This document shows positions 1-64,000 of a stretch of 64,000 nt of DNA, piece by piece. The first letter of the stretch is position 1. Each line of letters begins with the position of its first letter. The stretch lies in NCBI RefSeq assembly GCF_000172795.2, contig NZ_CP020947.1, positions 4,171,001-4,235,000 on the forward strand, read 5' to 3'. The notes beneath the pieces are model-generated. The model ran no database searches. It was not told the DNA's origin and worked only from the letters and a program-made list of their open reading frames with translations. A program made the translations under genes and the position numbers. This stretch comes from Rhizobium sp. CIAT894 (GTDB lineage: Bacteria > Pseudomonadota > Alphaproteobacteria > Rhizobiales > Rhizobiaceae).

Positions 1-313
1 GGCCGATGCCCTGATATTCGGGGCGGAGATAAAGCTCGTAAATCTCGCCTTCCTGCGGCAGAGCGCGGGCGCGATTGAGGCCGAGCGTGGCGTAGCCGGC
101 AACCGTTCCGGCAACATCGAGAACCAGGAGCGTTGCCGGTCCGCGCGTCGCCTTGCGCCACCAGGTTTCCCCGCGCCGCTCGATCATCTGTGTCAGCGCC
201 CGATGCGGAATGATGCCCGCATAGGTGTGCTGCCAGGCGAGCCTGTGGGTTTCCGATATGGCCCGGGCATCGTGCGGTTCGGCCCGCCGGACATCGATCG
301 ACAACGTCTTCAT
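1..313 (-). CDS. GNAT family N-acetyltransferase (partial, N-terminal part)
   Basis: The first 104 codons of an acetyltransferase whose carboxyl end lies beyond the left edge of the window. Translation from the ATG at 313 begins MKTLSIDVRRAEPHDARAI, a typical GNAT first strand and helix, and reaches LYLRPEYQGIG, the start of motif A that binds the acetyl-CoA pyrophosphate, exactly where the window ends. GNAT proteins move an acetyl group from acetyl-CoA to an amine; nothing here tells the substrate. It is a separate unit from typA: both run leftwards, but a strong terminator (463-491) ends typA before it. An AT-rich stretch at about 395-435 probably holds its promoter. Family assignment is firm, specificity unknown. 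Confidence 0.8.
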   Translation of the reverse strand, partial: MKTLSIDVRRAEPHDARAISETHRLAWQHTYAGIIPHRALTQMIERRGETWWRKATRGPATLLVLDVAGTVAGYATLGLNRARALPQEGEIYELYLRPEYQGIG

Positions 314-462
314 AACGTTTACTCTGGTCCTGCCAAAGGCAATTAACCATATGCGGCCAGCGCATCGTGATCGATTGCCCACAGACTTGATATGTGGACG
401 ACAGATAAATTTTAACGCTTTTTTAACGATTGTCACAAGTCGGAATCAGCGCAGCGCACAAC

Positions 463-491
463 AAAAAACCCCGGCAGCAAGGCCGGGGTTT
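463..491 (-). terminator. Rho-independent terminator of typA
   Basis: A perfect 10-bp stem (AAACCCCGGC at 466-475 pairing with 482-491) with a 6-nt loop, followed on the minus strand by a run of T. It lies 21 nt beyond the typA stop codon. Confidence 0.85.
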
Positions 492-511
492 CAAATGCTG
501 TTTCCAAGGGC

Positions 512-2332
512 TCAAAGAGCCGCTTTGGACTTTTCGAAACGCTTGCGATCGTTTGCGTCGAGATACATCTTGCGCAGACGAATGTTCTTCGGCGTCACTT
601 CCATCAGTTCGTCATCCTGGATCCAGGAGAGCGCGCGATCGAGCGTCATGCGGATCGGCGGCGTCAGCTTCACCGCTTCGTCCTTACCGGCAGCGCGGAT
701 GTTGGTGAGCTGCTTGCCCTTCAGCACGTTGACTTCAAGGTCATTGTCGCGCGAATGGATGCCGATGATCATGCCGGCATAGACCTTTTCGCCCGGCTCG
801 ATGATCATCGGGCCGCGATCTTCCAGGTTGAACATCGCATAGGCGACGGCTTCGCCGGAAGCGTTGGCGAGCAGCACGCCGTTGACGCGGCCACCGATCA
901 CACCCTTGTAGGGCTGGTAGTCGTGGAACAGGCGGTTCATGATCGCCGTGCCGCGCGTATCGGTCAGCAGTTCCGACTGATAGCCGATCAGGCCACGGGT
1001 CGGTGCGTAGAAACGCAGGCGAAGACGGTTGCCGCCCGACGGACGCAGCTCGACCATTTCGGCCTTGCGCTCGGACATCTTCTGCACGACGACACCCGAA
1101 TGTTCTTCATCGACGTCGACGACGACTTCTTCGATCGGCTCGAGAAGCTGGCCGCTTTCATCCTTGTGCATCACGACGCGCGGACGCGACACGGCAAGCT
1201 CGAAGCCTTCGCGACGCATGGTTTCGATGAGAACAGCAAGCTGAAGTTCGCCGCGACCGGACACGTAGAACGAGTCCTTGCCTTCGGCTTCTTCGATCTT
1301 CAGCGCGACGTTGCCCTCGGCTTCCTTGAAGAGACGGTCGCGGATGACGCGGCTCGTTACCTTGTCGCCTTCGGTGCCGGCCAGCGGGCTGTCGTTGACG
1401 ATGAAGGACATGGTGACCGTCGGCGGGTCGATCGGCTGCGCCTTCATGGCTTCCGAGACCGCCGGATCGCAGAAGGTGTCGGCGACGGTGCCCTTGGAGA
1501 GGCCGGCGATCGCGACGATGTCGCCTGCATGCGCTTCTTCGATCGCCGTGCGCTCGATGCCGCGGAAGGCGAGGATCTTGGAGATGCGGCCGGTTTCGAT
1601 CAGCTTGCCATCCTGGCCGAGAACCTTGACGGCCTGGTTCGGCTTGATCGAGCCCGATGCGATGCGACCGGTGATGATGCGGCCGAGGAAGGGGTTGGCT
1701 TCGAGGATCGTGCCGATCATGCGGAACGGGCCTTCTTCGACCGTCGGCTCCGGGACATGCTTGAGCACCAGGTCGAGAAGCGGTGCAAGGCCCTCGTCCT
1801 TCGGGCCTTCCGGATTGACGTTCATCCAGCCGTCGCGACCGGAACCATAGAGGATCGGGAAATCCAGCTGCTCGTCGGTCGCGTCGAGATTGGCGAAAAG
1901 ATCGAAGACTTCGTTGATGACTTCTTCGTGGCGGCCATCCGGACGGTCGATCTTGTTGATCGCGACGATCGGGCGAAGGCCGACCTTCAGCGCCTTGGAG
2001 ACGACGAACTTGGTCTGCGGCATCGGGCCTTCGGAGGAGTCGACGAGAACGATGGCGCCATCCACCATCGAGAGAATGCGCTCGACCTCACCGCCGAAGT
2101 CGGCGTGGCCGGGGGTGTCGACGATGTTGATGCGGACACCCTTCCACTCGACCGAGGTTGCCTTGGCGAGAATGGTGATGCCGCGTTCTTTTTCGAGATC
2201 GTTCGAGTCCATCACGCGTTCGGCGACACGCTGATTTTCGCGGAACGAGCCGGACTGTTTCAGAAGCTCGTCCACCAGGGTCGTCTTGCCATGGTCAACG
2301 TGCGCGATGATCGCGATATTGCGAAGTGCCAT
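512..2332 (-). CDS. typA: Translational GTPase TypA/BipA
   Basis: A ribosome-associated GTPase of the EF-G/LepA superfamily, needed in many bacteria for growth at low temperature or under stress and for late 50S assembly. The 606-residue length is the family norm. G motifs are intact: P-loop AHVDHGKTT at residues 10-18, DTPGH (G3) and NKID (G4), followed by the beta-barrel domain II, two EF-G-like domains and the BipA-specific carboxyl domain (motif [17 protein letters not shown] near residue 440). It starts at the ATG at 2332, giving [16 protein letters not shown]. The 157-bp gap to the peptidase gene upstream suggests its own promoter; a strong terminator follows. Identification is secure. 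Confidence 0.97.
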
Positions 2333-2440
2333 ATGTCAAATCTCTGAGGCTGGGGCGCACGCTCGTGAGGACGCGCCTATTAGTTTGGGGCGTCCATACA
2401 GTTTTTTTTGCGTTTGCGAAAGGGGGGAACGCGCGAAAGC

Positions 2441-2466
2441 TGCGGCATGGCTGCTGCCATGCCGCA
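2441..2466 (-). terminator. Hairpin downstream of the M3 peptidase gene
   Basis: A perfect 11-bp stem (TGCGGCATGGC, 2441-2451, with 2456-2466) and a TGCT loop, 24 nt past the peptidase stop codon. No T-run follows on the minus strand, so it may be a 3'-end-stabilising hairpin or weak terminator rather than a full intrinsic terminator. Confidence 0.45.
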
Positions 2467-2489
2467 TCGAAGCGTGTCATCAAATTGTC

Positions 2490-4577
2490 TTAGGCGTCGC
2501 TGCCTGTCAATTCCTCGAAGGTTGAAAGTCCCTTTTTCAGAAGCATCGCATTCGGGCTCGGCAGCTTGCCGCGGAAGGCCTTGTACGCATCCTCCGGATC
2601 GACCGAGCCGCCGACAGAATAGATGTTTTCCTTGAGCTTGCGCGCCATCGCGCCGTTGAAGGCGTCTCCCGTCTCCTCGAAGGCAGCGAAAGCGTCGGCG
2701 TCGAGCACCTCCGACCACATGTAAGAGTAATAGCCGGCCGAATAACCGCCGGAAAAGATGTGCTGGAAGTGCGGCGTCGCATGGCGCATGACGATCGATT
2801 TCGGCATGCCGATCTCGGCCAGCACCTCCGCCTGCACCGCCATCGGGTCGGCGACCGCCTCCCGCGTGTGAAAGGCCATATCGACAAGCGCCGACGAGGT
2901 GAACTCGACGGTGTTGAAGCCGGCATTGAAGGTGCGGGCGGCCAGTACCTTGTCGAGCAGCGCCTGCGGCATCGGCTCGCCGGTTTCGACATGCACGGCA
3001 TAACGCTTCAGAATATCGGGCACCGTCAGCCAGTGCTCATAGAGCTGCGACGGCAGCTCTACGAAGTCGCGCGAAACGCCGGTGCCGGAGACGGATGGGT
3101 AGGTGACGTTGGAAAGCATGCTGTGCAACGCGTGGCCGAATTCGTGGAACAGCGTGCGCGCATCGTCGAGCGACAGCAGCGCCGGCCTGCCTTCCGCCGG
3201 CTTGGCGAAGTTGCAGACATTATAGATGATCGGCAGCTCGCCGTGGCGGCCGTTCTTCAGTTCCAGCCTGTGCTGCGATTGCAGCGAGCTCATCCAGGCG
3301 CCTGATCGCTTCGAGCCGCGAGCGAAATAATCGCCGAGGAAGAGAGCAACCAGCCTGTCTTCGCGATCCCTGATTTCAAACACCCGGACATCCGGGTGAT
3401 AGGCGGCCACATCCTTCTTCTCGACGGCGCGGATACCGAACAGCCGGCCGGCCACATCGAAGCAGGCCTCGATGATCTTCTCGAGCTGCAGATAGGGCTT
3501 GAGCTCGGCCTCGGAGAAGTCGAACTTCCGCGCCCGGATCTTTTCGGCATAGTGGCGCCAGTCCCATGGCATCACCTCGTGATTGCGCCCCTCCTCGGTA
3601 ATCAGCGCCGATATATCGGCCTCTTCCTCGCCGGCGCGCTTCACTGCTCGCGCCCAGACGGCTTTCAGCAGATCGTTCACCGCACCCGCCGTCTTCGCCA
3701 TGGTGTTGTCGAGCTTCAGCTCGGCGAAATTGCCGTAACCGAGCAGTGTCGCCACCTGATGACGCAGGGCCAGGGTCTGCCTGATGACGGCTCGATTGTC
3801 CGTCGCGCCGTCATTTTCGCCGCGCGCCACCCATGCCTTGAAAGCCTGCTCGCGCAGATCGCGGCGCTCCGAGAAGGTCAGGAACGGCTCGATGATCGAG
3901 CGTGACAGCGTCACCGCATATTTACCCTCTTCGCCGCGTTCGCGCGCTGCCGCCGCCATTGCGTCGCAAAGGAATTCCGGCAGTCCGTCGAGCTCGGCTC
4001 CATCGGAAAGCACCAGCGCCCAGGCCGTCTCGTCGGCCAGCACGTTCTGCCCGAATTGCGTCCCGAGGCCGGCAAGCTTTTCATTGATCGCCGCGAGCTT
4101 CTCCTGCTCGGCCTTCTCGAGCTTGGCGCCCGACTTGACGAAGCCTTTCCAGTGGCGCTCCAGCACGCGCGCCTGTTCGAGCGTCAGGCCAAGGCTCTCA
4201 CGTTTTTCCCAGAGCGTGTCGATGCGGGCGAAAAGTGCCGCATTCATCCCGATCTTCGAATAGTGGCGCGACATTTTCGGCGAGATCTCCCGCTCCAGCG
4301 CCTGGATCACGTCATTGGTATGGGCGCCCGCCTTGTTCCAGAAAAGTGCGGAAACGCGCGACAGCGCATCGCCGGCGATCTCCAGCGCCACGACCGTATT
4401 GTCGAATGTCGGGGCATCGCCGTTGGCGGCGATTTCGTCGATCTCCGCTTCATGGGCGGCAAGCGCCGCATCGAAGGCAGCGGCAAAATCGCCGTCGTCG
4501 ACAGCATCGAAACGCGGCAGGCCGTGAAGACCGTCCCAGTTGACCAGCGCCGGATTGACATTGCGGGGAGAAGACAT
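2490..4577 (-). CDS. M3 family metallopeptidase (Dcp / oligopeptidase A type)
   Basis: A zinc metallopeptidase that cleaves short peptides in the cytoplasm or periplasm during protein turnover. The zinc site HEFGH (HExxH) lies near residue 480 in the context RTLFHEFGHALHSML, as in thimet oligopeptidases; the downstream zinc-binding glutamate region is also present. About 695 residues, normal for Dcp and PrlC. A longer reading frame begins at 4598, but the ATG at 4577 (MSSPRNVNPALVNWDG) has AAGGAA seven bases upstream, so I prefer it. There is no signal peptide, so a cytosolic location is likely. Whether it acts as a dipeptidyl carboxypeptidase or as an endo-oligopeptidase cannot be decided from sequence alone. 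Confidence 0.92.
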   Translation of the reverse strand: MSSPRNVNPALVNWDGLHGLPRFDAVDDGDFAAAFDAALAAHEAEIDEIAANGDAPTFDNTVVALEIAGDALSRVSALFWNKAGAHTNDVIQALEREISPKMSRHYSKIGMNAALFARIDTLWEKRESLGLTLEQARVLERHWKGFVKSGAKLEKAEQEKLAAINEKLAGLGTQFGQNVLADETAWALVLSDGAELDGLPEFLCDAMAAAARERGEEGKYAVTLSRSIIEPFLTFSERRDLREQAFKAWVARGENDGATDNRAVIRQTLALRHQVATLLGYGNFAELKLDNTMAKTAGAVNDLLKAVWARAVKRAGEEEADISALITEEGRNHEVMPWDWRHYAEKIRARKFDFSEAELKPYLQLEKIIEACFDVAGRLFGIRAVEKKDVAAYHPDVRVFEIRDREDRLVALFLGDYFARGSKRSGAWMSSLQSQHRLELKNGRHGELPIIYNVCNFAKPAEGRPALLSLDDARTLFHEFGHALHSMLSNVTYPSVSGTGVSRDFVELPSQLYEHWLTVPDILKRYAVHVETGEPMPQALLDKVLAARTFNAGFNTVEFTSSALVDMAFHTREAVADPMAVQAEVLAEIGMPKSIVMRHATPHFQHIFSGGYSAGYYSYMWSEVLDADAFAAFEETGDAFNGAMARKLKENIYSVGGSVDPEDAYKAFRGKLPSPNAMLLKKGLSTFEELTGSDA

Positions 4578-4785
4578 CGGAGAATTCCTTTTTGGCATGC
4601 AGGTGGATCGTCATATAGGAGAGCCGCCCTGGAATTGGTATGTTGCAGGCAAGCGCCTTTCGCCTCGCCTGCCAAATCTGGTGGACAAAAATTGACGCGC
4701 TAGAATTAACCATTTGTTAACGATTGACGCGAATCACGCGCAGGCGCTAGTTTCTGGATATTCTTCCTGTAAGGGGACATGCGTC

Positions 4786-5217
4786 ATGGAAATTTTTTCT
4801 GTGCGGTCTTCTCAGAGTTTGCTATTTAAAAACAATCCTAATAACGCAAAAACTTCGAAGACCTCTGATATTGAAATCGAGACCAAGGCTCCAGCCCCGG
4901 CCTCATTCCAGATCGAAGACAATCTCGACGAAGGGCCGGATTTCACAGCGGTCAGCCCCGGAGAGCTGCGCAATTACGCACGCCAGAGCTTCGACAGCGG
5001 CCTGATCGATCAGAATACCTACGCAGCGATCTCAGAACCCCTGCCGATGCATGCGATCGATCCGCTCGGCAACGTCATCGATCTCTCCAGCGTCACCGAC
5101 GGCACCAGCTTCAACTTCCTCGATTATTACAAGAGCCAGCTCCAGGTCGCCATGTCGATCGGCGATCCCGACGAGGTTCGGACGCTGAATTCGATCGTCA
5201 ATTTTCTAGACGGCTGA
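4786..5217 (+). CDS. Hypothetical protein, 143 residues
   Basis: I do not recognise this protein. It starts at the ATG at 4786, nine bases after AAGGGG, although the frame is open from 4714. The first 40 residues are Lys/Asn/Ser-rich and look disordered; their DNA is AT-rich compared with neighbours. The rest is acidic and contains SPGELRNYARQSFDSGLI and a carboxyl segment around NFLDYYKSQLQVAMSIGDPDE. There is no signal peptide, membrane segment or cysteine. Several flagellar and export-associated small proteins of rhizobia have a similar appearance, but that is only an impression. Convergent with the exporter gene that begins directly after its stop codon. Confidence 0.6.
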   Translation: MEIFSVRSSQSLLFKNNPNNAKTSKTSDIEIETKAPAPASFQIEDNLDEGPDFTAVSPGELRNYARQSFDSGLIDQNTYAAISEPLPMHAIDPLGNVIDLSSVTDGTSFNFLDYYKSQLQVAMSIGDPDEVRTLNSIVNFLDG

Positions 5218-5859
5218 TCAGGCCTTGCGCCAGCCGAGCAGGCCGGGTGTGGCATGCCACAAGGCCTGGGCGGCAAAACCCATGAAGAGCACGCCGGAGC
5301 AACGCACGATCAGCCGCTCATGGGCGCGATAGAAGCGCCGCACCGCGCCCGCGCCGATGACGCCGATCAGGATGATGTCGGCCGTGACGAACCCGACGAA
5401 GGACACGCCGAGCAGCAGCGGGAGCGCCTCGAAATCGAGCGCCCCGGCCGAGCCTGCAACCAGTGCGGTGAAGGTGGCGAGCGCCACCGGATAACCCTTC
5501 GGATTGGTGACGCCGAAGATCAGCCCGCGGCGAAACGGCCTCTCGACCATCACGAGAGCCTGCCCTTCGGCTTTCGGCTTGGCGTTGACGGCGTTCCAGC
5601 CGATCCAGGCGAGATAGAAACCGCAGGCAAGGCCGAGCAGATCGAAGACGAAGGTTCCGATCGTCTTGGCCCCGACGATCGCGATCAGCGCCAGCGACGA
5701 CCAGATGAGATCTCCGACCAGATGCCCCATCATGAAGAAGGCGCCGGCCTTGCGGCCCTGCCCGGCGCCGATGCCGAGCAGTTGCAGGAAGGCGGGTCCG
5801 GGAATGAGCACGTAGAAGAGTGCCGCCAGAAAGGCGCCGAAGACCAGGGACTGGGTCAT
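5218..5859 (-). CDS. LysE/RhtB family exporter
   Basis: An inner-membrane exporter of the LysE/RhtB superfamily, which pumps amino acids or related small molecules out of the cell. The protein (about 213 residues) starts at MTQSLVFGAFLAALFYVLIP; IPGPAFLQLL is the family's first-helix signature (normally PGP). Six hydrophobic segments are visible, and GVTNPKGYPVALATF matches the conserved NPK motif after helix 3. The frame is open upstream to 6006, but the ATG at 5859 fits the family and has GGAG about ten bases upstream. Substrate cannot be deduced. It ends directly against the convergent small gene at 4786-5217. Confidence 0.85.
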   Translation of the reverse strand: MTQSLVFGAFLAALFYVLIPGPAFLQLLGIGAGQGRKAGAFFMMGHLVGDLIWSSLALIAIVGAKTIGTFVFDLLGLACGFYLAWIGWNAVNAKPKAEGQALVMVERPFRRGLIFGVTNPKGYPVALATFTALVAGSAGALDFEALPLLLGVSFVGFVTADIILIGVIGAGAVRRFYRAHERLIVRCSGVLFMGFAAQALWHATPGLLGWRKA

Positions 5860-5980
5860 GGAAATACTCCGGAGGATGATTTGGCAGACTAAGCGATCGC
5901 CGCCGTCCGTCAAGGGTGGCGAAACAGCCGTGACGCCCGGTGTAGTCCAACCATCTGGTGAGATCGGCCAGCCGATCCGT

Positions 5981-6649
5981 TCAAATTCTTCTGTCGAACA
6001 CAGCAAGGGGCGCCTTCAGCCGATAGAGCGTCGTCGGCCGCCGGGCTCGCTCGGTCTGTCGTTTTTCGCCTTCGACCACCTCGAGCAGATCCAGATCGTT
6101 GATCTTGCGGCGAAAGGCGCTTTGATCAAGCCGTTCGCCCATCACCGTTTCATAGATTGCCTGCAGTTCCGACATGGTGAAAATCTCCGGAAGAAGTCTC
6201 GCCGGAATGGTCGAATAGGCGCCCTTGCCGCGCAACCGCTCCAGCGCCGCGGTGACGATCTCATTATGGTCGAAAGGCAGCTTGCCGGCCGCCTCGGCGG
6301 GCCGCAATTCCAGAGGGCTTGTGCCGCCCGTAAGCGCTGCCTGCGGCACCAATGCAAAATAGGCAATCGATACCGACCAGTCGCGGGGGTCGCGGCGCGC
6401 CGAAGCGAAGGTCGCCAGTTGTTCGAAGAAAATGTCCGCGAGCCCTGCCTTGGCCTTGAGGATACGCCGCACTGCCGCCTCTGCATCGACGTCCTCGTCG
6501 ATGTGCAGATAACCGCCGATCAGTGCCGGCACGCCGGCAAACGGTTCGGCGGACCGCGGCAGCAGCGCCACGCACAACCGCCCTTCGTGTAGCGTCAGCA
6601 AGACGATGTCGACGGTCACGATTGGTCGCGCGAATTGAGCCTCTGCCAT
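5981..6649 (-). CDS. Nudix-domain winged-helix regulator (NrtR-like)
   Basis: A two-domain protein: an amino-terminal Nudix-like fold (VTVDIVLLTLHEGRLCVALLP, then GGYLHIDEDVDAEAAVRRIL where a Nudix box would lie) and a carboxyl winged helix (SELQAIYETVMGERLDQSAF with RRKINDLDLLEVVEGEKR), ending in the arginine-rich GRP-like tail of the NrtR family. The Nudix box lacks the full REUxEE glutamate set, so it should sense a ligand rather than hydrolyse it. NrtR proteins repress NAD or sugar genes and release DNA on binding ADP-ribose-like ligands. The start at 6649 has GGGAG six bases upstream; 6655 is an alternative. It is divergent from the VWA-like/PurA-like genes across a 185-bp region with TTGCAA repeats, which implies that it controls them. 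The ligand is inference. Confidence 0.82.
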   Translation of the reverse strand: MAEAQFARPIVTVDIVLLTLHEGRLCVALLPRSAEPFAGVPALIGGYLHIDEDVDAEAAVRRILKAKAGLADIFFEQLATFASARRDPRDWSVSIAYFALVPQAALTGGTSPLELRPAEAAGKLPFDHNEIVTAALERLRGKGAYSTIPARLLPEIFTMSELQAIYETVMGERLDQSAFRRKINDLDLLEVVEGEKRQTERARRPTTLYRLKAPLAVFDRRI

Positions 6650-6719
6650 CAGCATCTCCCGGCCAATTGTTCGACTGGCGTTCTCCTCGCTCTCATAGCC
6701 GCCAACCGTGAAAATGACA

Positions 6720-6757
6720 ATTTGCAAATAGCTACTTGCAAATTGCATTTTGCAAGT
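6720..6757. promoter_or_regulatory. TTGCAA operator array (predicted Nudix-regulator site)
   Basis: Three TTGCAA hexamers start at 6722, 6736 and 6750, each exactly 14 bp apart, with a near copy (TTGCAT) at 6743. ATTTGCAAAT at 6720-6729 is a perfect 10-bp palindrome; 6734-6757 is a 24-bp palindrome with a single mismatched pair (positions 10 and 15), whose arms are ACTTGCAAA and TTTGCAAGT. The array lies between the divergent regulator and the VWA-like gene and covers the likely promoter. Confidence 0.75.
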
Positions 6758-6764
6758 TTATATT
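6736..6764 (+). promoter_or_regulatory. Predicted sigma-70 promoter of the VWA-like/PurA-like operon
   Basis: TTGCAA at 6736-6741 can serve as a -35 box, followed by a 17-bp spacer and TATATT at 6759-6764. The -35 box and spacer coincide with the operator palindrome, so a bound repressor would block RNA polymerase directly. Confidence 0.55.
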
Positions 6765-6833
6765 ATTGACATCAACGCGGTGGTGGGCAGACACCCGAGC
6801 CGATCGCCACGGCAACAGCAAAGGAGTGATGCC

Positions 6834-7736
6834 ATGGGTATGGGACGTTTCAGCACGGCCGACTGGGCAGCCTACAACGCACGTCATGTGGATGGCCGCA
6901 GCCGGTCGGAAATATTCGGCGCCACCGGCATCGACCCGCGGTTCGATCCGTCGCGCTTTTCCACTCGCGAGAGCCGCGACAGCGCTTACAATCCACAATC
7001 GACCCCGATTATTCTGGCCTCGGATGTGACCGGTTCGATGGGCATGATCGCCCACGAACTGATGCGCGGCGGGCTCATCACCCTGACATCGGAGATCTAC
7101 GACCGCCGTCCGGTATCCGATCCGCATATCATGGTGGCGGCGGTGGGAGATGCCTATACCGATTCCGCACCGTTGCAGGCCACCCAGTTCGAGGCCGACA
7201 TCTCGCTTGCCAGCCAGATCCGCGCCTTGTGGCTGGAAGGCAATGGTGGCGGCAATGGCGGCGAGAGCTACAGCGCCGCCCATCTTTTGGCGGCCCTCAA
7301 AACCTCGACCGATGCCTTCGAAAGACGCGGCCGCAAGGGTTATCTCTTCACCATTGGCGATGAGCCGGTTCATAACGGCCTGACCGCCCCTCAGATTGCC
7401 CGCATCTTCGGCATCCAACCGCCGCACGGTCTGAGCGCCCGGGAATGCCTGGCGATGGCTGAGAGATCCTACGAGGTCTTCCACATCGTCATCCGCGAGG
7501 GCTATGCGGCCAACGGGCTCGAGCGGGTGCTCGCGAGTTGGCAGCCGCTGCTGCCCGGCCGCACCTTCGTGCTCGATGATCACAGGCGCATTGCCGAGCT
7601 GGTGGTTTCTATCATCGAGATCACCGAGGGTCGCGACGCCGGCGACGTGGCCGCCAGTTGGCCCGGTGCGGCAGCCGCGGTCGTCGCCAAAGCCATCGGC
7701 GAACGCCCGAAGCGGCACCTGCTGCCGTTCTTCTAA
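6834..7736 (+). CDS. VWA-like protein in a Nudix-regulated operon
   Basis: A 300-residue cytosolic protein resembling the von Willebrand factor A fold. IILASDVTGSMG near residue 62 looks like a metal-ion-dependent adhesion site (DxTGS in place of the usual DxSxS), and GNGGGNGGESYSAAHLL further on fits the second MIDAS loop; GYLFTIGDEPVH could supply a later strand. The start is ATG 6834, seven bases after AAGGAG (6821-6826); the open frame extends upstream to 6750 but without a ribosome site. The gene is followed after 130 bp by the PurA-like gene, with two hairpins in the gap. I know of no assigned function; VWA proteins commonly assemble complexes or present metal-bound substrates. Confidence 0.75.
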   Translation: MGMGRFSTADWAAYNARHVDGRSRSEIFGATGIDPRFDPSRFSTRESRDSAYNPQSTPIILASDVTGSMGMIAHELMRGGLITLTSEIYDRRPVSDPHIMVAAVGDAYTDSAPLQATQFEADISLASQIRALWLEGNGGGNGGESYSAAHLLAALKTSTDAFERRGRKGYLFTIGDEPVHNGLTAPQIARIFGIQPPHGLSARECLAMAERSYEVFHIVIREGYAANGLERVLASWQPLLPGRTFVLDDHRRIAELVVSIIEITEGRDAGDVAASWPGAAAAVVAKAIGERPKRHLLPFF

Positions 7737-7738
7737 TC

Positions 7739-7762
7739 GGGGAAGTGCCAGGCACTTTCCCC
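7739..7762 (+). terminator. Hairpin between the VWA-like and PurA-like genes
   Basis: GGGGAAGTGCC (7739-7749) pairs with GGCACTTTCCCC (7751-7762), with one bulged base and a very short loop. It starts two bases after the stop codon. The only T-run is short (GGGGGTTT), so it may attenuate transcription or set an mRNA 3' end rather than end the operon. Confidence 0.5.
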
Positions 7763-7783
7763 GGGGGTTTAAGCAAAGGGTTG

Positions 7784-7802
7784 GAGCGGTTCTGAACCGC
7801 TC
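7784..7802. repeat. 19-bp perfect inverted repeat
   Basis: GAGCGGTTC, a central T and GAACCGCTC form a perfect odd palindrome in the 130-bp gap before the PurA-like gene. It may be a second transcript hairpin or a protein-binding site; I recall similar GAGCGGTTCTG elements as common in rhizobial intergenic DNA, but cannot check that here. Confidence 0.5.
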
Positions 7803-7866
7803 TGGGCCCATACCTTCCAGAACCAAAGCCCCGGCGTGCTCCGGGCGACATTTTGAGGAGCAGAGC

Positions 7867-9078
7867 ATGAGCACCCAGGCACAGGCCGTGATCGGCGCGC
7901 TTTATGGCGACGAAGGTAAGGGACTGATGGTCGATCGCCTCGCCGCAGCCACGCCGGGGGCCGTGGTGGTTCGCAGCAATGGCGGGGCTCAGGCCGGTCA
8001 TACCGTGCTTGGCGACGCCGGCGCCCGCCATGTCTTTCACCATGTCGGCGCGGGCAGCTTTGCCGGAGCTGTCACCCATTTCAGCCGTTTCTTCGTCGCC
8101 CATCCGATGCTGCTGCTCGACGAATTGGCCGCCCTCGGCCAACTGGGTATAAAGCCCGAGATCAGCAGCGACCCGCGTGCCCCGGTCACCACACCCTTCG
8201 ACGTCATCATCAACCAGGCCTTGGAACTGGCGCGCGGCACTGCCCGTCACGGCAGTTGCGGCCTCGGCTTCGGCGAAACCATCGAGCGCAATCTGCGCCC
8301 GGAATTCTCCCTCTCGACAAAGGACCTGTTTCGTCCCGATCTGCATGCCCGGCTTGTTTCCATCCGCGATGCCTGGGTGCCTGTCCGGCTGGCCGCGCTC
8401 GGGATCACCGCCTTGCCCACAGAATTGGCCGTCGCACTGACTGACGAAATCACCATTGCCCGCTTCGAGGCCGATTGCGCCGCCTATCTCGACCGCGTCG
8501 CGCTCTGGCCCGACCGACGGCTGTGCGAACGCGGCCCTGTCATCTTCGAAGCGGCACAGGGCCTGGAGCTTGATCAGGACCGCGGCGTGTTTCCCCACGT
8601 CACCCGTTCGAATACCGGGCTCGCGAACATGCTGGCGATCTCAGCCGAGGCCGGCATCACAGAGCTGGACGCGACATATGCGACACGCTGCTATACCACC
8701 CGGCATGGCGCAGGGCCGCTCAAGGGGGAGGTTCCCGCACTGCCCGGCATCAATGTCGTCGACCCCACCAACGCTCCGAACGAGTGGCAAGGTACTCTGC
8801 GGCTCGCCTCGCTCGATCTCGACACGTTGCGCCGGGCCATTGCCCGCGATCTGACCTTGGACCGCGGCGGCATCACCGTCAGGGCCGGGCTGGCCGTGAC
8901 CTGTCTCGATCAGGCCGAAGATGCATTTGTCATCACGGATCGCGGCGAGGCAATCCGGCTTGATCCTGTCGAAGCGGCGTCTGAGATCGCCGATCTCGCC
9001 GGCCTGCCGCTCTGGGCCGAAAGCTGGGGACCGCGCCGCGGCGATATCAGGCTGTGTATGGATGCGGCCGCCGCATGA
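7867..9078 (+). CDS. Adenylosuccinate synthetase-like protein (divergent PurA paralogue)
   Basis: A 403-residue member of the adenylosuccinate synthetase fold, which normally joins IMP and aspartate using GTP. The phosphate-binding glycine loop is clear (GALYGDEGKG at residues 10-19, keeping the catalytic Asp), AGHT keeps the catalytic His, and VIFEAAQGLELDQDRG plus YTTRHGAGPLKGE match core motifs. Two substrate regions do not: the Arg-rich TGRRRRTGW loop that holds aspartate is replaced by NEWQGTLRLASLD, and the TKLD guanine-recognition motif reads TCLDQ. It is therefore unlikely to be the housekeeping PurA. It starts at 7867 with GAGGAG before it (MSTQAQAVIGAL) and lies behind the VWA-like gene. 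The real reaction is unknown. Confidence 0.85.
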   Translation: MSTQAQAVIGALYGDEGKGLMVDRLAAATPGAVVVRSNGGAQAGHTVLGDAGARHVFHHVGAGSFAGAVTHFSRFFVAHPMLLLDELAALGQLGIKPEISSDPRAPVTTPFDVIINQALELARGTARHGSCGLGFGETIERNLRPEFSLSTKDLFRPDLHARLVSIRDAWVPVRLAALGITALPTELAVALTDEITIARFEADCAAYLDRVALWPDRRLCERGPVIFEAAQGLELDQDRGVFPHVTRSNTGLANMLAISAEAGITELDATYATRCYTTRHGAGPLKGEVPALPGINVVDPTNAPNEWQGTLRLASLDLDTLRRAIARDLTLDRGGITVRAGLAVTCLDQAEDAFVITDRGEAIRLDPVEAASEIADLAGLPLWAESWGPRRGDIRLCMDAAAA

Positions 9079-9093
9079 ATCGCAGCAATCAAA

Positions 9094-9121
9094 GAGCCCG
9101 CGCGGCGATGCCGGCGGGCTC
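9094..9121. terminator. Bidirectional terminator-like hairpin
   Basis: GAGCCCGC (9094-9101) pairs with GCGGGCTC (9114-9121). It lies between the convergent PurA-like and argG genes and can serve both; A-rich sequence on the left side gives T on the argG transcript. Confidence 0.65.
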
Positions 9122-9147
9122 CCGTTCAATTCGAAAGCGAAGCGTGA

Positions 9148-10371
9148 TTACTTCGCGAGGTTGCGCTTGCCGAGCGTGCGCAGGCGCAGCGCGTTGAGCT
9201 TGATGAAGCCGGCTGCGTCCTTCTGGTCGTAAGCGCCCTGATCGTCCTCGAAGGTGACGAGCTTGTCGGAATAGAGCGACTTTTCGCTTTCACGGCCGAT
9301 GACCATGACATTGCCCTTATAGAGCTTCAGCGTCACTTCGCCTTCGACATGCTCCTGGCTCTTGTCGATCAGCGCCTGCAGCATCTCGCGCTCCGGCGAG
9401 AACCAGAAGCCGTAATAGATCAGCTCGGCGTAACGCGGCATGATCTCGTCCTTGAGATGGGCAGCGCCGCGATCGAGGGTGATCGATTCGATGGCGCGGT
9501 GCGCCGAGAGCAGGATCGTGCCGCCGGGCGTTTCGTAGACGCCGCGCGACTTCATGCCGACGAAGCGGTTCTCGACGAGGTCGAGACGGCCGATGCCGTT
9601 GTCGCGGCCATAATTGTTGAGCGTTGCGAGCAGCGTCGCCGGCGACATCTCGACACCGTTGATCGAGACGGCATCGCCCTTACGGAAGCCGACCTTGATC
9701 ACTTCAGCCTTGTCGGGCGCGGCCTCCGGCGAGATCGTGCGCATATGCACATACTCAGGAGCTTCCTGAGCGGGATCCTCGAGAACCTTGCCCTCGGAAG
9801 AGGAATGCAGCAGGTTGGCGTCGACGGAGAACGGCGCCTCGCCCTTCTTGTCCTTGGCGACCGGGATCTGATGCTGTTCGGCGAAGGCGAGCAGGTCGGT
9901 GCGGCTCTTGAACGCCCAGTCGCGCCACGGCGCGATGATCTTGATGTCGGGGTTCAGCGCATAGGCGGACAGCTCGAAACGAACCTGGTCGTTGCCCTTG
10001 CCGGTGGCGCCATGGGCGATCGCATCCGCGCCCGTCTTGCGGGCGATATCGATCAGATGCTTGGAAATCAGCGGACGGGCGATCGAAGTGCCGAGCAGAT
10101 AAACGCCCTCATAGACGGCGTTGGCGCGGAACATCGGGAAGACGAAATCGCGCACGAATTCCTCGCGCACGTCCTCGATATAGATTTCCTTGATGCCGAG
10201 CATCTCGGCCTTCTTGCGCGCCGGCTCCAGCTCTTCGCCCTGGCCGAGATCGGCGGTGAAAGTGACGACTTCGGCGCCGAGCTCCGTCTGCAGCCACTTC
10301 AGGATGATCGAGGTGTCGAGACCGCCGGAATAGGCGAGAACGACTTTCTTCACGTCTTTGTATGATGCCAT
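9148..10371 (-). CDS. argG: Argininosuccinate synthase
   Basis: Catalyses ATP-dependent condensation of citrulline with aspartate to argininosuccinate, the penultimate step of arginine synthesis, in the cytosol. The 407-residue protein shows the N-type ATP-pyrophosphatase loop AYSGGLDTS near residues 13-21, the [12 protein letters not shown] signature around residue 120 and the SDA-like tetramerisation tail. It starts at ATG 10371 ([17 protein letters not shown]). It is monocistronic: convergent with the PurA-like gene and divergent from the dehydrogenase. Its aspartate chemistry is coincidentally related to that of PurA, but there is no operon link. Identification is secure. Confidence 0.97.
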
Positions 10372-10548
10372 GATGATGAGGTCCGTTGCATAAAAGGCCG
10401 GCGAAAACCCGGTGTCGCGGCACTTTTAGCGAGATTGGCGCGTGACGCAAGGGCAAGTGCGAGGCCACCGGCGCCGATAGGGTTTGACAGTGCGAAAGCG
10501 GAGCCCATATTCGCCAACGTCCTAGCAATGATCGAGGAGAGGCTCCCC

Positions 10549-11400
10549 GTGACCAATATTCAAGACATTTTCAAGAAATCCAATGTTGCCGTCATCACCG
10601 GCGGTGCTTCCGGCATCGGCTTTGCTGCCGCAAAACACTTTGCCAAGGCCGGCGTGAGCGTCGTCATCGCCGATCTCGGCGGTGATCGGCTGGCGAATGC
10701 CGCAGACGAACTCAAGGCCATTGCCGGCGAGGAAGAGGTGATGGCGGTCGAGACCGACGTCGCGAGTAGGGACTCTCTGGAGGCGCTCGAACGTGCGGTG
10801 CTCCAGCGTTTCGGCCGCGTGCATGTGCTGATGAACAATGCCGGCATCGGCCCGGAAACCTCGATCTTCAGCCCGCAGGCGAACTGGGACCATATCTTCG
10901 CCGTCAACCTGATGGGCGTCATCAACGGCACGCGCACCTTCGGGCCGAAGATGCTGTCGCACGGCGAGCCCGGCCTGATTATCAACACCGGCTCCAAGCA
11001 GGGCATCACCACGCCGCCCGGCAATCCGGCCTACAACATCTCCAAATCGGGCGTGAAGGTCTTTACCGAAGCGCTGGAGCACGAGCTTCGCAACATCGAA
11101 GGCGGGAAGATCTCCGCCCATCTTCTCATCCCCGGCTTCGTCTTCACCGGCCTCACCCAGGGCGACCGCACGGAAAAACCGGCCGCCGCCTGGACGCCGG
11201 AACAGACGGTCGACTTCATGATCGAAAGCCTCGAGCGCGGCGACTTCTATATCCTCTGCCCCGACAACGACGTGGCCCGTCCGGTCGACGAGCGCCGCAT
11301 GGCCTGGGCGGCCGGCGATATCATCGAGAACCGCCCGCCGCTGTCGCGCTGGCACAAGGACTATGCCGACAAGTTCAAGGCCTTCCTCGACCAGAAGTGA
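10549..11400 (+). CDS. SDR family NAD(P)-dependent oxidoreductase
   Basis: A classical short-chain dehydrogenase of 283 residues. The Rossmann motif TGGASGIG occupies residues 17-24, NNAG follows near residue 98, and the catalytic Tyr and Lys are in YNISK near residues 161-165. I start it at the GTG at 10549, preceded by GAGGAGAGG; the frame is open back to 10435, but that stretch has no SDR similarity. The substrate cannot be told from sequence; the residue after the second strand (D in IADLGGD) favours NAD over NADP. It is transcribed away from argG and is followed after 84 bp by an exporter gene in the same direction. Confidence 0.88.
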   Translation: MTNIQDIFKKSNVAVITGGASGIGFAAAKHFAKAGVSVVIADLGGDRLANAADELKAIAGEEEVMAVETDVASRDSLEALERAVLQRFGRVHVLMNNAGIGPETSIFSPQANWDHIFAVNLMGVINGTRTFGPKMLSHGEPGLIINTGSKQGITTPPGNPAYNISKSGVKVFTEALEHELRNIEGGKISAHLLIPGFVFTGLTQGDRTEKPAAAWTPEQTVDFMIESLERGDFYILCPDNDVARPVDERRMAWAAGDIIENRPPLSRWHKDYADKFKAFLDQK

Positions 11401-11484
11401 TCGGCACTATGAGAAGGTTTGATTGGTAATTTTCTGAAAGCCGGGTAAAAAATCGCCCGATCTTTCCGGCTTTCAGAGCGTGCC

Positions 11485-12126
11485 ATGGATTTCCTGCCGA
11501 GCCTCTCAACCCTATTGGCATTTGCCGCCGCGACGCTGCTGCTCGCGGCGACGCCCGGTCCCGACATGACGCTGTCGATCAGCCGTTCGCTGACCCAGGG
11601 CAAGAAAGCGGCTCTTTTCGTCGTCATCGGCACCAGCCTCGGCATCATCGTCCACACCATGCTGGTCGCCTTCGGCATTTCGGCGCTGATCACCGCCTCG
11701 CCGACGGCCTTCCTGATCCTGAAGACCGGTGGCGCTGCCTATCTGTTCTGGCTCGCCGTGCAGGCGATCCGCTTCGGCTCGAAGCTCACCGTCGCCAAGG
11801 TCGAGGAGCAGAAGGGGACAGCGCTTTCGAACATCTCGTCCGGCTTCTGGGTCAATCTTCTGAACCCGAAGGTCATCATCTTCTTCATGACCTTCCTGCC
11901 GCAATTCGTCAGCGCCGGCGATCCCGCCGTCACGCAGAAGCTGCTTTTCCTTGGGCTTTGTTTCATTCTGTTCGCCATGCCGGTCAATGCCGCCGTGGTC
12001 CTTGCCGCCGACCGGCTGGCCTCCTGGCTGCAGAACAACAGGAAGGTGCTGCGCGGCATGGACTATACCTTCGCCGGCGTCTTCTCGATCTTCGCCGCCA
12101 AGATCCTGCTCACCCAGGCGAGATGA
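11485..12126 (+). CDS. LysE/RhtB family translocator
   Basis: A 213-residue inner-membrane amino-acid exporter. The signature ATPGPDMTLSISRSLTQGK in the first loop and the NPKVIIFFMTFLPQF motif after the third hydrophobic segment are characteristic of RhtB proteins (homoserine, threonine or leucine efflux). About six membrane segments are visible. It starts at ATG 11485. It lies 84 bp behind the SDR gene, possibly cotranscribed, and is convergent with the ABC transporter genes. Substrate is not predictable. Confidence 0.9.
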   Translation: MDFLPSLSTLLAFAAATLLLAATPGPDMTLSISRSLTQGKKAALFVVIGTSLGIIVHTMLVAFGISALITASPTAFLILKTGGAAYLFWLAVQAIRFGSKLTVAKVEEQKGTALSNISSGFWVNLLNPKVIIFFMTFLPQFVSAGDPAVTQKLLFLGLCFILFAMPVNAAVVLAADRLASWLQNNRKVLRGMDYTFAGVFSIFAAKILLTQAR

Positions 12127-12159
12127 TCAGGCGGGCAGACCGGTAAAACCGGCCGCGGG

Positions 12160-12954
12160 TTAGCCGATCAGCAAAGCATCGTCATCGAGCGTCTGGCCGC
12201 GCATCTTGCGGAACATGGCGATCAGGTCCTCGACCTGCAGGTTCTTCCTGTTGTCACCTGCCACGTCGAGAACGATCTCGCCGCCATGCAGCATGATCGT
12301 GCGGTGGCCGTAATCCAGCGCCTGGCGCATGGAATGCGTCACCATCATCGTCGTCAGCTTGCGCTCGGCCACGATCTTCTGCGTCAGGTTCATCACGAAC
12401 TCCGCCATCCCGGGATCGAGCGCTGCCGTATGTTCGTCGAGCAGCAGCACTTCGGAGCCTGCCAGCGTTGCCATGACAAGCGACACGGCCTGGCGCTGCC
12501 CGCCCGAGAGCAGATCCATGCGGTCCTTCAGCCGGTTTTCCAGCCCGAGGTTCAGTTCGGCAATCCGCTCCTTGAAATAGTCCCGGCGTTTACCGCCAAG
12601 CGCTGGCGCAAGCCCGCGCTTCTCGCCGCGCCGGGCGGCCAAAGCAAGGTTTTCCTCGATCGACAGCGCGCCGCAGCTTCCCGTCAGCGGATCCTGGAAG
12701 ACGCGCGCCACCAGGCCGGCACGCGCCGCCGTGGACTTGCGCGTCACTTCAGTCTTGCCGATCAGCACCTGTCCCTCGCTCGGAATGACATCGCCCGCGA
12801 GCACGCCGAGCAGCGTCGATTTGCCGGCGCCGTTGGAGCCGATGACGGTGACGAAGGAGCCTTGCTCGATGGTCAGGTTGACGCCGTTCAGCGCCTGTTT
12901 CTGCAGCGGCGTGCCGCGCCCGAAAACGACCTTGATGTCTTTGACGCTGATCAC
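12160..12954 (-). CDS. ABC transporter ATP-binding protein (TrpZ-like)
   Basis: The ATPase of a three-gene uptake system. Walker A GSNGAGKST lies near residues 39-47, the ABC signature LLSGGQRQA near residue 148 and Walker B VLLLDEHTAALDP near 171, followed by the switch histidine in MMVTHSMRQAL. The 264-residue protein overlaps the permease gene by 4 bp (ATGA), so the two are translationally coupled. The order substrate-binding protein, permease, ATPase matches the TrpXYZ-type systems with a PF04392 binding protein, proposed to import aromatic amino acids in Gram-positives. That substrate is only a suggestion here. Confidence 0.9.
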   Translation of the reverse strand: MISVKDIKVVFGRGTPLQKQALNGVNLTIEQGSFVTVIGSNGAGKSTLLGVLAGDVIPSEGQVLIGKTEVTRKSTAARAGLVARVFQDPLTGSCGALSIEENLALAARRGEKRGLAPALGGKRRDYFKERIAELNLGLENRLKDRMDLLSGGQRQAVSLVMATLAGSEVLLLDEHTAALDPGMAEFVMNLTQKIVAERKLTTMMVTHSMRQALDYGHRTIMLHGGEIVLDVAGDNRKNLQVEDLIAMFRKMRGQTLDDDALLIG

Positions 12955-13829
12955 GATGCGGCACCTCCGCGAAGACGGGGAAGGACGAGCGCCACGGTCA
13001 CCAGCACCGCCGTTACGAAGTTGAGGTCGGAGGCCTGCAGGCCGATGACGTCGCTCGACAGCGCCAACTGGATGGCGATGCGATAGAGGATCGAGCCGAG
13101 CACGCAGCCGATCAGCGCGACCAGCAAACCTCGGCGCCCGAGCAGCGTCTCGCCGATGATGACGGCGGCAAGCCCGACGACGATCGTGCCGACACCCGAG
13201 GTGACGTCGGCAAAGCCGTTCGTCTGGGCAAACAAGGCGCCGCCGAGCGCCACCAGCGCATTCGAGATCGCCATGCCGAGATAGATCTGCCGGCTGGTAT
13301 CGACACCCTGGGCGCGGGCCATCCGTGCATTGGCGCCGGTCGCCCGCATCGCCAGTCCCGCATCGCTTTCCAGGAAACGCCAGACCAGGATGAGCGCGAC
13401 GATCACAAGCACGCCGATGAAGAGCGGCCGCACGTAGAAATCGCGAAGGCCGTGGCCGAAGAACGGGCTGATCATCGTATCGGCATTGATAAGGGCGACA
13501 TTGGGTTTACCCATCACCCTGAGATTGACGGAAAACAGCGCGATCATCGTCAGGATCGAGGCGAGCAGGTTGAGGATCTTGAAGCGCACGTTGAGCAGCG
13601 CCGTCACCATGCCGGCCGCCGCACCCGCCGCCATCGCGATCAAAGCCGCAAGCCAGGCATTGACGCCGGCAATGATCAGCACTGCGGTCACCGCCGCGCC
13701 GAGCGGAAAGGAGCCGTCGACCGTCAGGTCGGGAAAATCAAGCACGCGGAAGGCGAGATAGACGCCGAGAGCGACGAAGGAATAGACCAGGCCGAGCTCG
13801 ACGGCGCCCCAGAATGCGATTTGGCTCAA
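12951..13829 (-). CDS. ABC transporter permease
   Basis: A 292-residue inner-membrane permease of the branched-chain-amino-acid/TrpY superfamily (BPD_transp_2). About eight hydrophobic segments are visible, and the cytosolic coupling loop contains the conserved ARMARAQGVDTSRQIYLGMA. It begins MSQIAFWGAVELGLVYSFVA at 13829 and ends inside the start of the ATPase gene. A hairpin in the 122-bp gap upstream probably lowers its expression relative to the binding protein, as is usual in such operons. Confidence 0.9.
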   Translation of the reverse strand: MSQIAFWGAVELGLVYSFVALGVYLAFRVLDFPDLTVDGSFPLGAAVTAVLIIAGVNAWLAALIAMAAGAAAGMVTALLNVRFKILNLLASILTMIALFSVNLRVMGKPNVALINADTMISPFFGHGLRDFYVRPLFIGVLVIVALILVWRFLESDAGLAMRATGANARMARAQGVDTSRQIYLGMAISNALVALGGALFAQTNGFADVTSGVGTIVVGLAAVIIGETLLGRRGLLVALIGCVLGSILYRIAIQLALSSDVIGLQASDLNFVTAVLVTVALVLPRLRGGAAS

Positions 13830-13894
13830 GGCTTTCAGCCCCTTTTTGTTTCCGTTCCGCCCGTCGCGAAACCGCAGCTTTTTAATACGAAGAA

Positions 13895-13918
13895 CCGCCC
13901 CCGTGCAAACGGGAGCGG
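13895..13918 (-). terminator. Attenuating hairpin inside the ABC transporter operon
   Basis: CCGC-CCCGT (13895-13904) pairs with ACGGG-GCGG (13909-13918) around a short GCAA loop; on the minus strand it is followed by TTCTT. Its place between the binding-protein and permease genes fits partial termination or protection of the upstream mRNA. Confidence 0.55.
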
Positions 13919-13951
13919 CTGTATTCGACTAAACATTGAAATGGCGGCCGA

Positions 13952-14905
13952 TTATTCGATGACCTTGTTGGCGCGCGACAGCACGCTTTCCGGCAGGGTG
14001 ACGCCCATCTTGGCAGCCGCGGCCTTGTTGACCACCAGATCGCTGCCGGCGGCAGTCTTGACCGCGATGTCGCCGGGGTTCTCGCCCTTCAGCACGCGCA
14101 CAACGATTTCGCCGGTCTGCTTGCCGACATCGTAATAGTTGAAGCCGAGGGCGGCGATCGAACCGCGCGAAACCGAATCCGTATCGGCGGTGAAGAGCGG
14201 CAGCTTGCTCTCCTCAGCAACCGCGACGGCGCCCTCGAGCGCCGAGATGATCGTGTTGTCAGTCGGGACGTAGATCACATCGGCGCGGCCGACGAGGGCG
14301 CGGGCGGCACCCTGAACCTCGGCCGATTTGGTGGCAGCCGATTCAACCACCGTCAGGCCGGCCTTCTCGGCTTCGACCTTCAAGACGGCCAGCAGCGAAA
14401 CCGAGTTCGCCTCGCCTGAATTGTAGAGATACCCGATGGTTTTAACGTTTGGCACGATTTCCTTGATCAGCGCCAGGTGCTCGGCGACCGGCGACATGTC
14501 GGAAAGGCCGGTGACATTGCCGCCGGGCTTGTCCATGTTCTTGACGAGCTGGGCGCCGAGCGGATCGGACACGGCGGTGAAAACGACCGGAATGTCGCGC
14601 GTCGCGGAGACGACGGCCTGGGCGGACGGCGTGGAGATCGGCACGATCACATCAGGCTCTTCGCCGGCGAACTGGCGGGCGATCTGGGCTGCCGTCGCCG
14701 GATTGCCCTGCGCCGATTCGAACAGGAATTTCAGGTTCTCGCCTTCCTTGTAGCCGGCAGCCGTCAGCACGTCGAGAACGCCCTTACGCGCCGCATCCAG
14801 CGCCGGATGTTCGACGATCGCCGTTACGGCAACGGTCACGTTATCGGCCTTTGCAGGCAGCGAAAGCGCCAAAGTGGCGGCAAGAGCGAGCAGAATAGGG
14901 CGCAT
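13952..14905 (-). CDS. ABC transporter substrate-binding protein (PF04392 type)
   Basis: A periplasmic binding protein of 317 residues. MRPILLALAATLALSLPAKADN is a clear signal peptide with cleavage after AKA. The mature protein has the PF04392 (TrpX-like) pattern: TAIVEHPALDAARKGVLDVL, AQIARQFAGEEPDVIVPIST and VVFTAVSDPLGAQLV. It is the first gene of the operon with the permease and ATPase. The family is described as binding tryptophan, tyrosine or related small molecules; the ligand here is not established. Confidence 0.9.
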   Translation of the reverse strand: MRPILLALAATLALSLPAKADNVTVAVTAIVEHPALDAARKGVLDVLTAAGYKEGENLKFLFESAQGNPATAAQIARQFAGEEPDVIVPISTPSAQAVVSATRDIPVVFTAVSDPLGAQLVKNMDKPGGNVTGLSDMSPVAEHLALIKEIVPNVKTIGYLYNSGEANSVSLLAVLKVEAEKAGLTVVESAATKSAEVQGAARALVGRADVIYVPTDNTIISALEGAVAVAEESKLPLFTADTDSVSRGSIAALGFNYYDVGKQTGEIVVRVLKGENPGDIAVKTAAGSDLVVNKAAAAKMGVTLPESVLSRANKVIE

Positions 14906-14998
14906 TTATTTCCTCCTGATTGATTTTGGCGGCACTATTAGGAAAAGCGCATGCTTAAATCAATGCAGGAGAATTGTAGCGAGGATCAAACTTGCTGA

Positions 14999-16234
14999 TC
15001 AGTCGTCGGCGCCGTGATTGGCGATCATCATCGCTTCGAAGGCCAGGCGCTCGGTCTTGCGCATGCGTTCGGATTCCGATTTCAACTGACCGCAGGCGGC
15101 CAGAATATCACGACCGCGCGGCGTGCGGATCGGCGAGGCGTAGCCGGCCGAATTGATGAAATCGGCGAACTTCTCGATCTGCTCCCAGTCGGAACACTGG
15201 TAATTGGTGCCGGGCCAGGGATTGAACGGAATGAGGTTGATCTTCGCCGGCACGCCCTTCAGGAGCTTGATCAGCCCCTTGGCGTCCTCCAGGCTGTCAT
15301 TGACATCCTTCAGCATCACATATTCGAAGGTGATGCGCCGCGCGTTTGAAAGGCCGGGATAGGCCTTGCACGCTTCGATCAGCTCCTTCAGCGGATACTT
15401 CTTGTTGATCGGCACCAGAATGTCGCGAAGGTCGTCGCGCACCGCATGCAGCGAGATCGCCAGCATGACGCCGATCTCCTCGCCGGTGCGGAAGATCTCC
15501 GGCACGACGCCCGAGGTGGACAGCGTCACGCGGCGCCTGGAAAGCGACAGGCCGTCACCATCCGTAGCGATCAGCAATGCCTGCTTGACGGCGTCGAAAT
15601 TATAGAGCGGCTCGCCCATGCCCATCATCACGATATTGCTGACCTTGCGGCCCTCGGCCGGCATGATCGTGCCCTGCGGCGCTTCACGATCCGGGAAGTC
15701 GCCGAGCCGGTCGCGGGCAAGCAACAGCTGCGACAGAATTTCCTCCGCCGTCAGGTTGCGCACCAGCCGCTGCGTACCCGTATGACAGAAGGAACATGTC
15801 AGCGTGCAGCCGACCTGGCTTGAGATGCAGAGCGTGCCACGCCCCTCTTCCGGAATGTAGACGGCCTCGATCTCCACCGGGCGACCGGCGCCGCGCGGCG
15901 GAAAACGCAGCAGCCATTTGCGCGTGCCGTCATTTGAGACCTGCTCCTCGACGATCTCCGGACGTGCGATGGTGAAATGCTGCTTCAGCATTTCACGCAT
16001 ATCCTTGGCGACATTCGTCATATGGTCGAAATCGGAGACGCCGCGCACATAGATCCAGTTCCAGAGCTGCGCGACGCGCATCTTGATCTGCTTCTCGGCC
16101 ACGCCCTTTTCACGCAGCGCCGCCGCCATCTCCTCGCGCGACAGCCCGATCAGGGAAGGCTTCTCTGCGCCGGAAGCGGCGCCTGGCGCCTGCGGCTTGG
16201 TGACATCTATCGCATCCATGACGGACATAGGCAT
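14999..16234 (-). CDS. rlmN: Dual-specificity 23S rRNA / tRNA adenine-C2 methyltransferase RlmN
   Basis: A radical-SAM enzyme that methylates C2 of A2503 in 23S rRNA and A37 of some tRNAs. The 4Fe-4S motif CTLTCSFC (CxxxCxxC) is near residue 143; the mechanistic cysteine is expected in the carboxyl region CGQLKSES (near residue 390). [13 protein letters not shown] and [14 protein letters not shown] are family signatures. The 411-residue length is normal for alphaproteobacteria, with an amino-terminal extension. The first ATG is 16234; 16228 or 16219 are possible starts because GGGATGA sits close to the first. Identification is secure. Confidence 0.96.
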
Positions 16235-16427
16235 TCATCCCGAATTCGAACACGTAACCGCCTCGCAAGCCTCGCGGACTTCAGGAGCAAACCGGAAGAC
16301 GTGAGGCGCATGGCGGCACATGGGCAGAAATTGAATGCGGAACGGCGACGGATACCGCGCTCTGTCCGCTGTTGGCGCGGGCTTTAGCATCATTTTGCCC
16401 GCGCGTCACTAGAGATAGAAACGGCAA

Positions 16428-16448
16428 GGGCCGGCGCAAGGCCGGCCC
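16428..16448 (-). terminator. Terminator-like hairpin after the IalB-like gene
   Basis: GGGCCGGC (16428-16435) pairs perfectly with GCCGGCCC (16441-16448) around GCAAG. It lies 28 bp past the stop codon; no long T-run follows on the minus strand. Confidence 0.5.
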
Positions 16449-16476
16449 CGTCGAAACTCTGCGGTTGGGGGACCGC

Positions 16477-16986
16477 TTACTTGCAGCTTTCGATCTGCTT
16501 CAGCGCAGCCGAGATGCCCGAGAGCGAATAGCTGTAGGAGGTGCCGGTACCCTTGCGGGAAACGGCATTGACCGTCATCGAATGACCGGTCTTCATGGCG
16601 GCGACCAGGGCGGGCTCCTGCGCCGCGTTCTCGACCCAGCCGGCCTTGTCCTTGGTGAACATCACGAAGGTCTTGTTGTCGATGACGACGTTGATCTTCG
16701 AATTTTCCTTCACCGTGTAGCCCATCATCGCCTGCGGCTCATAGGAGATGTTCTGGCCCGGACGCTGCGAGACGATGAAGAAGTTGTCGCCGTGGTCGAC
16801 GCTTGCCGGCTGCTTTGCCGTCGGAACCGACAGCACGTAGCAGACGGTGCTGGCGCCCGACTTGTAGGAGTAGGCGCCCCATGCCTGGAACTGCTGGATG
16901 CGGTTCGGCGCGGCCTGCTGCGCTGCCGCAACTCCGGCCGTGACAAGGGTGAGTGCGAGAGCGGATACGATACTTTTTACAAACAT
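16477..16986 (-). CDS. Invasion-associated locus B (IalB) family protein
   Basis: A secreted 169-residue protein of the IalB family, named after the Bartonella erythrocyte-invasion locus but widespread in rhizobia and Brucella. MFVKSIVSALALTLVTAGVA is a signal peptide with cleavage near AAAQQ. The mature part keeps the IalB pattern: FQAWGAYSY, VCYVLSVPT, DNFFIVSQRPG and VAAMKTGHSMTV, with a cysteine near each end (VCYV and ESCK) that may form a disulphide. The start at 16986 has AGGA five bases upstream; an in-frame ATG at 17013 lies before the signal peptide. The role outside Bartonella is uncertain, probably envelope-related. Confidence 0.88.
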   Translation of the reverse strand: MFVKSIVSALALTLVTAGVAAAQQAAPNRIQQFQAWGAYSYKSGASTVCYVLSVPTAKQPASVDHGDNFFIVSQRPGQNISYEPQAMMGYTVKENSKINVVIDNKTFVMFTKDKAGWVENAAQEPALVAAMKTGHSMTVNAVSRKGTGTSYSYSLSGISAALKQIESCK

Positions 16987-17322
16987 GGATTCCTGCCGGT
17001 TCTTGCGATTCAAGGCCCGAAGCGATCATAGCGGGCGCCGCATAATCACGATCTGCTTTATTTTGACTTAATTCAGGTTACCAAATGGTCAACAATAGCT
17101 GCGATTTGTATCTGCCTGTGTCATTTCAGCTCGGGTATCAATTTTCGCCCCTTTGACGGTATCGGCCGCGACATGGTGCCCCGATGGCACTGGCCGTCCG
17201 TTCGGCTGAATTTAAGACACAAAGATTCAGGCAAGAGTTTGACCTTTCCCAAATCCGTTGTACCTCAGTAAGACTTGGAAATCCGATACGAAATTATTGC
17301 CGCAGGGGGCGCGTGAGGGGAC
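16987..17322. other. 336-bp intergenic region, divergent promoters
   Basis: AT-richer than its flanks, between the IalB-like gene and the sigma-factor gene that point away from each other, so it must hold both promoters. A short GTGCC/GGCAC hairpin lies near 17175. I found no open frame with a ribosome site and no clear ECF-type (GGAAC...CGTT) promoter. Confidence 0.5.
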
Positions 17323-17883
17323 ATGGATGCCGAGCAAAGACAGCGTTTCGCTGCCCTCGCGAAGGCCGTCGCCAGGGATCGCGACCAGCAGGCCTTTTCC
17401 ATCCTGTTCGACTATTTCGCACCGCGGCTGAAAGCCTGGCTGATGCGCCAGAAGATGACATCAGCCGAGGCCGAGGAACTGGTCCAGGAGATCATGATCG
17501 TGCTCTGGCACAAGGCGGATCTCTACGATGCCACGCGATCTTCCCTTTCGACCTGGCTTTTCCGCATCGCCCGCAACCGCCGCATCGACCAGCAGCGCCG
17601 TGCCAATACCCGCATCTTCGACGAGACCGATCCGGCCCTGCAGCCGCCGGCCGAGATCGGCGCTGAAGACATCATCGCCAATGACGATCGCGACGCCCGG
17701 ATACGCGCCGCCGTCGGCCAATTGCCGGAAGAGCAGCGCGACATGCTGCGCGCCGCCTTCTTTCTCGGGCAATCGCATTCTCAAATCGCCGAAACGACCG
17801 GCCTGCCGCTCGGCACGGTCAAATCGCGCATCCGGCTTGCCTTCGGCAAACTCCGCAAGGTGCTGGAACGCGAAATCGCCTGA
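17323..17883 (+). CDS. ECF-type RNA polymerase sigma factor
   Basis: A group IV sigma factor of 186 residues that directs RNA polymerase to a small regulon. Region 2 spans roughly residues 22-90 (LFDYFAPRLKAWL, then AEELVQEIMIVLWHKA and STWLFRIARNRRIDQQRR), and region 4 holds the helix-turn-helix near residues 150-180 (QSHSQIAETTGLPLGTVKSR). The ATG at 17323 is preceded by GAGGGG. Most rhizobial ECF factors have a cognate anti-sigma gene next to them; here none is adjacent, since the next gene is on the other strand and encodes a DUF1232 protein. Its stimulus is unknown. Confidence 0.93.
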   Translation: MDAEQRQRFAALAKAVARDRDQQAFSILFDYFAPRLKAWLMRQKMTSAEAEELVQEIMIVLWHKADLYDATRSSLSTWLFRIARNRRIDQQRRANTRIFDETDPALQPPAEIGAEDIIANDDRDARIRAAVGQLPEEQRDMLRAAFFLGQSHSQIAETTGLPLGTVKSRIRLAFGKLRKVLEREIA

Positions 17884-17894
17884 CGTAAGTCGCC

Positions 17895-17926
17895 CAAACT
17901 GTGCAGCGGTTTTGGGAGGACGACGT
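17895..17926. repeat. Rhizobial palindromic-repeat member (GTGCAGCGGTTTTGGG type)
   Basis: ACTGTGCAGCGGTTTTGGGA followed by GGACGACGTGC lies in the gap after the sigma-factor gene. It matches the 25393-25427 element (same order, a few changes) and the core of the 50-bp insertion at 18783-18832 read on the other strand. Confidence 0.65.
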
Positions 17927-17929
17927 GCT

Positions 17930-18322
17930 TCAGATTGTCTTCATCGCCTCTTCCGGCCGGTCGGCGAGAACGCGGTCAGCCGCTTCGTAGTGGCCGGGCC
18001 GGATATGGCCGCGCACCATGGCGAAGGCGGCCGAGAGCACGGCGACGTCGTCGGAAAAGCCGATAACGGCAAAAACATCGGGAATCATGTCGATCGGCAT
18101 GACGAAATAGGCCAGCGCTGCCAGCAGCACGCCGCGCACCTTGGTCGGCGTCTGCGGATCGAGCGCGCAATAAAAACCGGCGACGACGTCGCGGGAAAAG
18201 GGAACCTGCCGAACCGCCCGCCGGAAGGTCGGCCAGAATTTCTGCCTTACGGTCTTTTCCCGCCGGCTTTGGGTGTCCTCGTCGCCCGGCAACAGGATTT
18301 CTCCGAATTTGACCTCATCCAT
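17930..18322 (-). CDS. DUF1232 (YkvA-like) membrane protein
   Basis: A 130-residue protein with the DUF1232 core: LAALAYFVMPIDMIPD (the family's YxxxPxDxxPD signature, near residue 80) followed by GFSDDVAVLSAAF. The core is one or two hydrophobic helices, so an inner-membrane location is likely. Function of the family is unknown; members often occur beside toxin, stress or chaperone genes. The start at 18322 (MDEVKFGEILLPG) is preferred over 18376 because of the AGGG nearby and family length. It is convergent with the sigma-factor gene. Confidence 0.8.
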   Translation of the reverse strand: MDEVKFGEILLPGDEDTQSRREKTVRQKFWPTFRRAVRQVPFSRDVVAGFYCALDPQTPTKVRGVLLAALAYFVMPIDMIPDVFAVIGFSDDVAVLSAAFAMVRGHIRPGHYEAADRVLADRPEEAMKTI

Positions 18323-18388
18323 CCCTGCATCCCTTTTGTCCAGGCGAACATATGGTGATGACGGCCCGCCTTTCAAATGGCCCCGCTT

Positions 18389-18694
18389 TCAAACCATCCT
18401 TCGCGCCGCAGCCTTCTCCATTGCCTTGGCGAGCTTGAAATCCAGCTCCGTCAGCCCGCCGGCATCATGCGTGTTCAGCGTCACCTCTACTTTGGAGTAA
18501 ACGTTGAACCATTCCGGATGGTGGTTGAGCTTTTCGGCCGTAATCGCTGCTTCCGTCATGAAACCGAAAGCCTCGATGAAATTGGAAAATTTGAAGGTTT
18601 TCGATATTGAGGAGGCAGCGTCGTTGAGCGTCCAGCCTGCAAGCTTGGTCAGTTCAGCATCGACTGCCGCACGTTCCAGTTTTTCCATTTTCAT
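18389..18694 (-). CDS. phhB: 4a-hydroxytetrahydrobiopterin dehydratase (pterin carbinolamine dehydratase)
   Basis: A 101-residue enzyme that dehydrates 4a-hydroxy-tetrahydropterin, recycling the cofactor of phenylalanine hydroxylase, and in many bacteria also serves moco-linked pterins. The active-site histidine motif EKLNHHPEW (near residues 54-62) and [22 protein letters not shown] are diagnostic. It starts at ATG 18694, seven bases after AAAGGA. No phenylalanine hydroxylase gene is in the window. It points away from the phosphatase pseudogene. Confidence 0.95.
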
Positions 18695-18728
18695 GCGATC
18701 GTCCTTTCATCTGTCAACAGGTCTACCG

Positions 18729-19270
18729 ATGAAACGCATCAGCATCCTCTTCGTTTGCATGGGCAATATATGCCGTTCTCCGCCAGAACAGGATGTCGTC
18801 CGAAAACCGCTCACACTTTTCGGCATCATGCTCTGGCGGAAGGAATTTTCGGCCATCTTGTCGCCGAGGCTGGCCTGATCGGCCATTTTAGGATCGATTC
18901 CGCCGGTACCGGCGGCTGGCACGAGGGCGATCAGCCCGACCGGCGCTCGGTCGCCACCGCGAAAAGCCACCGCATCGACATATTGGGGCAACGCGCCCGG
19001 CGCATCCAACCAAGGGATTTCACGGATTTCGACCTGATCCTCGCCATGGACCACGACAATGTGGCAGCACTTGAAAAGATCGCACCGCCGGAAGCCGACA
19101 TCGGCGACGCCGCGCTTGGAACCGGAGAAGATATCCCCGATCCCGATTATGGCGGCCCGGACGGTTTCGAGCTGGTCTATACCAGGCTCTTGACCGGCTG
19201 CAGCAGCTTGCTCGAAACGCTGGGCGTCGAGCGTGCCTCGTGCAGCGGAAACACTTCCTCGGTGAGGTAA
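18729..19270 (+). pseudogene. Low-molecular-weight protein-tyrosine phosphatase, broken by a 50-bp repeat
   Basis: The ATG at 18729 opens MKRISILFVCMGNICRSP, with the catalytic P-loop CMGNICRS (Cx5R). The normal continuation LAEGIFGHLVAEAGLIGHFR resumes at 18833 in another frame. Exactly 50 bp (18783-18832) separate the codons for SP and LAEG; because 50 is not a multiple of 3, ribosomes entering at 18729 stop at 18878 after 49 residues. The general-acid aspartate loop EDIPDPDYGG lies in the downstream frame, so neither piece holds a complete active site. Removing the 50 bp restores an uninterrupted frame of about 163 codons. Such enzymes dephosphorylate tyrosine on proteins, often linked to exopolysaccharide. 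Its tail overlaps the convergent thpR gene. Confidence 0.85.
18783..18832. repeat. 50-bp palindromic repeat inserted in the phosphatase gene
   Basis: The insert reads CCAGAACAGG...CATCATGCT and extends a palindrome into its flanks: CCGCCAGA on the left mirrors TCTGGCGG on the right. Read in reverse it contains AAAAGTGTGAGCGGTTTTCG, the core of a repeat that I know to be frequent between rhizobial genes and that also resembles the elements at 17895 and 25393. Confidence 0.85.
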
Positions 19271-19770
19271 GGGCCGCCACCGACCGATTCGCGCGACGAA
19301 AGCAGCACAAAGCGCGGCGCGGTGAACGTCGCCGTATGGAAATTGCCGCGCCCGGCCAGATATTGCACGACATCGTCGAGCCGCGAGGATTTGAGCCGTG
19401 CCAGCGTTACATGCGGCATGAATTTGCGTGGATCCGGCGGCAGGCCGATGCGCTGGCAGATGCGCTCGATCTCGCCCTGCAGGGCGTACATTTCAGGCGA
19501 TTGCGAGACGCCGGCCCAGACCGAATGCGGTTTCTTCGAGCCGAAGGAACCGATGCCTTCGAGCCGGAACTGGAATTCCGGCCGGTCGATCCGGTCGAGG
19601 CGTTCCACGATTTCATCGGCCGTGCGGCCGTCGACATCACCGATGAAGCGCAGGGTGATGTGGTAATTCTCCACATCGATCCATCGTGCTCCGGGGAGGC
19701 CGCCGCGCAGCAATGAAAGGCTCATCGCCGCATTGCGCGGAATTTCGAGGGCGGTAAACAGTCTCGGCAT
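19177..19770 (-). CDS. thpR: RNA 2',3'-cyclic phosphodiesterase
   Basis: A 2H phosphoesterase of 197 residues that opens 2',3'-cyclic phosphate ends of RNA (formerly 2'-5' RNA ligase). The two histidine motifs HITLRF near residue 37 and HVTLARL near residue 122 form the active site. It starts at ATG 19770 (MPRLFTALEIP) with GGGGAG eight bases upstream; the frame is open to 19815. Its last 94 bp overlap the end of the phosphatase pseudogene on the other strand, a convergent overlap. Identification by motifs is secure; biological substrate is not known. Confidence 0.92.
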   Translation of the reverse strand: MPRLFTALEIPRNAAMSLSLLRGGLPGARWIDVENYHITLRFIGDVDGRTADEIVERLDRIDRPEFQFRLEGIGSFGSKKPHSVWAGVSQSPEMYALQGEIERICQRIGLPPDPRKFMPHVTLARLKSSRLDDVVQYLAGRGNFHTATFTAPRFVLLSSRESVGGGPYLTEEVFPLHEARSTPSVSSKLLQPVKSLV

Positions 19771-19838
19771 AACGAGCACTCCCCGAATCTTTTGCAGGTG
19801 CTTACACGGAATCATGCAATCAAAGACCGCGCAAGTCC

Positions 19839-20483
19839 CTATTTCTTCACAGTAGAAATCGTCCCGACGAAATTTGTGACATCGGCTTCCATCTTCCCGA
19901 CCATGACGTCGATGCCTTTCGCATTCGGATGCATGCCGTCGTCGAGTTTCAGCCCGGCATCGAGCGCCACTCCGTCGAGGAAGAAGGCATACAGCGGAAT
20001 CCCGTATTTTTGCGAAAGCTTCTGGTAGATCGGATTGAAGCGTGCGGCGTAATCCGCTCCCATATTGGGCGGCGCCATCATCCCGACGAGCAGCACGGCA
20101 ATGCCACGCTCCTTTAGCCGAGCAATCATCTGGTCGAGGTTCTTCTCGCTCTCTTCGGGAGGAATGCCGCGCAACGCATCGTTGGCGCCGAGCTCCAGAA
20201 TGACGCCGTCGGTGCCGTCGGGCACCGACCAGTCGATCCGGGCGAGGCCGCCTGTTGTCGTGTCGCCGGAAACCCCTGCATTGGCGACGGTGACGTCGAG
20301 CCCCGTCGCCTTCAGCGCCGCCTGCAGCTTTTCCGGAAAACCGTCGCCGGGCGGCAGCTGATAGCCCGCCATCAAACTGTCCCCAAAACCGACGAGATTG
20401 ATCGTCCGGGCATTCGCTCCACCGGCAAAGATCAGCGAGATGGCGATGACGGTGAATTGAAGCGCGGCAACTTTAAATCTCAT
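19839..20483 (-). CDS. tesA: GDSL arylesterase / lysophospholipase L1-like (TesA type)
   Basis: A periplasmic SGNH hydrolase of 214 residues. MRFKVAALQFTVIAISLIFA is a signal peptide ending near ANA. Block I GFGDSLMAGYQLPPGDGFP carries the nucleophile Ser36; block III is ELGANDALRG; the catalytic Asp and His are in DGMHPNAKG near residues 185-190. In E. coli TesA the same fold shows thioesterase, protease I and lysophospholipase activity. The AGGGAAG ribosome site lies five bases before the ATG at 20483. It is divergent from the ybbA/ybbP-like pair, the same arrangement as tesA-ybbA-ybbP in enterobacteria, which supports the name. Confidence 0.88.
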   Translation of the reverse strand: MRFKVAALQFTVIAISLIFAGGANARTINLVGFGDSLMAGYQLPPGDGFPEKLQAALKATGLDVTVANAGVSGDTTTGGLARIDWSVPDGTDGVILELGANDALRGIPPEESEKNLDQMIARLKERGIAVLLVGMMAPPNMGADYAARFNPIYQKLSQKYGIPLYAFFLDGVALDAGLKLDDGMHPNAKGIDVMVGKMEADVTNFVGTISTVKK

Positions 20484-20555
20484 TCTGGCTTCCCTAGATT
20501 GGCGAAGTGCTGTTATGCGGCTGTTTCGTTACGGACTTATATAGGGCGATTTCTG

Positions 20556-21263
20556 TTGGCAAAAACCATCATCGAGTTGAAGGGCGCCGATCTGACCCTT
20601 GGCAGTGCGGCCGCCTCCGTCCACGTGCTGAAGGGCATCGATCTCGATATATCAGCGGGAGAATCCGTCGGCATCGTCGGTCCCTCCGGTTCGGGCAAAT
20701 CCACCCTGCTGATGGTGCTTGCCGGCCTGGAAAAGCTCGACAGCGGCGAGATCAACATCAACGACACGCCGCTCCACGCGCTGAGCGAGGACCAGGTGGC
20801 CGATTTCCGCGGCCGCAACATCGGTATCGTCTTTCAGTCCTTCCACCTGATCGCCAACATGACGGCGCTGGAAAACGTCGCCGTGCCGCTGGAGCTCGCC
20901 AATGTTCCCAACGCCTTCGAGATTGCCCATCGCGAGCTGAAATCGGTCGGCCTCGGCGAACGGCTGAACCACTATCCCGGCCAGCTTTCCGGCGGCGAAC
21001 AGCAGCGCGTGGCGATCGCAAGGGCGCTCGCCCCCTCGCCCGCCCTGCTGATCGCCGATGAGCCCACCGGCAATCTCGACACCGAGACCGGCCGACAGAT
21101 CGCCGACCTCTTGTTTTCCAAGCAGCTCGAACGCGGCATGACCCTGCTTCTCGTCACCCATGACGCCTCGCTTGCCAATCGCTGCTCGCGCCAGATCCGC
21201 GTCCGTTCCGGCCGCATCGAAGGCGACAGCGCCGCCCGCCGCAGCGAGGCGGCGATCGCATGA
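20556..21263 (+). CDS. ABC transporter ATP-binding protein (YbbA-like)
   Basis: An ATPase of the LolD/MacB group, 235 residues. Walker A GPSGSGKST is at residues 42-50, the Q-loop in GIVFQSFHLI, signature LSGGEQQRVA and Walker B ALLIADEPTGNLD follow, then the switch histidine in LLVTHD. I start it at the TTG at 20556 (LAKTIIELKGADL), since the longer frame from 20457 crosses the tesA promoter. It overlaps the permease gene by ATGA, so the two products form one complex. YbbA/YbbP systems are implicated in lipid or hydrophobic-compound export next to TesA; the substrate is not proven. Confidence 0.9.
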   Translation: MAKTIIELKGADLTLGSAAASVHVLKGIDLDISAGESVGIVGPSGSGKSTLLMVLAGLEKLDSGEININDTPLHALSEDQVADFRGRNIGIVFQSFHLIANMTALENVAVPLELANVPNAFEIAHRELKSVGLGERLNHYPGQLSGGEQQRVAIARALAPSPALLIADEPTGNLDTETGRQIADLLFSKQLERGMTLLLVTHDASLANRCSRQIRVRSGRIEGDSAARRSEAAIA

Positions 21264-23803
21264 GGATCATCACACCGCGCGTCTCGCTCGCTTTTCGCCT
21301 GGCGCTGCGTGAGCTGCGCGGCGGCATCCGCGGCTTCTACATCTTCCTCGCCTGCATCGCGCTTGGCACCGGCGCCATCGCCGCCGTCAATTCCGTCTCG
21401 CAATCGATTACCGATACGATCGCCTCGCAGGGACAGGAACTGCTGGCGGGCGACGTCCGCTTCGAACTCAACAATCGTGAAGCCACGCCAGAAGAAATGG
21501 CTTTCCTCGAAGGCCTCGGCACCGTCTCGGTCTCGACCGGCCTGCGCTCGATGGCCCGCAAGCCCGACGGTTCCGATCAGGCGCTGGTCGAAGTCAAGGC
21601 GGTCGACGATGCTTACCCGCTCTACGGCAGCTTCGTGGCCGAGCCGGACTATCCGCTCGCAGCCCTGCTTTCGGGCCAAGGCGGCACCTATGGTGCGGTC
21701 GCAGCGCCGCTGCTTCTCGATCGGCTGGGGCTTGCGGTCGGCGACGAATTGCTGCTCGGCAATGTCAAGCTCAGCATTACCGGCAGCGTTAAAACCGAGC
21801 CGGATGCACTGTCGGAAGGTTTCGGCTTTGCGCCGCGTCTGCTCGTCAGCCGTCGGGCGCTCGAAGCCTCCGGGCTGATCCAGACGGGAAGCCTGGTCGA
21901 ACATGCCTATAAGATCCGGCTGGAAAACAAGGACGCGATGTCGGGCATCCAGGCCCGCGCATCAAAGGAATTCCCGTCCGCCGGCTGGGCGGTCCGCACC
22001 AGCGACCGCGCGGCACCCTCGCTCACCGAAAACATCACCCGTTTCTCGCAGTTCCTGACCCTGGTCGGCCTGACCGCGCTGATCGTCGGCGGCGTCGGCG
22101 TCGCCAATGCCGTGCGCGCCTTCCTCGATGCCAAACGCACCACCATCGCCACCTTCAAATGTCTCGGTGCCCCGGCGCAGGTCGTCGTTCTGATCTATCT
22201 CTTCCAGATCGCCATCATTGCCCTTGGCGGCATTCTGATCGGTCTCGTCATCGGCGCCCTGTCGCCGATCTTCGCCGCACAGTTCCTGGCGCAATTCCTG
22301 CCGGTCTCCACAACCCCGACCCTCTATCCCGGCGCCCTGCTGCTCGCGACGCTCTTCGGCATCCTGACGACGCTCGCCTTCGCCATCCTGCCGCTCGGCC
22401 ATGCCCGCGAAGTGCCGGCAACCGCACTCTTCCGCGAGCAGGGCTTCGAAGCCCGCCGCCTGCCCTCCTGGCCCTATATCCTGCTGGCCACGCTGTTCAT
22501 GGCCGCTCTCGCCGGCCTCGCCATCCTCACTGCCTATGACCGCTTCATCGCCGTCGTCTTCGTCGGTGCGATCGTCTTCGCCTTCGTCGCCCTTCGCCTC
22601 GTCGCCGCGGCGATCGCCTGGCTTGCGCGCCGCAGCCCGCGCGTCAACTCGCCGGCATTGCGGCTTGCGATCGGCAATATCCACCGCCCCGGCGCACTGA
22701 CGCCGTCGGTCGTGCTCTCGCTCGGCCTCGGCCTGGCATTGCTGGTGACGCTGACCCTGATCGACGGCAACCTGCGCCAGCAGCTGACCGGCCGTATGAA
22801 CGAGGGGGCGCCGAACTTCTTCTTCGTCGATATCCAGAGCGCCGAGGTCGACGCCTTCCGCGATCTCGTCCAGGCACAGGCGCCGAAGGGCAAACTCGTC
22901 GAAGTGCCGATGCTGCGCGGCCGCATCGTCGCCTTCAACGGCGAGGACGTCACCAAGATGAACGTGCCGGCCGCCGGCCGCTGGGTGCTGAACGGCGATC
23001 GCGGCATCACCTATGCCGACACCCTGCCTGAGAATGCCGCTCTCACCGAAGGCAGCTGGTGGGACAAGGGTTACAGCGGCGAGCCGCTCGTCTCCTTCTC
23101 CTCGGAGGAGGCGCATGAACTCGGTCTCAAGATCGGCGACAAGGTCACCGTCAACGTACTCGGCCGCAACATCACCGCGAAAATCGCCAATCTGCGCCGC
23201 GTCCAGTGGGAATCGCTGTCGATCAATTTCGTCATGGTCTTTTCGCCGAACACCTTCCGCGGCGCCCCGCATGCGTGGCTGGCGACGCTGACCGATCCCT
23301 CCTCGACAGCGGCCGAAGATGCCGCGATCCTGAAGTCCGTCACCAACGCCTATCCGACGATCACCAGTGTCCGCGTCAAGGATGCGATCGACATCGTCAA
23401 CCAACTGGTGGCGCAGCTGGCGACCGCAATCCGCGCCGCAGCCTCGGTCGCCCTCATCGCCTCGGTCCTTGTCCTTGCCGGCGCACTCGCCGCCGGCAAT
23501 CGGGCGCGCACCCATGACGCGGTGGTGCTGAAGACGCTCGGCGCCACGCGCGCCATGCTGATTCGCGCCTTCAGCTACGAATATCTGATCCTGGGGCTGG
23601 CGACCGCGATCTTCGCGCTGATCGCCGGCGGCATCGCCGCCTGGTTCATCGTCGCCCGCATCATGCGCCTGCCCTCGACCTTCCTGCCCGATGTGGCGGG
23701 GCTGACACTCGTCACCGCCCTGGTCCTGACGGTCGGCATCGGCCTGATCGGCACCTGGCGCATCCTCGGGCAGAAGGCGGCACCCGTCCTGCGCGAGCTT
23801 TGA
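21260..23803 (+). CDS. ABC transporter permease (YbbP-like, FtsX domains)
   Basis: An 847-residue inner-membrane protein with the type VII architecture: an amino-terminal membrane helix (residues 25-45), a periplasmic domain, a first FtsX domain of three or four helices (about 265-450), further helices, a second periplasmic domain, and a closing FtsX domain (about 720-840) with the conserved AVVLKTLGATRAMLIRAF. Two FtsX domains plus extra helices (ten in total) are the mark of YbbP. Its start overlaps the ATPase stop by four bases. Probable role: extraction or export of a lipid-like substrate together with TesA. Confidence 0.9.
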   Translation: MRIITPRVSLAFRLALRELRGGIRGFYIFLACIALGTGAIAAVNSVSQSITDTIASQGQELLAGDVRFELNNREATPEEMAFLEGLGTVSVSTGLRSMARKPDGSDQALVEVKAVDDAYPLYGSFVAEPDYPLAALLSGQGGTYGAVAAPLLLDRLGLAVGDELLLGNVKLSITGSVKTEPDALSEGFGFAPRLLVSRRALEASGLIQTGSLVEHAYKIRLENKDAMSGIQARASKEFPSAGWAVRTSDRAAPSLTENITRFSQFLTLVGLTALIVGGVGVANAVRAFLDAKRTTIATFKCLGAPAQVVVLIYLFQIAIIALGGILIGLVIGALSPIFAAQFLAQFLPVSTTPTLYPGALLLATLFGILTTLAFAILPLGHAREVPATALFREQGFEARRLPSWPYILLATLFMAALAGLAILTAYDRFIAVVFVGAIVFAFVALRLVAAAIAWLARRSPRVNSPALRLAIGNIHRPGALTPSVVLSLGLGLALLVTLTLIDGNLRQQLTGRMNEGAPNFFFVDIQSAEVDAFRDLVQAQAPKGKLVEVPMLRGRIVAFNGEDVTKMNVPAAGRWVLNGDRGITYADTLPENAALTEGSWWDKGYSGEPLVSFSSEEAHELGLKIGDKVTVNVLGRNITAKIANLRRVQWESLSINFVMVFSPNTFRGAPHAWLATLTDPSSTAAEDAAILKSVTNAYPTITSVRVKDAIDIVNQLVAQLATAIRAAASVALIASVLVLAGALAAGNRARTHDAVVLKTLGATRAMLIRAFSYEYLILGLATAIFALIAGGIAAWFIVARIMRLPSTFLPDVAGLTLVTALVLTVGIGLIGTWRILGQKAAPVLREL

Positions 23804-23892
23804 CCGGATAGGGCGCCTCAAACCCTTCACCTTACGGCGATTTAACCGGCCGGGCCGTTGCAACCCTCTTGTTTGCGAAGGGTGAAAGCCTC

Positions 23893-23970
23893 ATATTGTC
23901 GGCAGGCATGCTGGAGCTCCGCAGCGGCGCCCGGGTCGAAAACCCCGACACCGTATCTCCATCGGAGCTT
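23893..23970 (+). ncRNA. Probable ybhL leader RNA
   Basis: The 5' region of the Bax-inhibitor-1/YbhL-family gene carries two competing pairings: TGTCGG (23897-23902) with CCGACA (23945-23950), enclosing an internal hairpin, and AGCTCCG (23915-23921) with CGGAGCT (23963-23969), which ends just before the ribosome site. The position upstream of a ybhL homologue in an alphaproteobacterium is exactly that of the ybhL motif reported among alphaproteobacterial cis-regulatory RNAs. I identify it by position and structure, not by a covariance search; the ligand of the motif is not known. Confidence 0.65.
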
Positions 23971-23983
23971 GTAAGAGGAAACT

Positions 23984-24712
23984 ATGGCTGATCTTCGTAA
24001 CTATCAAAGCCGCGCTCAGACCGGCGAGATGATTGATCAAGGCCTGCGCGCATATATGCTCAAGGTCTACAACCTGATGGCGCTGGGTCTGGCGATCACC
24101 GGTGTGGCCGCATATCTGTCATTCCAATTCGCTTTCGCCAACGGCGAGCTGACCGCTTTCGGTCAGGCGATCTATCTGAGCCCGCTGAAGTGGGTGGTCA
24201 TTCTGGCGCCGCTGGCTCTGGTGTTCTACCTGAGCTTCCGGATCAATAGCATGACGGTAAGCGCCGCCCAGACGACGTTCGCGATCTATGCCGCGCTTGT
24301 CGGCCTGTCGCTTTCGTCGATCTTCCTGATCTACACGGGCCAGAGCGTCGTTCAGACCTTCTTCGTCACCGCCGCCTCCTTCGGCGCGCTGTCGCTGTAC
24401 GGCTACACGACCAAGCGTGACCTGTCGGCCATCGGCTCGTTCCTGATCATGGGTCTCTTCGGCCTGATCATCGCTTCGCTGGTCAACATCTTCCTGGCTT
24501 CGTCGGCCATGCAGTTCGCGATCTCGGTGCTCGGCGTTCTGATCTTCGCAGGCCTCACCGCCTACGACACGCAGCGGATCAAGGAATTGTACCTGGAAGC
24601 TGATGACGTCGCTGTAGCCGGCCGCAAGGCGATCATGGGTGCGCTGACGCTCTATCTCGACTTCATCAACCTCTTCATGTTCCTGCTGCAGTTCATGGGC
24701 AACCGTAAATAA
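23984..24712 (+). CDS. Bax inhibitor-1 / YccA-YbhL family membrane protein
   Basis: A 242-residue inner-membrane protein with seven hydrophobic segments, typical for the TMBIM family. Characteristic elements are the amino-terminal DQGLRAYMLKVYNLMALGL, the central YGYTTKRDLSAIGSFLIMGL and the carboxyl AYDTQRIKELYLE with its conserved acidic residues, thought to form a pH-sensitive calcium-leak site in BsYetJ. It starts at ATG 23984 behind AGAGGA and a long structured leader, and ends in a perfect intrinsic terminator, so it forms a single-gene unit. The function in rhizobia is not established. Confidence 0.93.
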   Translation: MADLRNYQSRAQTGEMIDQGLRAYMLKVYNLMALGLAITGVAAYLSFQFAFANGELTAFGQAIYLSPLKWVVILAPLALVFYLSFRINSMTVSAAQTTFAIYAALVGLSLSSIFLIYTGQSVVQTFFVTAASFGALSLYGYTTKRDLSAIGSFLIMGLFGLIIASLVNIFLASSAMQFAISVLGVLIFAGLTAYDTQRIKELYLEADDVAVAGRKAIMGALTLYLDFINLFMFLLQFMGNRK

Positions 24713-24729
24713 GCAGGACAGACTAAGGG

Positions 24730-24755
24730 AAAAGGCGGCTTCGGCCGCCTTTTTT
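24730..24755 (+). terminator. Rho-independent terminator of the YbhL-family gene
   Basis: AAAAGGCGGC (24730-24739), a TTCG tetraloop, then GCCGCC and six T. A textbook intrinsic terminator. Confidence 0.93.
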
Positions 24756-24820
24756 GTTGCGCCGGTTTCGGAGGAGTGGTTTTAGAAAAGCCTCCTCATT
24801 CCGATGGACCAGCCGCCGAC

Positions 24821-25378
24821 ATGTCCTTCCTCCTGCGTGACGCCTCGCAAGCCGACATTCCCGCCATCACCGATATCTACCGGGAATCCGTCCTGAACGG
24901 CACGTCAAGCTATGAGATCATGCCGCCATCTGAGGCCGAGATGGCGCAGCGTTTTGCGGCGATCGTCGGCCAGCACTATCCCTATATATCAGCCGTCGAT
25001 GCGGACGGGACCCTGCTCGGTTATGCCTACGCCTCGGCCTTTCGCACACGCCCTGCCTATCGCTGGATGGTCGAGGATTCGATCTACCTGGCGCCTGAAG
25101 CGCGCGGGCGCGGCATCGGCAAGGCGCTGATGAGCGAGCTGATCGACAGCTGCACCGGTCTCGGTTTCCGTCAGATGGTGGCCGTCATTGGCGGCGCCAG
25201 TCCCGCCTCGATCGCGCTTCATCTCAAGGCGGGCTTCGTAGAAGTCGGCCTGATGAGGGGCGCCGGCTACAAGCACGGCCGCTGGCTGGATACGATGCCC
25301 ATGCAGCGCACTCTTGGCGAGGGCATGACGACCGATCCGGATCCCTCCGCCTATCCCGGCACGCTGTTTGCAGGCTGA
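24821..25378 (+). CDS. GNAT acetyltransferase (phosphinothricin acetyltransferase-like)
   Basis: A 185-residue acetyltransferase of the Pat/Bar/YwnH type. The amino end LLRDASQADIPAITDIYRES and TSSYEIMPPSEAEMAQR match this subgroup, motif A is APEARGRGIGKALM near residues 91-105, and the end has GRWLDTMPMQRTLGEG. Such enzymes acetylate the amino group of phosphinothricin, methionine sulfone or similar amino acids; the native substrate here is unknown. The start is ambiguous: ATG 24821 fits the family but has no good ribosome site, while the frame is open from a GTG at 24776 beside GGAGGA. Confidence 0.82.
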   Translation: MSFLLRDASQADIPAITDIYRESVLNGTSSYEIMPPSEAEMAQRFAAIVGQHYPYISAVDADGTLLGYAYASAFRTRPAYRWMVEDSIYLAPEARGRGIGKALMSELIDSCTGLGFRQMVAVIGGASPASIALHLKAGFVEVGLMRGAGYKHGRWLDTMPMQRTLGEGMTTDPDPSAYPGTLFAG

Positions 25379-25392
25379 TGCATATCATCAGG

Positions 25393-25427
25393 AAGTGTGC
25401 AGCGGTTCCGGGATAACGACATGCAGA
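25393..25427. repeat. Rhizobial palindromic-repeat member (GTGCAGCGGTTCCGGG type)
   Basis: AAGTGTGCAGCGGTTCCGGG then ATAACGACATGC, in the 58-bp gap between convergent genes. It is the same unit as 17895-17926 and shares AAGTGTG and the ACGACAT tail with the 18783-18832 insertion on the opposite strand. Confidence 0.65.
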
Positions 25428-25436
25428 AAAAACGGC

Positions 25437-25838
25437 TTACTTGTCGACCAGTTTCAGCGCCTTGTCGAACACCTTCAGAACCTGATTCAGCTCATGACCA
25501 CGCTTCAAGATCGTGCCGTTGATATTGATCACGCAATAGGCGCCCTGCTTGGCGGCGAGCTTCGGATTCTTCTCGATGCGGAAAAGCGGCATTTCGCCGG
25601 AGCGCTTGAAGACGGAGAAGACCGCCTTGTCCTTCAGGTGATCGATGGCGTAGTCGCGCCATTCGCCGTCGCCGACCATGCGGCCGTAGATCCAGAGGAT
25701 AGCGTCCAGTTCACGCCGGTGAAACGTCACCGGAAGCGGGTCCTTGCTTTGCTTGTATTCCCTGAGATCGACGACGACTGAGGAACTATGGTCGACGGAA
25801 CGGCTTTCGCCGTGTCGTAAATCCGGCTGATCTGTCAT
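25437..25838 (-). CDS. DUF2794 family protein
   Basis: A 133-residue cytosolic protein of a family restricted to alphaproteobacteria with no known function. The core VTFHRRELDAILWIYGRMVGDGEWRD is characteristic (given here only as landmarks VTFHRREL and YGRMVGDGEW), followed by VFSVFKRSGEMPLFRIEK. It starts at ATG 25838 (MTDQPDLRHGES) four bases after GGGAG; the frame is open to 25904. It is convergent with the acetyltransferase gene. Family name is fairly certain; no role can be offered. Confidence 0.75.
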   Translation of the reverse strand: MTDQPDLRHGESRSVDHSSSVVVDLREYKQSKDPLPVTFHRRELDAILWIYGRMVGDGEWRDYAIDHLKDKAVFSVFKRSGEMPLFRIEKNPKLAAKQGAYCVININGTILKRGHELNQVLKVFDKALKLVDK

Positions 25839-26163
25839 CAGTCTCCCGAGGCCTCCGCTTGTGACAGGAGAGTGACAGTGTGCCCGAGCCGCCGCAAATT
25901 GCAAGAGTCCCGCCCGTCACATTCGGCCGCAAAGGACGCTGCGGCACTTTGAATCTGCGCATCGTGCAATGCACAGAGGAGCGCTGACGCTTTCTCGGCA
26001 ACGCCGCATTTCAGTCAAAACAGCGCCTCATTTGCAGGGGAATTATGAATCCCGGTTTGGCGCCAGCGCGCCAAAGGGCCCGGCGGAGCGTATCGACCTT
26101 AACCCCAGCCCCGAATACGCTCAGCCGGGCCGCCCGGTACTTCATCCGCAAGCGGATGAAATC

Positions 26164-26904
26164 TCAGATATTTTTTCCAGCCATCACCACGGTCGCACCA
26201 AGGATCGCAGCCGGATCGCCATCTGCCGTCGCCGATTGCAGCAGAATCGCGCAGCCCTCGAGCTGCGGCCGCTGCAACACACTCGCCGGCAGCGTCAGAT
26301 TGGTCGCCTTGCCGTCCCACATGCCGACGGTTTCGACATTGGTGACGCTGTGCAGATAGGAGATCTTCTTGCCGCTGTTTTCGCCCTTTTCAACGTCGAT
26401 CGTCTTTTCCTTGTCGAAATAGACCATCACGACATTGGCTTTGCCCTGCCCCGCGCCGATCTTGATCTCCAGCTCATCGCCGCGCATCGACGCGCTGATC
26501 GGAACGGTCAGTCCGTTGCCTTCGCCGTTGTAGGTGTCGATCTTGCTGTTGATGCCGGTGAGATCGGCGCCGGCCAGATGGCCGCGCCCGTTGACGATCG
26601 CCTGCGGCGTGTAGACGTTGCTGCGGCCCATCGTTCTGGCATAGCCGTATTGCCGTTCGGTGTTTTCCTTGGAGCTCAGCGTATCGGCCCAACCGAGATA
26701 GTTCCAGTAATCGACATGATAGGCGAGCGCGATCACATCGCCCTGGCTCACCAGCTTGCGGAACGCCGCATCAGCAGGAGGACAGGAGGAGCAGCCCTGC
26801 GCCGTGAAGAGTTCGACGACGCCTTTCGGCGTGCCGTCTTCGGCCTGCAACGAGCCTGCGAAAACAACACCGGCGATCAGCGGAATCAAAAAACGGGGGG
26901 ACAT
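26164..26904 (-). CDS. DUF1223 family secreted protein
   Basis: A 246-residue secreted protein. MSPRFLIPLIAGVVFAGSLQ is a signal peptide cleaved near QAE. The mature part begins VVELFTAQGCSSCPPADA, a thioredoxin-like CxxC motif (CSSC) characteristic of DUF1223, with HVDYWNYLGWADT and SNVYTPQAIVNGR downstream. A thiol-redox role in the periplasm is plausible but untested. It lies downstream of acnA on the same strand, separated by a terminator and 234 bp, an arrangement I recall from other rhizobia. The ribosome site AGGTG precedes ATG 26904. Confidence 0.88.
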   Translation of the reverse strand: MSPRFLIPLIAGVVFAGSLQAEDGTPKGVVELFTAQGCSSCPPADAAFRKLVSQGDVIALAYHVDYWNYLGWADTLSSKENTERQYGYARTMGRSNVYTPQAIVNGRGHLAGADLTGINSKIDTYNGEGNGLTVPISASMRGDELEIKIGAGQGKANVVMVYFDKEKTIDVEKGENSGKKISYLHSVTNVETVGMWDGKATNLTLPASVLQRPQLEGCAILLQSATADGDPAAILGATVVMAGKNI

Positions 26905-27087
26905 TCACCTGCACCTCTTTTTCAGCGCCGCCAGCGTGTTCGAACCGGAAGCCCTGACATATAAACGTACGAATAATCCTTCCGGGTCCAAACGAAAAGT
27001 CACGAACGGGTGAGACGCCGCACCACCGGAACCCGCGGAAAACAAATCCTCGTGAGCCCGCCCGAATACTGTCGCCGCAAAAGAAAA

Positions 27088-27113
27088 GCCGCCGGAAATT
27101 GCTCTCCGGCGGC
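27088..27113 (-). terminator. Rho-independent terminator of acnA
   Basis: A perfect 9-bp stem (GCCGCCGGA, 27088-27096, with 27105-27113); the minus-strand transcript continues into CTTTTCTTTT. It lies 25 bp past the acnA stop. Confidence 0.88.
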
Positions 27114-27138
27114 CACTATCATGGGAAGCTCTTAAAAA

Positions 27139-29829
27139 TCAGGCAGCGAGATCGCGCAGAACCGTCTGCAGGATGCCGCCATTGTTGAGGTAGACCACCT
27201 CGTCGAGCGTATCGACGCGCGACAGCAGCGGAACTTCCTTCACGGTGCCGTCGCCATAGGTGATCTTGGCGATCTTCTTCTCGCGCGGCTTGATCTTGTC
27301 GAGGCCTTCGATGGTGACGAGTTCATCGCCCTTGAGGCCGAGGCTCTGCCAGGTCGTACCCTCTTCGAAGACGAAGGGAATGATGCCCATGCCGACCAGG
27401 TTCGAGCGATGAATACGCTCGAAGGACTGGGCGACCACGGCCTTGACGCCGAGCAGGTTGGTGCCCTTGGCAGCCCAGTCACGCGACGAGCCGTTGCCAT
27501 ATTCGACACCGGCGAAGATGACGAGCGGCACGCCTTCGGCCTTGTACTGCATGGCGGCGTCGTAGATCGAGGTTTCTTCCTTCGACGGGTAGTGGATGGT
27601 GTAGCCACCTTCCTTGCCGTTCGGGCCGAGCATGTGGTTGCGGATGCGGATATTGGCGAAAGTGCCGCGCATCATCACTTCATGGTTGCCGCGACGCGTG
27701 CCGTACTGGTTGAAGTCGGCAACGGCGACCTCGTGACCGAGCAGATAGGCGCCAGCAGGCGATGCAGCCTTGATCGAACCGGCCGGCGAGATGTGGTCGG
27801 TTGTGATCTTGTCGCCGAACAGGCCGAGGACGCGGGCGCCCTTGATGTCGGAGACGCCGGTACCCTTCTTGCCCATGCCGACGAAGTAGGGCGGGTTCTG
27901 GACATAGGTCGAATTGTCGTCCCAGGCATAGGTCTGGCCCGGCGGGACCTGAACGGCCTGCCAGTTGACGTCACCCTTGAAGACGTCGGCATATTTGCTT
28001 TCGTACAGTTCGCGGGTGACGTATTTCTGGATGAACTCCTGCACCTCGTGCGAGGTCGGCCAGATATCCTTGAGGTAGACCGGGTTGCCGTTCTGGTCTT
28101 CACCGATCGGCTCCTTGGTCAGGTCCTTCTGCACCGTGCCGGCGAGCGCATAGGCGACGACGAGCGGCGGCGAAGCGAGATAATTCGCCTGAACATCCGG
28201 AGAAATACGGCCTTCGAAGTTACGGTTGCCCGAGAGCACGCCGGATACGATCAGGCCCTTGTCGTTGATCGTCTTCGAGATCGGCGCCGGCAGCGGGCCG
28301 GAATTGCCGATGCAGGTGGTGCAGCCGAAGCCGACAAGGTTGAAACCGAGCTTATCGAGATCGGCCTGCAGGCCCGACTTGGCGAGATATTCGCCGACGA
28401 CCTGCGATCCCGGCGCCAGCGAGGTCTTGACCCACGGCTTGGTCTTCAGGCCCTTGGCAACGGCGTTGCGGGCGAGAAGCCCGGCAGCGATCAGAACCGA
28501 CGGGTTGGAGGTGTTGGTGCAGGAGGTGATGGCGGCAATCGCGACATCGCCATGGCCGAGATCGAAATCCGTGCCTTCGACGGCATAGCGGTTGTTGAGC
28601 TGGCCGGGCTTCTTGTAATCGGCATCCATCGAGCCGGCGAAACCGGAAGCGATGTTTTCGAGCGCGATGCGGCCCTCCGGACGCTTCGGGCCGGCCATCG
28701 ACGGCACGACGTCGCCGAGGTCGAGTTCCAGCGTGTCGGTAAAGACGAGATCGGAACCGTCGCCTTCGCGCCACATGCCCTGGGCCTTCGAATAGGCTTC
28801 GACCAGCGCGATCCGGTCATGCGTGCGGCCGGACATGGTGAGATAGTTGATGGTCTCGCCGTCGACGGGGAAGAAGCCGCAGGTGGCGCCGTATTCCGGA
28901 CCCATGTTGCCGATCGTTGCACGGTCGGCGAGCGGCATGTTGTCCATGCCGGGGCCGAAGAATTCGACGAACTTGGAAACGACGCCCTTCTTGCGCAGCA
29001 TCTGCACGACGGTCAGAACGAGGTCGGTCGCGGTGACGCCTTCCTTGAGCTTGCCGGTCAGCTTGAAGCCGATGACCTCGGGCAGAAGCATCGAAACCGG
29101 CTGACCGAGCATGGCCGCTTCCGCTTCGATACCGCCCACGCCCCAGCCAAGAACGCCGAGACCGTTGATCATTGTCGTGTGGCTGTCGGTGCCGACGCAA
29201 GTATCCGGATAAGCGATCGTCTCTCCGTCCTCTTCCTTGGTCCAGACGGTCTGGCCGAGATATTCGAGGTTGACCTGGTGACAGATGCCGGTGCCGGGAG
29301 GCACGACGCGGAAGTTCTTGAAGGCCTGCTGGCCCCACTTCAGGAAGCGGTAGCGTTCGCCGTTGCGCTGGTATTCCAGCTCGACGTTCTTGGCGAAAGC
29401 CTGCGGCGTGCCGAATTCGTCGACGATGACGGAGTGGTCGATGACGAGATCGACCGGAACGAGCGGGTTGATCTTCTCGGGATCGCCGCCGAGCGACACC
29501 ATCGCGTCGCGCATCGCGGCAAGATCGACGACGGCGGGAACGCCGGTGAAGTCCTGCATCAGCACGCGCGCCGGGCGATAGGCGATCTCGTTTTCGACCG
29601 CACCCTTATTGTTCAGCCATTCGGCAACGGCCAGGATGTGCTCCTTGGTGACCGACTGTCCGTCTTCGAAGCGCAGCAGGTTTTCCAGCAGCACCTTCAT
29701 CGAATAGGGAAGCTTCGAGACGCCGGCCAGACCGTTTGCCTCAGCCTTGGGCAGGCTGTAATAGACATAGTCTTTCCCGTTCACGGAAAGCGTGGAACGA
29801 CAATTGAAACTGTCAAGAGATTTAGACAC
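27139..29829 (-). CDS. acnA: Aconitate hydratase A
   Basis: The 4Fe-4S enzyme that isomerises citrate to isocitrate in the TCA cycle. The 896-residue length and domain order (three alpha/beta domains, linker, swivelling domain 4) are those of AcnA/IRP1. Visible landmarks: [14 protein letters not shown] near residue 125, [20 protein letters not shown] [15 protein letters not shown] near 215, iron-sulphur ligands in [14 protein letters not shown] (near 437) and [13 protein letters not shown] (near 505), and [19 protein letters not shown] near 780. It starts at a GTG (29829). It is divergent from ccmA and ends at a strong terminator. Identification is secure. Confidence 0.97.
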
Positions 29830-30091
29830 GAGAGACCCCGTTTCTGATAGCCAACACAGTCGTGCGAACGCCTATGCACTTAATGCACATCAGGATGCGG
29901 GTACGGCCATTTCCGCTGTCCGCACGTGGAACGAATGCTCCAAGTTCGGCGCAAGGATGAAATTCACGCCGACCGCTGGCGTGGTTGCGGGTCTTATAGA
30001 TAATTTCCTAAAAACTTGCCATACCCGAGCACGGTCAAAATCGGAGATTTTTTGACCCTCCCGCGAGCCGAAACGAAGAAAGAGCCGACGC

Positions 30092-30739
30092 ATGCATCTC
30101 ACCGCCGAAAATCTGGCTGCAAGGCGCGGTGAGGATTTAATTTTCGCTAATATTTCCTTTCACTTGGCAGCCGGCGAGGCGCTTGTGCTGACGGGGCGAA
30201 ATGGATCGGGAAAGTCGACTTTGCTGCGCGTCGTCGCCGGCCTCCTGAGGCCGGAAAAAGGCACCGTCATCTTCCATGACGAAGAGAACCCGGAGGGGCG
30301 GCATCCCGGCGAGGTCAGCCACTACCTCGGCCATCGAAATGCGATGAAGAATGAACTTACGGTTGCAGAGAATCTTGATTTCTGGCGCAGCTTTCTCGGC
30401 GAAACGGAAGGACCTGCCGCCCTCTCCCTCGAGGAGGCAGCCGAAGCCGTCGGCCTTTCGGGAATAACCCACCTTCCCTTCGGTTATCTCTCCGCCGGCC
30501 AGCAGCGCCGATTCGCCTTCGCCAAGCTGCTCGTCGCCCACCGCCCGGTGTGGATTCTCGACGAGCCGACTGCGGCACTGGATGCAAGCGCCGACCGGTT
30601 GTTTTCAGGATTGATCGAAGCGCACCTGGCAAAGGGCGGCATTGTGCTGGCAGCGACGCATCAACCGCTCAGATTGAAGAATGTGCAGGAATTGAAAATG
30701 ACGGGCTTTGCCGGCGTGGATCATGGGGTATGGGGATGA
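30092..30739 (+). CDS. ccmA: Heme exporter ATP-binding protein CcmA
   Basis: The ATPase of the CcmABCD complex that releases holo-CcmE during cytochrome c maturation. The 215-residue protein has Walker A GRNGSGKST at 35-43, signature LSAGQQRRFAFAKLL and Walker B WILDEPTAALDA; YLGHRNAMKNELTVAENL is the CcmA-specific segment. It opens the ccmABCDG group. The gap of 238 bp before ccmB is unusual for these genes and is filled by an inverted pair of palindromic repeats. ccmE, ccmF and ccmH are not in the window and must lie elsewhere. Confidence 0.95.
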   Translation: MHLTAENLAARRGEDLIFANISFHLAAGEALVLTGRNGSGKSTLLRVVAGLLRPEKGTVIFHDEENPEGRHPGEVSHYLGHRNAMKNELTVAENLDFWRSFLGETEGPAALSLEEAAEAVGLSGITHLPFGYLSAGQQRRFAFAKLLVAHRPVWILDEPTAALDASADRLFSGLIEAHLAKGGIVLAATHQPLRLKNVQELKMTGFAGVDHGVWG

Positions 30740-30754
30740 CGTTTCTCGGTGTGG

Positions 30755-30804
30755 CGACCCCCCTCTGCCCTGCCGGGCATCTCCCCCACAAGGGGGGAGA
30801 TCGG
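30755..30804. repeat. Palindromic repeat, copy 1 of the ccmA-ccmB pair
   Basis: CGACCCCCCTCTGCCCTGCC, GGGCATCTCCC, ACAA and GGGGGGAGATCGG. It contains its own hairpin (CTCCCCC with GGGGGAG) and is the inverse of copy 2 at 30894-30943. Same family as the ftsY copies. Confidence 0.85.
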
Positions 30805-30893
30805 CTGGAAGCGCTATCTTGCCTTAATCAACGCTCGCAAATGAGCGAAGCCGCTTGGCGCACGATCAAGATTTCGCGAAGCCTGTGCATCTT

Positions 30894-30943
30894 GCCGATC
30901 TCCCCCCTTGTGGGGGAGATGCCCGGCAGGGCAGAGGGGGGTG
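30894..30943. repeat. Palindromic repeat, copy 2 of the ccmA-ccmB pair
   Basis: The inverse of copy 1, about 90 bp away: GCCGATCTCCCCCCTTGTGG followed by GGGAGATGCCCGGCAGGGCAG and GGGGGGT. In the ccm transcript the two copies can fold into a stem of nearly 50 bp ending about 35 nt before the ccmB start. Confidence 0.85.
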
Positions 30944-30977
30944 CCCCGTCCACCGCACATGCCGAGAACCATCCCGC

Positions 30978-31637
30978 ATGACCGCCCTCTTTCTTCGCGA
31001 CCTGAAACTTTCCATCCGTGCCGGCGGCGGCGCGTTGATCGGGGTGCTGTTCTTCCTGACCGTTGTCGCCGTCATCCCCTTCGGCGTCGGTCCTGACCTC
31101 AAGCTGTTGTCGCGCATCGGCCCCGCCATCGTCTGGATCGGTGCGCTGCTGGCCGCCCTTCTCGGCCTCGACCGTCTGTTCCAGGCCGAACGCGACGACG
31201 GATCGCTCGACCTGATGCTGATGCAGGAAACGCCGCTCGTCCTCACCGTGCTGGTCAAATGCCTGGCCCACTGGACGGCCACCAGCCTGCCGCTGGTCAT
31301 CGCCTCGCCGCTGCTCGGCCTGTTCATGAATATGGACGAGGCGGCGATCGGCGCAACCGCACTGACGCTGCTTGTCGGATCGCCTGCCATCACCTTCATC
31401 GGCGCCGTCGGCGCAGCCGTCGCCGTCGCCCTGCCCCGCGGCGGCCTGCTGGTCTCGATCCTGGTGCTGCCGCTGACCATTCCGGTGCTGATCTTCGGCG
31501 TCAGCGCCACCTATGCCGCGGCCGAGGATCCGGCCCCCTTCCTGCCGCCTTTTCTCATCCTGACCGCGCTGACACTCTTTTTTACCGTCATCGGCCCGGC
31601 CGCCGCTGCGCTGGCGCTGCGAAACACGGCGGATTGA
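30978..31637 (+). CDS. ccmB: Heme exporter protein CcmB
   Basis: The membrane subunit of the CcmABCD transporter, 219 residues with six hydrophobic segments. Landmarks are FLRDLKLSIRAGGG at the start, QAERDDGSLDLMLM in the first cytosolic loop (typical FxxEREDGSLxxL-like pattern of CcmB) and SPAITFIGAVGAAVAVALPRG. The ATG at 30978 lies 35 bp after the repeat pair, without a strong ribosome site; the frame is open upstream, but that portion is repeat-derived. ccmC follows 48 bp downstream. Confidence 0.94.
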   Translation: MTALFLRDLKLSIRAGGGALIGVLFFLTVVAVIPFGVGPDLKLLSRIGPAIVWIGALLAALLGLDRLFQAERDDGSLDLMLMQETPLVLTVLVKCLAHWTATSLPLVIASPLLGLFMNMDEAAIGATALTLLVGSPAITFIGAVGAAVAVALPRGGLLVSILVLPLTIPVLIFGVSATYAAAEDPAPFLPPFLILTALTLFFTVIGPAAAALALRNTAD

Positions 31638-31685
31638 TGGGCCATTCGATTGCGGGAAAAGCCGGATCAAGGTAAGGAAGCGGTC

Positions 31686-32453
31686 ATGAGCCAAACGAGC
31701 CTTGCCATCAGCAAATTCAGCGATCTCGCCAACCCGACGCGGTTTCTGGCGCTGGCAGCGCGCATCATTCCCTGGATGGCCGGCATCACCGCCCTCTGTT
31801 TCGCGGCCGGCCTCTATCTGAGCTTCGCCACCGAAGGCGATTATCAGCAGGGCGAGACCGTGCGCATCATGTATATCCACGTGCCTGCGGCCTGGCTTTC
31901 GATGATGTGCTACACGATCATGAGTCTTTCGGCGATCGGCACGCTGGTCTGGCGCCATCCGCTGGCCGATGTCTCCGCCAAGGCGGCAGCCCCGCTCGGC
32001 GCCGCCTTCACGCTGCTGGCACTCGTCACCGGCTCGCTCTGGGGCAAACCGATGTGGGGCACCTGGTGGGTCTGGGATGCCAGGCTGACCTCCGTCTTCA
32101 TTCTCTTCCTGATGTATCTCGGGCTGATTGCGCTCAGCCGCGCCATCGACGATCCGTCGAAGGCCGCACGCGTTTCCGCGGTGCTCATCCTCGTCGGTTT
32201 CGTCAACATCCCGATCATCAAATTCTCTGTGGAATGGTGGAATACGCTGCATCAGTCGGCAAGCGTGCTGCGCCTCGACGGCCCAGCGATCGATCCGGAA
32301 TTCCTGCGCCCGCTCTTCGTCATGGCGCTCGCCTTCACCCTGCTCTTCTTCACGCTGCATATCATGGCGGTGAGGAACGAGATCTGGCGCCGCCGCATCG
32401 CCGCCCAGCGCCGCCTCGCCGCCCGCATGGCCAGCCGTGAGGAACAGACTTGA
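31686..32453 (+). CDS. ccmC: Heme exporter protein CcmC
   Basis: The heme-handling membrane protein that loads heme on CcmE. The 255-residue protein has six hydrophobic segments and the tryptophan-rich heme motif [14 protein letters not shown] near residues 120-133, flanked by the conserved histidines in [10 protein letters not shown] and [10 protein letters not shown]. It starts at ATG 31686 ([11 protein letters not shown]) after AAGGAAG; the end of the gene overlaps the ccmD start. Its amino end is about 15 residues longer than in E. coli. Confidence 0.96.
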
Positions 32454-32617
32454 CGCACGCCTTCTACGTCTATGCCTCTTATGGTTTTGCAGCCCTCGTG
32501 ACGGTCGCCGTCACGCTCTGGACCTGGGCCGACGGCCGGGCGCGCCGCCGGGAACTTGCGAGCCTTGAGGCCTCGGGCATCCGCCGCCGCTCGGCGCGCA
32601 CGAAGGGGGACGAATGA
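32450..32617 (+). CDS. ccmD: Heme exporter protein CcmD
   Basis: A 55-residue single-span membrane protein that completes the CcmABCD complex and helps release holo-CcmE. It is not an ATG frame: a TTG at 32450 overlaps the ccmC stop (TTGA), giving [20 protein letters not shown], a hydrophobic helix with the conserved aromatic amino end (FYVYASYG) followed by a basic cytosolic tail ([11 protein letters not shown]). The stop TGA at 32615 overlaps the ATG of ccmG at 32614, so ccmC, ccmD and ccmG are all translationally coupled. Confidence 0.88.
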
Positions 32618-33222
32618 GCGAGGCACCGGAAACCACGACCGCCAAGCCGCGCGGGCGCGGCAGCTACGTGCTGGCGCTTCTGCCGCTGATCGTCTTCGGG
32701 GGCATTGCGGCAACCGCCGCAAAGATGCTCTACGACCAGGATTTTCACGGCAAGGACATCACCGAAATCCCTTCCGCCCTGATCGGCACCAAGGCGCCTG
32801 CGCTGAACCTTCCGCCGCTCGACGGCGCCAACCTGCCGGCGCTGACCGATGCCGCGATCAAGGGCAAGCTGACCCTGGTCAACGTCTTCGCCTCCTGGTG
32901 CGTCCCCTGCCGGGACGAACATCCTGTTTTGAAAGAGCTGGCAAAAGACGGACGGCTGAACATCGTCGCCATCAATTACAAGGACAAGAACGACAACGCC
33001 CTGCGTTTCCTCGGCGAACTCGGCAACCCCTACAAGGCGATCGGCATCGATCCGAACGGCAAGGCGGCGATCGACTGGGGCGTCTACGGCATTCCGGAAA
33101 GCTACCTCGTCGGCCCCGACGGCACCATCCTCTACAAGCGCGTCGGCCCCTTCGACGATGTCAGCCTGAAGGAAGGCCTGCTTCCGGCGATGGAAAAGGC
33201 GCTGGGCAAGCCGGCTTCGTAA
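32614..33222 (+). CDS. ccmG: Thiol:disulfide interchange protein CcmG (DsbE)
   Basis: A membrane-anchored periplasmic thioredoxin, 202 residues, that reduces apocytochrome c before heme attachment. One membrane helix lies at about residues 19-38; the redox motif WCVPC gives Cys96 and Cys99, and the CcmG-type [15 protein letters not shown] contains the cis-proline (near residue 159). ATG 32614 overlaps the ccmD stop. Seven bases after the stop the transcript enters a palindromic repeat that may end the operon. Confidence 0.96.
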
Positions 33223-33228
33223 ACCGGG

Positions 33229-33266
33229 AAAGACCCCTCCCCAACCCCTCCCCACAAGGGGGAGGG
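33229..33266. repeat. Palindromic repeat, left copy of the IS-flanking pair
   Basis: AAAGACCCCTCCCCAACCCC, TCCCCACAAGG and GGGAGGGA. It is the inverse of the copy split by the insertion sequence (33353-33369 plus 34535-34567). It lies directly behind ccmG. Confidence 0.85.
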
Positions 33267-33352
33267 ACTAACTTGGCGCACCGTATTGCGCCAAGCAGCA
33301 ACCTTTCTGCGGATGAAACGGTGAAGTGGAGCGCGGCGGGAGCGGCATATAA

Positions 33353-33369
33353 GCCCCTCCCCCTTGTGG
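33353..33369. repeat. Left half of a palindromic repeat interrupted by the insertion sequence
   Basis: GCCCCTCCCCCTTGTGG, ending in the 10-bp target duplication CCCCTTGTGG (33360-33369). Joined to 34545-34567 it gives one complete repeat. Confidence 0.85.
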
Positions 33370-34534
33370 CAGGGGAATCGCATATAGGCGGTAAGCAGTT
33401 GTTTTATTGAGGCAGATCGATTCAAAGGCTCTCTGTTGATTTGGAGGGTCGGATGGATCGATTTGCCGCCTGTTTTAAAGCTTTGCCCGACCCTCGGGGG
33501 CGCAATACGCGCCATCCGCTGATGTCGATCCTGTTCATTGCCATTGCCGCGATCGTCTGCGGCGCCGAAAGCTGTGCCGACATGGCCGACTTCGGCATCT
33601 CCAAGAAGAGGTGGCTCAAGACGATCGTGCCGCTGCCCTACGGCATTCCCAGCCATGACACGTTCTCCACCGTATTCCGCTGCCTCAATCCGGATGCCTT
33701 CGAAGCCGCCTTCCGCCGCTTTACCGAAGCCTTTGCAAAAGGCATCGAAGGCGTGGTGGCGGTCGACGGCAAAGCGGTGCGCGGCGCCTATAAGCGCGGT
33801 GCCAAGGCGACGCCGCTGCACCTCGTCAACGTCTGGGCCGCCGGTTGCGGCCTGGTCATCGGCCAACAGACCGCACCGCGCCGCAACGAGGTGCAAGGCG
33901 TGCTCAAGGCGCTTGCGCTTCTGTCGCTCGAAGGCGCCATCGTCACGGCCGATGCTCTGCATTGCCGCGCCGACACGGCCCGCGCCATCCTGGCCACCGG
34001 CGGCGACTATGCCCTGGCGCTGAAAGGCAACCAACCCGGCCTGCTGGCCCAGGCGATTGCCCGCCTTGACGATATCGAGCCGCTCGACAGCATCCAGACC
34101 GCCGCCGAGAACGACCATGATCGCATCGACAGCCGCCGCGCCAGCATCGTCGCCGTCGATGATATTGACTTTCCCGGCCTGCAAGCCATCGGCTCCGTCG
34201 AGGCCACCAGCCGCCATGCCGATGGCCGCCTGACCAGCCATGTCCGCTACTTCCTGCTCTCCACGGTCATGTCGGCCGCCGCCCTCATCGAGGTGACCCG
34301 AACCCATTGGGAGATCGAAAACAAACTGCATTGGGTGCTCGACGTCCAGTTCCGCGAGGATGCCGCCAGAAACAGAAAGGATCACGGGCCGGCAAACATC
34401 GCACTGCTGCGCAAGATCGCCCTCAACCTCATCCGATCCCACCCAGATAAGGCATCCATCCGACGCAAAATCAAAAAGGCGGGATGGGACGATCAGTTCC
34501 TTATCTCCCTTATCGCTCATATGCGATAGCCCTG
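33370..34534 (+). mobile_element. ISAs1-family insertion sequence, complete, 1165 bp
   Basis: Terminal inverted repeats are CAGGGGAATCGCATAT at the left end (33370) and, read inwards on the other strand, CAGGGCTATCGCATAT at the right end (34534), matching in 17 of 21 positions overall. A 10-bp direct repeat CCCCTTGTGG flanks it at 33360-33369 and 34535-34544. One intact transposase gene fills it. It sits in a palindromic repeat between ccmG and the DUF2585 gene. Confidence 0.93.
33453..34529 (+). CDS. ISAs1 family transposase
   Basis: A 358-residue DDE transposase, apparently full length. The amino-terminal DUF/DDE-associated domain has LPDPRGRNTRHPL and GIPSHDTFSTVFRCL; catalytic residues are Asp105 in VVAVDGKAVRG, Asp167 in IVTADALHC and the Glu in THWEIENKLHWVLDV (near residue 290). 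This WEIEN-KLHW-LDV pattern is specific to ISAs1. It starts at ATG 33453 (MDRFAACFKALPD) behind GGAGGG. The stop codon lies five bases before the right end of the element. No frameshift or internal stop is seen, so the element may still be mobile. Confidence 0.96.
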   Translation: MDRFAACFKALPDPRGRNTRHPLMSILFIAIAAIVCGAESCADMADFGISKKRWLKTIVPLPYGIPSHDTFSTVFRCLNPDAFEAAFRRFTEAFAKGIEGVVAVDGKAVRGAYKRGAKATPLHLVNVWAAGCGLVIGQQTAPRRNEVQGVLKALALLSLEGAIVTADALHCRADTARAILATGGDYALALKGNQPGLLAQAIARLDDIEPLDSIQTAAENDHDRIDSRRASIVAVDDIDFPGLQAIGSVEATSRHADGRLTSHVRYFLLSTVMSAAALIEVTRTHWEIENKLHWVLDVQFREDAARNRKDHGPANIALLRKIALNLIRSHPDKASIRRKIKKAGWDDQFLISLIAHMR

Positions 34535-34567
34535 CCCCTTGTGGGGAGGGGTTGGGGAGGGGTCTTT
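34535..34567. repeat. Right half of the interrupted palindromic repeat
   Basis: Begins with the second copy of the target duplication CCCCTTGTGG, then GGAGGGGTTGGGGAGGGG and TCTTT. It is the inverse of 33229-33266. Confidence 0.85.
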
Positions 34568-34573
34568 TTGACC

Positions 34574-35161
34574 CTAAAGCCCGCCCTGCCAGACCTTGAT
34601 CGCCTCCACCGGCCAGATCAGCATCACCACGTTGAGCGTCAGGTTGTCGCGGATCACATAGCCGGTGAAAAACTCGAAGAAGATGGCGATCGCCACCGTC
34701 AGCGCCACCGGCGCCCGCGATGCGAAGAAGAAGCCGACGCACATGAAGACGGTATCCATCGCCGAATTCAGGATGCTGTCGCCGTAATAGTCGAGCGCGA
34801 TCGTCGCCGTGCGGTAGCGGTCGATGATGAGAGGCGAATTTTCCAGCAGCTCCCAGCCGGATTCGATGAACAGCGCCAGCAGCAACTTTGCCGCCAGCGG
34901 CTTGCGACGCAGGACGAGATGGCCGAGCCCGTAGAACAGGAAGCCGTGGATGATATGCGACGGCGTGTACCAGTCCGACAGATGCTGCGAATTGCCGCTG
35001 GTATTGACCCCGCCTTCCCACAGCTTGACATAACCGCAGGCGCAGATCGGCACGCGGCCCATCAGATATTCGGCGACGATCTGGGTGACCATCACCGCAA
35101 GACAGGCGACAAACCAGTAGGTCTGGTGTCTCACACGATATTCGGTCTCTGCAGTACTCAC
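34574..35161 (-). CDS. DUF2585 family membrane protein
   Basis: A 195-residue protein of a family confined to alphaproteobacteria. It starts at a GTG (35161) that overlaps the stop of yciB (GTGA), giving [20 protein letters not shown]. Four or five hydrophobic segments; landmarks are [17 protein letters not shown] (two cysteines), [20 protein letters not shown] and [18 protein letters not shown], the last with conserved acidic and aromatic residues. Some annotations call such proteins UPF0314. No function is known. Coupling to yciB suggests a shared envelope role. It ends seven bases from the palindromic repeat that carries the insertion sequence. Confidence 0.82.
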
Positions 35162-35802
35162 TTCTCGCCGTCCGTTTCCAGGTTGACGCTGTGTTTGAGC
35201 ACCAGCGGCATCTGCGCCAGCGTGAAGATGATGGTGATCGGCATCGTGCCCCAGACCTTGAAGGCGACCCAGGTATCGTCCGAAAAATTGCGCCAGACGA
35301 CTTCGTTCAGCACCGCGAGGAAGAGGAAGAAGATGCCCCAGCGGATGGTGAGCTTGCGCCAGCCCTCGGCATCGAGCTGGAAGGCGGCGTTGAAGACATA
35401 GCCGAGCAGCGATCGGCCGAAGGCGAGCCCGCCGAGCAGCGTCACCCCGAAGAGCGCATTGACGATGGTCGGCTTCATCTTGATGAAGGTCTCGTTCTGC
35501 AGCCAGATCGACAGCGAGCCGAAGATGAGAACGACGATGCCGGAGACGAAGGGCATGATCGGCAGATGGCCGAGCACGATCTTCGAAACAACAAGCGAAA
35601 CAACGGTCGCTGCCATGAACAGCCCGGTCGCGACGAACAGCGGCCCGCCCAGCTCGGAAAGAGCCGGAAACTTTTCCACCAGCCACTGGCCGCGCAGATT
35701 GGCAAAGAAAAAGATCAGCAGCGGCCCGAGTTCCAGCGCCAGCTTCAGCAGCGGGTGATGCCGGTCGGCCGCGGATGGAGTGATGTCGCTTTCGGTGCTC
35801 AT
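35158..35802 (-). CDS. yciB: Septation protein A / YciB-type membrane protein
   Basis: A 214-residue inner-membrane protein of the YciB/IspZ family, reported to take part in cell-envelope synthesis and septation. Five hydrophobic segments; family motifs are [18 protein letters not shown] near residue 20, [20 protein letters not shown] near 100 and [20 protein letters not shown] near 165. It starts at ATG 35802 ([15 protein letters not shown]). It lies 78 bp downstream of ftsY on the same strand and is coupled to the DUF2585 gene by overlap. The assignment to the family is firm. Confidence 0.92.
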
Positions 35803-35880
35803 GCCTTCTTCAAACCTGTTCTTCCTGGAAACCTGCGTGCCGGCCGTGCCTTGCGGGCTTTCGGCGGCATATCTGTGGCA

Positions 35881-37458
35881 TCATTGCCCAAGCCCGGCAA
35901 TGGCATGCGCAAAATCCTCGGCCTCGAACGGCTCCAGATCGTCGACACCCTCGCCGACGCCGATGAAATAGACCGGCAGCTTGTGCTTGGCGGAAATGGC
36001 GACGAGGATGCCGCCGCGGGCCGTGCCGTCGAGCTTTGTCATGATCAGCCCGTTGACGCCGGCAACGTTGCGGAAAATCTCGACCTGGCTCAGCGCATTC
36101 TGTCCCGTCGTGGCGTCGAGCGTCTGCAACACGGTATGCGGCGCATCGGGATCGAGCTTGCCGAGCACGCGGACGATCTTTTCGAGTTCGGCCATCAGCT
36201 CGGCCTTGTTCTGCAGGCGGCCGGCGGTATCGACGATCAGCACGTCGCATTTCCGGGCCTTCGCCTGTTCGAAGGCGTCATAGGCAAGGCCGGCGGCGTC
36301 GGCGCCGAGCTTGGTGCCGATGAATTCGGAATTGGTCCGCTCGGCCCAGATTTTCAGCTGCTCGATCGCCGCCGCGCGGAAGGTATCGCCGGCGGCCAGC
36401 ATCACCTTCAGGCCGGCACCGGAAAGCTTGGCAGCCAGCTTGCCGATCGTCGTCGTCTTGCCGGTGCCGTTGACGCCGACGACGAGGATGACATGCGGCT
36501 TGTGCGAGAGGTCGAGCTGCAGCGGCTTGGCGACCGGCTTCAGCACCTTGGCGATTTCGGAGGCCATGATCCGGCTGACATCCTCGCCGGTCACATCCTT
36601 GCCGTAGCGCTCGGAAGCCAGCGTATCGGTGACACGCAGCGCCGTCTCGACGCCGAGATCGGCCTGGATCAGCAGGTCTTCGAGATCCTGCAGCGTCTCG
36701 TCGTCGAGCTTGCGCTTGGTGAAGAGTGCGGCGATCTGGCCGGTCAGCTGCGAGGAGGTGCGCGCGAGGCCATTGCGCAGGCGCTGGAACCAGCTGAGCT
36801 TCGGCTGCGGGGCAACGGGTTCGGGTTCGGCGACCTTTGGGCCGGTGGCGAAGCCTTTGGGAAGAACCGGCTCAACAGCCGGCGCCGATTCTATCGACTC
36901 CGGTGACGGCAGGGGTGTTTCGACCGAAAGCTCGCGATCCGCGGCCTCCCCCCCTACCCTGCCGGGCATCCCCCCCACAGGTGGGGGAAAACTCGTGGCG
37001 ATGTCTTCTGCCACGTTGACCGATTCATCCGCAGCAGCCGGCTCACTCTCCACATCTGCGGGCGCACTCTCTAAATCTATTGATTGGCGAGCGGCATCCA
37101 ACTGCTCAGTCCCCCCACCTGTGGGGGGGACGCCCGGCAGGGTAGGGGGGGTATCTTGCTCGGCTTCCGCCTCGGCCTCCAACAGCGACAACGGCACGAC
37201 ACCCATGTCGCCCAGATGATCGGCCGGCGGCAGCACTTCCGTTTCCGCCTCGACAGGTTCCGGCTCTACCCACGCTTCATCGACATCCGCCGCCGGCCCA
37301 CCGGCCGTCTCCATTTCCTCGGGTAGAACGGGATCGTCCGCGATCGGCAGATCTTCGTCGCGCGAGCGCGGCTCCAGCTCCTTTTCCACGGCCTCGGGCA
37401 CAGGCTCTTCAGCCGGCTTGCCGAAGGTGAAGACCTTTTTGATGAAACTGAGCGCCAT
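35881..37458 (-). CDS. ftsY: Signal recognition particle receptor FtsY
   Basis: The SRP receptor GTPase that docks ribosome-SRP complexes at the inner membrane. Residues 1-215 form the acidic A domain; the N domain follows (about 220-310), then the G domain with GVNGTGKTTT, DTAGRLQNKAELM and TKLDGTARGG, and the closing membrane-interacting helix. At 525 residues it is longer than the core NG receptor. The excess is in the A domain, where two inverted copies of a palindromic repeat are read in frame as TPPTLPGVPPTGGG (about residues 103-116) and FPPPVGGMPGRVGG (about 157-170). Start ATG 37458. mtaB and dapF lie upstream on the same strand. Confidence 0.96.
   Translation of the reverse strand: MALSFIKKVFTFGKPAEEPVPEAVEKELEPRSRDEDLPIADDPVLPEEMETAGGPAADVDEAWVEPEPVEAETEVLPPADHLGDMGVVPLSLLEAEAEAEQDTPPTLPGVPPTGGGTEQLDAARQSIDLESAPADVESEPAAADESVNVAEDIATSFPPPVGGMPGRVGGEAADRELSVETPLPSPESIESAPAVEPVLPKGFATGPKVAEPEPVAPQPKLSWFQRLRNGLARTSSQLTGQIAALFTKRKLDDETLQDLEDLLIQADLGVETALRVTDTLASERYGKDVTGEDVSRIMASEIAKVLKPVAKPLQLDLSHKPHVILVVGVNGTGKTTTIGKLAAKLSGAGLKVMLAAGDTFRAAAIEQLKIWAERTNSEFIGTKLGADAAGLAYDAFEQAKARKCDVLIVDTAGRLQNKAELMAELEKIVRVLGKLDPDAPHTVLQTLDATTGQNALSQVEIFRNVAGVNGLIMTKLDGTARGGILVAISAKHKLPVYFIGVGEGVDDLEPFEAEDFAHAIAGLGQ
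36944..36988. repeat. Palindromic repeat copy A inside ftsY
   Basis: CTCCCCCCCTACCCTGCCGG, GCATCCCCCCCACAGG and TGGGGGA. It is inverted with respect to copy B and matches it at about 40 of 42 positions; it also matches the ccmA-ccmB repeats in CCCTGCCGGGCATC. Translated on the minus strand as part of the FtsY A domain. Confidence 0.9.
37109..37153. repeat. Palindromic repeat copy B inside ftsY
   Basis: GTCCCCCCACCTGTGGGGGG, GACGCCCGGCAGGGTAGG and GGGGG, the inverse of copy A, about 120 bp away. Both copies keep the ftsY frame open. Confidence 0.9.
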
Positions 37459-37474
37459 GGGGATTCCGTGAAAG

Positions 37475-38749
37475 TCAGGCCGCTGCCGCGGCCGTCAATT
37501 GCATGTCGAGATGCTTGCCATTGTGGCCGGTGATCGTGACCGGCACAAGTTCGCCGGGACGAAGGCCGGGGGCTGCAGCCAGCGTGAAGTTTTCCGTATG
37601 CGCCAGGCCGTTGTTTTCGACAAGCAGCCATTGCCGGGTTCCGATCATGCCATCGAGATGGGATTGATGCAGCCTGTATCCAGTGGCGCGCAGCCTTGCG
37701 GCGCGATCCTTGACCAGCGACCGGTCGAGCTGCGGCATGCGGGCGGCCGGCGTGCCGGGACGCGGGCTGTAGGGAAAGACATGCAGATGCGCGATATCGG
37801 CCTCTTCGGCGAGCCGCACGGCATTGTCGAACATCTCTTCGGTTTCCGTGGGAAAGCCGGCGATCATGTCGGCGCCGAAGCTCATCTCGGGGCGAAGGTG
37901 GCGCGCCTCCTCAATGAAACGCAGCGCATCGGCGCGGGAGTGCCGGCGTTTCATCCGCTTCAGGATCATGTCGTCGCCATGCTGCAGCGACAGATGCAGA
38001 TGCGGCATGAAACGCGGCTCGTCGGCGATGAGATCCATCAGATGGGCATCGGCCTCGATGCTGTCGATCGAGGAAAGCCTGAGGCGGCGTATTTCGGGGA
38101 TTTGCTTCAACAGCGTCTTCGCCAGCAGCCCGAGGGTCGGGGTACCCGGCAGGTCGGCGCCATAGCTGGTGGCGTCGACGCCGGTCAGCACGATCTCGCA
38201 ATAGCCGCTGTCGGCGAGCTTGCGGGCCTGGTCGACGACCGCCCCCATCGGCACGGAGCGGGAATTGCCGCGGCCATAGGGGATGATACAGAAGGTGCAG
38301 CGGTGGTCGCAGCCGTTCTGCACCTGGATGAAGGCGCGCACGTGCCCGTCGATATGCCTGACCATCTGCGGCGCCGTCGCCTTGACGCTCATGATATCGT
38401 TGACGCGGAGCTTCTCTTCGGCCGAAACGCCGAAATCCGGCAGGCTGCGATAGGAGGTGCTCGAAAGCTTCTCCTCGTTGCCGAGCACTGCATCGACTTC
38501 AGCCATCTCGGCAAAGGTTTGTTTTTCCGTCTGTGCCGCACAGCCGGTGACGATGATGCGGGCATGCGGATTGTCGCGCCGCGCCCGGCGGATCGCCTGG
38601 CGGGCCTGGCGCACGGCCTCGCCGGTCACCGCACAGGTGTTGACCAGGATGGCATTGTTCAGCCCGGCCTTTTCAGCCTGCGCCTTCATCACTTCGGATT
38701 CATATGTGTTGAGGCGGCAGCCGAAGGTAATGACCTCGACGCCGCTCAC
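37475..38749 (-). CDS. mtaB: tRNA (N6-threonylcarbamoyladenosine-C2) methylthiotransferase MtaB
   Basis: A radical-SAM methylthiotransferase that converts t6A37 to ms2t6A37 in tRNA. The UPF0004 domain carries three cysteines (FGCRLN, NTCAV and TGCAAQ), the radical-SAM site is CDHRCTFC near residue 155, and a TRAM-like tail closes the 424-residue protein. It starts at GTG 38749 ([14 protein letters not shown]), which overlaps the stop of dapF (GTGA), so the two genes are coupled; the frame is open upstream inside dapF but is not the start. MtaB rather than MiaB or RimO is indicated by the FGCRLN start and overall length. Confidence 0.94.
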
Positions 38750-39651
38750 TGCGCCCCCGCCTCTTGGGTACCATCGCGCGACCAGAGACCTGTCGACGGA
38801 TCGAGCCTGCCCGACCATTCCCATTCGGCCGGGCCGGTCATGATGACGTGGTCGTCGCGCTCGCGCCATTCGATGGAAAGCGCGGCCGGCGGCGTGGCGC
38901 TCGCCACATTGATCGTCACCTTGCGGCCGGTGCGGCCGGTGCGCGCAGCGCTGACGGCGGCCGAACAGGCAGCCGAGCCGCAGGCAAGCGTCAGTCCCGC
39001 GCCACGCTCCCAGGTGCGCGTCGTCATCGATGTCGGCGAGGTCACCTGCGCCAGCGTGATATTGGCGCGCTCGGGAAACATCGGATGGTTTTCGAGCAGC
39101 GGCCCGAATCGGGCGAGATCATAGGACATGACGTCCCGATCCACCCAGAAGATCGCATGCGGATTGCCCATCGACATCGCCGACGGCGAATGCAGCACCG
39201 GGTTGTCGATCGGCCCGATCTGCAGTTCGATGCGGCTGGTGTCGTGGAATTCTTCCGCCAGCGGGATCCTGTCCCAATCGAAGACCGGCCGGCCCATATC
39301 GACGGAGATCGTCCCGTCTTCATGCTCGACCGCATTGAGGATGCCGGCGACCGTCTGGAAGGTAAAAGCCTTCCGGCCGGTCTCGGCGGCAAGCGCCTGC
39401 ACCACGCAACGCGTGCCGTTGCCGCAGGCCTGCGCCTTCGAGCCGTCGGAATTCAGGATATCGATGAAGGCATCGGTGCCGTCGGCCTTCGGATCATGGA
39501 TCGCCATGATCTGGTCGAACTCGGTCTGCGGATCGGCATTGAGCGCGACCGCTGCCGCGGGCGTCACCTTGTCGGGCCGGCCGCGCATGTCGACAACCAG
39601 GATCTTGTTGCCAAGCCCGTTCATCCTCGCGAATTCGACCGTTGCGCTCAT
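38746..39651 (-). CDS. dapF: Diaminopimelate epimerase
   Basis: Interconverts LL- and meso-diaminopimelate, giving the precursor of lysine and of peptidoglycan. Two catalytic cysteines are in QACGNGTRC (Cys76) and [10 protein letters not shown] (near residue 230), at the ends of the two pseudo-symmetric halves; [13 protein letters not shown] and GNPHAIFWV are family motifs. The 301-residue length is typical for rhizobia. The start at ATG 39651 is followed by mtaB with a four-base overlap. Identification is secure. Confidence 0.97.
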
Positions 39652-39764
39652 GATATCGTTCCGTCCGTCTTTCCGCTGTATATGGCGGAAACGCGAAGGA
39701 ATTACCAGTGGGTGAGTGCCGGGTAAACATTGCCGCCGGCCGCTCTTTCGAGCCAGTCCGGCTT

Positions 39765-39968
39765 TTACCGCTTGGCGCCGTCGGGATCGAAAGACGCCGC
39801 ATGCGCTTCGACGATCGCGGCGGTGATGACCTTTCTCAGCTCGTAGACCAGCGAGCGGGACCGCTTGCGGTCCAGATCCTGCGCCGCCTTGGCAAGGCTA
39901 AGGCCTTCGTTCAGGACAATATGGTGAGCCCGTGCCAGCGCCCAGCTCTCAATATCAGGATTTATCAT
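39765..39968 (-). CDS. Small hypothetical protein, 67 residues
   Basis: [20 protein letters not shown] starts at ATG 39968, seven bases after GGAG; the frame also opens at 39989. The protein is helical and mixed-charge, with [21 protein letters not shown] suggesting a nucleic-acid-binding or coiled region. It is read in the same direction as dapF and upstream of it. I do not recognise the family. A ribosome site and codon use like the neighbours favour a real gene, but its short length leaves doubt. Confidence 0.55.
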
Positions 39969-39989
39969 TCGATATCTCCGCCGGATCAT

Positions 39990-40176
39990 CCGGCATCAAG
40001 GATATTTACGAATCATTTTACAGGATACACTTAAGTAGAAAGTAGAATCACAAGTGGAATATTTTGCAACTGGCCTCTATAGCGAATTCAGGCCTCCAGC
40101 CGGAATTTTGGCTGGCGATCTTTGCGCCGAACAGGCGCCCGGACCGCGCGCCCTCTAGTCATTCCACGCATCCGCC
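39990..40176. other. Intergenic region without a recognised gene
   Basis: The left half (39990-40075) is AT-rich and should hold the promoter of the small gene on the minus strand. A 90-codon open frame at 40088-40357 on the minus strand has no ribosome site and overlaps the RNA candidate; I do not call it. Nothing else is visible. Confidence 0.5.
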
Positions 40177-40310
40177 TTGACTTTCGCGCGGCTTTCCTGT
40201 TTATCGCGCCCAATCCGCGACGAGCCGCATGACTCCGAGCCGCCGACCGGGACTTCGATATCCCGGAGGTCAACACCCGACAGCGCGATGCGCCCTCGGG
40301 TGCTTTTTGG
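40177..40310 (+). ncRNA. Candidate small RNA upstream of ffh
   Basis: TTGACT (40177-40182) and TTTATC (40200-40205), spaced 17 bp, form a promoter-like pair. The predicted transcript of about 100 nt folds into GACCGGGA...TCCCGGAGGTC (40245-40271) and ends in a terminator: CACCCGA (40274-40280) pairing with TCGGGTG (40296-40302), then CTTTTT. It lies 80 bp before ffh. A small RNA of this kind next to ffh has been reported in Rhizobiales and Caulobacterales as the ffh sRNA; I match it by place and structure only. It lacks the SRP-RNA GGAA tetraloop, so it is not 4.5S RNA. Confidence 0.6.
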
Positions 40311-40392
40311 CTTTGCGTCTTGTTTTCGTCAAGGAAAAGCACGACGTTTCCGGGCATATCGAACCCGCCAGAAACGTATCAAGGAAGAGCCG

Positions 40393-41967
40393 ATGTTTGA
40401 AAACCTCCAGGACCGTCTTGGATCCATTCTGAATGGACTGACAGGCCGTGGCGCGCTTTCGGAAGCCGACGTTTCCGCAGCGCTGCGCGAGGTTCGCCGT
40501 GCGCTGCTGGAGGCCGACGTCGCCCTCGACGTCGTGCGTTCCTTCACCGACCGCGTGCGGGAAAAGGCCGTCGGCGCCGAGATCCTGAAGTCGATCAAGC
40601 CCGGCCAGATGGTCGTCAAGATCGTCCATGACGAACTGATCGAGATGCTGGGCGGCGAAGGTGTGGGCATCGACCTGCATGCGGCCGCCCCTCTCGTCGT
40701 CATGATGGTCGGCCTGCAGGGTTCGGGTAAGACGACGACGACGGCCAAGATCGCCCATCGCCTGTCGACGCGCGACAAGAAGAAAGTGCTGATGGCGTCG
40801 CTCGATACGCGCCGCCCGGCAGCCCAGGAGCAGCTTCGCCAGCTCGGCGCCCAGGCCAGCATCGACACGCTGCCTGTTATATCAGGTCAGTCGCCGACCG
40901 ATATCGCCGCCCGCGCCGTGCAGGCGGCGAGACTTGGCGGCCATGACGTCGTCATCCTCGATACCGCCGGCCGCACCCATATCGACGAGCCCTTGATGGT
41001 CGAAATGGCCGACATCAAGAAAAAGTCGAACCCGCATGAAATCCTGCTGGTCGCCGACAGCCTCACCGGCCAGGATGCCGTCAACCTCGCCCGCAACTTC
41101 GACGAACGCGTCGGCATCACCGGTCTCGTGCTGACCCGCATGGACGGCGACGGCCGTGGCGGCGCTGCCCTTTCGATGCGCGCCGTCACCGGCAAGCCGA
41201 TCAAGCTGATCGGCGTCGGCGAGAAGATGAGCGAGCTCGAGGAATTCCATCCTCGCCGCATCGCCGACCGTATTCTCGGCATGGGCGATATCGTCTCGCT
41301 CGTCGAGCGTGCGGCTGAGAACATCGACGCCGAGAAGGCGGCCGCCATGGCCGCCAAGATGGCCAAGGGCAAGTTCGACCTGAACGACCTCGCCGATCAG
41401 CTGCGCCAGATGCAGAAGATGGGCGGCATGGGCGGCATCATGGGCATGATGCCGGGCATGGCTGGGATGAAGGACAAGATGGCCGCTGCCGGCCTCGACG
41501 ACAAGCTTTTCGGCCGCCAGATCGCCATCATCCAGTCGATGACCAAGGCTGAACGCGCCAATCCCGACCTGCTCAAGCACTCACGCAAGAAACGCATCGC
41601 CGCCGGCTCCGGCACCGATGCCGCTGCCATCAATAAACTTCTGAAGATGCACCGCCAGATGGCTGACATGATGAAGATGATGGGCGGCAAGGGCAAAGGC
41701 GGCATGATGAAGCAGATGATGAGCGGCCTTGCCGGCAAGATGGGGCTTGGCGGTGGTATGGGCGGCATGCCCGATCTCTCGAATATCGATCCCCGCCAGC
41801 TCGAGGCCCTGCAGAAGCAGGCGGAAGCTGCGGGGCTTGGAAAGCCGGGTGGGGGGATGCCCGGTCTCGGCGGTCTGCCGGGTAGTTTGCCGGGTCTCGG
41901 CGGCGCCAAGCTGCCGGGCCTTGGCGGTGGTTTCCCGGGATTGCCCGGATTGCCGAAGAAGAAGTGA
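40393..41967 (+). CDS. ffh: Signal recognition particle protein Ffh
   Basis: The SRP54 GTPase that binds signal sequences and 4.5S RNA. Domains in order: N (1-90), G with GLQGSGKTTTTAK near residue 108 and DTAGRTHIDEPL, and the methionine-rich M domain from about residue 325 (QKMGGMGGIMGMMPGMAGMK and MHRQMADMMKMMGGKGKGG). The last 40 residues are a Gly/Pro/Leu tail (LPGLGGAKLPGLGGGFPGL), beyond the E. coli length. It starts at ATG 40393 with AAGGAAGAG upstream; the longer frame from 40177 covers the small-RNA region. It heads the ffh - chorismate mutase - rpsP - rimM - trmD run. Confidence 0.97.
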   Translation: MFENLQDRLGSILNGLTGRGALSEADVSAALREVRRALLEADVALDVVRSFTDRVREKAVGAEILKSIKPGQMVVKIVHDELIEMLGGEGVGIDLHAAAPLVVMMVGLQGSGKTTTTAKIAHRLSTRDKKKVLMASLDTRRPAAQEQLRQLGAQASIDTLPVISGQSPTDIAARAVQAARLGGHDVVILDTAGRTHIDEPLMVEMADIKKKSNPHEILLVADSLTGQDAVNLARNFDERVGITGLVLTRMDGDGRGGAALSMRAVTGKPIKLIGVGEKMSELEEFHPRRIADRILGMGDIVSLVERAAENIDAEKAAAMAAKMAKGKFDLNDLADQLRQMQKMGGMGGIMGMMPGMAGMKDKMAAAGLDDKLFGRQIAIIQSMTKAERANPDLLKHSRKKRIAAGSGTDAAAINKLLKMHRQMADMMKMMGGKGKGGMMKQMMSGLAGKMGLGGGMGGMPDLSNIDPRQLEALQKQAEAAGLGKPGGGMPGLGGLPGSLPGLGGAKLPGLGGGFPGLPGLPKKK

Positions 41968-41983
41968 AAGGATCGCTTGCCCC

Positions 41984-42304
41984 ATGATTGATCCAAACGT
42001 CAAAGCCCAGCTCGCGAGCTATCGTCAGTCGATCGACAATATCGATGCTGCTCTCGTGCACATGCTGGCCGAACGCTTCCGCTGCACCAAAGAGGTCGGC
42101 GTGCTGAAGGCCAAATACAATCTGCCGCCGGCCGACCCGGCGCGCGAGGAATACCAGATCGAACGCCTTCGCCAGCTGGCGAAAGCCGCCAATCTGGATC
42201 CGGATTTCGCCGAGAAGTTCCTGAACTTCGTCATCAAGGAAGTCATCCGGCATCATGAGCAGATCGCTGCGGATCACGCTGAACAGAGCGCCGCAGCCCG
42301 ATAA
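41984..42304 (+). CDS. Chorismate mutase (AroQ type)
   Basis: A 106-residue all-helical chorismate mutase that turns chorismate into prephenate, the first step to phenylalanine and tyrosine. The conserved pattern is SYRQSIDNIDAALVHMLAERF (ends of helix 1: basic and acidic active-site residues), KAKYNLPPADPAREEYQIER and the closing FVIKEVIRHHEQI. It starts at ATG 41984, 17 bp after the ffh stop. Its location between ffh and rpsP is, as far as I recall, conserved in rhizobia. The functional link is not obvious. Confidence 0.92.
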   Translation: MIDPNVKAQLASYRQSIDNIDAALVHMLAERFRCTKEVGVLKAKYNLPPADPAREEYQIERLRQLAKAANLDPDFAEKFLNFVIKEVIRHHEQIAADHAEQSAAAR

Positions 42305-42352
42305 CCCTACCGCCTCACGAAGCGGTCAAGAAAAGCCTAAGGAGTAAAGAAC

Positions 42353-42724
42353 ATGGCACTGAAAATTCGTCTCGCCCGCGGTGGCTCTAAGAAGCGCCCG
42401 TACTACCACGTCGTTCTCGCCGATGCGCGCAGCCCGCGTGACGGCCGCTTCCTCGAAAACCTCGGCTCCTGGAACCCGATGCTCGCCAAGGACGACGAGA
42501 AGCGCGTTCAGCTGAACGCCGAGCGCATCAAGCACTGGATCGAAAACGGCGCCCAGCCGACCGACCGCGTTCTGCGTTTCCTCGATGAGGCCGGCGTTGC
42601 CAAGCGCGAAGCCAAGAACAACCCTGAGAAGGCAAAGCCCGGCAAGCGCGCCCAGGAACGCGCCGCAGAAAAGGCTCAGAAGATCGCTGACGCCGCCGCT
42701 GCTGCTGCCGACGCCGCGGAATAA
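42353..42724 (+). CDS. rpsP: 30S ribosomal protein S16
   Basis: A small-subunit protein that binds 16S rRNA early in assembly. The S16 core occupies residues 1-85: [20 protein letters not shown], the [20 protein letters not shown] motif and [17 protein letters not shown]. Residues 86-123 are a Lys/Ala-rich tail ending [16 protein letters not shown], an extension typical of alphaproteobacteria and absent from E. coli (82 residues). The AAGGAG ribosome site precedes ATG 42353. A strong hairpin with T-run lies between it and rimM. Confidence 0.97.
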
Positions 42725-42742
42725 TCGGGATAGTCCCTATCG

Positions 42743-42774
42743 AACGGGCGGCATGGCGACATGCCGCCCGTTTT
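42743..42774 (+). terminator. Strong terminator or attenuator between rpsP and rimM
   Basis: A perfect 13-bp stem (AACGGGCGGCATG, 42743-42755, with 42760-42772) and a GCGA loop, then TTTTCGTTT. Full termination would separate rpsP from rimM-trmD; a partial one would set their ratio. Confidence 0.88.
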
Positions 42775-42838
42775 CGTTTCCAATCCTGCGCACTTCGTTT
42801 ATGAGAAACCTGTCTTTCGGCTTCACATGAAGGAACCC

Positions 42839-43408
42839 ATGACAAAGCTTGAAAACCCCGTTCTGATGGCGACGATCGGCGGCGCGCAAGGCCTCCGGGG
42901 CGAGGTGCGCGCCAAGGCCTATACGGCCGATCCGAGCGCGCTTGGCGACTACGGCCACCTGCACAGCATGGACGGCCGCAGCTTCGAAGTGCTCGAAATC
43001 CGCGAGACGAAGAATATGGTCGTCGTCCGTTTCCGGGGTATCAACGACCGCAATGCCGCCGAGGCGCTGAACGGCCTGGAACTCTATATCGAGCGCGACA
43101 ACCTGCCCGACGAGGAGCTGGAGGACGACGAGTTCTACTATGCCGATCTCGAGGGGCTCGAGGCACGCGACGACCAGGGCGTGAGCTACGGCACGGTCAC
43201 CGGCGTCTTCGATTTCGGCGCCGGCGATCTCCTGGAGCTCAAAGGTCCGGGCAAGCGCCCGGTACTGATCCCATTCTCCGAAGCCTCGGTGCTGGAGATC
43301 GACCTCGAAGCCGGCACGCTGCTGATCGATCCGCTGGCGGCAGGGCTGGTCGACGATCCCGAAGAGCTTTCGAAATTCACCGCGGACAAGCCGAAAAAGA
43401 AGAAGTGA
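42839..43408 (+). CDS. rimM: Ribosome maturation factor RimM
   Basis: A 30S assembly factor that binds S19, 189 residues. The amino-terminal domain has [21 protein letters not shown], and the PRC-barrel domain begins near residue 98 with [14 protein letters not shown] and ends with [16 protein letters not shown]. It starts at ATG 42839 behind AGGA (frame open from 42761 without a ribosome site). The stop TGA shares a base with the trmD ATG (TGATG), so the two are translationally coupled. The Lys-rich tail ends PKKKK. Confidence 0.95.
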
Positions 43409-44109
43409 TGGCCTTCCGGGCGAGCGTGCTGACACTCTATCCGGAAATGTTTCCGGGACATCTGGGCTTCTCGCTCGCCGGCAAGGCGATGGAACGAGGG
43501 CAATGGTCGCTTGACGCCGTGCAGATCCGCGATTTCGCCACCGACAAGCACCGCACCGTGGACGACACCCCGGCCGGCGGCGGCGCCGGCATGGTGCTGA
43601 AACCCGACGTTCTCGCCCGGGCGATCGACAGCACCGCTGAGAACGACACCCGCCCGCGCCTGCTGATGAGCCCGCGCGGCCGGCCGCTGACACAGGAGCG
43701 CGTGCGCGCGCTTGCTTCAGGCGACGGCGTCATCATCGTCTGCGGCCGCTTCGAGGGCGTCGACCAGCGGGTGATCGAGGCGCGCGGACTGGAGGAGGTC
43801 TCGATCGGCGACTACGTTCTGTCAGGCGGCGAGCCGGCGGCGCTGATCCTGCTCGACGCCATCATCCGCATCCTGCCCGGTGTCATGGGCAATGATCTTT
43901 CCGGCCTGCACGAGAGCTTCGAAGGCGGGCTGCTGGAACATCCCCATTACACCAGGCCGCAGGCGTGGGAAGGCCGGGAAATCCCGTCGATCCTGACCTC
44001 GGGCAATCACGGTGCCATCGAAAAATGGCGACACGAGGAGGCGGTGCGGCTGACACGGGAGCGGCGGCCGGACCTCTTCGAAAGGGCGAGAACCGAGAAA
44101 AGCGGCTGA
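43408..44109 (+). CDS. trmD: tRNA (guanine-N1-)-methyltransferase TrmD
   Basis: Methylates N1 of G37 in tRNA to prevent frameshifting; a SPOUT-class homodimer with a trefoil knot. The 233-residue protein shows the knot motifs [27 protein letters not shown] and [17 protein letters not shown], and [15 protein letters not shown] that binds tRNA. The start at 43408 overlaps the rimM stop; a GTG at 43405 is the only alternative. It is followed by a 212-bp gap before rplS. Confidence 0.97.
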
Positions 44110-44321
44110 TTTTGCCCTCCCCTTCACAAAAATGTCGTGCGAGGGATGACAAGCCCCGGCCTTTCGTGTATTGGCGCACGCGGAAATGGGGTTAGCCCCG
44201 TCTGCCAGCAAACAAAGAATGGCGAACCCGCTCCCGCCCGGAAGGGCAAAGTCCCGAGGCCAGTTCCGAAGGATCAGTGTCGAGCGCTCTGGCTGTTTCA
44301 GAAGAACCAAAGGTTAAGACG
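44110..44321 (+). other. 212-bp leader region of rplS
   Basis: No gene seen. It includes a small GGGGTTAGCCCC hairpin near 44187-44198 and a second GC-rich inverted stretch near 44230-44260. It should hold the rplS promoter and 5' leader. I cannot assign it to a known ribosomal-protein leader family. Confidence 0.4.
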
Positions 44322-44867
44322 ATGAACATCATTCAGCAGCTTGAGGCCGAACAGGCCGCCAAGATCGAAGCCAAGCGCACCCTTCCTGAATTTTCCCCGG
44401 GCGACACCGTCCGCGTCAACGTGAAGGTCACGGAAGGCAACCGTACCCGCGTTCAGGCCTATGAAGGCGTCTGCATCGCCCGCTCCGGCGGCGGCCTGCA
44501 GGAAAACTTCACGGTCCGCAAGATCTCCTACGGCGAAGGCGTCGAGCGCGTATTCCCGGTCTACTCGCCGATGATCGAAAGCGTCGACGTTGTTCGCCGC
44601 GGTAAAGTCCGTCGCGCCAAGCTCTATTACCTCCGCGACCGTCGCGGTAAGTCTGCCCGTATCGTTGAAGACACCGGCGTGCGCGCCCGCAAGCTCAACG
44701 ACGCCGAGCGCGCCGCCGTTGCCGAGGAAAAGGCACGCATCGAAGCTGAAAAGGTTGCAGCCGCCCAGGCGCTCGCCGCTGAGAAGGCCGCAGCAGAAGC
44801 TGCCGAGGCCAAGGCCGCTGCTGAAGCAGCAGCCGCTGCCGCCGCAGCGGAACCGGCAGCAGAATAA
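44322..44867 (+). CDS. rplS: 50S ribosomal protein L19
   Basis: A large-subunit protein at the subunit interface. The L19 core is residues 1-118: [39 protein letters not shown] and [20 protein letters not shown]. From residue 133 the protein carries an Ala/Glu/Lys-rich helical tail of about 48 residues ([20 protein letters not shown]) that is not in E. coli L19 (115 residues). It starts at ATG 44322 with AAAGG upstream. A terminator follows. Confidence 0.96.
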
Positions 44868-44892
44868 GATCTGCGCAAAATTCTATTCCTGG

Positions 44893-44926
44893 AAAGGCGG
44901 CCTTCGGGTCGCCTTTTCTATTTTTT
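44893..44926 (+). terminator. Rho-independent terminator of rplS
   Basis: AAAGGCGGCC (44893-44902), TTCG loop, GGTCGCCTTT (one G-U pair), then TCTATTTTTT. Confidence 0.88.
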
Positions 44927-45006
44927 GCTTCGCCAAGCAGCCCGCGGCCTTGCCTCAGGCCTATCTTCCGTGACAGTTTTCGCCGTTCAATTGAGGGAAC
45001 CGTTCA

Positions 45007-45804
45007 ATGTTGTTTCGCCGCACCGTTCTTGCTGGCTTTGCCGCCCTTGCTCTTTTGCCGCTTGCCGCATCGGCCGCCGAACTGCCGGATCTCGGCGGCA
45101 AGAGCGTCGTCGTCGTCACCGAGAATGCCTATCCGCCGCTGCAGTTCATCGATCCGAAATCCGGCAAGGCGATCGGCTGGGAATACGATGCGATGAACGA
45201 GATCGCCAAGCGGTTGAATTTCAAGGTCGAATATCAGAACACCAGCTGGGACGCGATGATCCAGGCGGTTTCCGACGGCCAGTACAACATCGGCATGACC
45301 GGCATCACCATCAAGGAAGACCGCAAGCAGAAGGTGGATTTCTCCGACCCCTATATGCGCTCGCAGCAGTTCATGCTGGTGCGCGGCGACGAGAAGCGTT
45401 TCACCGATGGAAAGTCCTTCGCCGAATTCAAGGATGGCCTGGTCGGCGCCCAGCCCGGCACCACGCCCTTCTACACCGCCGTCTATGAAGTGCTCGACGG
45501 CAACGAGCAGAACCCGCGCATCAAGCTCTTCGAAACCTTCGGCGCCACCGTCCAGGCGCTGAAGGCCGGCGACGTCGACGTGGTGCTGACCGACGGCACC
45601 GCCGGCAAGGGTTACGTCGATGCCTCGAACGGCGCCTTGAAGCTGATCGGCGAACCGCTCGGCACCGAGGATTTCGGCTTCATCTTCCCGAAGGGTTCCG
45701 ATCTCGTCGTCCCCGTCAACGCCGCCATTTCGGCACTCAAGGCCGACGGTACGCTGGATGCGCTGAACAAGAAGTGGTTCCTCGACTACAAGATGGGCGA
45801 ATGA
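45007..45804 (+). CDS. Amino-acid ABC transporter substrate-binding protein
   Basis: A periplasmic solute-binding protein (SBP_bac_3, cluster 3), 265 residues. MLFRRTVLAGFAALALLPLA is a signal peptide cleaved near ASA. The polar-amino-acid binding pattern is clear: VTENAYPPLQFID near residue 37, IGWEYDAMNEIAKRL and GMTGITIKEDRKQKVDFSDPY (arginine binding the alpha-carboxylate). It is followed 16 bp later by its permease, but no ATPase gene is present in the window. The specific amino acid is unknown. Confidence 0.93.
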   Translation: MLFRRTVLAGFAALALLPLAASAAELPDLGGKSVVVVTENAYPPLQFIDPKSGKAIGWEYDAMNEIAKRLNFKVEYQNTSWDAMIQAVSDGQYNIGMTGITIKEDRKQKVDFSDPYMRSQQFMLVRGDEKRFTDGKSFAEFKDGLVGAQPGTTPFYTAVYEVLDGNEQNPRIKLFETFGATVQALKAGDVDVVLTDGTAGKGYVDASNGALKLIGEPLGTEDFGFIFPKGSDLVVPVNAAISALKADGTLDALNKKWFLDYKMGE

Positions 45805-45820
45805 CACCCGGCAACTGCTG

Positions 45821-46633
45821 ATGACCGTACGACCGTCTCCCGACAGGCACGTCAAGGACGACTATCCCTGGTGGCTGGTCGCGCTCGTCGCGATCGGCAT
45901 CGTTCTTGCCGCCGTCATCGTCACAAACGATATCTACGCCCAGGTTTTCCGCACCGTGATCAACGGCGTCGGCATCACCGTCTTCGTCACGCTGGTCGCC
46001 TTCATACTCGCCACGGTGCTCGGCCTCGGCATCTGCCTGCTCGGCATGGCCGACAGCCAGGTCGCGCGGCAGATCGCGCGATTCTACATCGAGACCATCC
46101 GCGGCATCCCGATCCTCGTGCTGTTGTTCTACGTCGCCTTCGTCGGCGCCCCGGCTCTGGTCGCCGCCTATAATTTCCTGATTTCACCGCTCGTGACGTC
46201 AGGCATGGCCGAATCCATCCTGGTGCGCGATCTCTCGCTGATGTGGCGGGCAATCATCGCGCTGACGATCGGTTATTCCTCCTTCATCGCCGAAATCTTC
46301 CGGGCCGGTTTCCAGTCGGTCGATCTGGGCCAGATCGAAGCGGCCAAGGCACTCGGCCTTTCCCGCTACCGGCGCTTCCGCTCCGTCGTCTTCCCGCAGG
46401 CGATCCGGGTGATCTTCCCGCCGCTCTCCAACGATTTCGTCTCCATGGTCAAGGACAGCTCGCTCGTCTCGGTGCTCGGCGTCGCCGACATCACCCAGAT
46501 GGGCAAGGTCTATGCCGCCGGCTCCTTCCGCTTCTTCGAGACCTATTCGATCGTCACCTATATCTACCTGATCCTGACGATCGGCCTGTCGCTGGCGCTG
46601 CGGCGCACGGAGAAATGGCTGAAATCACGGTGA
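45821..46633 (+). CDS. Amino-acid ABC transporter permease
   Basis: A 270-residue inner-membrane permease of the HisMQ type. About five hydrophobic segments; the coupling motif EAAKALGLSRYRRFRSVVFPQAIRVIFPP (here seen as EAAKALGLSRY plus VVFPQAIR) near residue 165-195 docks the ATPase. It begins MTVRPSPDRHVKDDYPWWLV with a polar cytosolic amino end. It lies directly behind the binding-protein gene; only one permease is found, so it would act as a homodimer with an ATPase encoded elsewhere. Confidence 0.93.
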   Translation: MTVRPSPDRHVKDDYPWWLVALVAIGIVLAAVIVTNDIYAQVFRTVINGVGITVFVTLVAFILATVLGLGICLLGMADSQVARQIARFYIETIRGIPILVLLFYVAFVGAPALVAAYNFLISPLVTSGMAESILVRDLSLMWRAIIALTIGYSSFIAEIFRAGFQSVDLGQIEAAKALGLSRYRRFRSVVFPQAIRVIFPPLSNDFVSMVKDSSLVSVLGVADITQMGKVYAAGSFRFFETYSIVTYIYLILTIGLSLALRRTEKWLKSR

Positions 46634-46907
46634 ATGATCAACAGCCGCTCCATCGCGGCCGGCCCTCTGATGATTCAAATTGAAGCCGCCGCGAAAAATC
46701 GGTATATGCAGGCAATGGAATCCAAGTTCAGATGCACAGGCGCGCATATTTTCGTGCTGCAGGACCATTATCGCCTGCCGGCGCGGTTCTTTGCCTGCGT
46801 GTCCGGCGCGCTCAACAGCCGACTTCGTTGATCGAATGACGGCCGGCGGAGCTTGATCCGCTTTTTACTCGATTTCCCAAAAGCATCCAAAAAACGGACT
46901 TAACGCC
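46634..46907 (+). other. 274-bp intergenic region upstream of leuC
   Basis: It is somewhat less GC-rich than its flanks. An open frame (46634-46831) has no ribosome site and a composition unlike neighbours, so I do not call it. The region presumably contains the leuC promoter; no leucine-rich leader peptide is evident. Confidence 0.45.
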
Positions 46908-48317
46908 ATGAGCGCACCGCGTACCCTCTACGACAAGATCTGGGACGATCACCTGGTCGACGAACAGGCAGACGGCACCTGTCTTCTCTACATCGACCGC
47001 CATCTGGTCCACGAAGTCACCTCGCCGCAGGCGTTCGAAGGCCTGCGCATGACCGGCCGCAAGGTTCGCGCCCCGGAAAAGACGCTCGCCGTCGTCGACC
47101 ATAACGTTCCGACCTCGCCCGATCGCCATCTCGGCATCAAGAACGAGGAAAGCCGGATCCAGGTGGAAGCGCTGGCGACCAACGCCGCCGAATTCGGCGT
47201 CGAATATTATTCGGCAAGCGACAAGCGCCAGGGCATCGTCCACATCGTCGGTCCGGAACAGGGCTTCACCCTGCCCGGCATGACCATCGTCTGCGGCGAC
47301 AGCCACACCTCGACGCACGGCGCCTTCGGCGCGCTGGCGCATGGCATCGGCACCTCCGAGGTCGAGCATGTTCTGGCGACCCAGACGCTGATCCAGAAGA
47401 AGGCAAAGAACATGCTGGTGCGGGTCGACGGCCTGCTGCCGCCGCACGTCACCGCCAAGGACATCATCCTCGCCATCATCGGCGAAATCGGCACCGCCGG
47501 CGGCACCGGCCACGTCATCGAATTTGCCGGCGAAGCGATCCGCTCGCTGTCGATGGAAGGCCGCATGACCATCTGCAACATGACGATCGAAGGCGGCGCC
47601 CGCGCCGGCCTGATTGCGCCCGATGAAAAGACCTTCGAATACATCAAGGGCAAGCCGCGCGCGCCGAAGGGCGAGGCGCTGGAACAGGCGATCGCCTATT
47701 GGAAAACGCTGCAGACCGACGAAGGCGCTCATTACGACCGCGTCGTCGTGCTCGATGCCGCCAGCCTGCCGCCGATCGTCTCCTGGGGCTCCTCGCCCGA
47801 GGACGTCATCTCCGTCCAGGGCATCGTGCCGAACCCCGACGATATCCAGGACGAGACCAAGCGCACCTCCAAGTGGCGCGCGCTCGACTATATGGGCCTG
47901 AAGCCGGGCACCAAGATGACCGACATCACGCTCGATCGCGTCTTCATCGGTTCCTGCACCAACGGCCGCATCGAGGATCTGCGTGAAGTCGCCAAGGTCG
48001 TCGAAGGCAAGACGGTGGCCGCCACCGTCGACGCGATGATCGTTCCGGGCTCCGGCCTCGTCAAGGAACAGGCGGAAGCCGAAGGCCTCGACAAGATCTT
48101 CAAGGCCGCCGGCTTCGACTGGCGCGAGCCGGGCTGCTCCATGTGTCTTGCAATGAACGACGACCGCCTGAAGCCGGGCGAGCGTTGCGCCTCGACCTCG
48201 AACCGCAATTTCGAAGGCCGTCAGGGCTTCAAGGGCCGCACGCATCTCGTCTCGCCGGCCATGGCGGCCGCGGCCGCAATTGCCGGTCACTTCGTCGATA
48301 TCCGCGAGTGGAACTGA
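46908..48317 (+). CDS. leuC: 3-isopropylmalate dehydratase large subunit
   Basis: The iron-sulphur subunit of isopropylmalate isomerase in leucine synthesis; it works with LeuD, which is not in the window. The 469-residue length is standard. The aconitase-like cysteines are in [15 protein letters not shown] (near residue 350) and [11 protein letters not shown] (near 408), with [16 protein letters not shown] near 130. It starts at ATG 46908 ([18 protein letters not shown]). A strong terminator 30 bp after the stop ends the transcript, so leuD is not cotranscribed. Confidence 0.97.
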
Positions 48318-48346
48318 TCTGTCATCCGACAATAAGAGAATGAAAG

Positions 48347-48378
48347 CCGCCCGATGCGTCCAGCGCATCGGGCGGTTT
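48347..48378 (+). terminator. Rho-independent terminator of leuC
   Basis: CCGCCCGATGCG (48347-48358) pairs perfectly with CGCATCGGGCGG (48364-48375), followed by TTT. Confidence 0.8.
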
Positions 48379-48579
48379 CGTATTTCATGGCGCCACTGCT
48401 TCGGTTGACGACAGTTATGAGAGAGCGGGCAAGCCCGTTTGTGCGGGGCCGCGCCTTTCCAATTTCATCCTTTCGGGCAATCGACATCGGAAAGAGCGTG
48501 TGGCCTCCTTGGCATAGGCGCGATACGCGACTGATACCGTTCAGGCTCCGGCGAACACCGCGCCATCGGGGGAATGGCC

Positions 48580-48930
48580 ATGAGGCGGAAAAGGGTACGG
48601 AGTTTACTGCAAGCCAGCTTGATCGTATTTGCATCGCAGGCATCGATCGACGCCGCCGAGGCCGCGCCGATCCGTCCGGCGATAGGACCGGTCACGGCCT
48701 CTTCCGATCTGCTGCACCAGATCGCCCAAAGCAAGATACCCTATCTCAACGGATACCGGGGCTATAGCAGCGCCCGGTCCGGCTATATCAAGAGCGCGAA
48801 CGGCTATTGGTATCCGGCGCGCGCCTTTGACGATTATTATACCGGCTCGATCGGACGGTCGCAGCGCCTGAACGACGGCTGCGACCACGGCTTTGCGCCG
48901 ACCAACGGATCCTCGAACTGCAATTATTGA
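48580..48930 (+). CDS. Small secreted hypothetical protein
   Basis: A 116-residue protein with an amino-terminal signal segment (MRRKRVRSLLQASLIVFASQ, then ASIDAAEA) and a mature part rich in Tyr, Gly, Ser and Arg, including YLNGYRGYSSARSGYIKSA and NGYWYPARAFDDYY. This NGYWYP-type region is common in short secreted proteins of rhizobia without known function. Two cysteines are close to the end (DGCDHGF and SNCNY). I start it at 48580, seven bases after GGGGGA; 48574 is an in-frame alternative. Leading bases 48379-48573 hold no other gene. Confidence 0.68.
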   Translation: MRRKRVRSLLQASLIVFASQASIDAAEAAPIRPAIGPVTASSDLLHQIAQSKIPYLNGYRGYSSARSGYIKSANGYWYPARAFDDYYTGSIGRSQRLNDGCDHGFAPTNGSSNCNY

Positions 48931-49058
48931 CGGGAAGGCGGTAGCCCGTCTTCAGACAACGCTGCCCCGGATGACCTCTTCTCCGGGACAGCCGCTGATG
49001 GGCCTGCTTGGGTATATCGTGCAAAGATGTGCGACGGCCCCGGTGAGCGCAACGGCGG

Positions 49059-49889
49059 TCAGAAGGTTGCCGTCATCGGGTCCGGTCCCATGCGGGCACC
49101 GGCGCTGTCGAGCCTGGCGATCGCCGCCATGTCGTCGGCATCGAGCTTGAAATCGAACACCTGGAAATTCTCCTCGATACGCGAGGGCGTCACCGACTTC
49201 GGAATGACGACGAGGCCGGTATCGATGTGCCAGCGAATAATAACCTGAGCCGGCGATTTGCCATGCTTCCTGGCGATCTCGCCGATCACGGCATTCGAGA
49301 TGAACTTGCCCTGGCCGAGCGGGCTCCAGGTTTCGGTGGCAATGTTCAGTTTCTTGTGCGCCTCCTGCGCCGGCTTCTGCTGGAAGTCGGGGTGCAGCTC
49401 GATCTGGTTGATGACGGGAACGACGCCTGTCTCGTCGATGATGCGCTCCAGATGCTCCGGAGTGAAATTCGACACGCCGATCGAACGGGCCCGGCCCTCT
49501 TCGCGGATGCGCACGAAGGCCTTCCAGGTCTCGGTGTAGAGGCCGCGATGCGGCGACGGCCAGTGAACGAGATAGAGGTCGACATAGTCGAAGCCGAGCT
49601 TCTTCAGGCTACCGTCGAAGGCGCTGAGCGCATTGTCGTAGCCCTGGTCGGTGTTCCTCAGCTTGGTGGTGACGAAAATATCCTTGCGGTCGAGGCCGGA
49701 CGAACGGATGCCTTCGCCGACGCCCTCTTCGTTGTCGTAACCGGACGCCGTATCGATATGGCGATAGCCGGCGGCAATTGCGGTGCGCACCGTCGGGGCG
49801 GCAATATCCTGCGGCGTCTGCCAGACGCCGAGCCCGACCTGGGGAATGGAATGTCCGTCATGGAAAGTGATGATGGGTTGAGCGGTCAC
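49059..49889 (-). CDS. Aldo/keto reductase (DkgA-like)
   Basis: A 276-residue NADPH-dependent reductase of the aldo/keto family, TIM barrel. The catalytic tetrad is Asp46 and Tyr51 in HIDTASGYDNEEGVG, Lys76 in TTKLRN and His109 in LVHWPSP; the NADPH-binding end is VVIPKSVTPSRIEEN near residue 230-245. Closest subgroup by motif is 2,5-diketo-D-gluconate reductase A / methylglyoxal reductase. The substrate is not established. It starts at ATG 49889 (MTAQPIITFHDGHSIPQ) and lies alone on its strand. Confidence 0.93.
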   Translation of the reverse strand: MTAQPIITFHDGHSIPQVGLGVWQTPQDIAAPTVRTAIAAGYRHIDTASGYDNEEGVGEGIRSSGLDRKDIFVTTKLRNTDQGYDNALSAFDGSLKKLGFDYVDLYLVHWPSPHRGLYTETWKAFVRIREEGRARSIGVSNFTPEHLERIIDETGVVPVINQIELHPDFQQKPAQEAHKKLNIATETWSPLGQGKFISNAVIGEIARKHGKSPAQVIIRWHIDTGLVVIPKSVTPSRIEENFQVFDFKLDADDMAAIARLDSAGARMGPDPMTATF

Positions 49890-50022
49890 ACTATATCTCC
49901 GGGAGTTTGAAGAATTGGACGAGGTTTGGATTGCGTCAGCACAGATGCAAACGTCCCGGAACGCATTTCAGCCGCAGCGTTCGGTCACCGGAAACATATA
50001 GGCAGCCGCATCCGGAAGACAA

Positions 50023-50544
50023 TCAGAGGACTCGGACAATCGTGCCCTTCCGAAGGTGCGGCAGAAGCCGGCGCATGTCGCGGAGGCTGACCGCCACGCA
50101 GCCGGCCGTCGGCTCGTAGCCCGGTCGAATGAGATGGAAGAAGATCGCCGAGCCGCGATTGCGCGCCCGCGAGGAGATGTTCCAATCCATGACTAGGCAG
50201 ACATCGTAGAGCCCGTCGCCGCGCTGGAGTTCCTCATGGCTTGCCCCGAACGGCGCCCTGACGAGGCGGTTATAGCTGGCATTGTCCGGCTGATCGCACC
50301 AGAGCATGCCGGCGCGAATGCGGCGCAGCGCAAGCGGAGTGACGAGCCGGCCGTTCCGTTCGCCACGCCGGAAGCCGGATATCAGCCTCATCGAGGCGAT
50401 CGGCGTGGCGCCGTCGCCCTCGCGTTTGATAACGGTGCGGCCGGAGCGGCCGATCGCCGCGGGCACGGTGATCGCGCCGAGGCGGACGATGGCCCGGCTC
50501 CTCTTCCCCGGCGCCGGCCGAACCACGATCGTCGACGGCTTCAT
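50023..50544 (-). CDS. L,D-transpeptidase catalytic-domain (YkuD-like) protein
   Basis: A 173-residue protein of the YkuD/ErfK fold, which makes or edits peptidoglycan 3-3 cross-links. The catalytic motif reads IFFHLIRPGYEPTAGCVAVS: a His, then TAGC in place of the usual S/T-HGC, with the nucleophilic Cys near residue 155 and no Arg/Asn at the standard place (CVAVS). REGDGATPIASMRLISGFRR in the first half is typical of the family in alphaproteobacteria. No signal peptide is visible from 50544; the frame is open to 50727, and ATG 50571 is another start. Location is therefore unsettled. Confidence 0.78.
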   Translation of the reverse strand: MKPSTIVVRPAPGKRSRAIVRLGAITVPAAIGRSGRTVIKREGDGATPIASMRLISGFRRGERNGRLVTPLALRRIRAGMLWCDQPDNASYNRLVRAPFGASHEELQRGDGLYDVCLVMDWNISSRARNRGSAIFFHLIRPGYEPTAGCVAVSLRDMRRLLPHLRKGTIVRVL

Positions 50545-50710
50545 CCCCGGCCCCCGCCTTGTTTTTTCCATTTTTCTCGCATGTCTTGGATTGTCTGGGA
50601 CTCCAATTGAAATCATATGAAAACCTGCGCGGCAACAGTCCGCCGCCCGATCCTTGCCAAACCAGGAATTTGGCGTAGGACTAGGGAACTTAACATGAGG
50701 ACGCAACGGC

Positions 50711-51394
50711 ATGACCGCACGCACCATTCTTCTGGTGGATGACGACGACGACCTTCGTCAGACGCTGACGGAGCAATTGTCGCTGTATGAGGAATTTTCG
50801 GTTCTGCAGGAAGCCAACGCCGGCAAGGGTGTTGCGACCGCCCGCTCGACACCGGTCGATCTCTTGATCATGGATGTCGGCCTGCCTGATATGGACGGCC
50901 GCGAGGCGGTGAAGCTGCTGCGCAAGGGCGGCTTCAAGGCGCCGATCATCATGCTGACCGGCCACGATACCGATTCGGATACGATCCTCGGCCTCGAAGC
51001 CGGCGCCAACGACTATGTCACCAAGCCTTTCCGCTTCGCAGTGCTGCTCGCGCGCATTCGCGTGCAGCTGCGCCAGCATGAACAGAGCGAGGATGCGACC
51101 TTTACCGTCGGCCCCTACCTGTTCAAGCCGAGCCAGAAGCTGCTGACTACAGACAACGGCCAGAAGATCCGGCTGACGGAAAAGGAGGCTGCGATCATCC
51201 GCTATCTCTACCGTGCCGAACAGAAAGTGGTCACCCGTGACGTGCTGCTCGAAGAGGTCTGGGGCTATAACTCGGGCGTGACGACGCATACGCTGGAAAC
51301 CCACGTCTACCGCCTGCGCCAGAAGATCGAGCGCGATCCCTCCAATGCCGAAATCCTGGTGACGGAAAACGGCGGCTACAAGATAATTCCCTAG
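50711..51394 (+). CDS. OmpR-family response regulator (orphan, CenR-like)
   Basis: A two-domain regulator of 227 residues: receiver domain (1-120) with acidic pocket DDDDD at 10-14, phospho-acceptor Asp55 in LLIMDVGLPD and Lys in VTKPFRF; winged-helix DNA-binding domain (130-225) with VVTRDVLLEEVWGYNSG, TLETHVYRLRQKIE and NGGYKIIP. No histidine kinase gene is adjacent. The opening MTARTILLVDDDDDLRQTLT and size resemble CenR, an essential envelope regulator in alphaproteobacteria, but I would not claim it without a tree. Its TAG stop lies within a rhizobial repeat. Confidence 0.93.
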   Translation: MTARTILLVDDDDDLRQTLTEQLSLYEEFSVLQEANAGKGVATARSTPVDLLIMDVGLPDMDGREAVKLLRKGGFKAPIIMLTGHDTDSDTILGLEAGANDYVTKPFRFAVLLARIRVQLRQHEQSEDATFTVGPYLFKPSQKLLTTDNGQKIRLTEKEAAIIRYLYRAEQKVVTRDVLLEEVWGYNSGVTTHTLETHVYRLRQKIERDPSNAEILVTENGGYKIIP

Positions 51395-51494
51395 AGCATT
51401 TCCATTTTCTCCGAATCACGGAAATGCTCTATCTCTTAGTTTTCACGCAATTCCCGGCAAAAGCGTTTCACGCATTGCCTGGCAATTGCTCTAA
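51392..51494. repeat. Rhizobial intergenic repeat of about 100 bp with hairpins
   Basis: TAGAGCATTTCC (51392-51403) pairs perfectly with GGAAATGCTCTA (51420-51431); a second section GTTTTCACGCAATTCCC, AAAGCGTTTCACGCATT and GGCAATTGCTCTA follows. This AGAGCATTT...GCAATTGCTCTA element is frequent between genes of rhizobia. It starts inside the stop codon of the response-regulator gene and probably ends its transcript. Confidence 0.85.
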
Positions 51495-51508
51495 GGCGAA
51501 AAGCCCGC

Positions 51509-51964
51509 ATGGCGCTGACTGACGACATCCGCATGCTCGCGCAACTTCCCTTGTTCAAGGACATGAACGAGGATCAGCTGCGCCTGATCGCCTTCGGCGC
51601 CGACCGGCGCCTGATCGCGGCCGGCCAGATGCTGTTTCGCCAGGGTTCGCCCGCCGAGAGCGCCTACGTCATCCTCAGCGGCAGCCTGGAGCTGAGCGCA
51701 ACAGGCAGCGACGGCATTCAGAGGACAGAAGGGGTCGCCGGTCCCGGAACGCTGATCTCCGAGCTGGCGCTGGTCACGCTGGTGGAGCGCAAATTCACCG
51801 CGATCGCCCGCGAGGACACCAGCATCATCCGCATCACCCGCGCCCTTTTCCATCGGCTGATCGAAGAATATCCGGACGCAGCCCGGCTGATCGAGAACCG
51901 TATTCGCGACAATATCGCCGAACTTGCGGCAAAGGCCGCAAGCCAGTTCTATCGCTTCAGCTGA
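51509..51964 (+). CDS. Cyclic nucleotide-binding domain protein, no DNA-binding domain
   Basis: A 151-residue single-domain protein of the Crp/cNMP-binding fold. LAQLPLFKDMNEDQLRLIAF begins the domain, LFRQGSPAESAYVILSGSLEL follows, and the phosphate-binding cassette corresponds to GPGTLISELALVT, where the usual FGELAL-R is changed (SELAL present, Arg replaced). The final helices IIRITRALFHRLIEEYPDA are present but no helix-turn-helix follows, so it is unlikely to be a transcription factor on its own. It lies 114 bp behind the orphan response regulator, beyond the repeat. Role unknown. Confidence 0.85.
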   Translation: MALTDDIRMLAQLPLFKDMNEDQLRLIAFGADRRLIAAGQMLFRQGSPAESAYVILSGSLELSATGSDGIQRTEGVAGPGTLISELALVTLVERKFTAIAREDTSIIRITRALFHRLIEEYPDAARLIENRIRDNIAELAAKAASQFYRFS

Positions 51965-51996
51965 GCCCAGTGGCCCGCAGCCATACAGCCAAATCG

Positions 51997-52785
51997 TCAG
52001 CCGTGCGCCAAGCTGTCGATTGCTGCGGCAAGCTTGACCAGGTCTGCGGCGTAGAATCCTGCAGCGTTGAGGCAGTTCGTCTCAAGCAGCTTCAATCCCT
52101 CTTCGGTACGGCAGACATCGATGACATAGGCCGGCGAGTAGCCGGGATTGATGTCCACCATCCGCTGCCCGAACTGCAGCACATCGGCATCGATCTCGTG
52201 GCGATGAATGACACGTGATCCGTCTTTGTAGAGCGAGTAGGTGACGATACGATCGTTGACAGCCCAGAGACGCCATTCGCGCAGGATGCGGACAGGCTTG
52301 GTGAACATCAGCAGTGTGTCGTGGCGAAGCGATCCTGTCGGGATTTCATCTTCGTCGAGCGCGAGGACCCGCTCCGCCATGCGGATGATCTCATCCGTCG
52401 ATTTGACATTGCCAGGCTCCTCCTTGCTGTCGTCAACAGGACGCAGGAACCATTCCCTTCCATCGTCGGCCAGACGGGCAGGGACATCTCGCAGAACGAG
52501 GAACAGCGCGTCGGCTCCATTGAGGAGATAGGGATGCCACGCCTGTTCCTGGACGAAAGGGCGCAGCTTGAACACACCCGGCCGGTAGCCGTTCGCCTCG
52601 GCGTTCCTCCACAGCGAATAGGAGCCGAACATGACCACGGAGCCTGGATCGGCGACGACCGGCTTGGGAATGAGTTCGCCGACGAACGGAACGACCTTGT
52701 GCCATGTGTACGAGATGCCGAGCCGGTCGAGCGCCTCGGCCAGCTTATGAGTGTTTTCGAACTCCTGGAGAAGCCACTGCATCAC
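51997..52785 (-). CDS. ATP-grasp family protein (DUF4343 / R2K-like)
   Basis: A 262-residue protein that matches the small ATP-grasp enzymes of the R2K type (DUF4343), which are predicted to ligate amino acids or peptides using ATP. Landmarks are VVMFGSYSLWRNAEANGYRPG, WFLRPVDDSKE (lysine/arginine of the ATP cleft), REWRLWAVNDRIVTYSLY and the metal-binding end VCRTEEGLKLLETNCLNAAGFY with the E-x-N pattern. It overlaps the upstream xth gene by four bases (ATGA) on the same strand. No peptide substrate gene is evident. Family firm, substrate unknown. Confidence 0.8.
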   Translation of the reverse strand: MMQWLLQEFENTHKLAEALDRLGISYTWHKVVPFVGELIPKPVVADPGSVVMFGSYSLWRNAEANGYRPGVFKLRPFVQEQAWHPYLLNGADALFLVLRDVPARLADDGREWFLRPVDDSKEEPGNVKSTDEIIRMAERVLALDEDEIPTGSLRHDTLLMFTKPVRILREWRLWAVNDRIVTYSLYKDGSRVIHRHEIDADVLQFGQRMVDINPGYSPAYVIDVCRTEEGLKLLETNCLNAAGFYAADLVKLAAAIDSLAHG

Positions 52786-53585
52786 AAATCGAAATGCGCC
52801 GTCACCGGCACATGGTCAGAGGGTCGATCCCAGCCGCGCGCTTCCTTGAGGATTTCGATGCGTTTGAGATGCGGCCCGAGATCCGATGACGACCAGATGT
52901 GGTCGAGACGGCGGCCGCGATCGGCAGCCTCCCAGTCCTTGGCGCGGTAGCTCCACCAAGTATAGAGCTTTTCGCTTTCCGGCACATGCTGGCGCATCAG
53001 ATCGTGCCAGCCGCCGCGCTTCATCACCTCGAGCAGCCCGTCGGTCTCGACGGGCGTATGGCTGACGATCTTCAGGAGCTGCTTGTGCGACCAGACATCA
53101 TGCTCCAGCGGCGCGATGTTCAGGTCGCCGACAAGGATCGCCGAGGTATTCGCCTCACCATTGGCTTTCAGCTGCTTCATCTCCTCGATGAAATCGAGCT
53201 TGTGGCCGAATTTCGGATTGATCGTCCGATCGGGTTCATCGCCGCCGGCCGGAACGTAGAAATTATGCAGCCGGATGCGACGATTGCCACGCTCGACGAT
53301 CGCCGAGATATGGCGGGCATCGCCGACGCCGCAATAATCCTGCCGGTGATCCTCCGTCAGCGGAATGCGCGAGGCGATCGCGACACCGTGATAACCCTTC
53401 TGGCCATGGATGATGATGTGATCATAGCCCATCGCCCGCAAGGGTGCGGCCGGAAAGAGCTCGTTCGGCACCTTGGTCTCCTGCAGGCAGAGAATATCCG
53501 GCCTGTGCTTGAGCACCAGCTGCTCGACGATCGGCATGCGCAGCCGCACCGAGTTGATGTTCCAGGTGGTGATCGAAAAGCTCAT
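52782..53585 (-). CDS. xth: Exodeoxyribonuclease III
   Basis: An AP endonuclease / 3'-5' exonuclease for base-excision repair. The 267-residue protein has SITTWNINSVRLRMP, ILCLQETKV (metal-binding Glu), FYVPAGGDEPDR (catalytic Tyr), VGDLNIAPLEHDVW (Asp/Asn) and DRPSDHVPVTAHFDL with the closing Asp-His pair. It starts at ATG 53585. Its end overlaps the start of the ATP-grasp gene by four bases; an unexpected couple, since the two have no known common pathway. Confidence 0.96.
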   Translation of the reverse strand: MSFSITTWNINSVRLRMPIVEQLVLKHRPDILCLQETKVPNELFPAAPLRAMGYDHIIIHGQKGYHGVAIASRIPLTEDHRQDYCGVGDARHISAIVERGNRRIRLHNFYVPAGGDEPDRTINPKFGHKLDFIEEMKQLKANGEANTSAILVGDLNIAPLEHDVWSHKQLLKIVSHTPVETDGLLEVMKRGGWHDLMRQHVPESEKLYTWWSYRAKDWEAADRGRRLDHIWSSSDLGPHLKRIEILKEARGWDRPSDHVPVTAHFDL

Positions 53586-53678
53586 GCCCCATGCCCTCTC
53601 ACGCTTTCATGAAAGGGCTTTAGAACAAAGGCGGACCGGAGGGAACTGCCCGCATACGGCGATCAACCGAAAACCGCC

Positions 53679-54347
53679 TCAATCACGAGACTGCGGTGTG
53701 CCCGGAATGGTCTCATAGGGCACGCGGAACACGCGATCGTCGAACTGCACGCCGGTCTTGACGTTGAAGATCATCACCGACGTGTCCTTGCCCTGATTGT
53801 CGGTGATCGTCCACTGACGCAGGTCGTAGGTCTTCGGATCGAACATCATGGTGATGGTCGAGTTGCCGAACACCGTATTGTTGCCAAGCGCGATCGTCGT
53901 CAGATCCGACTCTTCCTTGACGCCCTTCACCATGCCCGCCGACAGGTCGATATGCTGCGCAAGCAGCAGGCTGAGCGGCGTCTTGGAGAGCGGATAGAGA
54001 TCCCAGGTTTTCAGCTTGGTATTGCCGATGGCGACGTTCTTGCCGTCTGCGATCACCCGCATCGGCGACGGGTCGTCGTAGTTGAAGCGCAGTTTGCCGG
54101 GGCGCTGGATGAAGAACTTGCCACCGGTCTGCTCGCCGCGCGGGCCGAACTGCACGAATTCGCCCTGCATCGTCGTGACGCCGGAGAAATGATCGGCAAT
54201 CGCCTGCGCGGTGCCGGAGGCCGGAGCTGCCGCCTGTGCGTGGGCGCCGAGGGGAATGGCGCTCGCCGTCGCAGCGATAGCAAAGGCACCGAGGAGATCG
54301 CGCCGCGTTACCGTCAGGCCGGAGAGGAAGGTGTCGGAATTACTCAT
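53679..54347 (-). CDS. Outer-membrane lipoprotein carrier (LolA) family protein
   Basis: A 222-residue secreted protein. The amino end has a twin-arginine-like motif (TVTRRDLLGAFAIAATASAI) before a hydrophobic stretch ending in GAHAQA, so Tat export is possible. The mature part shows LolA features: IADHFSGVTTMQGEFVQFGP, GGKFFIQRPGKLRFNYDDP and VIADGKNVAIGN, forming the open beta-barrel that carries lipoproteins through the periplasm. It lies between xth and ftsK, all on the minus strand; lolA next to ftsK is common in proteobacteria and supports the assignment. Confidence 0.88.
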   Translation of the reverse strand: MSNSDTFLSGLTVTRRDLLGAFAIAATASAIPLGAHAQAAAPASGTAQAIADHFSGVTTMQGEFVQFGPRGEQTGGKFFIQRPGKLRFNYDDPSPMRVIADGKNVAIGNTKLKTWDLYPLSKTPLSLLLAQHIDLSAGMVKGVKEESDLTTIALGNNTVFGNSTITMMFDPKTYDLRQWTITDNQGKDTSVMIFNVKTGVQFDDRVFRVPYETIPGTPQSRD

Positions 54348-54487
54348 CTAAATCTCCTTTATGCGATCTGCATGCTGCCGAAAGGCGGCGTCTTCAAGGC
54401 GTTGCCACCGGCCCGCGAGAGGTAACGGCTTGGCTGCCGTCAGGTTTCCGCAAAAACGGCCCTCATCGGAAATATATGCCGATTATT

Positions 54488-57157
54488 TCAGCGGTCGAGG
54501 ATGTCGCCTTCGGTGGGAACGAGAATTTCGCGTTTGCCCGCGTGGTTGGCCGGCCCGATAATGCCTTCCTTCTCCATCCGCTCGATGAGCGAGGCGGCCC
54601 GGTTGTAACCGATGCCGAGCCGGCGCTGGACGTAGGAGGTCGAGGCCTTGCCGTCACGCAGCACAATGGCGACCGCCTGATCGTAGGGATCTTCCGATTC
54701 CGAAAGGTTTGACGTGCCGGCCGGGCCACCGCCGCCGTAGTCACCATCCTCGTCGTCATCGGCGGTGATCGCATCGAGATATTGCGGCGAGCCCTGGCTT
54801 TTCAGGTAGGAGACGATCTCTTCCACCTCGACATCCGAAACGAACGGACCGTGCACGCGCTGGATGCGCCCGCCGCCCGCCATGTAGAGCATGTCGCCCA
54901 TGCCGAGCAGCTGTTCGGCGCCCTGTTCGCCAAGGATCGTCCGGCTGTCGATCTTCGAGGTCACCTGGAAGGAGATGCGGGTCGGGAAGTTCGCCTTGAT
55001 CGTGCCGGTGATGACGTCGACCGAGGGGCGCTGCGTCGCCATGATCACGTGGATGCCGGCGGCGCGCGCCATCTGGGCGAGGCGCTGGACGGCGCCTTCG
55101 ATATCCTTGCCGGCGACCATCATCAGGTCGGCCATCTCGTCGATGATGACGACGATATAGGGCATCGGCCTGAGATCGAATTCCTCGGTCTCGTACATGG
55201 CCTCGCCGGTATGGCGGTCGAAGCCGGTCTGCACCGTGCGCGAGATCGCCTCGCCCTTCGACAAGGCCTGCTCGACGCGGCTGTTGAAGCCGTCGATGTT
55301 GCGCACACCGATCTTCGACATCTTCTTGTAGCGCTCTTCCATCTCGCGCACGGTCCATTTCAGCGCGACGACGGCCTTCTTCGGATCGGTGACGACGGGC
55401 GAGAGCAGATGCGGGATGCCGTCATAAACGGAGAGTTCGAGCATCTTCGGGTCGATCATGATCAGCCGGCACTGTTCCGGCGTCATGCGGTAGAGCAGCG
55501 ACAGGATCATCGTATTGATGGCGACCGATTTGCCGGAGCCGGTGGTGCCGGCGACGAGCAGATGCGGCATCTTGGCAAGGTCGGCGATGACGGCTTCGCC
55601 GCCGATCGTCTTACCGAGCGCCATGGCGAGCTTGGCCTTGCTGCCTTCGAAATCCCGAGACGCGATGAGTTCACGCAGATAGACGGTCTCGCGCGTCTGA
55701 TTCGGCAATTCGATGCCGATCGCATTGCGGCCGGGCACGACGGCGACGCGGGCGGCAATGGCGCTCATCGAGCGGGCGATATCGTCGGCAAGGCCGATGA
55801 CGCGCGACGACTTGATGCCAGGCGCCGGCTCGAGCTCGTAAAGCGTGACGACGGGGCCCGGACGGACATGGATGATTTCGCCCTTGACGCCGAAATCCTC
55901 GAGCACGCCTTCGAGCATGCGGGCGTTCTGCTCCAGCGCATCGGCTGAAAGCGTGGAGTCGCGCACGACATTCTTCGGCTCGGCAAGCAGATGCATCGAA
56001 GGAAGCTGGAAACCCTCGGGACGGATGAACGAACCCTGCGCTTCCCGCTCGATGCGGGCGCTGGGCTTCGGACGCGCCACCACGGGGACGACGCGCGGTT
56101 CCGGCTTGCCGACGGGTTTTGCCGGTGCGCGGATCATCCAGTCGTCGTCATCATCGTCGGGCAGGATATCGGCCGGGCGCGGCGGCATGTCGCTATCGAA
56201 AGGCCGATCGTCGTCGTCATCATCGTCATCGATGGAAAGCGACGGCGCAGAAACGATACGGCGCGGCGAAGCCGGCCGCGCCTCCATCGACGGCTCCATG
56301 CGCTCGCCGCGGACGGTCGGCGTCTTGGCGCGGACCGGTTCGTTCAGCGTGCCGAACTCGTCATCGTTGAAATCATAGGGCGATTCGAAATCACCCTGGC
56401 GGCGCTTGCGCGGCCCCATGCCGAAGAGCCGGCGCAGCCGGCCCTGGCTCATATACCAGGCATGCGTCATGGCACCGCTGAAAGCGACCCAGCGCGACTC
56501 GTCCTCCTCGTCCTCGTCTCCGACGACGCGGGCCTTGCTTGTCGTCCCGACGTAATCCTCCTCGATCTCTTCCTCGGCTTCGCTGCGGCCGACGAGGCCC
56601 GATGCAAAGAGCATCATCCAGGCGGTGGGTGCTGCAAAGATGCAGCCGACGACCATGGCGAAGGTGCCGGTGGGATAGGCACCGACGAAGAGTGCGGGAA
56701 AACGCAGAATCATGTCGCCGACGACGCCGCCGATGCCGTTCGGGATCGGCCAGGTGAGCGGCGGCGGAAAGCAGCCGATGACGGCGGAGGACAGCACCGT
56801 GCCGGCAAGCCAGGCGCCGGCACGGGCAGGGATACGGCTGAAGCGGCGGCCCGAGATCAGCGTCAGCGCCCAGGCGACGATCGGCAGCATCGACACGACG
56901 CTGGCAAGGCCAAGGAACTGCATGACGATATCGGCAAAGGCAGCGCCGCTGTAACCGAGGATATTCGTCGGCAGGTTGGCGGTGGCATAGGAATAGCTCG
57001 GATCCGCGACGTTCCATGTCGCCAGCGCCGCCACGCAGAGTGCCAGCAGCAGAAAGATCGCAAAGCCGATGAGCGCCTGGATCTGCCGCAGCATGAATGC
57101 CGAGAAGGAGAACCGATCCGGACGGCCATCCATCGCCGGCGACGTGCTTCTTGCCAT
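54488..57157 (-). CDS. ftsK: DNA translocase FtsK
   Basis: A septal DNA pump that clears and dimer-resolves chromosomes at division; 889 residues from ATG 57157 ([16 protein letters not shown]; the frame is open to 57196). Four hydrophobic segments in residues 20-190 form the membrane domain. The linker (about 190-400) is rich in Asp, with two runs ([10 protein letters not shown] and LPDDDDDDW). The motor has Walker [15 protein letters not shown] near 550 and Walker [15 protein letters not shown] near 665, and the gamma winged helix is at the end ([20 protein letters not shown]). Secure identification. Confidence 0.97.
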
Positions 57158-57300
57158 GTGTCTAACCCGTCCAATGCCTGAGGGCATGCGAATCACTGAA
57201 GCTTCGCCATGCCAAAATGCGTCCGCTCTACCTAATCAGAGCCGGGTTAAAGCGATGTTAACCATGCATGTCTGAACCCGCATTCCCGACACGGAAAGTA

Positions 57301-57331
57301 AAAAGGCCCGAACCTTTGGAAGGTCCGGGCC
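57301..57331 (-). terminator. Rho-independent terminator of glnK-amtB
   Basis: A 12-bp stem (57305-57316 with 57320-57331, one mismatch) and a TGG loop; the minus strand continues into CTTTTTAC. It lies about 100 bp past amtB; a second hairpin (GAGCTT/AAGCTC with TCCGGGT/ACCCGGA) lies at 57353-57386. Confidence 0.82.
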
Positions 57332-57434
57332 AAATGCGGTCTATGGTTAGAGCTTTTCCGGGTCTAACCCGGACAAGCTCGAGATAGGCCGCGACGGGCC
57401 GTGTGGGGCGCCCTCGGGGCGCCCGAAGCCAATG

Positions 57435-58859
57435 TTACGAGTGGTAGGCAGCTTCGCCGTGGGTCGAAAGGTCGAGACCTTCGCGCTCGGCTTCTACGCT
57501 GACGCGCAGGCCGATGACGACGTCGACGATCTTGTAGAGGATCGCCGAACCGATGCCCGACCACAGGAGCGTCGTCAGCACGCCCTTGGCCTGAGCCAGC
57601 ACCTGGGTTGCCGTACCGGCGTAGGAAGCAGCGAAATCGGCCGTCGAGTAATCGACGATGCCTGCACCGCCGAGTGCCGGATTGACGAGGATACCGGTGC
57701 CGAGGGCACCGAGGATGCCGCCGATGCAATGCACGCCGAACACGTCGAGGCTGTCGTCGTAGTTGAACTTGTTCTTCACGACATCGACGAAGAAGTAGCA
57801 GACCGGCGAGACGATGAGGCCGAGAACGATCGAGCCCATCGGGCCGGCAAAGCCTGCTGCCGGGGTGATGGCGACGAGACCGGCAACCGCACCGGAAGCG
57901 CCACCGAGCATGGAAGCCTTGCCGCGGGCGAGGCTTTCAACGATGCACCAGGATACGGCGGCAGCGGCCGTCGCAACGAAGGTGTTGATAAAGGCAAGCG
58001 AGGCGTAGGCATTGGCTTCGAGGTTGGAGCCGGCATTGAAGCCGAACCAGCCGACCCACAGCAGCGATGCGCCGACCATGGTCAGCGTCATCGAATGCGG
58101 AGCCATGATTTCCTTCTTATAGCCCGTGCGCTTGCCGAGCATGATGGCGCCGACGAGGCCGGCAATACCGGCGTTGATGTGAACGACCGTGCCGCCGGCG
58201 AAGTCGATTGCGCCGTAGGAGAAGATCAGGCCGGCCGGTGCGGTGTAGGAGCTCGGACCACCCCAGAACCAGACCATGTGCGCCATCGGGAAGTAGATGA
58301 AGGTGACCCAGAGGACGACGAAGAGCATGACGGCCGAGAACTTCACGCGTTCGGCGAATGCGCCGACGATCAGGCCGGGCGTGATGCAGGCGAAGGTCAT
58401 CTGGAAGACGATGAAGGTGTATTCCGGAATGGCAACGCCCTTCGAGAAGGTTTCGGCGAGCGACGAGGTGTTGACGCCGGCCAGGAACGCCTTGGAGAAG
58501 CCGCCGACGAAGCTGTTCAGCGAGCCGCCGTCGGTGAAGGCGAGCGAATAGCCGTAGGTCACCCAGAGCAGCGCCACGACCGCGGTGATCATGAAGACCT
58601 GCATCAGCACCGAGAGCATGTTCTTGGCGCGCACGAGACCGCCGTAGAAAAGAGCAAGACCGGGGATGGTCATCAGCAGCACGAGCGCCGAGGAGATGAG
58701 CATCCAGGTATTGTCACCCTTGTCCATGGTGAAGGCAGGAGCAGCGGCAGCGGCAGCAGCCGGCGCGGTCTCCTGCGCGAAGGCGACAGCCGGCGCCAGA
58801 AGCGCGGCCGTTGCTGCGCCAATCAGCGCAAAGCGGGAAGAAAACTTCGAAATTGACAT
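57435..58859 (-). CDS. amtB: Ammonium transporter AmtB
   Basis: A trimeric inner-membrane channel for ammonium, 474 residues. MSISKFSSRFALIGAATAAL is a signal peptide, then an Ala-rich section and eleven helices. Landmarks are ALALFYGGLVRAKNMLSVLM, the periplasmic gate WVTFIYFPMAHMVWFWGG, DFAGGTVVHINAGIAGLVGA (first pore His) and DVFGVHCIGGILGALGTG (second pore His). The gene lies 24 bp behind glnK in one operon driven by a sigma-54 promoter, so it is made under nitrogen limitation; GlnK blocks the channel when nitrogen is ample. Confidence 0.97.
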   Translation of the reverse strand: MSISKFSSRFALIGAATAALLAPAVAFAQETAPAAAAAAAPAFTMDKGDNTWMLISSALVLLMTIPGLALFYGGLVRAKNMLSVLMQVFMITAVVALLWVTYGYSLAFTDGGSLNSFVGGFSKAFLAGVNTSSLAETFSKGVAIPEYTFIVFQMTFACITPGLIVGAFAERVKFSAVMLFVVLWVTFIYFPMAHMVWFWGGPSSYTAPAGLIFSYGAIDFAGGTVVHINAGIAGLVGAIMLGKRTGYKKEIMAPHSMTLTMVGASLLWVGWFGFNAGSNLEANAYASLAFINTFVATAAAAVSWCIVESLARGKASMLGGASGAVAGLVAITPAAGFAGPMGSIVLGLIVSPVCYFFVDVVKNKFNYDDSLDVFGVHCIGGILGALGTGILVNPALGGAGIVDYSTADFAASYAGTATQVLAQAKGVLTTLLWSGIGSAILYKIVDVVIGLRVSVEAEREGLDLSTHGEAAYHS

Positions 58860-58883
58860 TGGAAAAGCTCCTTGATCTGCCGC

Positions 58884-59240
<357 letters not shown>

Positions 59241-59307
59241 TTATCCTCGGCACGGAGCCGACTCTCCTTGCCGCTGACGTTCCTGAACAGCGACCGGCGA
59301 TATACAT

Positions 59308-59323
59308 TCAAAGGGCGTGCCAG
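59308..59323 (-). promoter_or_regulatory. Sigma-54 (RpoN) promoter of glnK-amtB
   Basis: On the minus strand TGGCACGCCCTTTGAA: TGGCAC (59323-59318), five bases, then TTGAA, against the consensus TGGCAC-N5-TTGCW. GG and the downstream element have the correct spacing. The start codon lies 85 bp downstream. Possible activator (NtrC) half-sites such as GCGCACCAAT lie at 59371-59380 and a GCGCAT/ATGCGC palindrome at 59406-59422. Confidence 0.8.
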
Positions 59324-59444
59324 ATTCGTGACGAGATATAACTTATTGAAAAGTAACACTTATATGAAAGCGCACCAATAAACAGGCAAATGACCGGCCA
59401 ATAAGCGCATAAATAATGCGCAAATTTTCAAATATGCACATTAT

Positions 59445-60329
59445 TTATTCATTTGCCTTTTTACGAATCAAACCCTCCTGCGCAACCGAGGCGATCAGTT
59501 CGCCCGATCGGGTAAAGAGGCACCCCCGGGTCAACCCTCTGGCACCCGAAGCAGACGGGCTGTCCTGCGTATAGAGCAGCCAGTCGTCGAGCTTGCAGGG
59601 CCGGTGGAACCACATGGAATGATCGAGGCTCGCCACCTGCAGGCTCTGGTCGAAAATCGACGTGCCGTGTGCATAGAGCGAAGTATCGAGCAGCGTCATG
59701 TCAGAAAGATAGGCAAGGACGGCCGCCTGATAGAGCCGGTCGTCGGGAACCGGGCCGGTGGCGCGCACCCAGACGTCCTGTTTGGGATCGAGCTTCCTGT
59801 CGGAAAAATAATGCGTCAGCGAGACGGGACGAATCTCGATCGGCCGCTCGCGCTGCCAGTATTTTCGGATCGCCTCCGGCGCATGCGTCAGATACTGCTC
59901 CGTGATCTGCTGTTCGCCGAGCAGCGCTTCCGGCATCTGGACTTCGGGCATTGCGATCTGGTGGTCGAAGCCCGGCTCCTCGACCTGGAAGGAGGCCGAC
60001 AGCGTGAAGATCGCCCTGCCGTGCTGTATGGCGACGACACGGCGCGTCGTGAAGCTCGACCCGTCCCGGATCCGCTCCGCCTGATAGATGATCGGCACCG
60101 AGGGATCGCCGGGCCGCATGAAATAGGCATGCAGCGAATGGACGAAACGCTCGCCCTCGATGGTGCGCTGCGCCGCCATCAGCGCCTGGCCGATCACCTG
60201 GCCGCCGAAGACCCGCTGCCAGCCGGCCTGCGGGCTGCGCCCACGGAAGATATCCACCTCGATCGGCTCCAGGTCGAGCGTCGAAAGCAGCGTCTCCATT
60301 GCCGAAGGCCCTGATGTCTCGCGCGTCAT
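59445..60329 (-). CDS. tesB: Acyl-CoA thioesterase II
   Basis: A double hot-dog thioesterase of 294 residues that hydrolyses medium- and long-chain acyl-CoA in the cytosol. Motifs: RVFGGQVIGQALMAAQRTIE near residue 40, HSLHAYFMRPGDPSVPIIY near 65 and, at the end, SLDHSMWFHRPCKLDDWLLY with the active-site Asp (HSMWFHRP) and RGLTRGCLFTRSGELIASVAQEG. It starts at ATG 60329 with GGGAGG eight bases upstream, although an open frame runs back to 61025 across the divergent hydroxylase gene. Confidence 0.95.
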   Translation of the reverse strand: MTRETSGPSAMETLLSTLDLEPIEVDIFRGRSPQAGWQRVFGGQVIGQALMAAQRTIEGERFVHSLHAYFMRPGDPSVPIIYQAERIRDGSSFTTRRVVAIQHGRAIFTLSASFQVEEPGFDHQIAMPEVQMPEALLGEQQITEQYLTHAPEAIRKYWQRERPIEIRPVSLTHYFSDRKLDPKQDVWVRATGPVPDDRLYQAAVLAYLSDMTLLDTSLYAHGTSIFDQSLQVASLDHSMWFHRPCKLDDWLLYTQDSPSASGARGLTRGCLFTRSGELIASVAQEGLIRKKANE

Positions 60330-60413
60330 TTTGTATGCCTCCCGGCGGTAGGAAGTGAAGTTGCGATGATCTATATAGATCACATCTGAGACTGAAAGTA
60401 CGGGAGCGGCGCG

Positions 60414-61628
60414 ATGCTTGATATGCTGGTTGTGGGCGGGGGTTATGTCGGCCTTTCCGCCGCTGTCGCGGTCAAACAGGCAGCACCGCATCTGAACGTC
60501 GCCGTCGTCGAGGCGGCTCCCGAGCATGTCTGGAAAAACGATACGCGCGCTTCGGCCGTTATCGCAGCCGCGGCGAAGATGCTCGAGGTCTTCGGCATCT
60601 GGGACGAGATCGAGCCGGAAGCCCAGCCGATCACCAAGATGATTGTCACCGACTCCAGGACCTCCGATCCGGTACGGCCGGTGTTTCTGACCTTCGACGG
60701 CGAAGTGGCCGAAGGCCGGCCCTTCGCCCACATGATCCCGAACGTGGCGATGGTGGCGGCGCTGCGCGCCCTCTGCGCGCGGCTCGGCATCGACATCCGC
60801 CACGGGCTCGGCGCCACCGAACTGAAGACCCACGACAGCCATGTCACAGTCACGCTGTCGGACGGCAGCCCGTTGGAGAGCCGGCTGCTGGTTGCCTGCG
60901 ACGGCGTGCGCTCGAAGCTGCGCGATCTTGCCGGCATCAAGACCGTCACCTGGGATTACGGCCAGTCCGGCATCGTTGCCACGGTCGAACATGAGCGCCC
61001 GCATGAGGGCTGCGCCGAGGAGCATTTCCTGCCGGCCGGCCCCTTCGCCATCCTGCCGCTCAAGAACAATCGTTCATCGCTGGTCTGGACGGAACGGACG
61101 CATGACGCCGACCGGCTGGTTGCCGCCGACGATCTGGTTTTCGAGGAGGAATTGGAACGCCGCTTCGGCCATAAGCTCGGGGCGTTGAAGGTCGTCGGCG
61201 ACAAGCGCGCCTTCCCGCTCGGCCTGACGCTCGCCCGCGCCTTCGTCGCGCCGCGTTTTGCATTGGCCGGCGACGCCGCCCACGGCATTCACCCGATTTC
61301 CGGCCAGGGCCTCAATCTCGGCTTCAAGGATGTGGCAGCGCTCGCCGAAACCATTGTCGAGGCCGATCGCCTCGGCCTCGATATCGGCTCGATCAACATT
61401 CTCGAGCGTTACCAGACCTGGCGGCGCTTCGACACCTTTCGCATGGGCATGACGACCGATGTGCTGAACCGGCTGTTCTCCAATGACGCAACGCCGATTC
61501 GCATCGCCCGCGACGTTGGCCTCGGCATCGTCGACCGGCTGCCGCGCCTCAAATCATTCTTCATCGGCCAGGCGGCCGGAACGACGGCGAAGGACAATCC
61601 GCGGCTGCTCGCCGGCCAGACGATTTAA
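60414..61628 (+). CDS. Ubiquinone-biosynthesis FAD-dependent hydroxylase (UbiH/VisC type)
   Basis: A 404-residue flavoprotein monooxygenase of the UbiH/UbiF/UbiL family that hydroxylates the ring of ubiquinone precursors. FAD-binding GGGYVG (residues 8-13), DG motif VACDGVRSKLRDLAGI near residue 160 and the second FAD motif FALAGDAAHGIHPISGQGLNLGFKD near 283 (GDAAH) are conserved. Which ring carbon it attacks (C1, C5 or C6) cannot be told. It starts at ATG 60414, divergent from tesB by 84 bp. Confidence 0.92.
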   Translation: MLDMLVVGGGYVGLSAAVAVKQAAPHLNVAVVEAAPEHVWKNDTRASAVIAAAAKMLEVFGIWDEIEPEAQPITKMIVTDSRTSDPVRPVFLTFDGEVAEGRPFAHMIPNVAMVAALRALCARLGIDIRHGLGATELKTHDSHVTVTLSDGSPLESRLLVACDGVRSKLRDLAGIKTVTWDYGQSGIVATVEHERPHEGCAEEHFLPAGPFAILPLKNNRSSLVWTERTHDADRLVAADDLVFEEELERRFGHKLGALKVVGDKRAFPLGLTLARAFVAPRFALAGDAAHGIHPISGQGLNLGFKDVAALAETIVEADRLGLDIGSINILERYQTWRRFDTFRMGMTTDVLNRLFSNDATPIRIARDVGLGIVDRLPRLKSFFIGQAAGTTAKDNPRLLAGQTI

Positions 61629-61646
61629 AGGCAATTAAAAAAAGCG

Positions 61647-61835
61647 TTATTCATCGAGGCGGCGGGCTTCGGACACCAGCATGATCGGAATGCCGTCGCG
61701 GATCGGATAGGCGAGCTGCGCTTTTTCCGAAACGAGTTCATTGTGCTCGCGATCATAGGAAAGCCGCCCCTTGGAGAGCGGACAGACCAGGAGTTCGAGC
61801 AGTTTCGGATCGACGCGGCTGAGTTTTTCGTCCAT
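61647..61835 (-). CDS. Trm112 family protein
   Basis: A 62-residue zinc-ribbon-like protein, the bacterial form of the methyltransferase partner Trm112 (YcaR type). [20 protein letters not shown] is the family amino end (CP-L-KG), and [19 protein letters not shown] the closing part; the second zinc cysteine pair is absent, as often in proteobacteria. It starts at ATG 61835 (frame open to 61871). It lies 10 bp downstream of the Lon-N gene and is probably cotranscribed. Client unknown. Confidence 0.88.
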
Positions 61836-61845
61836 GGCCGAAAAC

Positions 61846-62517
61846 CTACTGCAGAACCGTGTCGGAGTCACCGAAGACCCGCGCCAGCACGATCTCGGTA
61901 ATGGCGATCAGTGTTTCGGCCCGAGTCTTCAGGTCGGGCGCCTCCAGCAGCGCCTGCTTTTCGGCCGGTCCGAACGGCGACATCATCGCCAGCGAATTGA
62001 CCAGCGTCAGATTGCTCGCCCGCTCGACGCTCTCCCAGTCGGCTTCCAGCTTATTGGCGTCGAGATAGGCCTTGAAGGCGGTCAGAAGGGCGGCGCGATC
62101 GACCGCCTCCTCCTCGTTCGCGGCCGAGAGATCGGCGATAAAAGGGGCGATACGGAAGGTGCGGAAGGGATCGCTGGTGGCTTTCTCCTCCAGCAGCCGA
62201 AAGCGGCAGACGCCGGTCAGCGAGACGATATAGCGCCCGTCACCGGTCTCGGCGAAGGAGGTGATGCGGCCAAGGCAGCCGACAGCGGCAAGGTGGGGAT
62301 CGCCGCCCTTGTCCTCGTGTTCGCCGAGCGCCGGCTGCACCATGCCGATCAGCCGGTTTCCGGTCAGCGCCGCATCCAGCATCGCCAGATACCGCGGCTC
62401 GAAAATATTGAGCGGAAGCTGCCCGGCCGGCAGAAGCAGGGCACCGGTCAGCGGAAAGACGGCGATCGTATCAGGCAAATCGCCCGGCTTCAGGTATCTG
62501 GCATTACCGACTTGCAT
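61846..62517 (-). CDS. Lon protease N-terminal-domain (LonN) protein
   Basis: A free-standing Lon substrate-binding domain of 223 residues, without AAA or protease parts. [20 protein letters not shown] and [18 protein letters not shown] are its hallmark, followed by [22 protein letters not shown] and a helical bundle ending [16 protein letters not shown]. Such proteins are widespread, without an established role; tied to substrate recognition by analogy. It starts at ATG 62517 ([13 protein letters not shown]); the frame is open further to 62715. Confidence 0.9.
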
Positions 62518-62608
62518 GAAACCGTCCCGCATTCTTGTAAACGGGCATGCCCGTTCTGACGAGAATGTGGTGCCCCCGCCCAAAAACGCAAGGGCATATC
62601 TGCTAAAC

Positions 62609-63570
62609 TTAGGAGAACAGCATCGCCGAAAGCTTGCGCCGGGCCGAAACCGTCGCCGGATCCTTGAAGCCCCAGACCTCGAAGAACTGCAGCAGCTGGC
62701 GGCGGGCGCCGTCATCGTCGAAGGTCCGGTCCTTGCGCATGATCAGCAGCAGGTGCTCGGCCGCTTCGTCACGCCGGCCTTCGACATTGAGGATCTTGGC
62801 AAGCTTCAGCCGTGCCTCGTGGTCGTCGGGGTTTGCGGCAAGGTCGCGTTCGAGCGCAACGGGATCGCCGAGCTTGCGGGCTTCCTCGATCTGTTCGAGC
62901 TTCTTCAGCACCGCCTGGATGCCGGCGTCTTTCGCCAGCGCCTCCGGCAGATCGGCCAGCGTTTCGCGCGCCCGCGCATGCTGGTTGGCGGCGATCATGC
63001 ATTCCGCCATCCCGGCAATCGCCTTGGCATTTTCGGGATCGGCCTGCATCACGGCGGCGTAGAGCTGCGCGGCCTCATTGATATTGCCGGCGGCCAGAAA
63101 TTCTGCCGCTTCGCCAAGCACGGCCTCGATTTCGGCCGCCTCGTCGGCGCCGGCCGGGCCGGCGATACGATCGATGAACTGATTGATCTGGCTTTCCGGC
63201 ACCGCGCCCATGAAGCCGTCGGCGGGGCGGCCGTTGACGAAGGCGATGACGGCGGGAATGGACTGGATGCCGTCGAGGGATGGTCGTCGATGTTCATCTT
63301 GACCAGCTTGACGCGACCCTTGGCTTCGTTGACCACTTTTTCCAATACCGGCGTCAGCTGCTTGCACGGGCCGCACCAGGGCGCCCAGAAATCGACCAGC
63401 ACCGGCTGCCTGCGCGATTCCTCGATCACGTCCTTGCCGAAATTCGCGGTCGTCGTGTCGGTGATGTAGCTGCCGGCCGCAGGCGCCGATTCCGGCTGGG
63501 CGCCGAAGCTTGCCGTCGCCGACATCTGATTTCCGAAGGAACCGTTATAGGGATTGTTGCTGCCGCTCAT
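62609..63570 (-). pseudogene. Thioredoxin-TPR (CnoX/YbbN-like) gene with a frameshift
   Basis: The ATG at 63570 opens [10 protein letters not shown] and a thioredoxin domain with [10 protein letters not shown] (Cys66, Cys69); the frame continues to [10 protein letters not shown] at 63274-63271 and then goes out of phase. The remaining thioredoxin half ([20 protein letters not shown], with the cis-Pro) and the TPR region ([20 protein letters not shown]) are read in another frame to 62609. In thioredoxins about four or five residues (IAGQLG-like) stand between DDHPS and IQSIP, so about 13 bp seem to be missing at 63271-63274. CnoX-type proteins are chaperone-redoxins. Either a real loss of function or a sequencing error. 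Confidence 0.8.
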
Positions 63571-63625
63571 AGGTATCTCCCGCGCGCCGATCCTGCCGGC
63601 ATCATTGTAGCGCTAAAATCGTATG

Positions 63626-64000
63626 TCAGGACGTCACTTTCAAGACAAGCGGCTTGTGTCCGGTCGCTTCCATGAAACGGATGAGATCGCCGCCTGCAAT
63701 CGAGGTCGTCGCATCGTTGGAGAGCGGATGGCAGTTGACGATCTCTTCGCGCATCAGATCGGCATCGAGCACGAAGGTGACGTTCCCTGCCGTATCGTTG
63801 ATCGCGCCGAAGGCGGTGACCGCGCCGGGAACGACCCCGAGATAGTCCATCAGCTTCTCCGCCCTGCCGAAAGAGACCCGGCCGGACCCGCCGATCAAAT
63901 TGTGCACCTGCTTGAGGTCGACCTCTGCATTTTCCTCCACGGTCAGCAGAAAATACCTGTCCTTCTTATCCTTGATAAAGAGATTCTTGGTATGGCCGCC
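63626..64000 (-). CDS. Prolyl-tRNA editing (YbaK/ProX-type) protein, partial
   Basis: The carboxyl 124 codons of a YbaK-domain protein that removes mischarged amino acids from tRNA-Pro; the start is beyond the right edge. Motifs seen: GGHTKNLFIKDKKDRYFLLT (the KNLF signature with the catalytic Lys), ENAEVDLKQVHNLIG, GRVSFGRAEKLMDYLGVVPG and the end IVNCHPLSNDATTSI with the GxxP-like loop. This set (TKNLFL, SPFA-like GAVTAFG) fits the free-standing ProXp-ala/PrdX group rather than the small YbaK group. It lies 55 bp upstream of the frameshifted thioredoxin gene. Confidence 0.88.
   Translation of the reverse strand, partial: GGHTKNLFIKDKKDRYFLLTVEENAEVDLKQVHNLIGGSGRVSFGRAEKLMDYLGVVPGAVTAFGAINDTAGNVTFVLDADLMREEIVNCHPLSNDATTSIAGGDLIRFMEATGHKPLVLKVTS

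Follow-up and report, generated by a model that had tools for sequence, protein, structure and literature searches.

Our analysis of a 64,000-nucleotide stretch of the Rhizobium sp. CIAT894 genome (hereafter the window) identified a three-gene cassette in which a VWA-fold protein is paired with a PurA-like protein whose aspartate loop and IMP pocket are rebuilt. The pair is conserved in bacteria and phages, and the PurA-like proteins form a clade of their own. The explanation we favor, to which we give an even chance, makes the cassette a response unit that is repressed locally and linked to NAD breakdown, in which the PurA-like enzyme would use GTP to ligate its substrate to a non-aspartate partner. 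The features of the cassette are:

5981..6649, minus strand: P0001, NrtR-type regulator with a predicted degenerate Nudix sensor and a winged-helix DNA-binding domain
6734..6757, no strand: predicted operator ACTTGCAAAttgcatTTTGCAAGT, with 9-bp arms and 6 central bases
6736..6764, plus strand: predicted sigma-70-type promoter TTGCAA-17-TATATT, a consensus match only
6834..7736, plus strand: P0002, predicted VWA-fold protein of 300 amino acids with the MIDAS-type motif DVTGS
7867..9078, plus strand: P0003, predicted PurA-fold ligase of 403 amino acids whose aspartate loop and IMP pocket are rebuilt

The regulator and its predicted operator

The layout given in the preliminary description, a Nudix/winged-helix regulator divergent from a VWA and PurA-fold gene pair, is real, and so is the identity assigned to the regulator, as P0001 matches both the Pfam NrtR_WHD model (5e-19) and the solved structure 3gz5 (1e-32). 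P0001 combines a Nudix-like domain, which scores below the Pfam cut-off, with the NrtR winged helix, as is characteristic of the NrtR family. Its start is likely the ATG at 6649 (or 6655), since the longest ORF, which reaches 6748, would overlie the operator. Related NrtR-type regulators are encoded at 62 of the 79 bacterial loci and are divergent in 45. The canonical Nudix box is kept by just 7 of 63 regulators; among the 27 scanned, NrtR_WHD was found in all, and NUDIX and AraR_C each matched 23. This last match weighs against a NAD-derived ligand, given that related regulators sense other ligands, such as arabinose in the case of AraR. P0001 thus resembles NrtR, AraR and NadQ in its Nudix-like sensor, its NrtR_WHD domain and an inverted-repeat operator within the divergent intergenic region, but differs from them in adjoining a VWA-PurA unit and in scoring 153 bits against the NCBI NtrR equivalog, where the cut-off is 400. 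A second NrtR_WHD protein of the same genome adjoins a nadA-like gene.

The predicted operator overlaps the -35 box and spacer of the predicted promoter, which has 9 of 12 consensus matches and is the sole candidate between 6600 and 7900 (mean of 0.4 in shuffles). Of the 20 related loci that were inspected, 16 had inverted repeats of the TTGCAA type, the copy at L008 having diverged. The 22-base operator pattern has one perfect copy in the 6.66 Mb genome, at the cassette itself. When three mismatches were allowed, the genome-wide scan gave 19 forward hits, some of which overlap the operator, against 15 for the reversed-pattern control, and did not point to further targets of P0001 elsewhere in the genome. 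The RNA fold in the gap between P0002 and P0003 is unremarkable (z -1.9), and Rfam returned nothing useful in 5000-10500.

Conservation of the pair and its gene neighbors

At 77 of 79 bacterial loci the VWA gene lies upstream of the PurA-like gene, and at 79 of 80 viral loci it accompanies it. Both bacterial exceptions, L057 and L058, are on contigs that start 241 and 308 bases ahead of the PurA-like match. When the VWA family was used as bait, the pair was recovered at 77/80 viral loci, among them 32 of the 35 on contigs absent from the first viral set. Together with the frequency of the regulator, these counts make the three genes a conserved neighborhood. The VWA assignment of P0002 was made by predicted fold, with a MIDAS DxS/TxS signature; Pfam VWA models gave no match at E up to 1, and a sequence search of solved structures returned nothing informative.

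The first picture of the cassette, correct in its three genes, was nevertheless incomplete, as it missed both the phage copies and a further partner, a J-domain/degenerate-kinase protein encoded at 48/79 bacterial and 29/80 viral loci and replaced in some relatives by a second, alternative family. Neither the J-domain partner nor the second family was found at the window locus, and when a single Mesorhizobium sequence was used to look for the J-domain partner in the rest of the genome, without a positive control, it gave no match; the window copy may therefore be reduced or functionally changed, which also counts against the explanation we favor. Among 65 mixed neighbor proteins, which matched 83 Pfam families, AAA was the only one of the 25 families listed to be matched by two members, and no shared function beyond NAD genes emerged from these 25. 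In one record, that of Rhizobium phage RHph_TM61, HAD and PRTase_3 genes lie upstream, a lead toward the Ter system.

NAD enzymes are encoded in the flanks of 21 of the 80 viral loci (NAMPT 18, NMNAT-Nudix 18, NADK 2, NadA 1) and of 5 of the 79 bacterial ones (among bacterial flanks, NAMPT 4, nicotinamidase-like 3, PARG 3, PRPP-synthetase-like 3). NAMPT lies within 5 kb of the pair in 16 of the 24 records that contain both, a count that was reached in 0/20,000 simulations and compares to a random mean of 3.1, and in 6 of 12 records of at least 100 kb, compared to 0.6, in a random-placement test that ignores kinship among records. These independent gene neighbors make a NAD link likely, and the NAD-related pathway suggested in the preliminary description gains support from them, its induction by a nucleotide being still conjectural. 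On the other side, the flanks of 59/80 viral and 74/79 bacterial loci lack all seven NAD genes that were looked for, as do the 3-kb flanks at 75 of 79 loci of the VWA-bait set, and NAMPT is frequent in phages generally (1,910 of 50,697 records). No NAD gene was recognized on reading the ORFs of window positions 1-16000.

Part of this arrangement has parallels in known systems. The ADP-ribose systems centered on ARG (ADP-ribosylglycohydrolase) have regulators of the Nudix or WYL type, and in those under Nudix control a vWA gene is interpreted as a peptide-binding chaperone (Iyer et al., 2022; PMC9503650). The Nudix-HTH regulator and the vWA protein are shared with our cassette, and an ADP-ribose hydrolase is occasionally present in its relatives too (PARG, 3/79). 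In contrast, the ARG core is absent among the three window genes, where a PurA-like enzyme stands instead, and neither "adenylosuccinate" nor "PurA" is mentioned in the main text of that article (PMC9503650). Similarly, the NAMPT fold and NMNAT-Nudix proteins of phage NadV/NatV salvage and NARP1 also neighbor the pair, but the parts of the descriptions consulted give neither pathway (Adps and Namat in NARP1) a PurA-like or VWA protein (PMC7139368; PMC12774641). PRPP-synthetase-like and NAMPT-like genes, which may correspond to the NARP1 pair, occur together at four loci (Clostridium L044, L046 and L047, and viral L101). We found no description of the PurA-like/VWA pair in the open literature, although older sources may still carry one.

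The PurA-like clade occurs across several bacterial phyla, and 322 viral relatives were found, on contigs of up to 494 kb. In hosts its presence is patchy (9/60 same-genus, 1/40 other-family and 3/289 class-wide genomes, with the source genome counted in each). This distribution, together with the interleaving of phage and bacterial copies on the tree described below, would fit a phage-host conflict module, an accessory system present on both sides that counters or causes NAD loss. Such a module, which is compatible with our favored explanation, is a real possibility, if somewhat short of an even chance. Against it, PADLOC gave zero matches, and the pair is flanked by seemingly ordinary chromosomal genes on reading of their ORFs. 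One of these is argG-like, and a probable argG family of 407 residues is present at 11 of the clustered loci, which places the window pair outside any visible defense island.

Active site and phylogeny of the PurA-like protein

The predicted PurA fold spans the whole length of P0003, which shares with PurA (EC 6.3.4.4) the GDEGKG and AGHT motifs and the residues at D13, K16, H41, Q224 and T239 (in what we take to be E. coli PurA numbering), kept in 58/58 relatives and 69/69 viral relatives. The same sequences replace T301 by Q and V273 by H without exception, N38 by Q in 57/58 and 67/69, T129 by C in 57/58 and 58/69, and T300 by F, Y or W in 54/58 and 62/69, respectively; in PurA, N38, T129 and R143 bind the 5'-phosphate of IMP. 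These counts come from 82 aligned relatives and 80 viral ones, of which 24 and 11 were removed as more than 80% identical. Because the genome scan relied on one loop peptide and one P-loop peptide taken from P0003, and the viral scan on HGSCG and GDEGKG, part of the conservation at these sites reflects the selection itself.

In P0003 the aspartate loop of PurA (T300/T301/R303/R305) has become T300W and T301Q, and by sequence alignment, which places a gap there, it is one residue shorter, with a single arginine left that aligns to 306 and could be 305. Taken literally, the motif N-x-[FYWH]-Q-[GD] occurs in 82/84 bacterial and named-phage copies compared to 47/80 viral copies. The base-recognition motif TKLD reads TCLD in P0003, and relatives carry C or H at 331 and D or N at 333. 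The earlier claim that the catalytic motifs are kept while the aspartate loop is altered therefore extends to all relatives examined, with D13, K16 and H41 invariant and T301 replaced by Q throughout.

For the tree, 155 sequences were reduced to 100; 30 of the 61 viral sequences were sampled randomly, and one (L196) of 11 chosen canonical PurAs was missed by the motif filter. The bacterial and phage PurA-like proteins grouped in one clade apart from PurA, with their copies interleaved. P0003 scored 107.7 and 91 bits against the NCBI PurA equivalogs (cut-offs 402 and 395.55) and 38.8 bits against the PurZ model (cut-off 300). Membership in PurZ was rejected on this score, the tree being a weak test of it (one PurZ row, on a very long branch). 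Compared with the 2-aminoadenylosuccinate synthetases PurZ and DgsS, P0003 differs in loop and pocket residues, and it keeps D13 where phiVC8 PurZ has S. Annotated copies are labeled "adenylosuccinate synthetase" or "2-aminooxy adenylosuccinate synthetase", names for which the active site gives no grounds.

PurA chemistry targets the 6-oxygen of hypoxanthine. A special case of our favored explanation is adenine repair, in which the enzyme would use GTP, together with a non-aspartate amine donor, to re-aminate deaminated NAD or ADP-ribose (carrying hypoxanthine for adenine) or some other hypoxanthine nucleotide. N38, T129 and R143 are changed or unconserved while D13, H41 and Q224 stay, which might make room in the pocket for a longer nucleotide, and NAD genes lie near the pair; but no deaminase appeared among the families listed for the neighbors scanned, including 25 of the 83 families of the mixed set, and substrate recognition is not readable from sequence. 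We consider adenine repair unlikely. Somewhat less probable still is protein conjugation, in which the VWA or J-domain partner would hold a protein and the ligase would couple an activated purine nucleotide to one of that protein's amines. The change of T300/T301 to an aromatic residue (or His) and Q, the near-constant VWA pairing, the frequent J-domain protein and the chaperone reading of vWA genes in ADP-ribose systems would fit such a reaction, but no conjugate of this kind is known, and VWA domains also act as metal- or complex-assembly factors. Equally improbable is ordinary purine supply by a divergent PurA making the AMP precursor in stress or phage infection, given that T301 and V273 are replaced in every relative, that canonical purA accompanies the PurA-like gene in 24 of 25 genomes and that PurA function involves no VWA partner. 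A plain second purA was rejected on the pocket changes in every relative examined and on the ordinary purA encoded in P0003's own genome, whose absence was part of one refuting condition of the preliminary description. From PurA, the clade is set apart by N38Q, T129C, V273H, the shorter rebuilt loop and the VWA neighbor.

Proposed role of the cassette

In the response unit that we favor, the Nudix/winged-helix protein would repress the pair by occupying the palindrome over the promoter, and would leave this site once its Nudix domain has bound a molecule released by NAD cleavage, ADP-ribose being the likeliest by analogy with NrtR. The induced PurA-like protein, equipped with the phosphoryl-transfer machinery of PurA, would most likely spend GTP to activate an oxygen of a purine nucleotide, either one from the NAD/ADP-ribose pool or IMP, which would then be joined to a partner other than free aspartate. 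The VWA protein probably uses its metal site to hold a peptide or protein, and in many other bacteria and phages it may be aided by the J-domain/degenerate-kinase protein or by the second family. The module is found in phages as well, where some copies lie beside NAD-making genes.

A more tentative reading, which we consider less likely than not, gives the PurA-like clade a new NAD-linked ligase activity, in which GTP cleavage would drive the joining or restoration of the purine part of a NAD/ADP-ribose-type nucleotide with a non-aspartate partner. The VWA and J-domain/degenerate-kinase proteins would guide this activity, and hosts and phages would use it during NAD breakdown. If true, the PurA fold would have been adapted to a different chemistry here as well as in PurZ. 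If the NAD link is right, the cassette would represent an unexplored branch of the phage-host contest over NAD, with a regulator, an operator and an enzyme that are directly testable.

Gene layout and predicted operator

Our analysis of the window, which belongs to a rhizobial replicon judging from its closest relatives, places the cassette with a LysE-type transporter gene on one side and an argG-like gene on the other (names assigned from their sequences), and the folds of its proteins are predicted ones. Its features are as follows:

Features of the cassette (window positions)
5981-6649, minus strand: regulator gene (P0001), facing both plus-strand genes
6734-6757: predicted operator, an inverted repeat of 24 bases that overlaps the sole promoter-like site found in 6600-7900
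6834-7736, plus strand: VWA gene (P0002), with a ribosome-binding-like stretch 5' of the ATG by direct reading
7867-9078, plus strand: PurA-like gene (P0003), also with a ribosome-binding-like stretch 5' of the ATG by direct reading

The operator pattern has a single perfect copy in the whole genome, at the cassette; matches with up to three mismatches number 19 forward genome-wide versus 15 for a control pattern, which does not point to a wider regulon. TTGCAA-type inverted repeats were found in 16 of 20 loci inspected, namely 15 rhizobial ones (with a diverged copy in L008) and one from Mesorhizobium (L017). Two Methylobacterium loci (L025 and L028) carry a longer palindrome with the centre TTTGCAAA, L022 has a short palindrome of a different kind, and none was seen in L018 in this inspection.

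A hairpin (7738-7763) lies immediately 3' of the VWA stop codon in the window, and a second inverted repeat, GAGCGGTTCTGAACCGCTC, occupies 7784-7802 of the stretch between the VWA and PurA-like genes. Rfam returned no match for these repeats (7738-7802), and the overall RNA fold is unremarkable.

Conservation of the VWA-PurA pair

The preliminary description had reported a regulator gene divergent from a two-gene unit of VWA-like and PurA-like genes; this observation is confirmed and proved stronger than claimed. A scan of one genome per species (84,980 species) yielded 128 relatives, kept as 79 distinct loci, and a scan of IMG/VR yielded 322 PurA-like relatives, of which 80 were kept. A VWA gene accompanies the PurA-like gene in 77/79 bacterial and 79/80 viral loci (sole viral miss, L116), and a P0001-type regulator is present in 62/79 bacterial loci. 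The contigs of the two bacterial misses (L057 and L058) start 241 and 308 bases ahead of the PurA-like match. In the reverse test, with the VWA family as bait, a PurA-like protein is encoded within 3 kb flanks in 77/80 viral loci; 45 of these contigs were, by name, already in the first viral set, and 32 of the 35 new ones encode it. The three loci without it are L237, whose contig stops 66 bases past the VWA gene, L233, whose contig stops 2.1 kb past it, and L269, which has full flanks. Named phages of Rhizobium, Vibrio and Mycobacterium (Bxz1 type) carry the pair too; P0003 has 215 matching records and P0002 has 207, for the most part in the same groups. Viral locus L101 has VWA-family genes on either side of one PurA-like gene.

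Relatives of P0003 (E < 1e-40) were found in 9/60 same-genus genomes, 3/289 genomes sampled across the class (these two counts include the window genome itself) and 1/40 other-family genomes. Of the 25 host genomes checked (hosts of 25 of the 79 loci), 24 have a canonical purA as well; the host in which none was detected, that of L018, is a metagenome-assembled genome.

Regulators and partner families

P0001 carries an NrtR winged helix (Pfam, 5e-19) and a Nudix-like domain that scores under the Pfam cut-off. Among solved structures its top match is 3gz5 (1e-32), Shewanella NrtR. Judged by one pattern, the canonical Nudix box is absent from 56 of 63 clustered regulators, P0001 included; a domain scan of 27 of the 63 gave NrtR_WHD in all 27, NUDIX in 23 and AraR_C in 23. 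The 62 regulators in bacterial loci are divergent (45), upstream on the same strand (11) or downstream (6), and the other 17 loci lack one within the locus DNA examined. The window genome encodes two further NrtR_WHD proteins. The gene for one (L098, contig C5) directly adjoins a nadA-like gene, assigned by sequence, so P0001 is a separate paralogue; the L098 protein is perhaps the genome's regulator of de novo NAD synthesis.

Members of a partner family, roughly 350 residues long, combine a J domain (HPD in 75/78) with a C-terminal part that resembles a kinase but seems, on reading of the sequences, to have lost the catalytic motifs; the family occurs in 48/79 bacterial and 29/80 viral loci and in mycobacteriophage LRRHood, mostly immediately 5' of the VWA gene in the maps drawn. 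Pfam DnaJ matches were under the curated cut-off in all four members scanned. LRRHood gp253 (L084:4553-5680), annotated as a serine/threonine kinase, is a member that starts with a J domain (HPD), with hits to Pkinase (7e-9) and DnaJ (1e-3). A second family, with a methionine-rich end in phage copies, occurs in 6/79 bacterial and 23/80 viral loci and never together with the J-domain partner. Neither family was found in 25/79 bacterial loci, including all 15 of rhizobial type, or in 28/80 viral loci, and a single search with a Mesorhizobium protein as query did not find the partner in the window genome.

NAD genes near the pair and the proposed response

NAD genes were sought in flanks of 8 kb where available (viral), 6 kb (bacterial) and 3 kb (VWA-bait set). 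Viral flanks encode a NAMPT-fold protein (18/80), a bifunctional NMN adenylyltransferase-Nudix protein or its Nudix part alone (18/80), NAD kinase (2), quinolinate synthase NadA (1) and a PRPP-synthetase-like protein (1), with domains checked in examples. On viral contig L148 (4271-7358), the PurA-like gene is directly followed by NadA and NAD kinase genes. Bacterial flanks hold NAMPT-like (4), nicotinamidase-like (3), microbial PARG (3) and PRPP-synthetase-like (3) genes, with any of them in 5/79, and the VWA-bait set has NAD genes in 4/79 loci. In Clostridium (L044:1-3704, L046:875-3935 and L047:1-3821), PRPP-synthetase-like, nicotinamidase-like and NAMPT-like genes precede the cassette, with PARG in addition in L044 and L047; the PRPP-synthetase-like/NAMPT-like pair could be a unit like NARP1, which is described in PMC12774641. 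Upstream of the pair in Rhizobium phage RHph_TM61 (L083:2-3192) lie HAD, PRTase_3 (ComF-like) and Nudix genes; PRTase and HAD genes are linked to Ter systems in PMC7824862.

As NAMPT genes are frequent in phages at large (1,910/50,697 records), their nearness was tested. A NAPRTase-family gene is present in 24/80 viral records (22/40 and 2/40) and lies 5 kb or less from the PurA-like gene in 16 of the 24, versus 3.1 expected at random (none of 20,000 simulations as high; kinship uncorrected); in the other eight it lies 6 to 275 kb off. Among records of at least 100 kb, with one twin dropped, the figure is 6/12 versus 0.6 expected, again uncorrected for kinship. NAMPT is upstream in L104, L147, L164 and L177 and downstream in L141, L142, L156, L163 and L171, and a single frozen gene order therefore does not account for the pairing. 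The interpretation given in the preliminary description is partly supported. NAMPT genes lie near the PurA-like gene more often than by chance. At least one NAD gene was found in 21/80 viral loci and none of those sought in 59/80.

We found no account of this cassette in the open literature, several subscription papers being outside its coverage. In the accessible text of PMC9503650, Nudix-regulated ADP-ribose systems share a vWA protein with the cassette but, unlike it, appear without PurA; that of PMC7824862 mentions NAD genes in phages along with other vWA proteins and Ter operons, and that of PMC7139368 describes a jumbo phage that carries NAD genes as well as an adenylosuccinate synthase in a different phage.

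Like NrtR, P0001 would be released from its operator by ADP-ribose or a related NAD-cleavage product. The kept PurA residues would support GTP-driven activation of a purine-nucleotide oxygen, and the activated nucleotide may be joined to a partner that is not free aspartate, while the VWA and J-domain proteins may act on clients or in assembly. The NAD genes most often found nearby act on nicotinamide or NMN, and ADP-ribose is sensed by related regulators according to PMC9503650 (section 3.8). As these point to the two products of NAD cleavage, a response to NAD breakdown seems likelier to us than plain purine supply. The pair is conserved, the pocket of the PurA-like protein is rebuilt and the operator, perfect only at the cassette, lies over a predicted promoter; we rate P0003 as a branch of the PurA fold within an NAD-linked, Nudix-regulated cassette.
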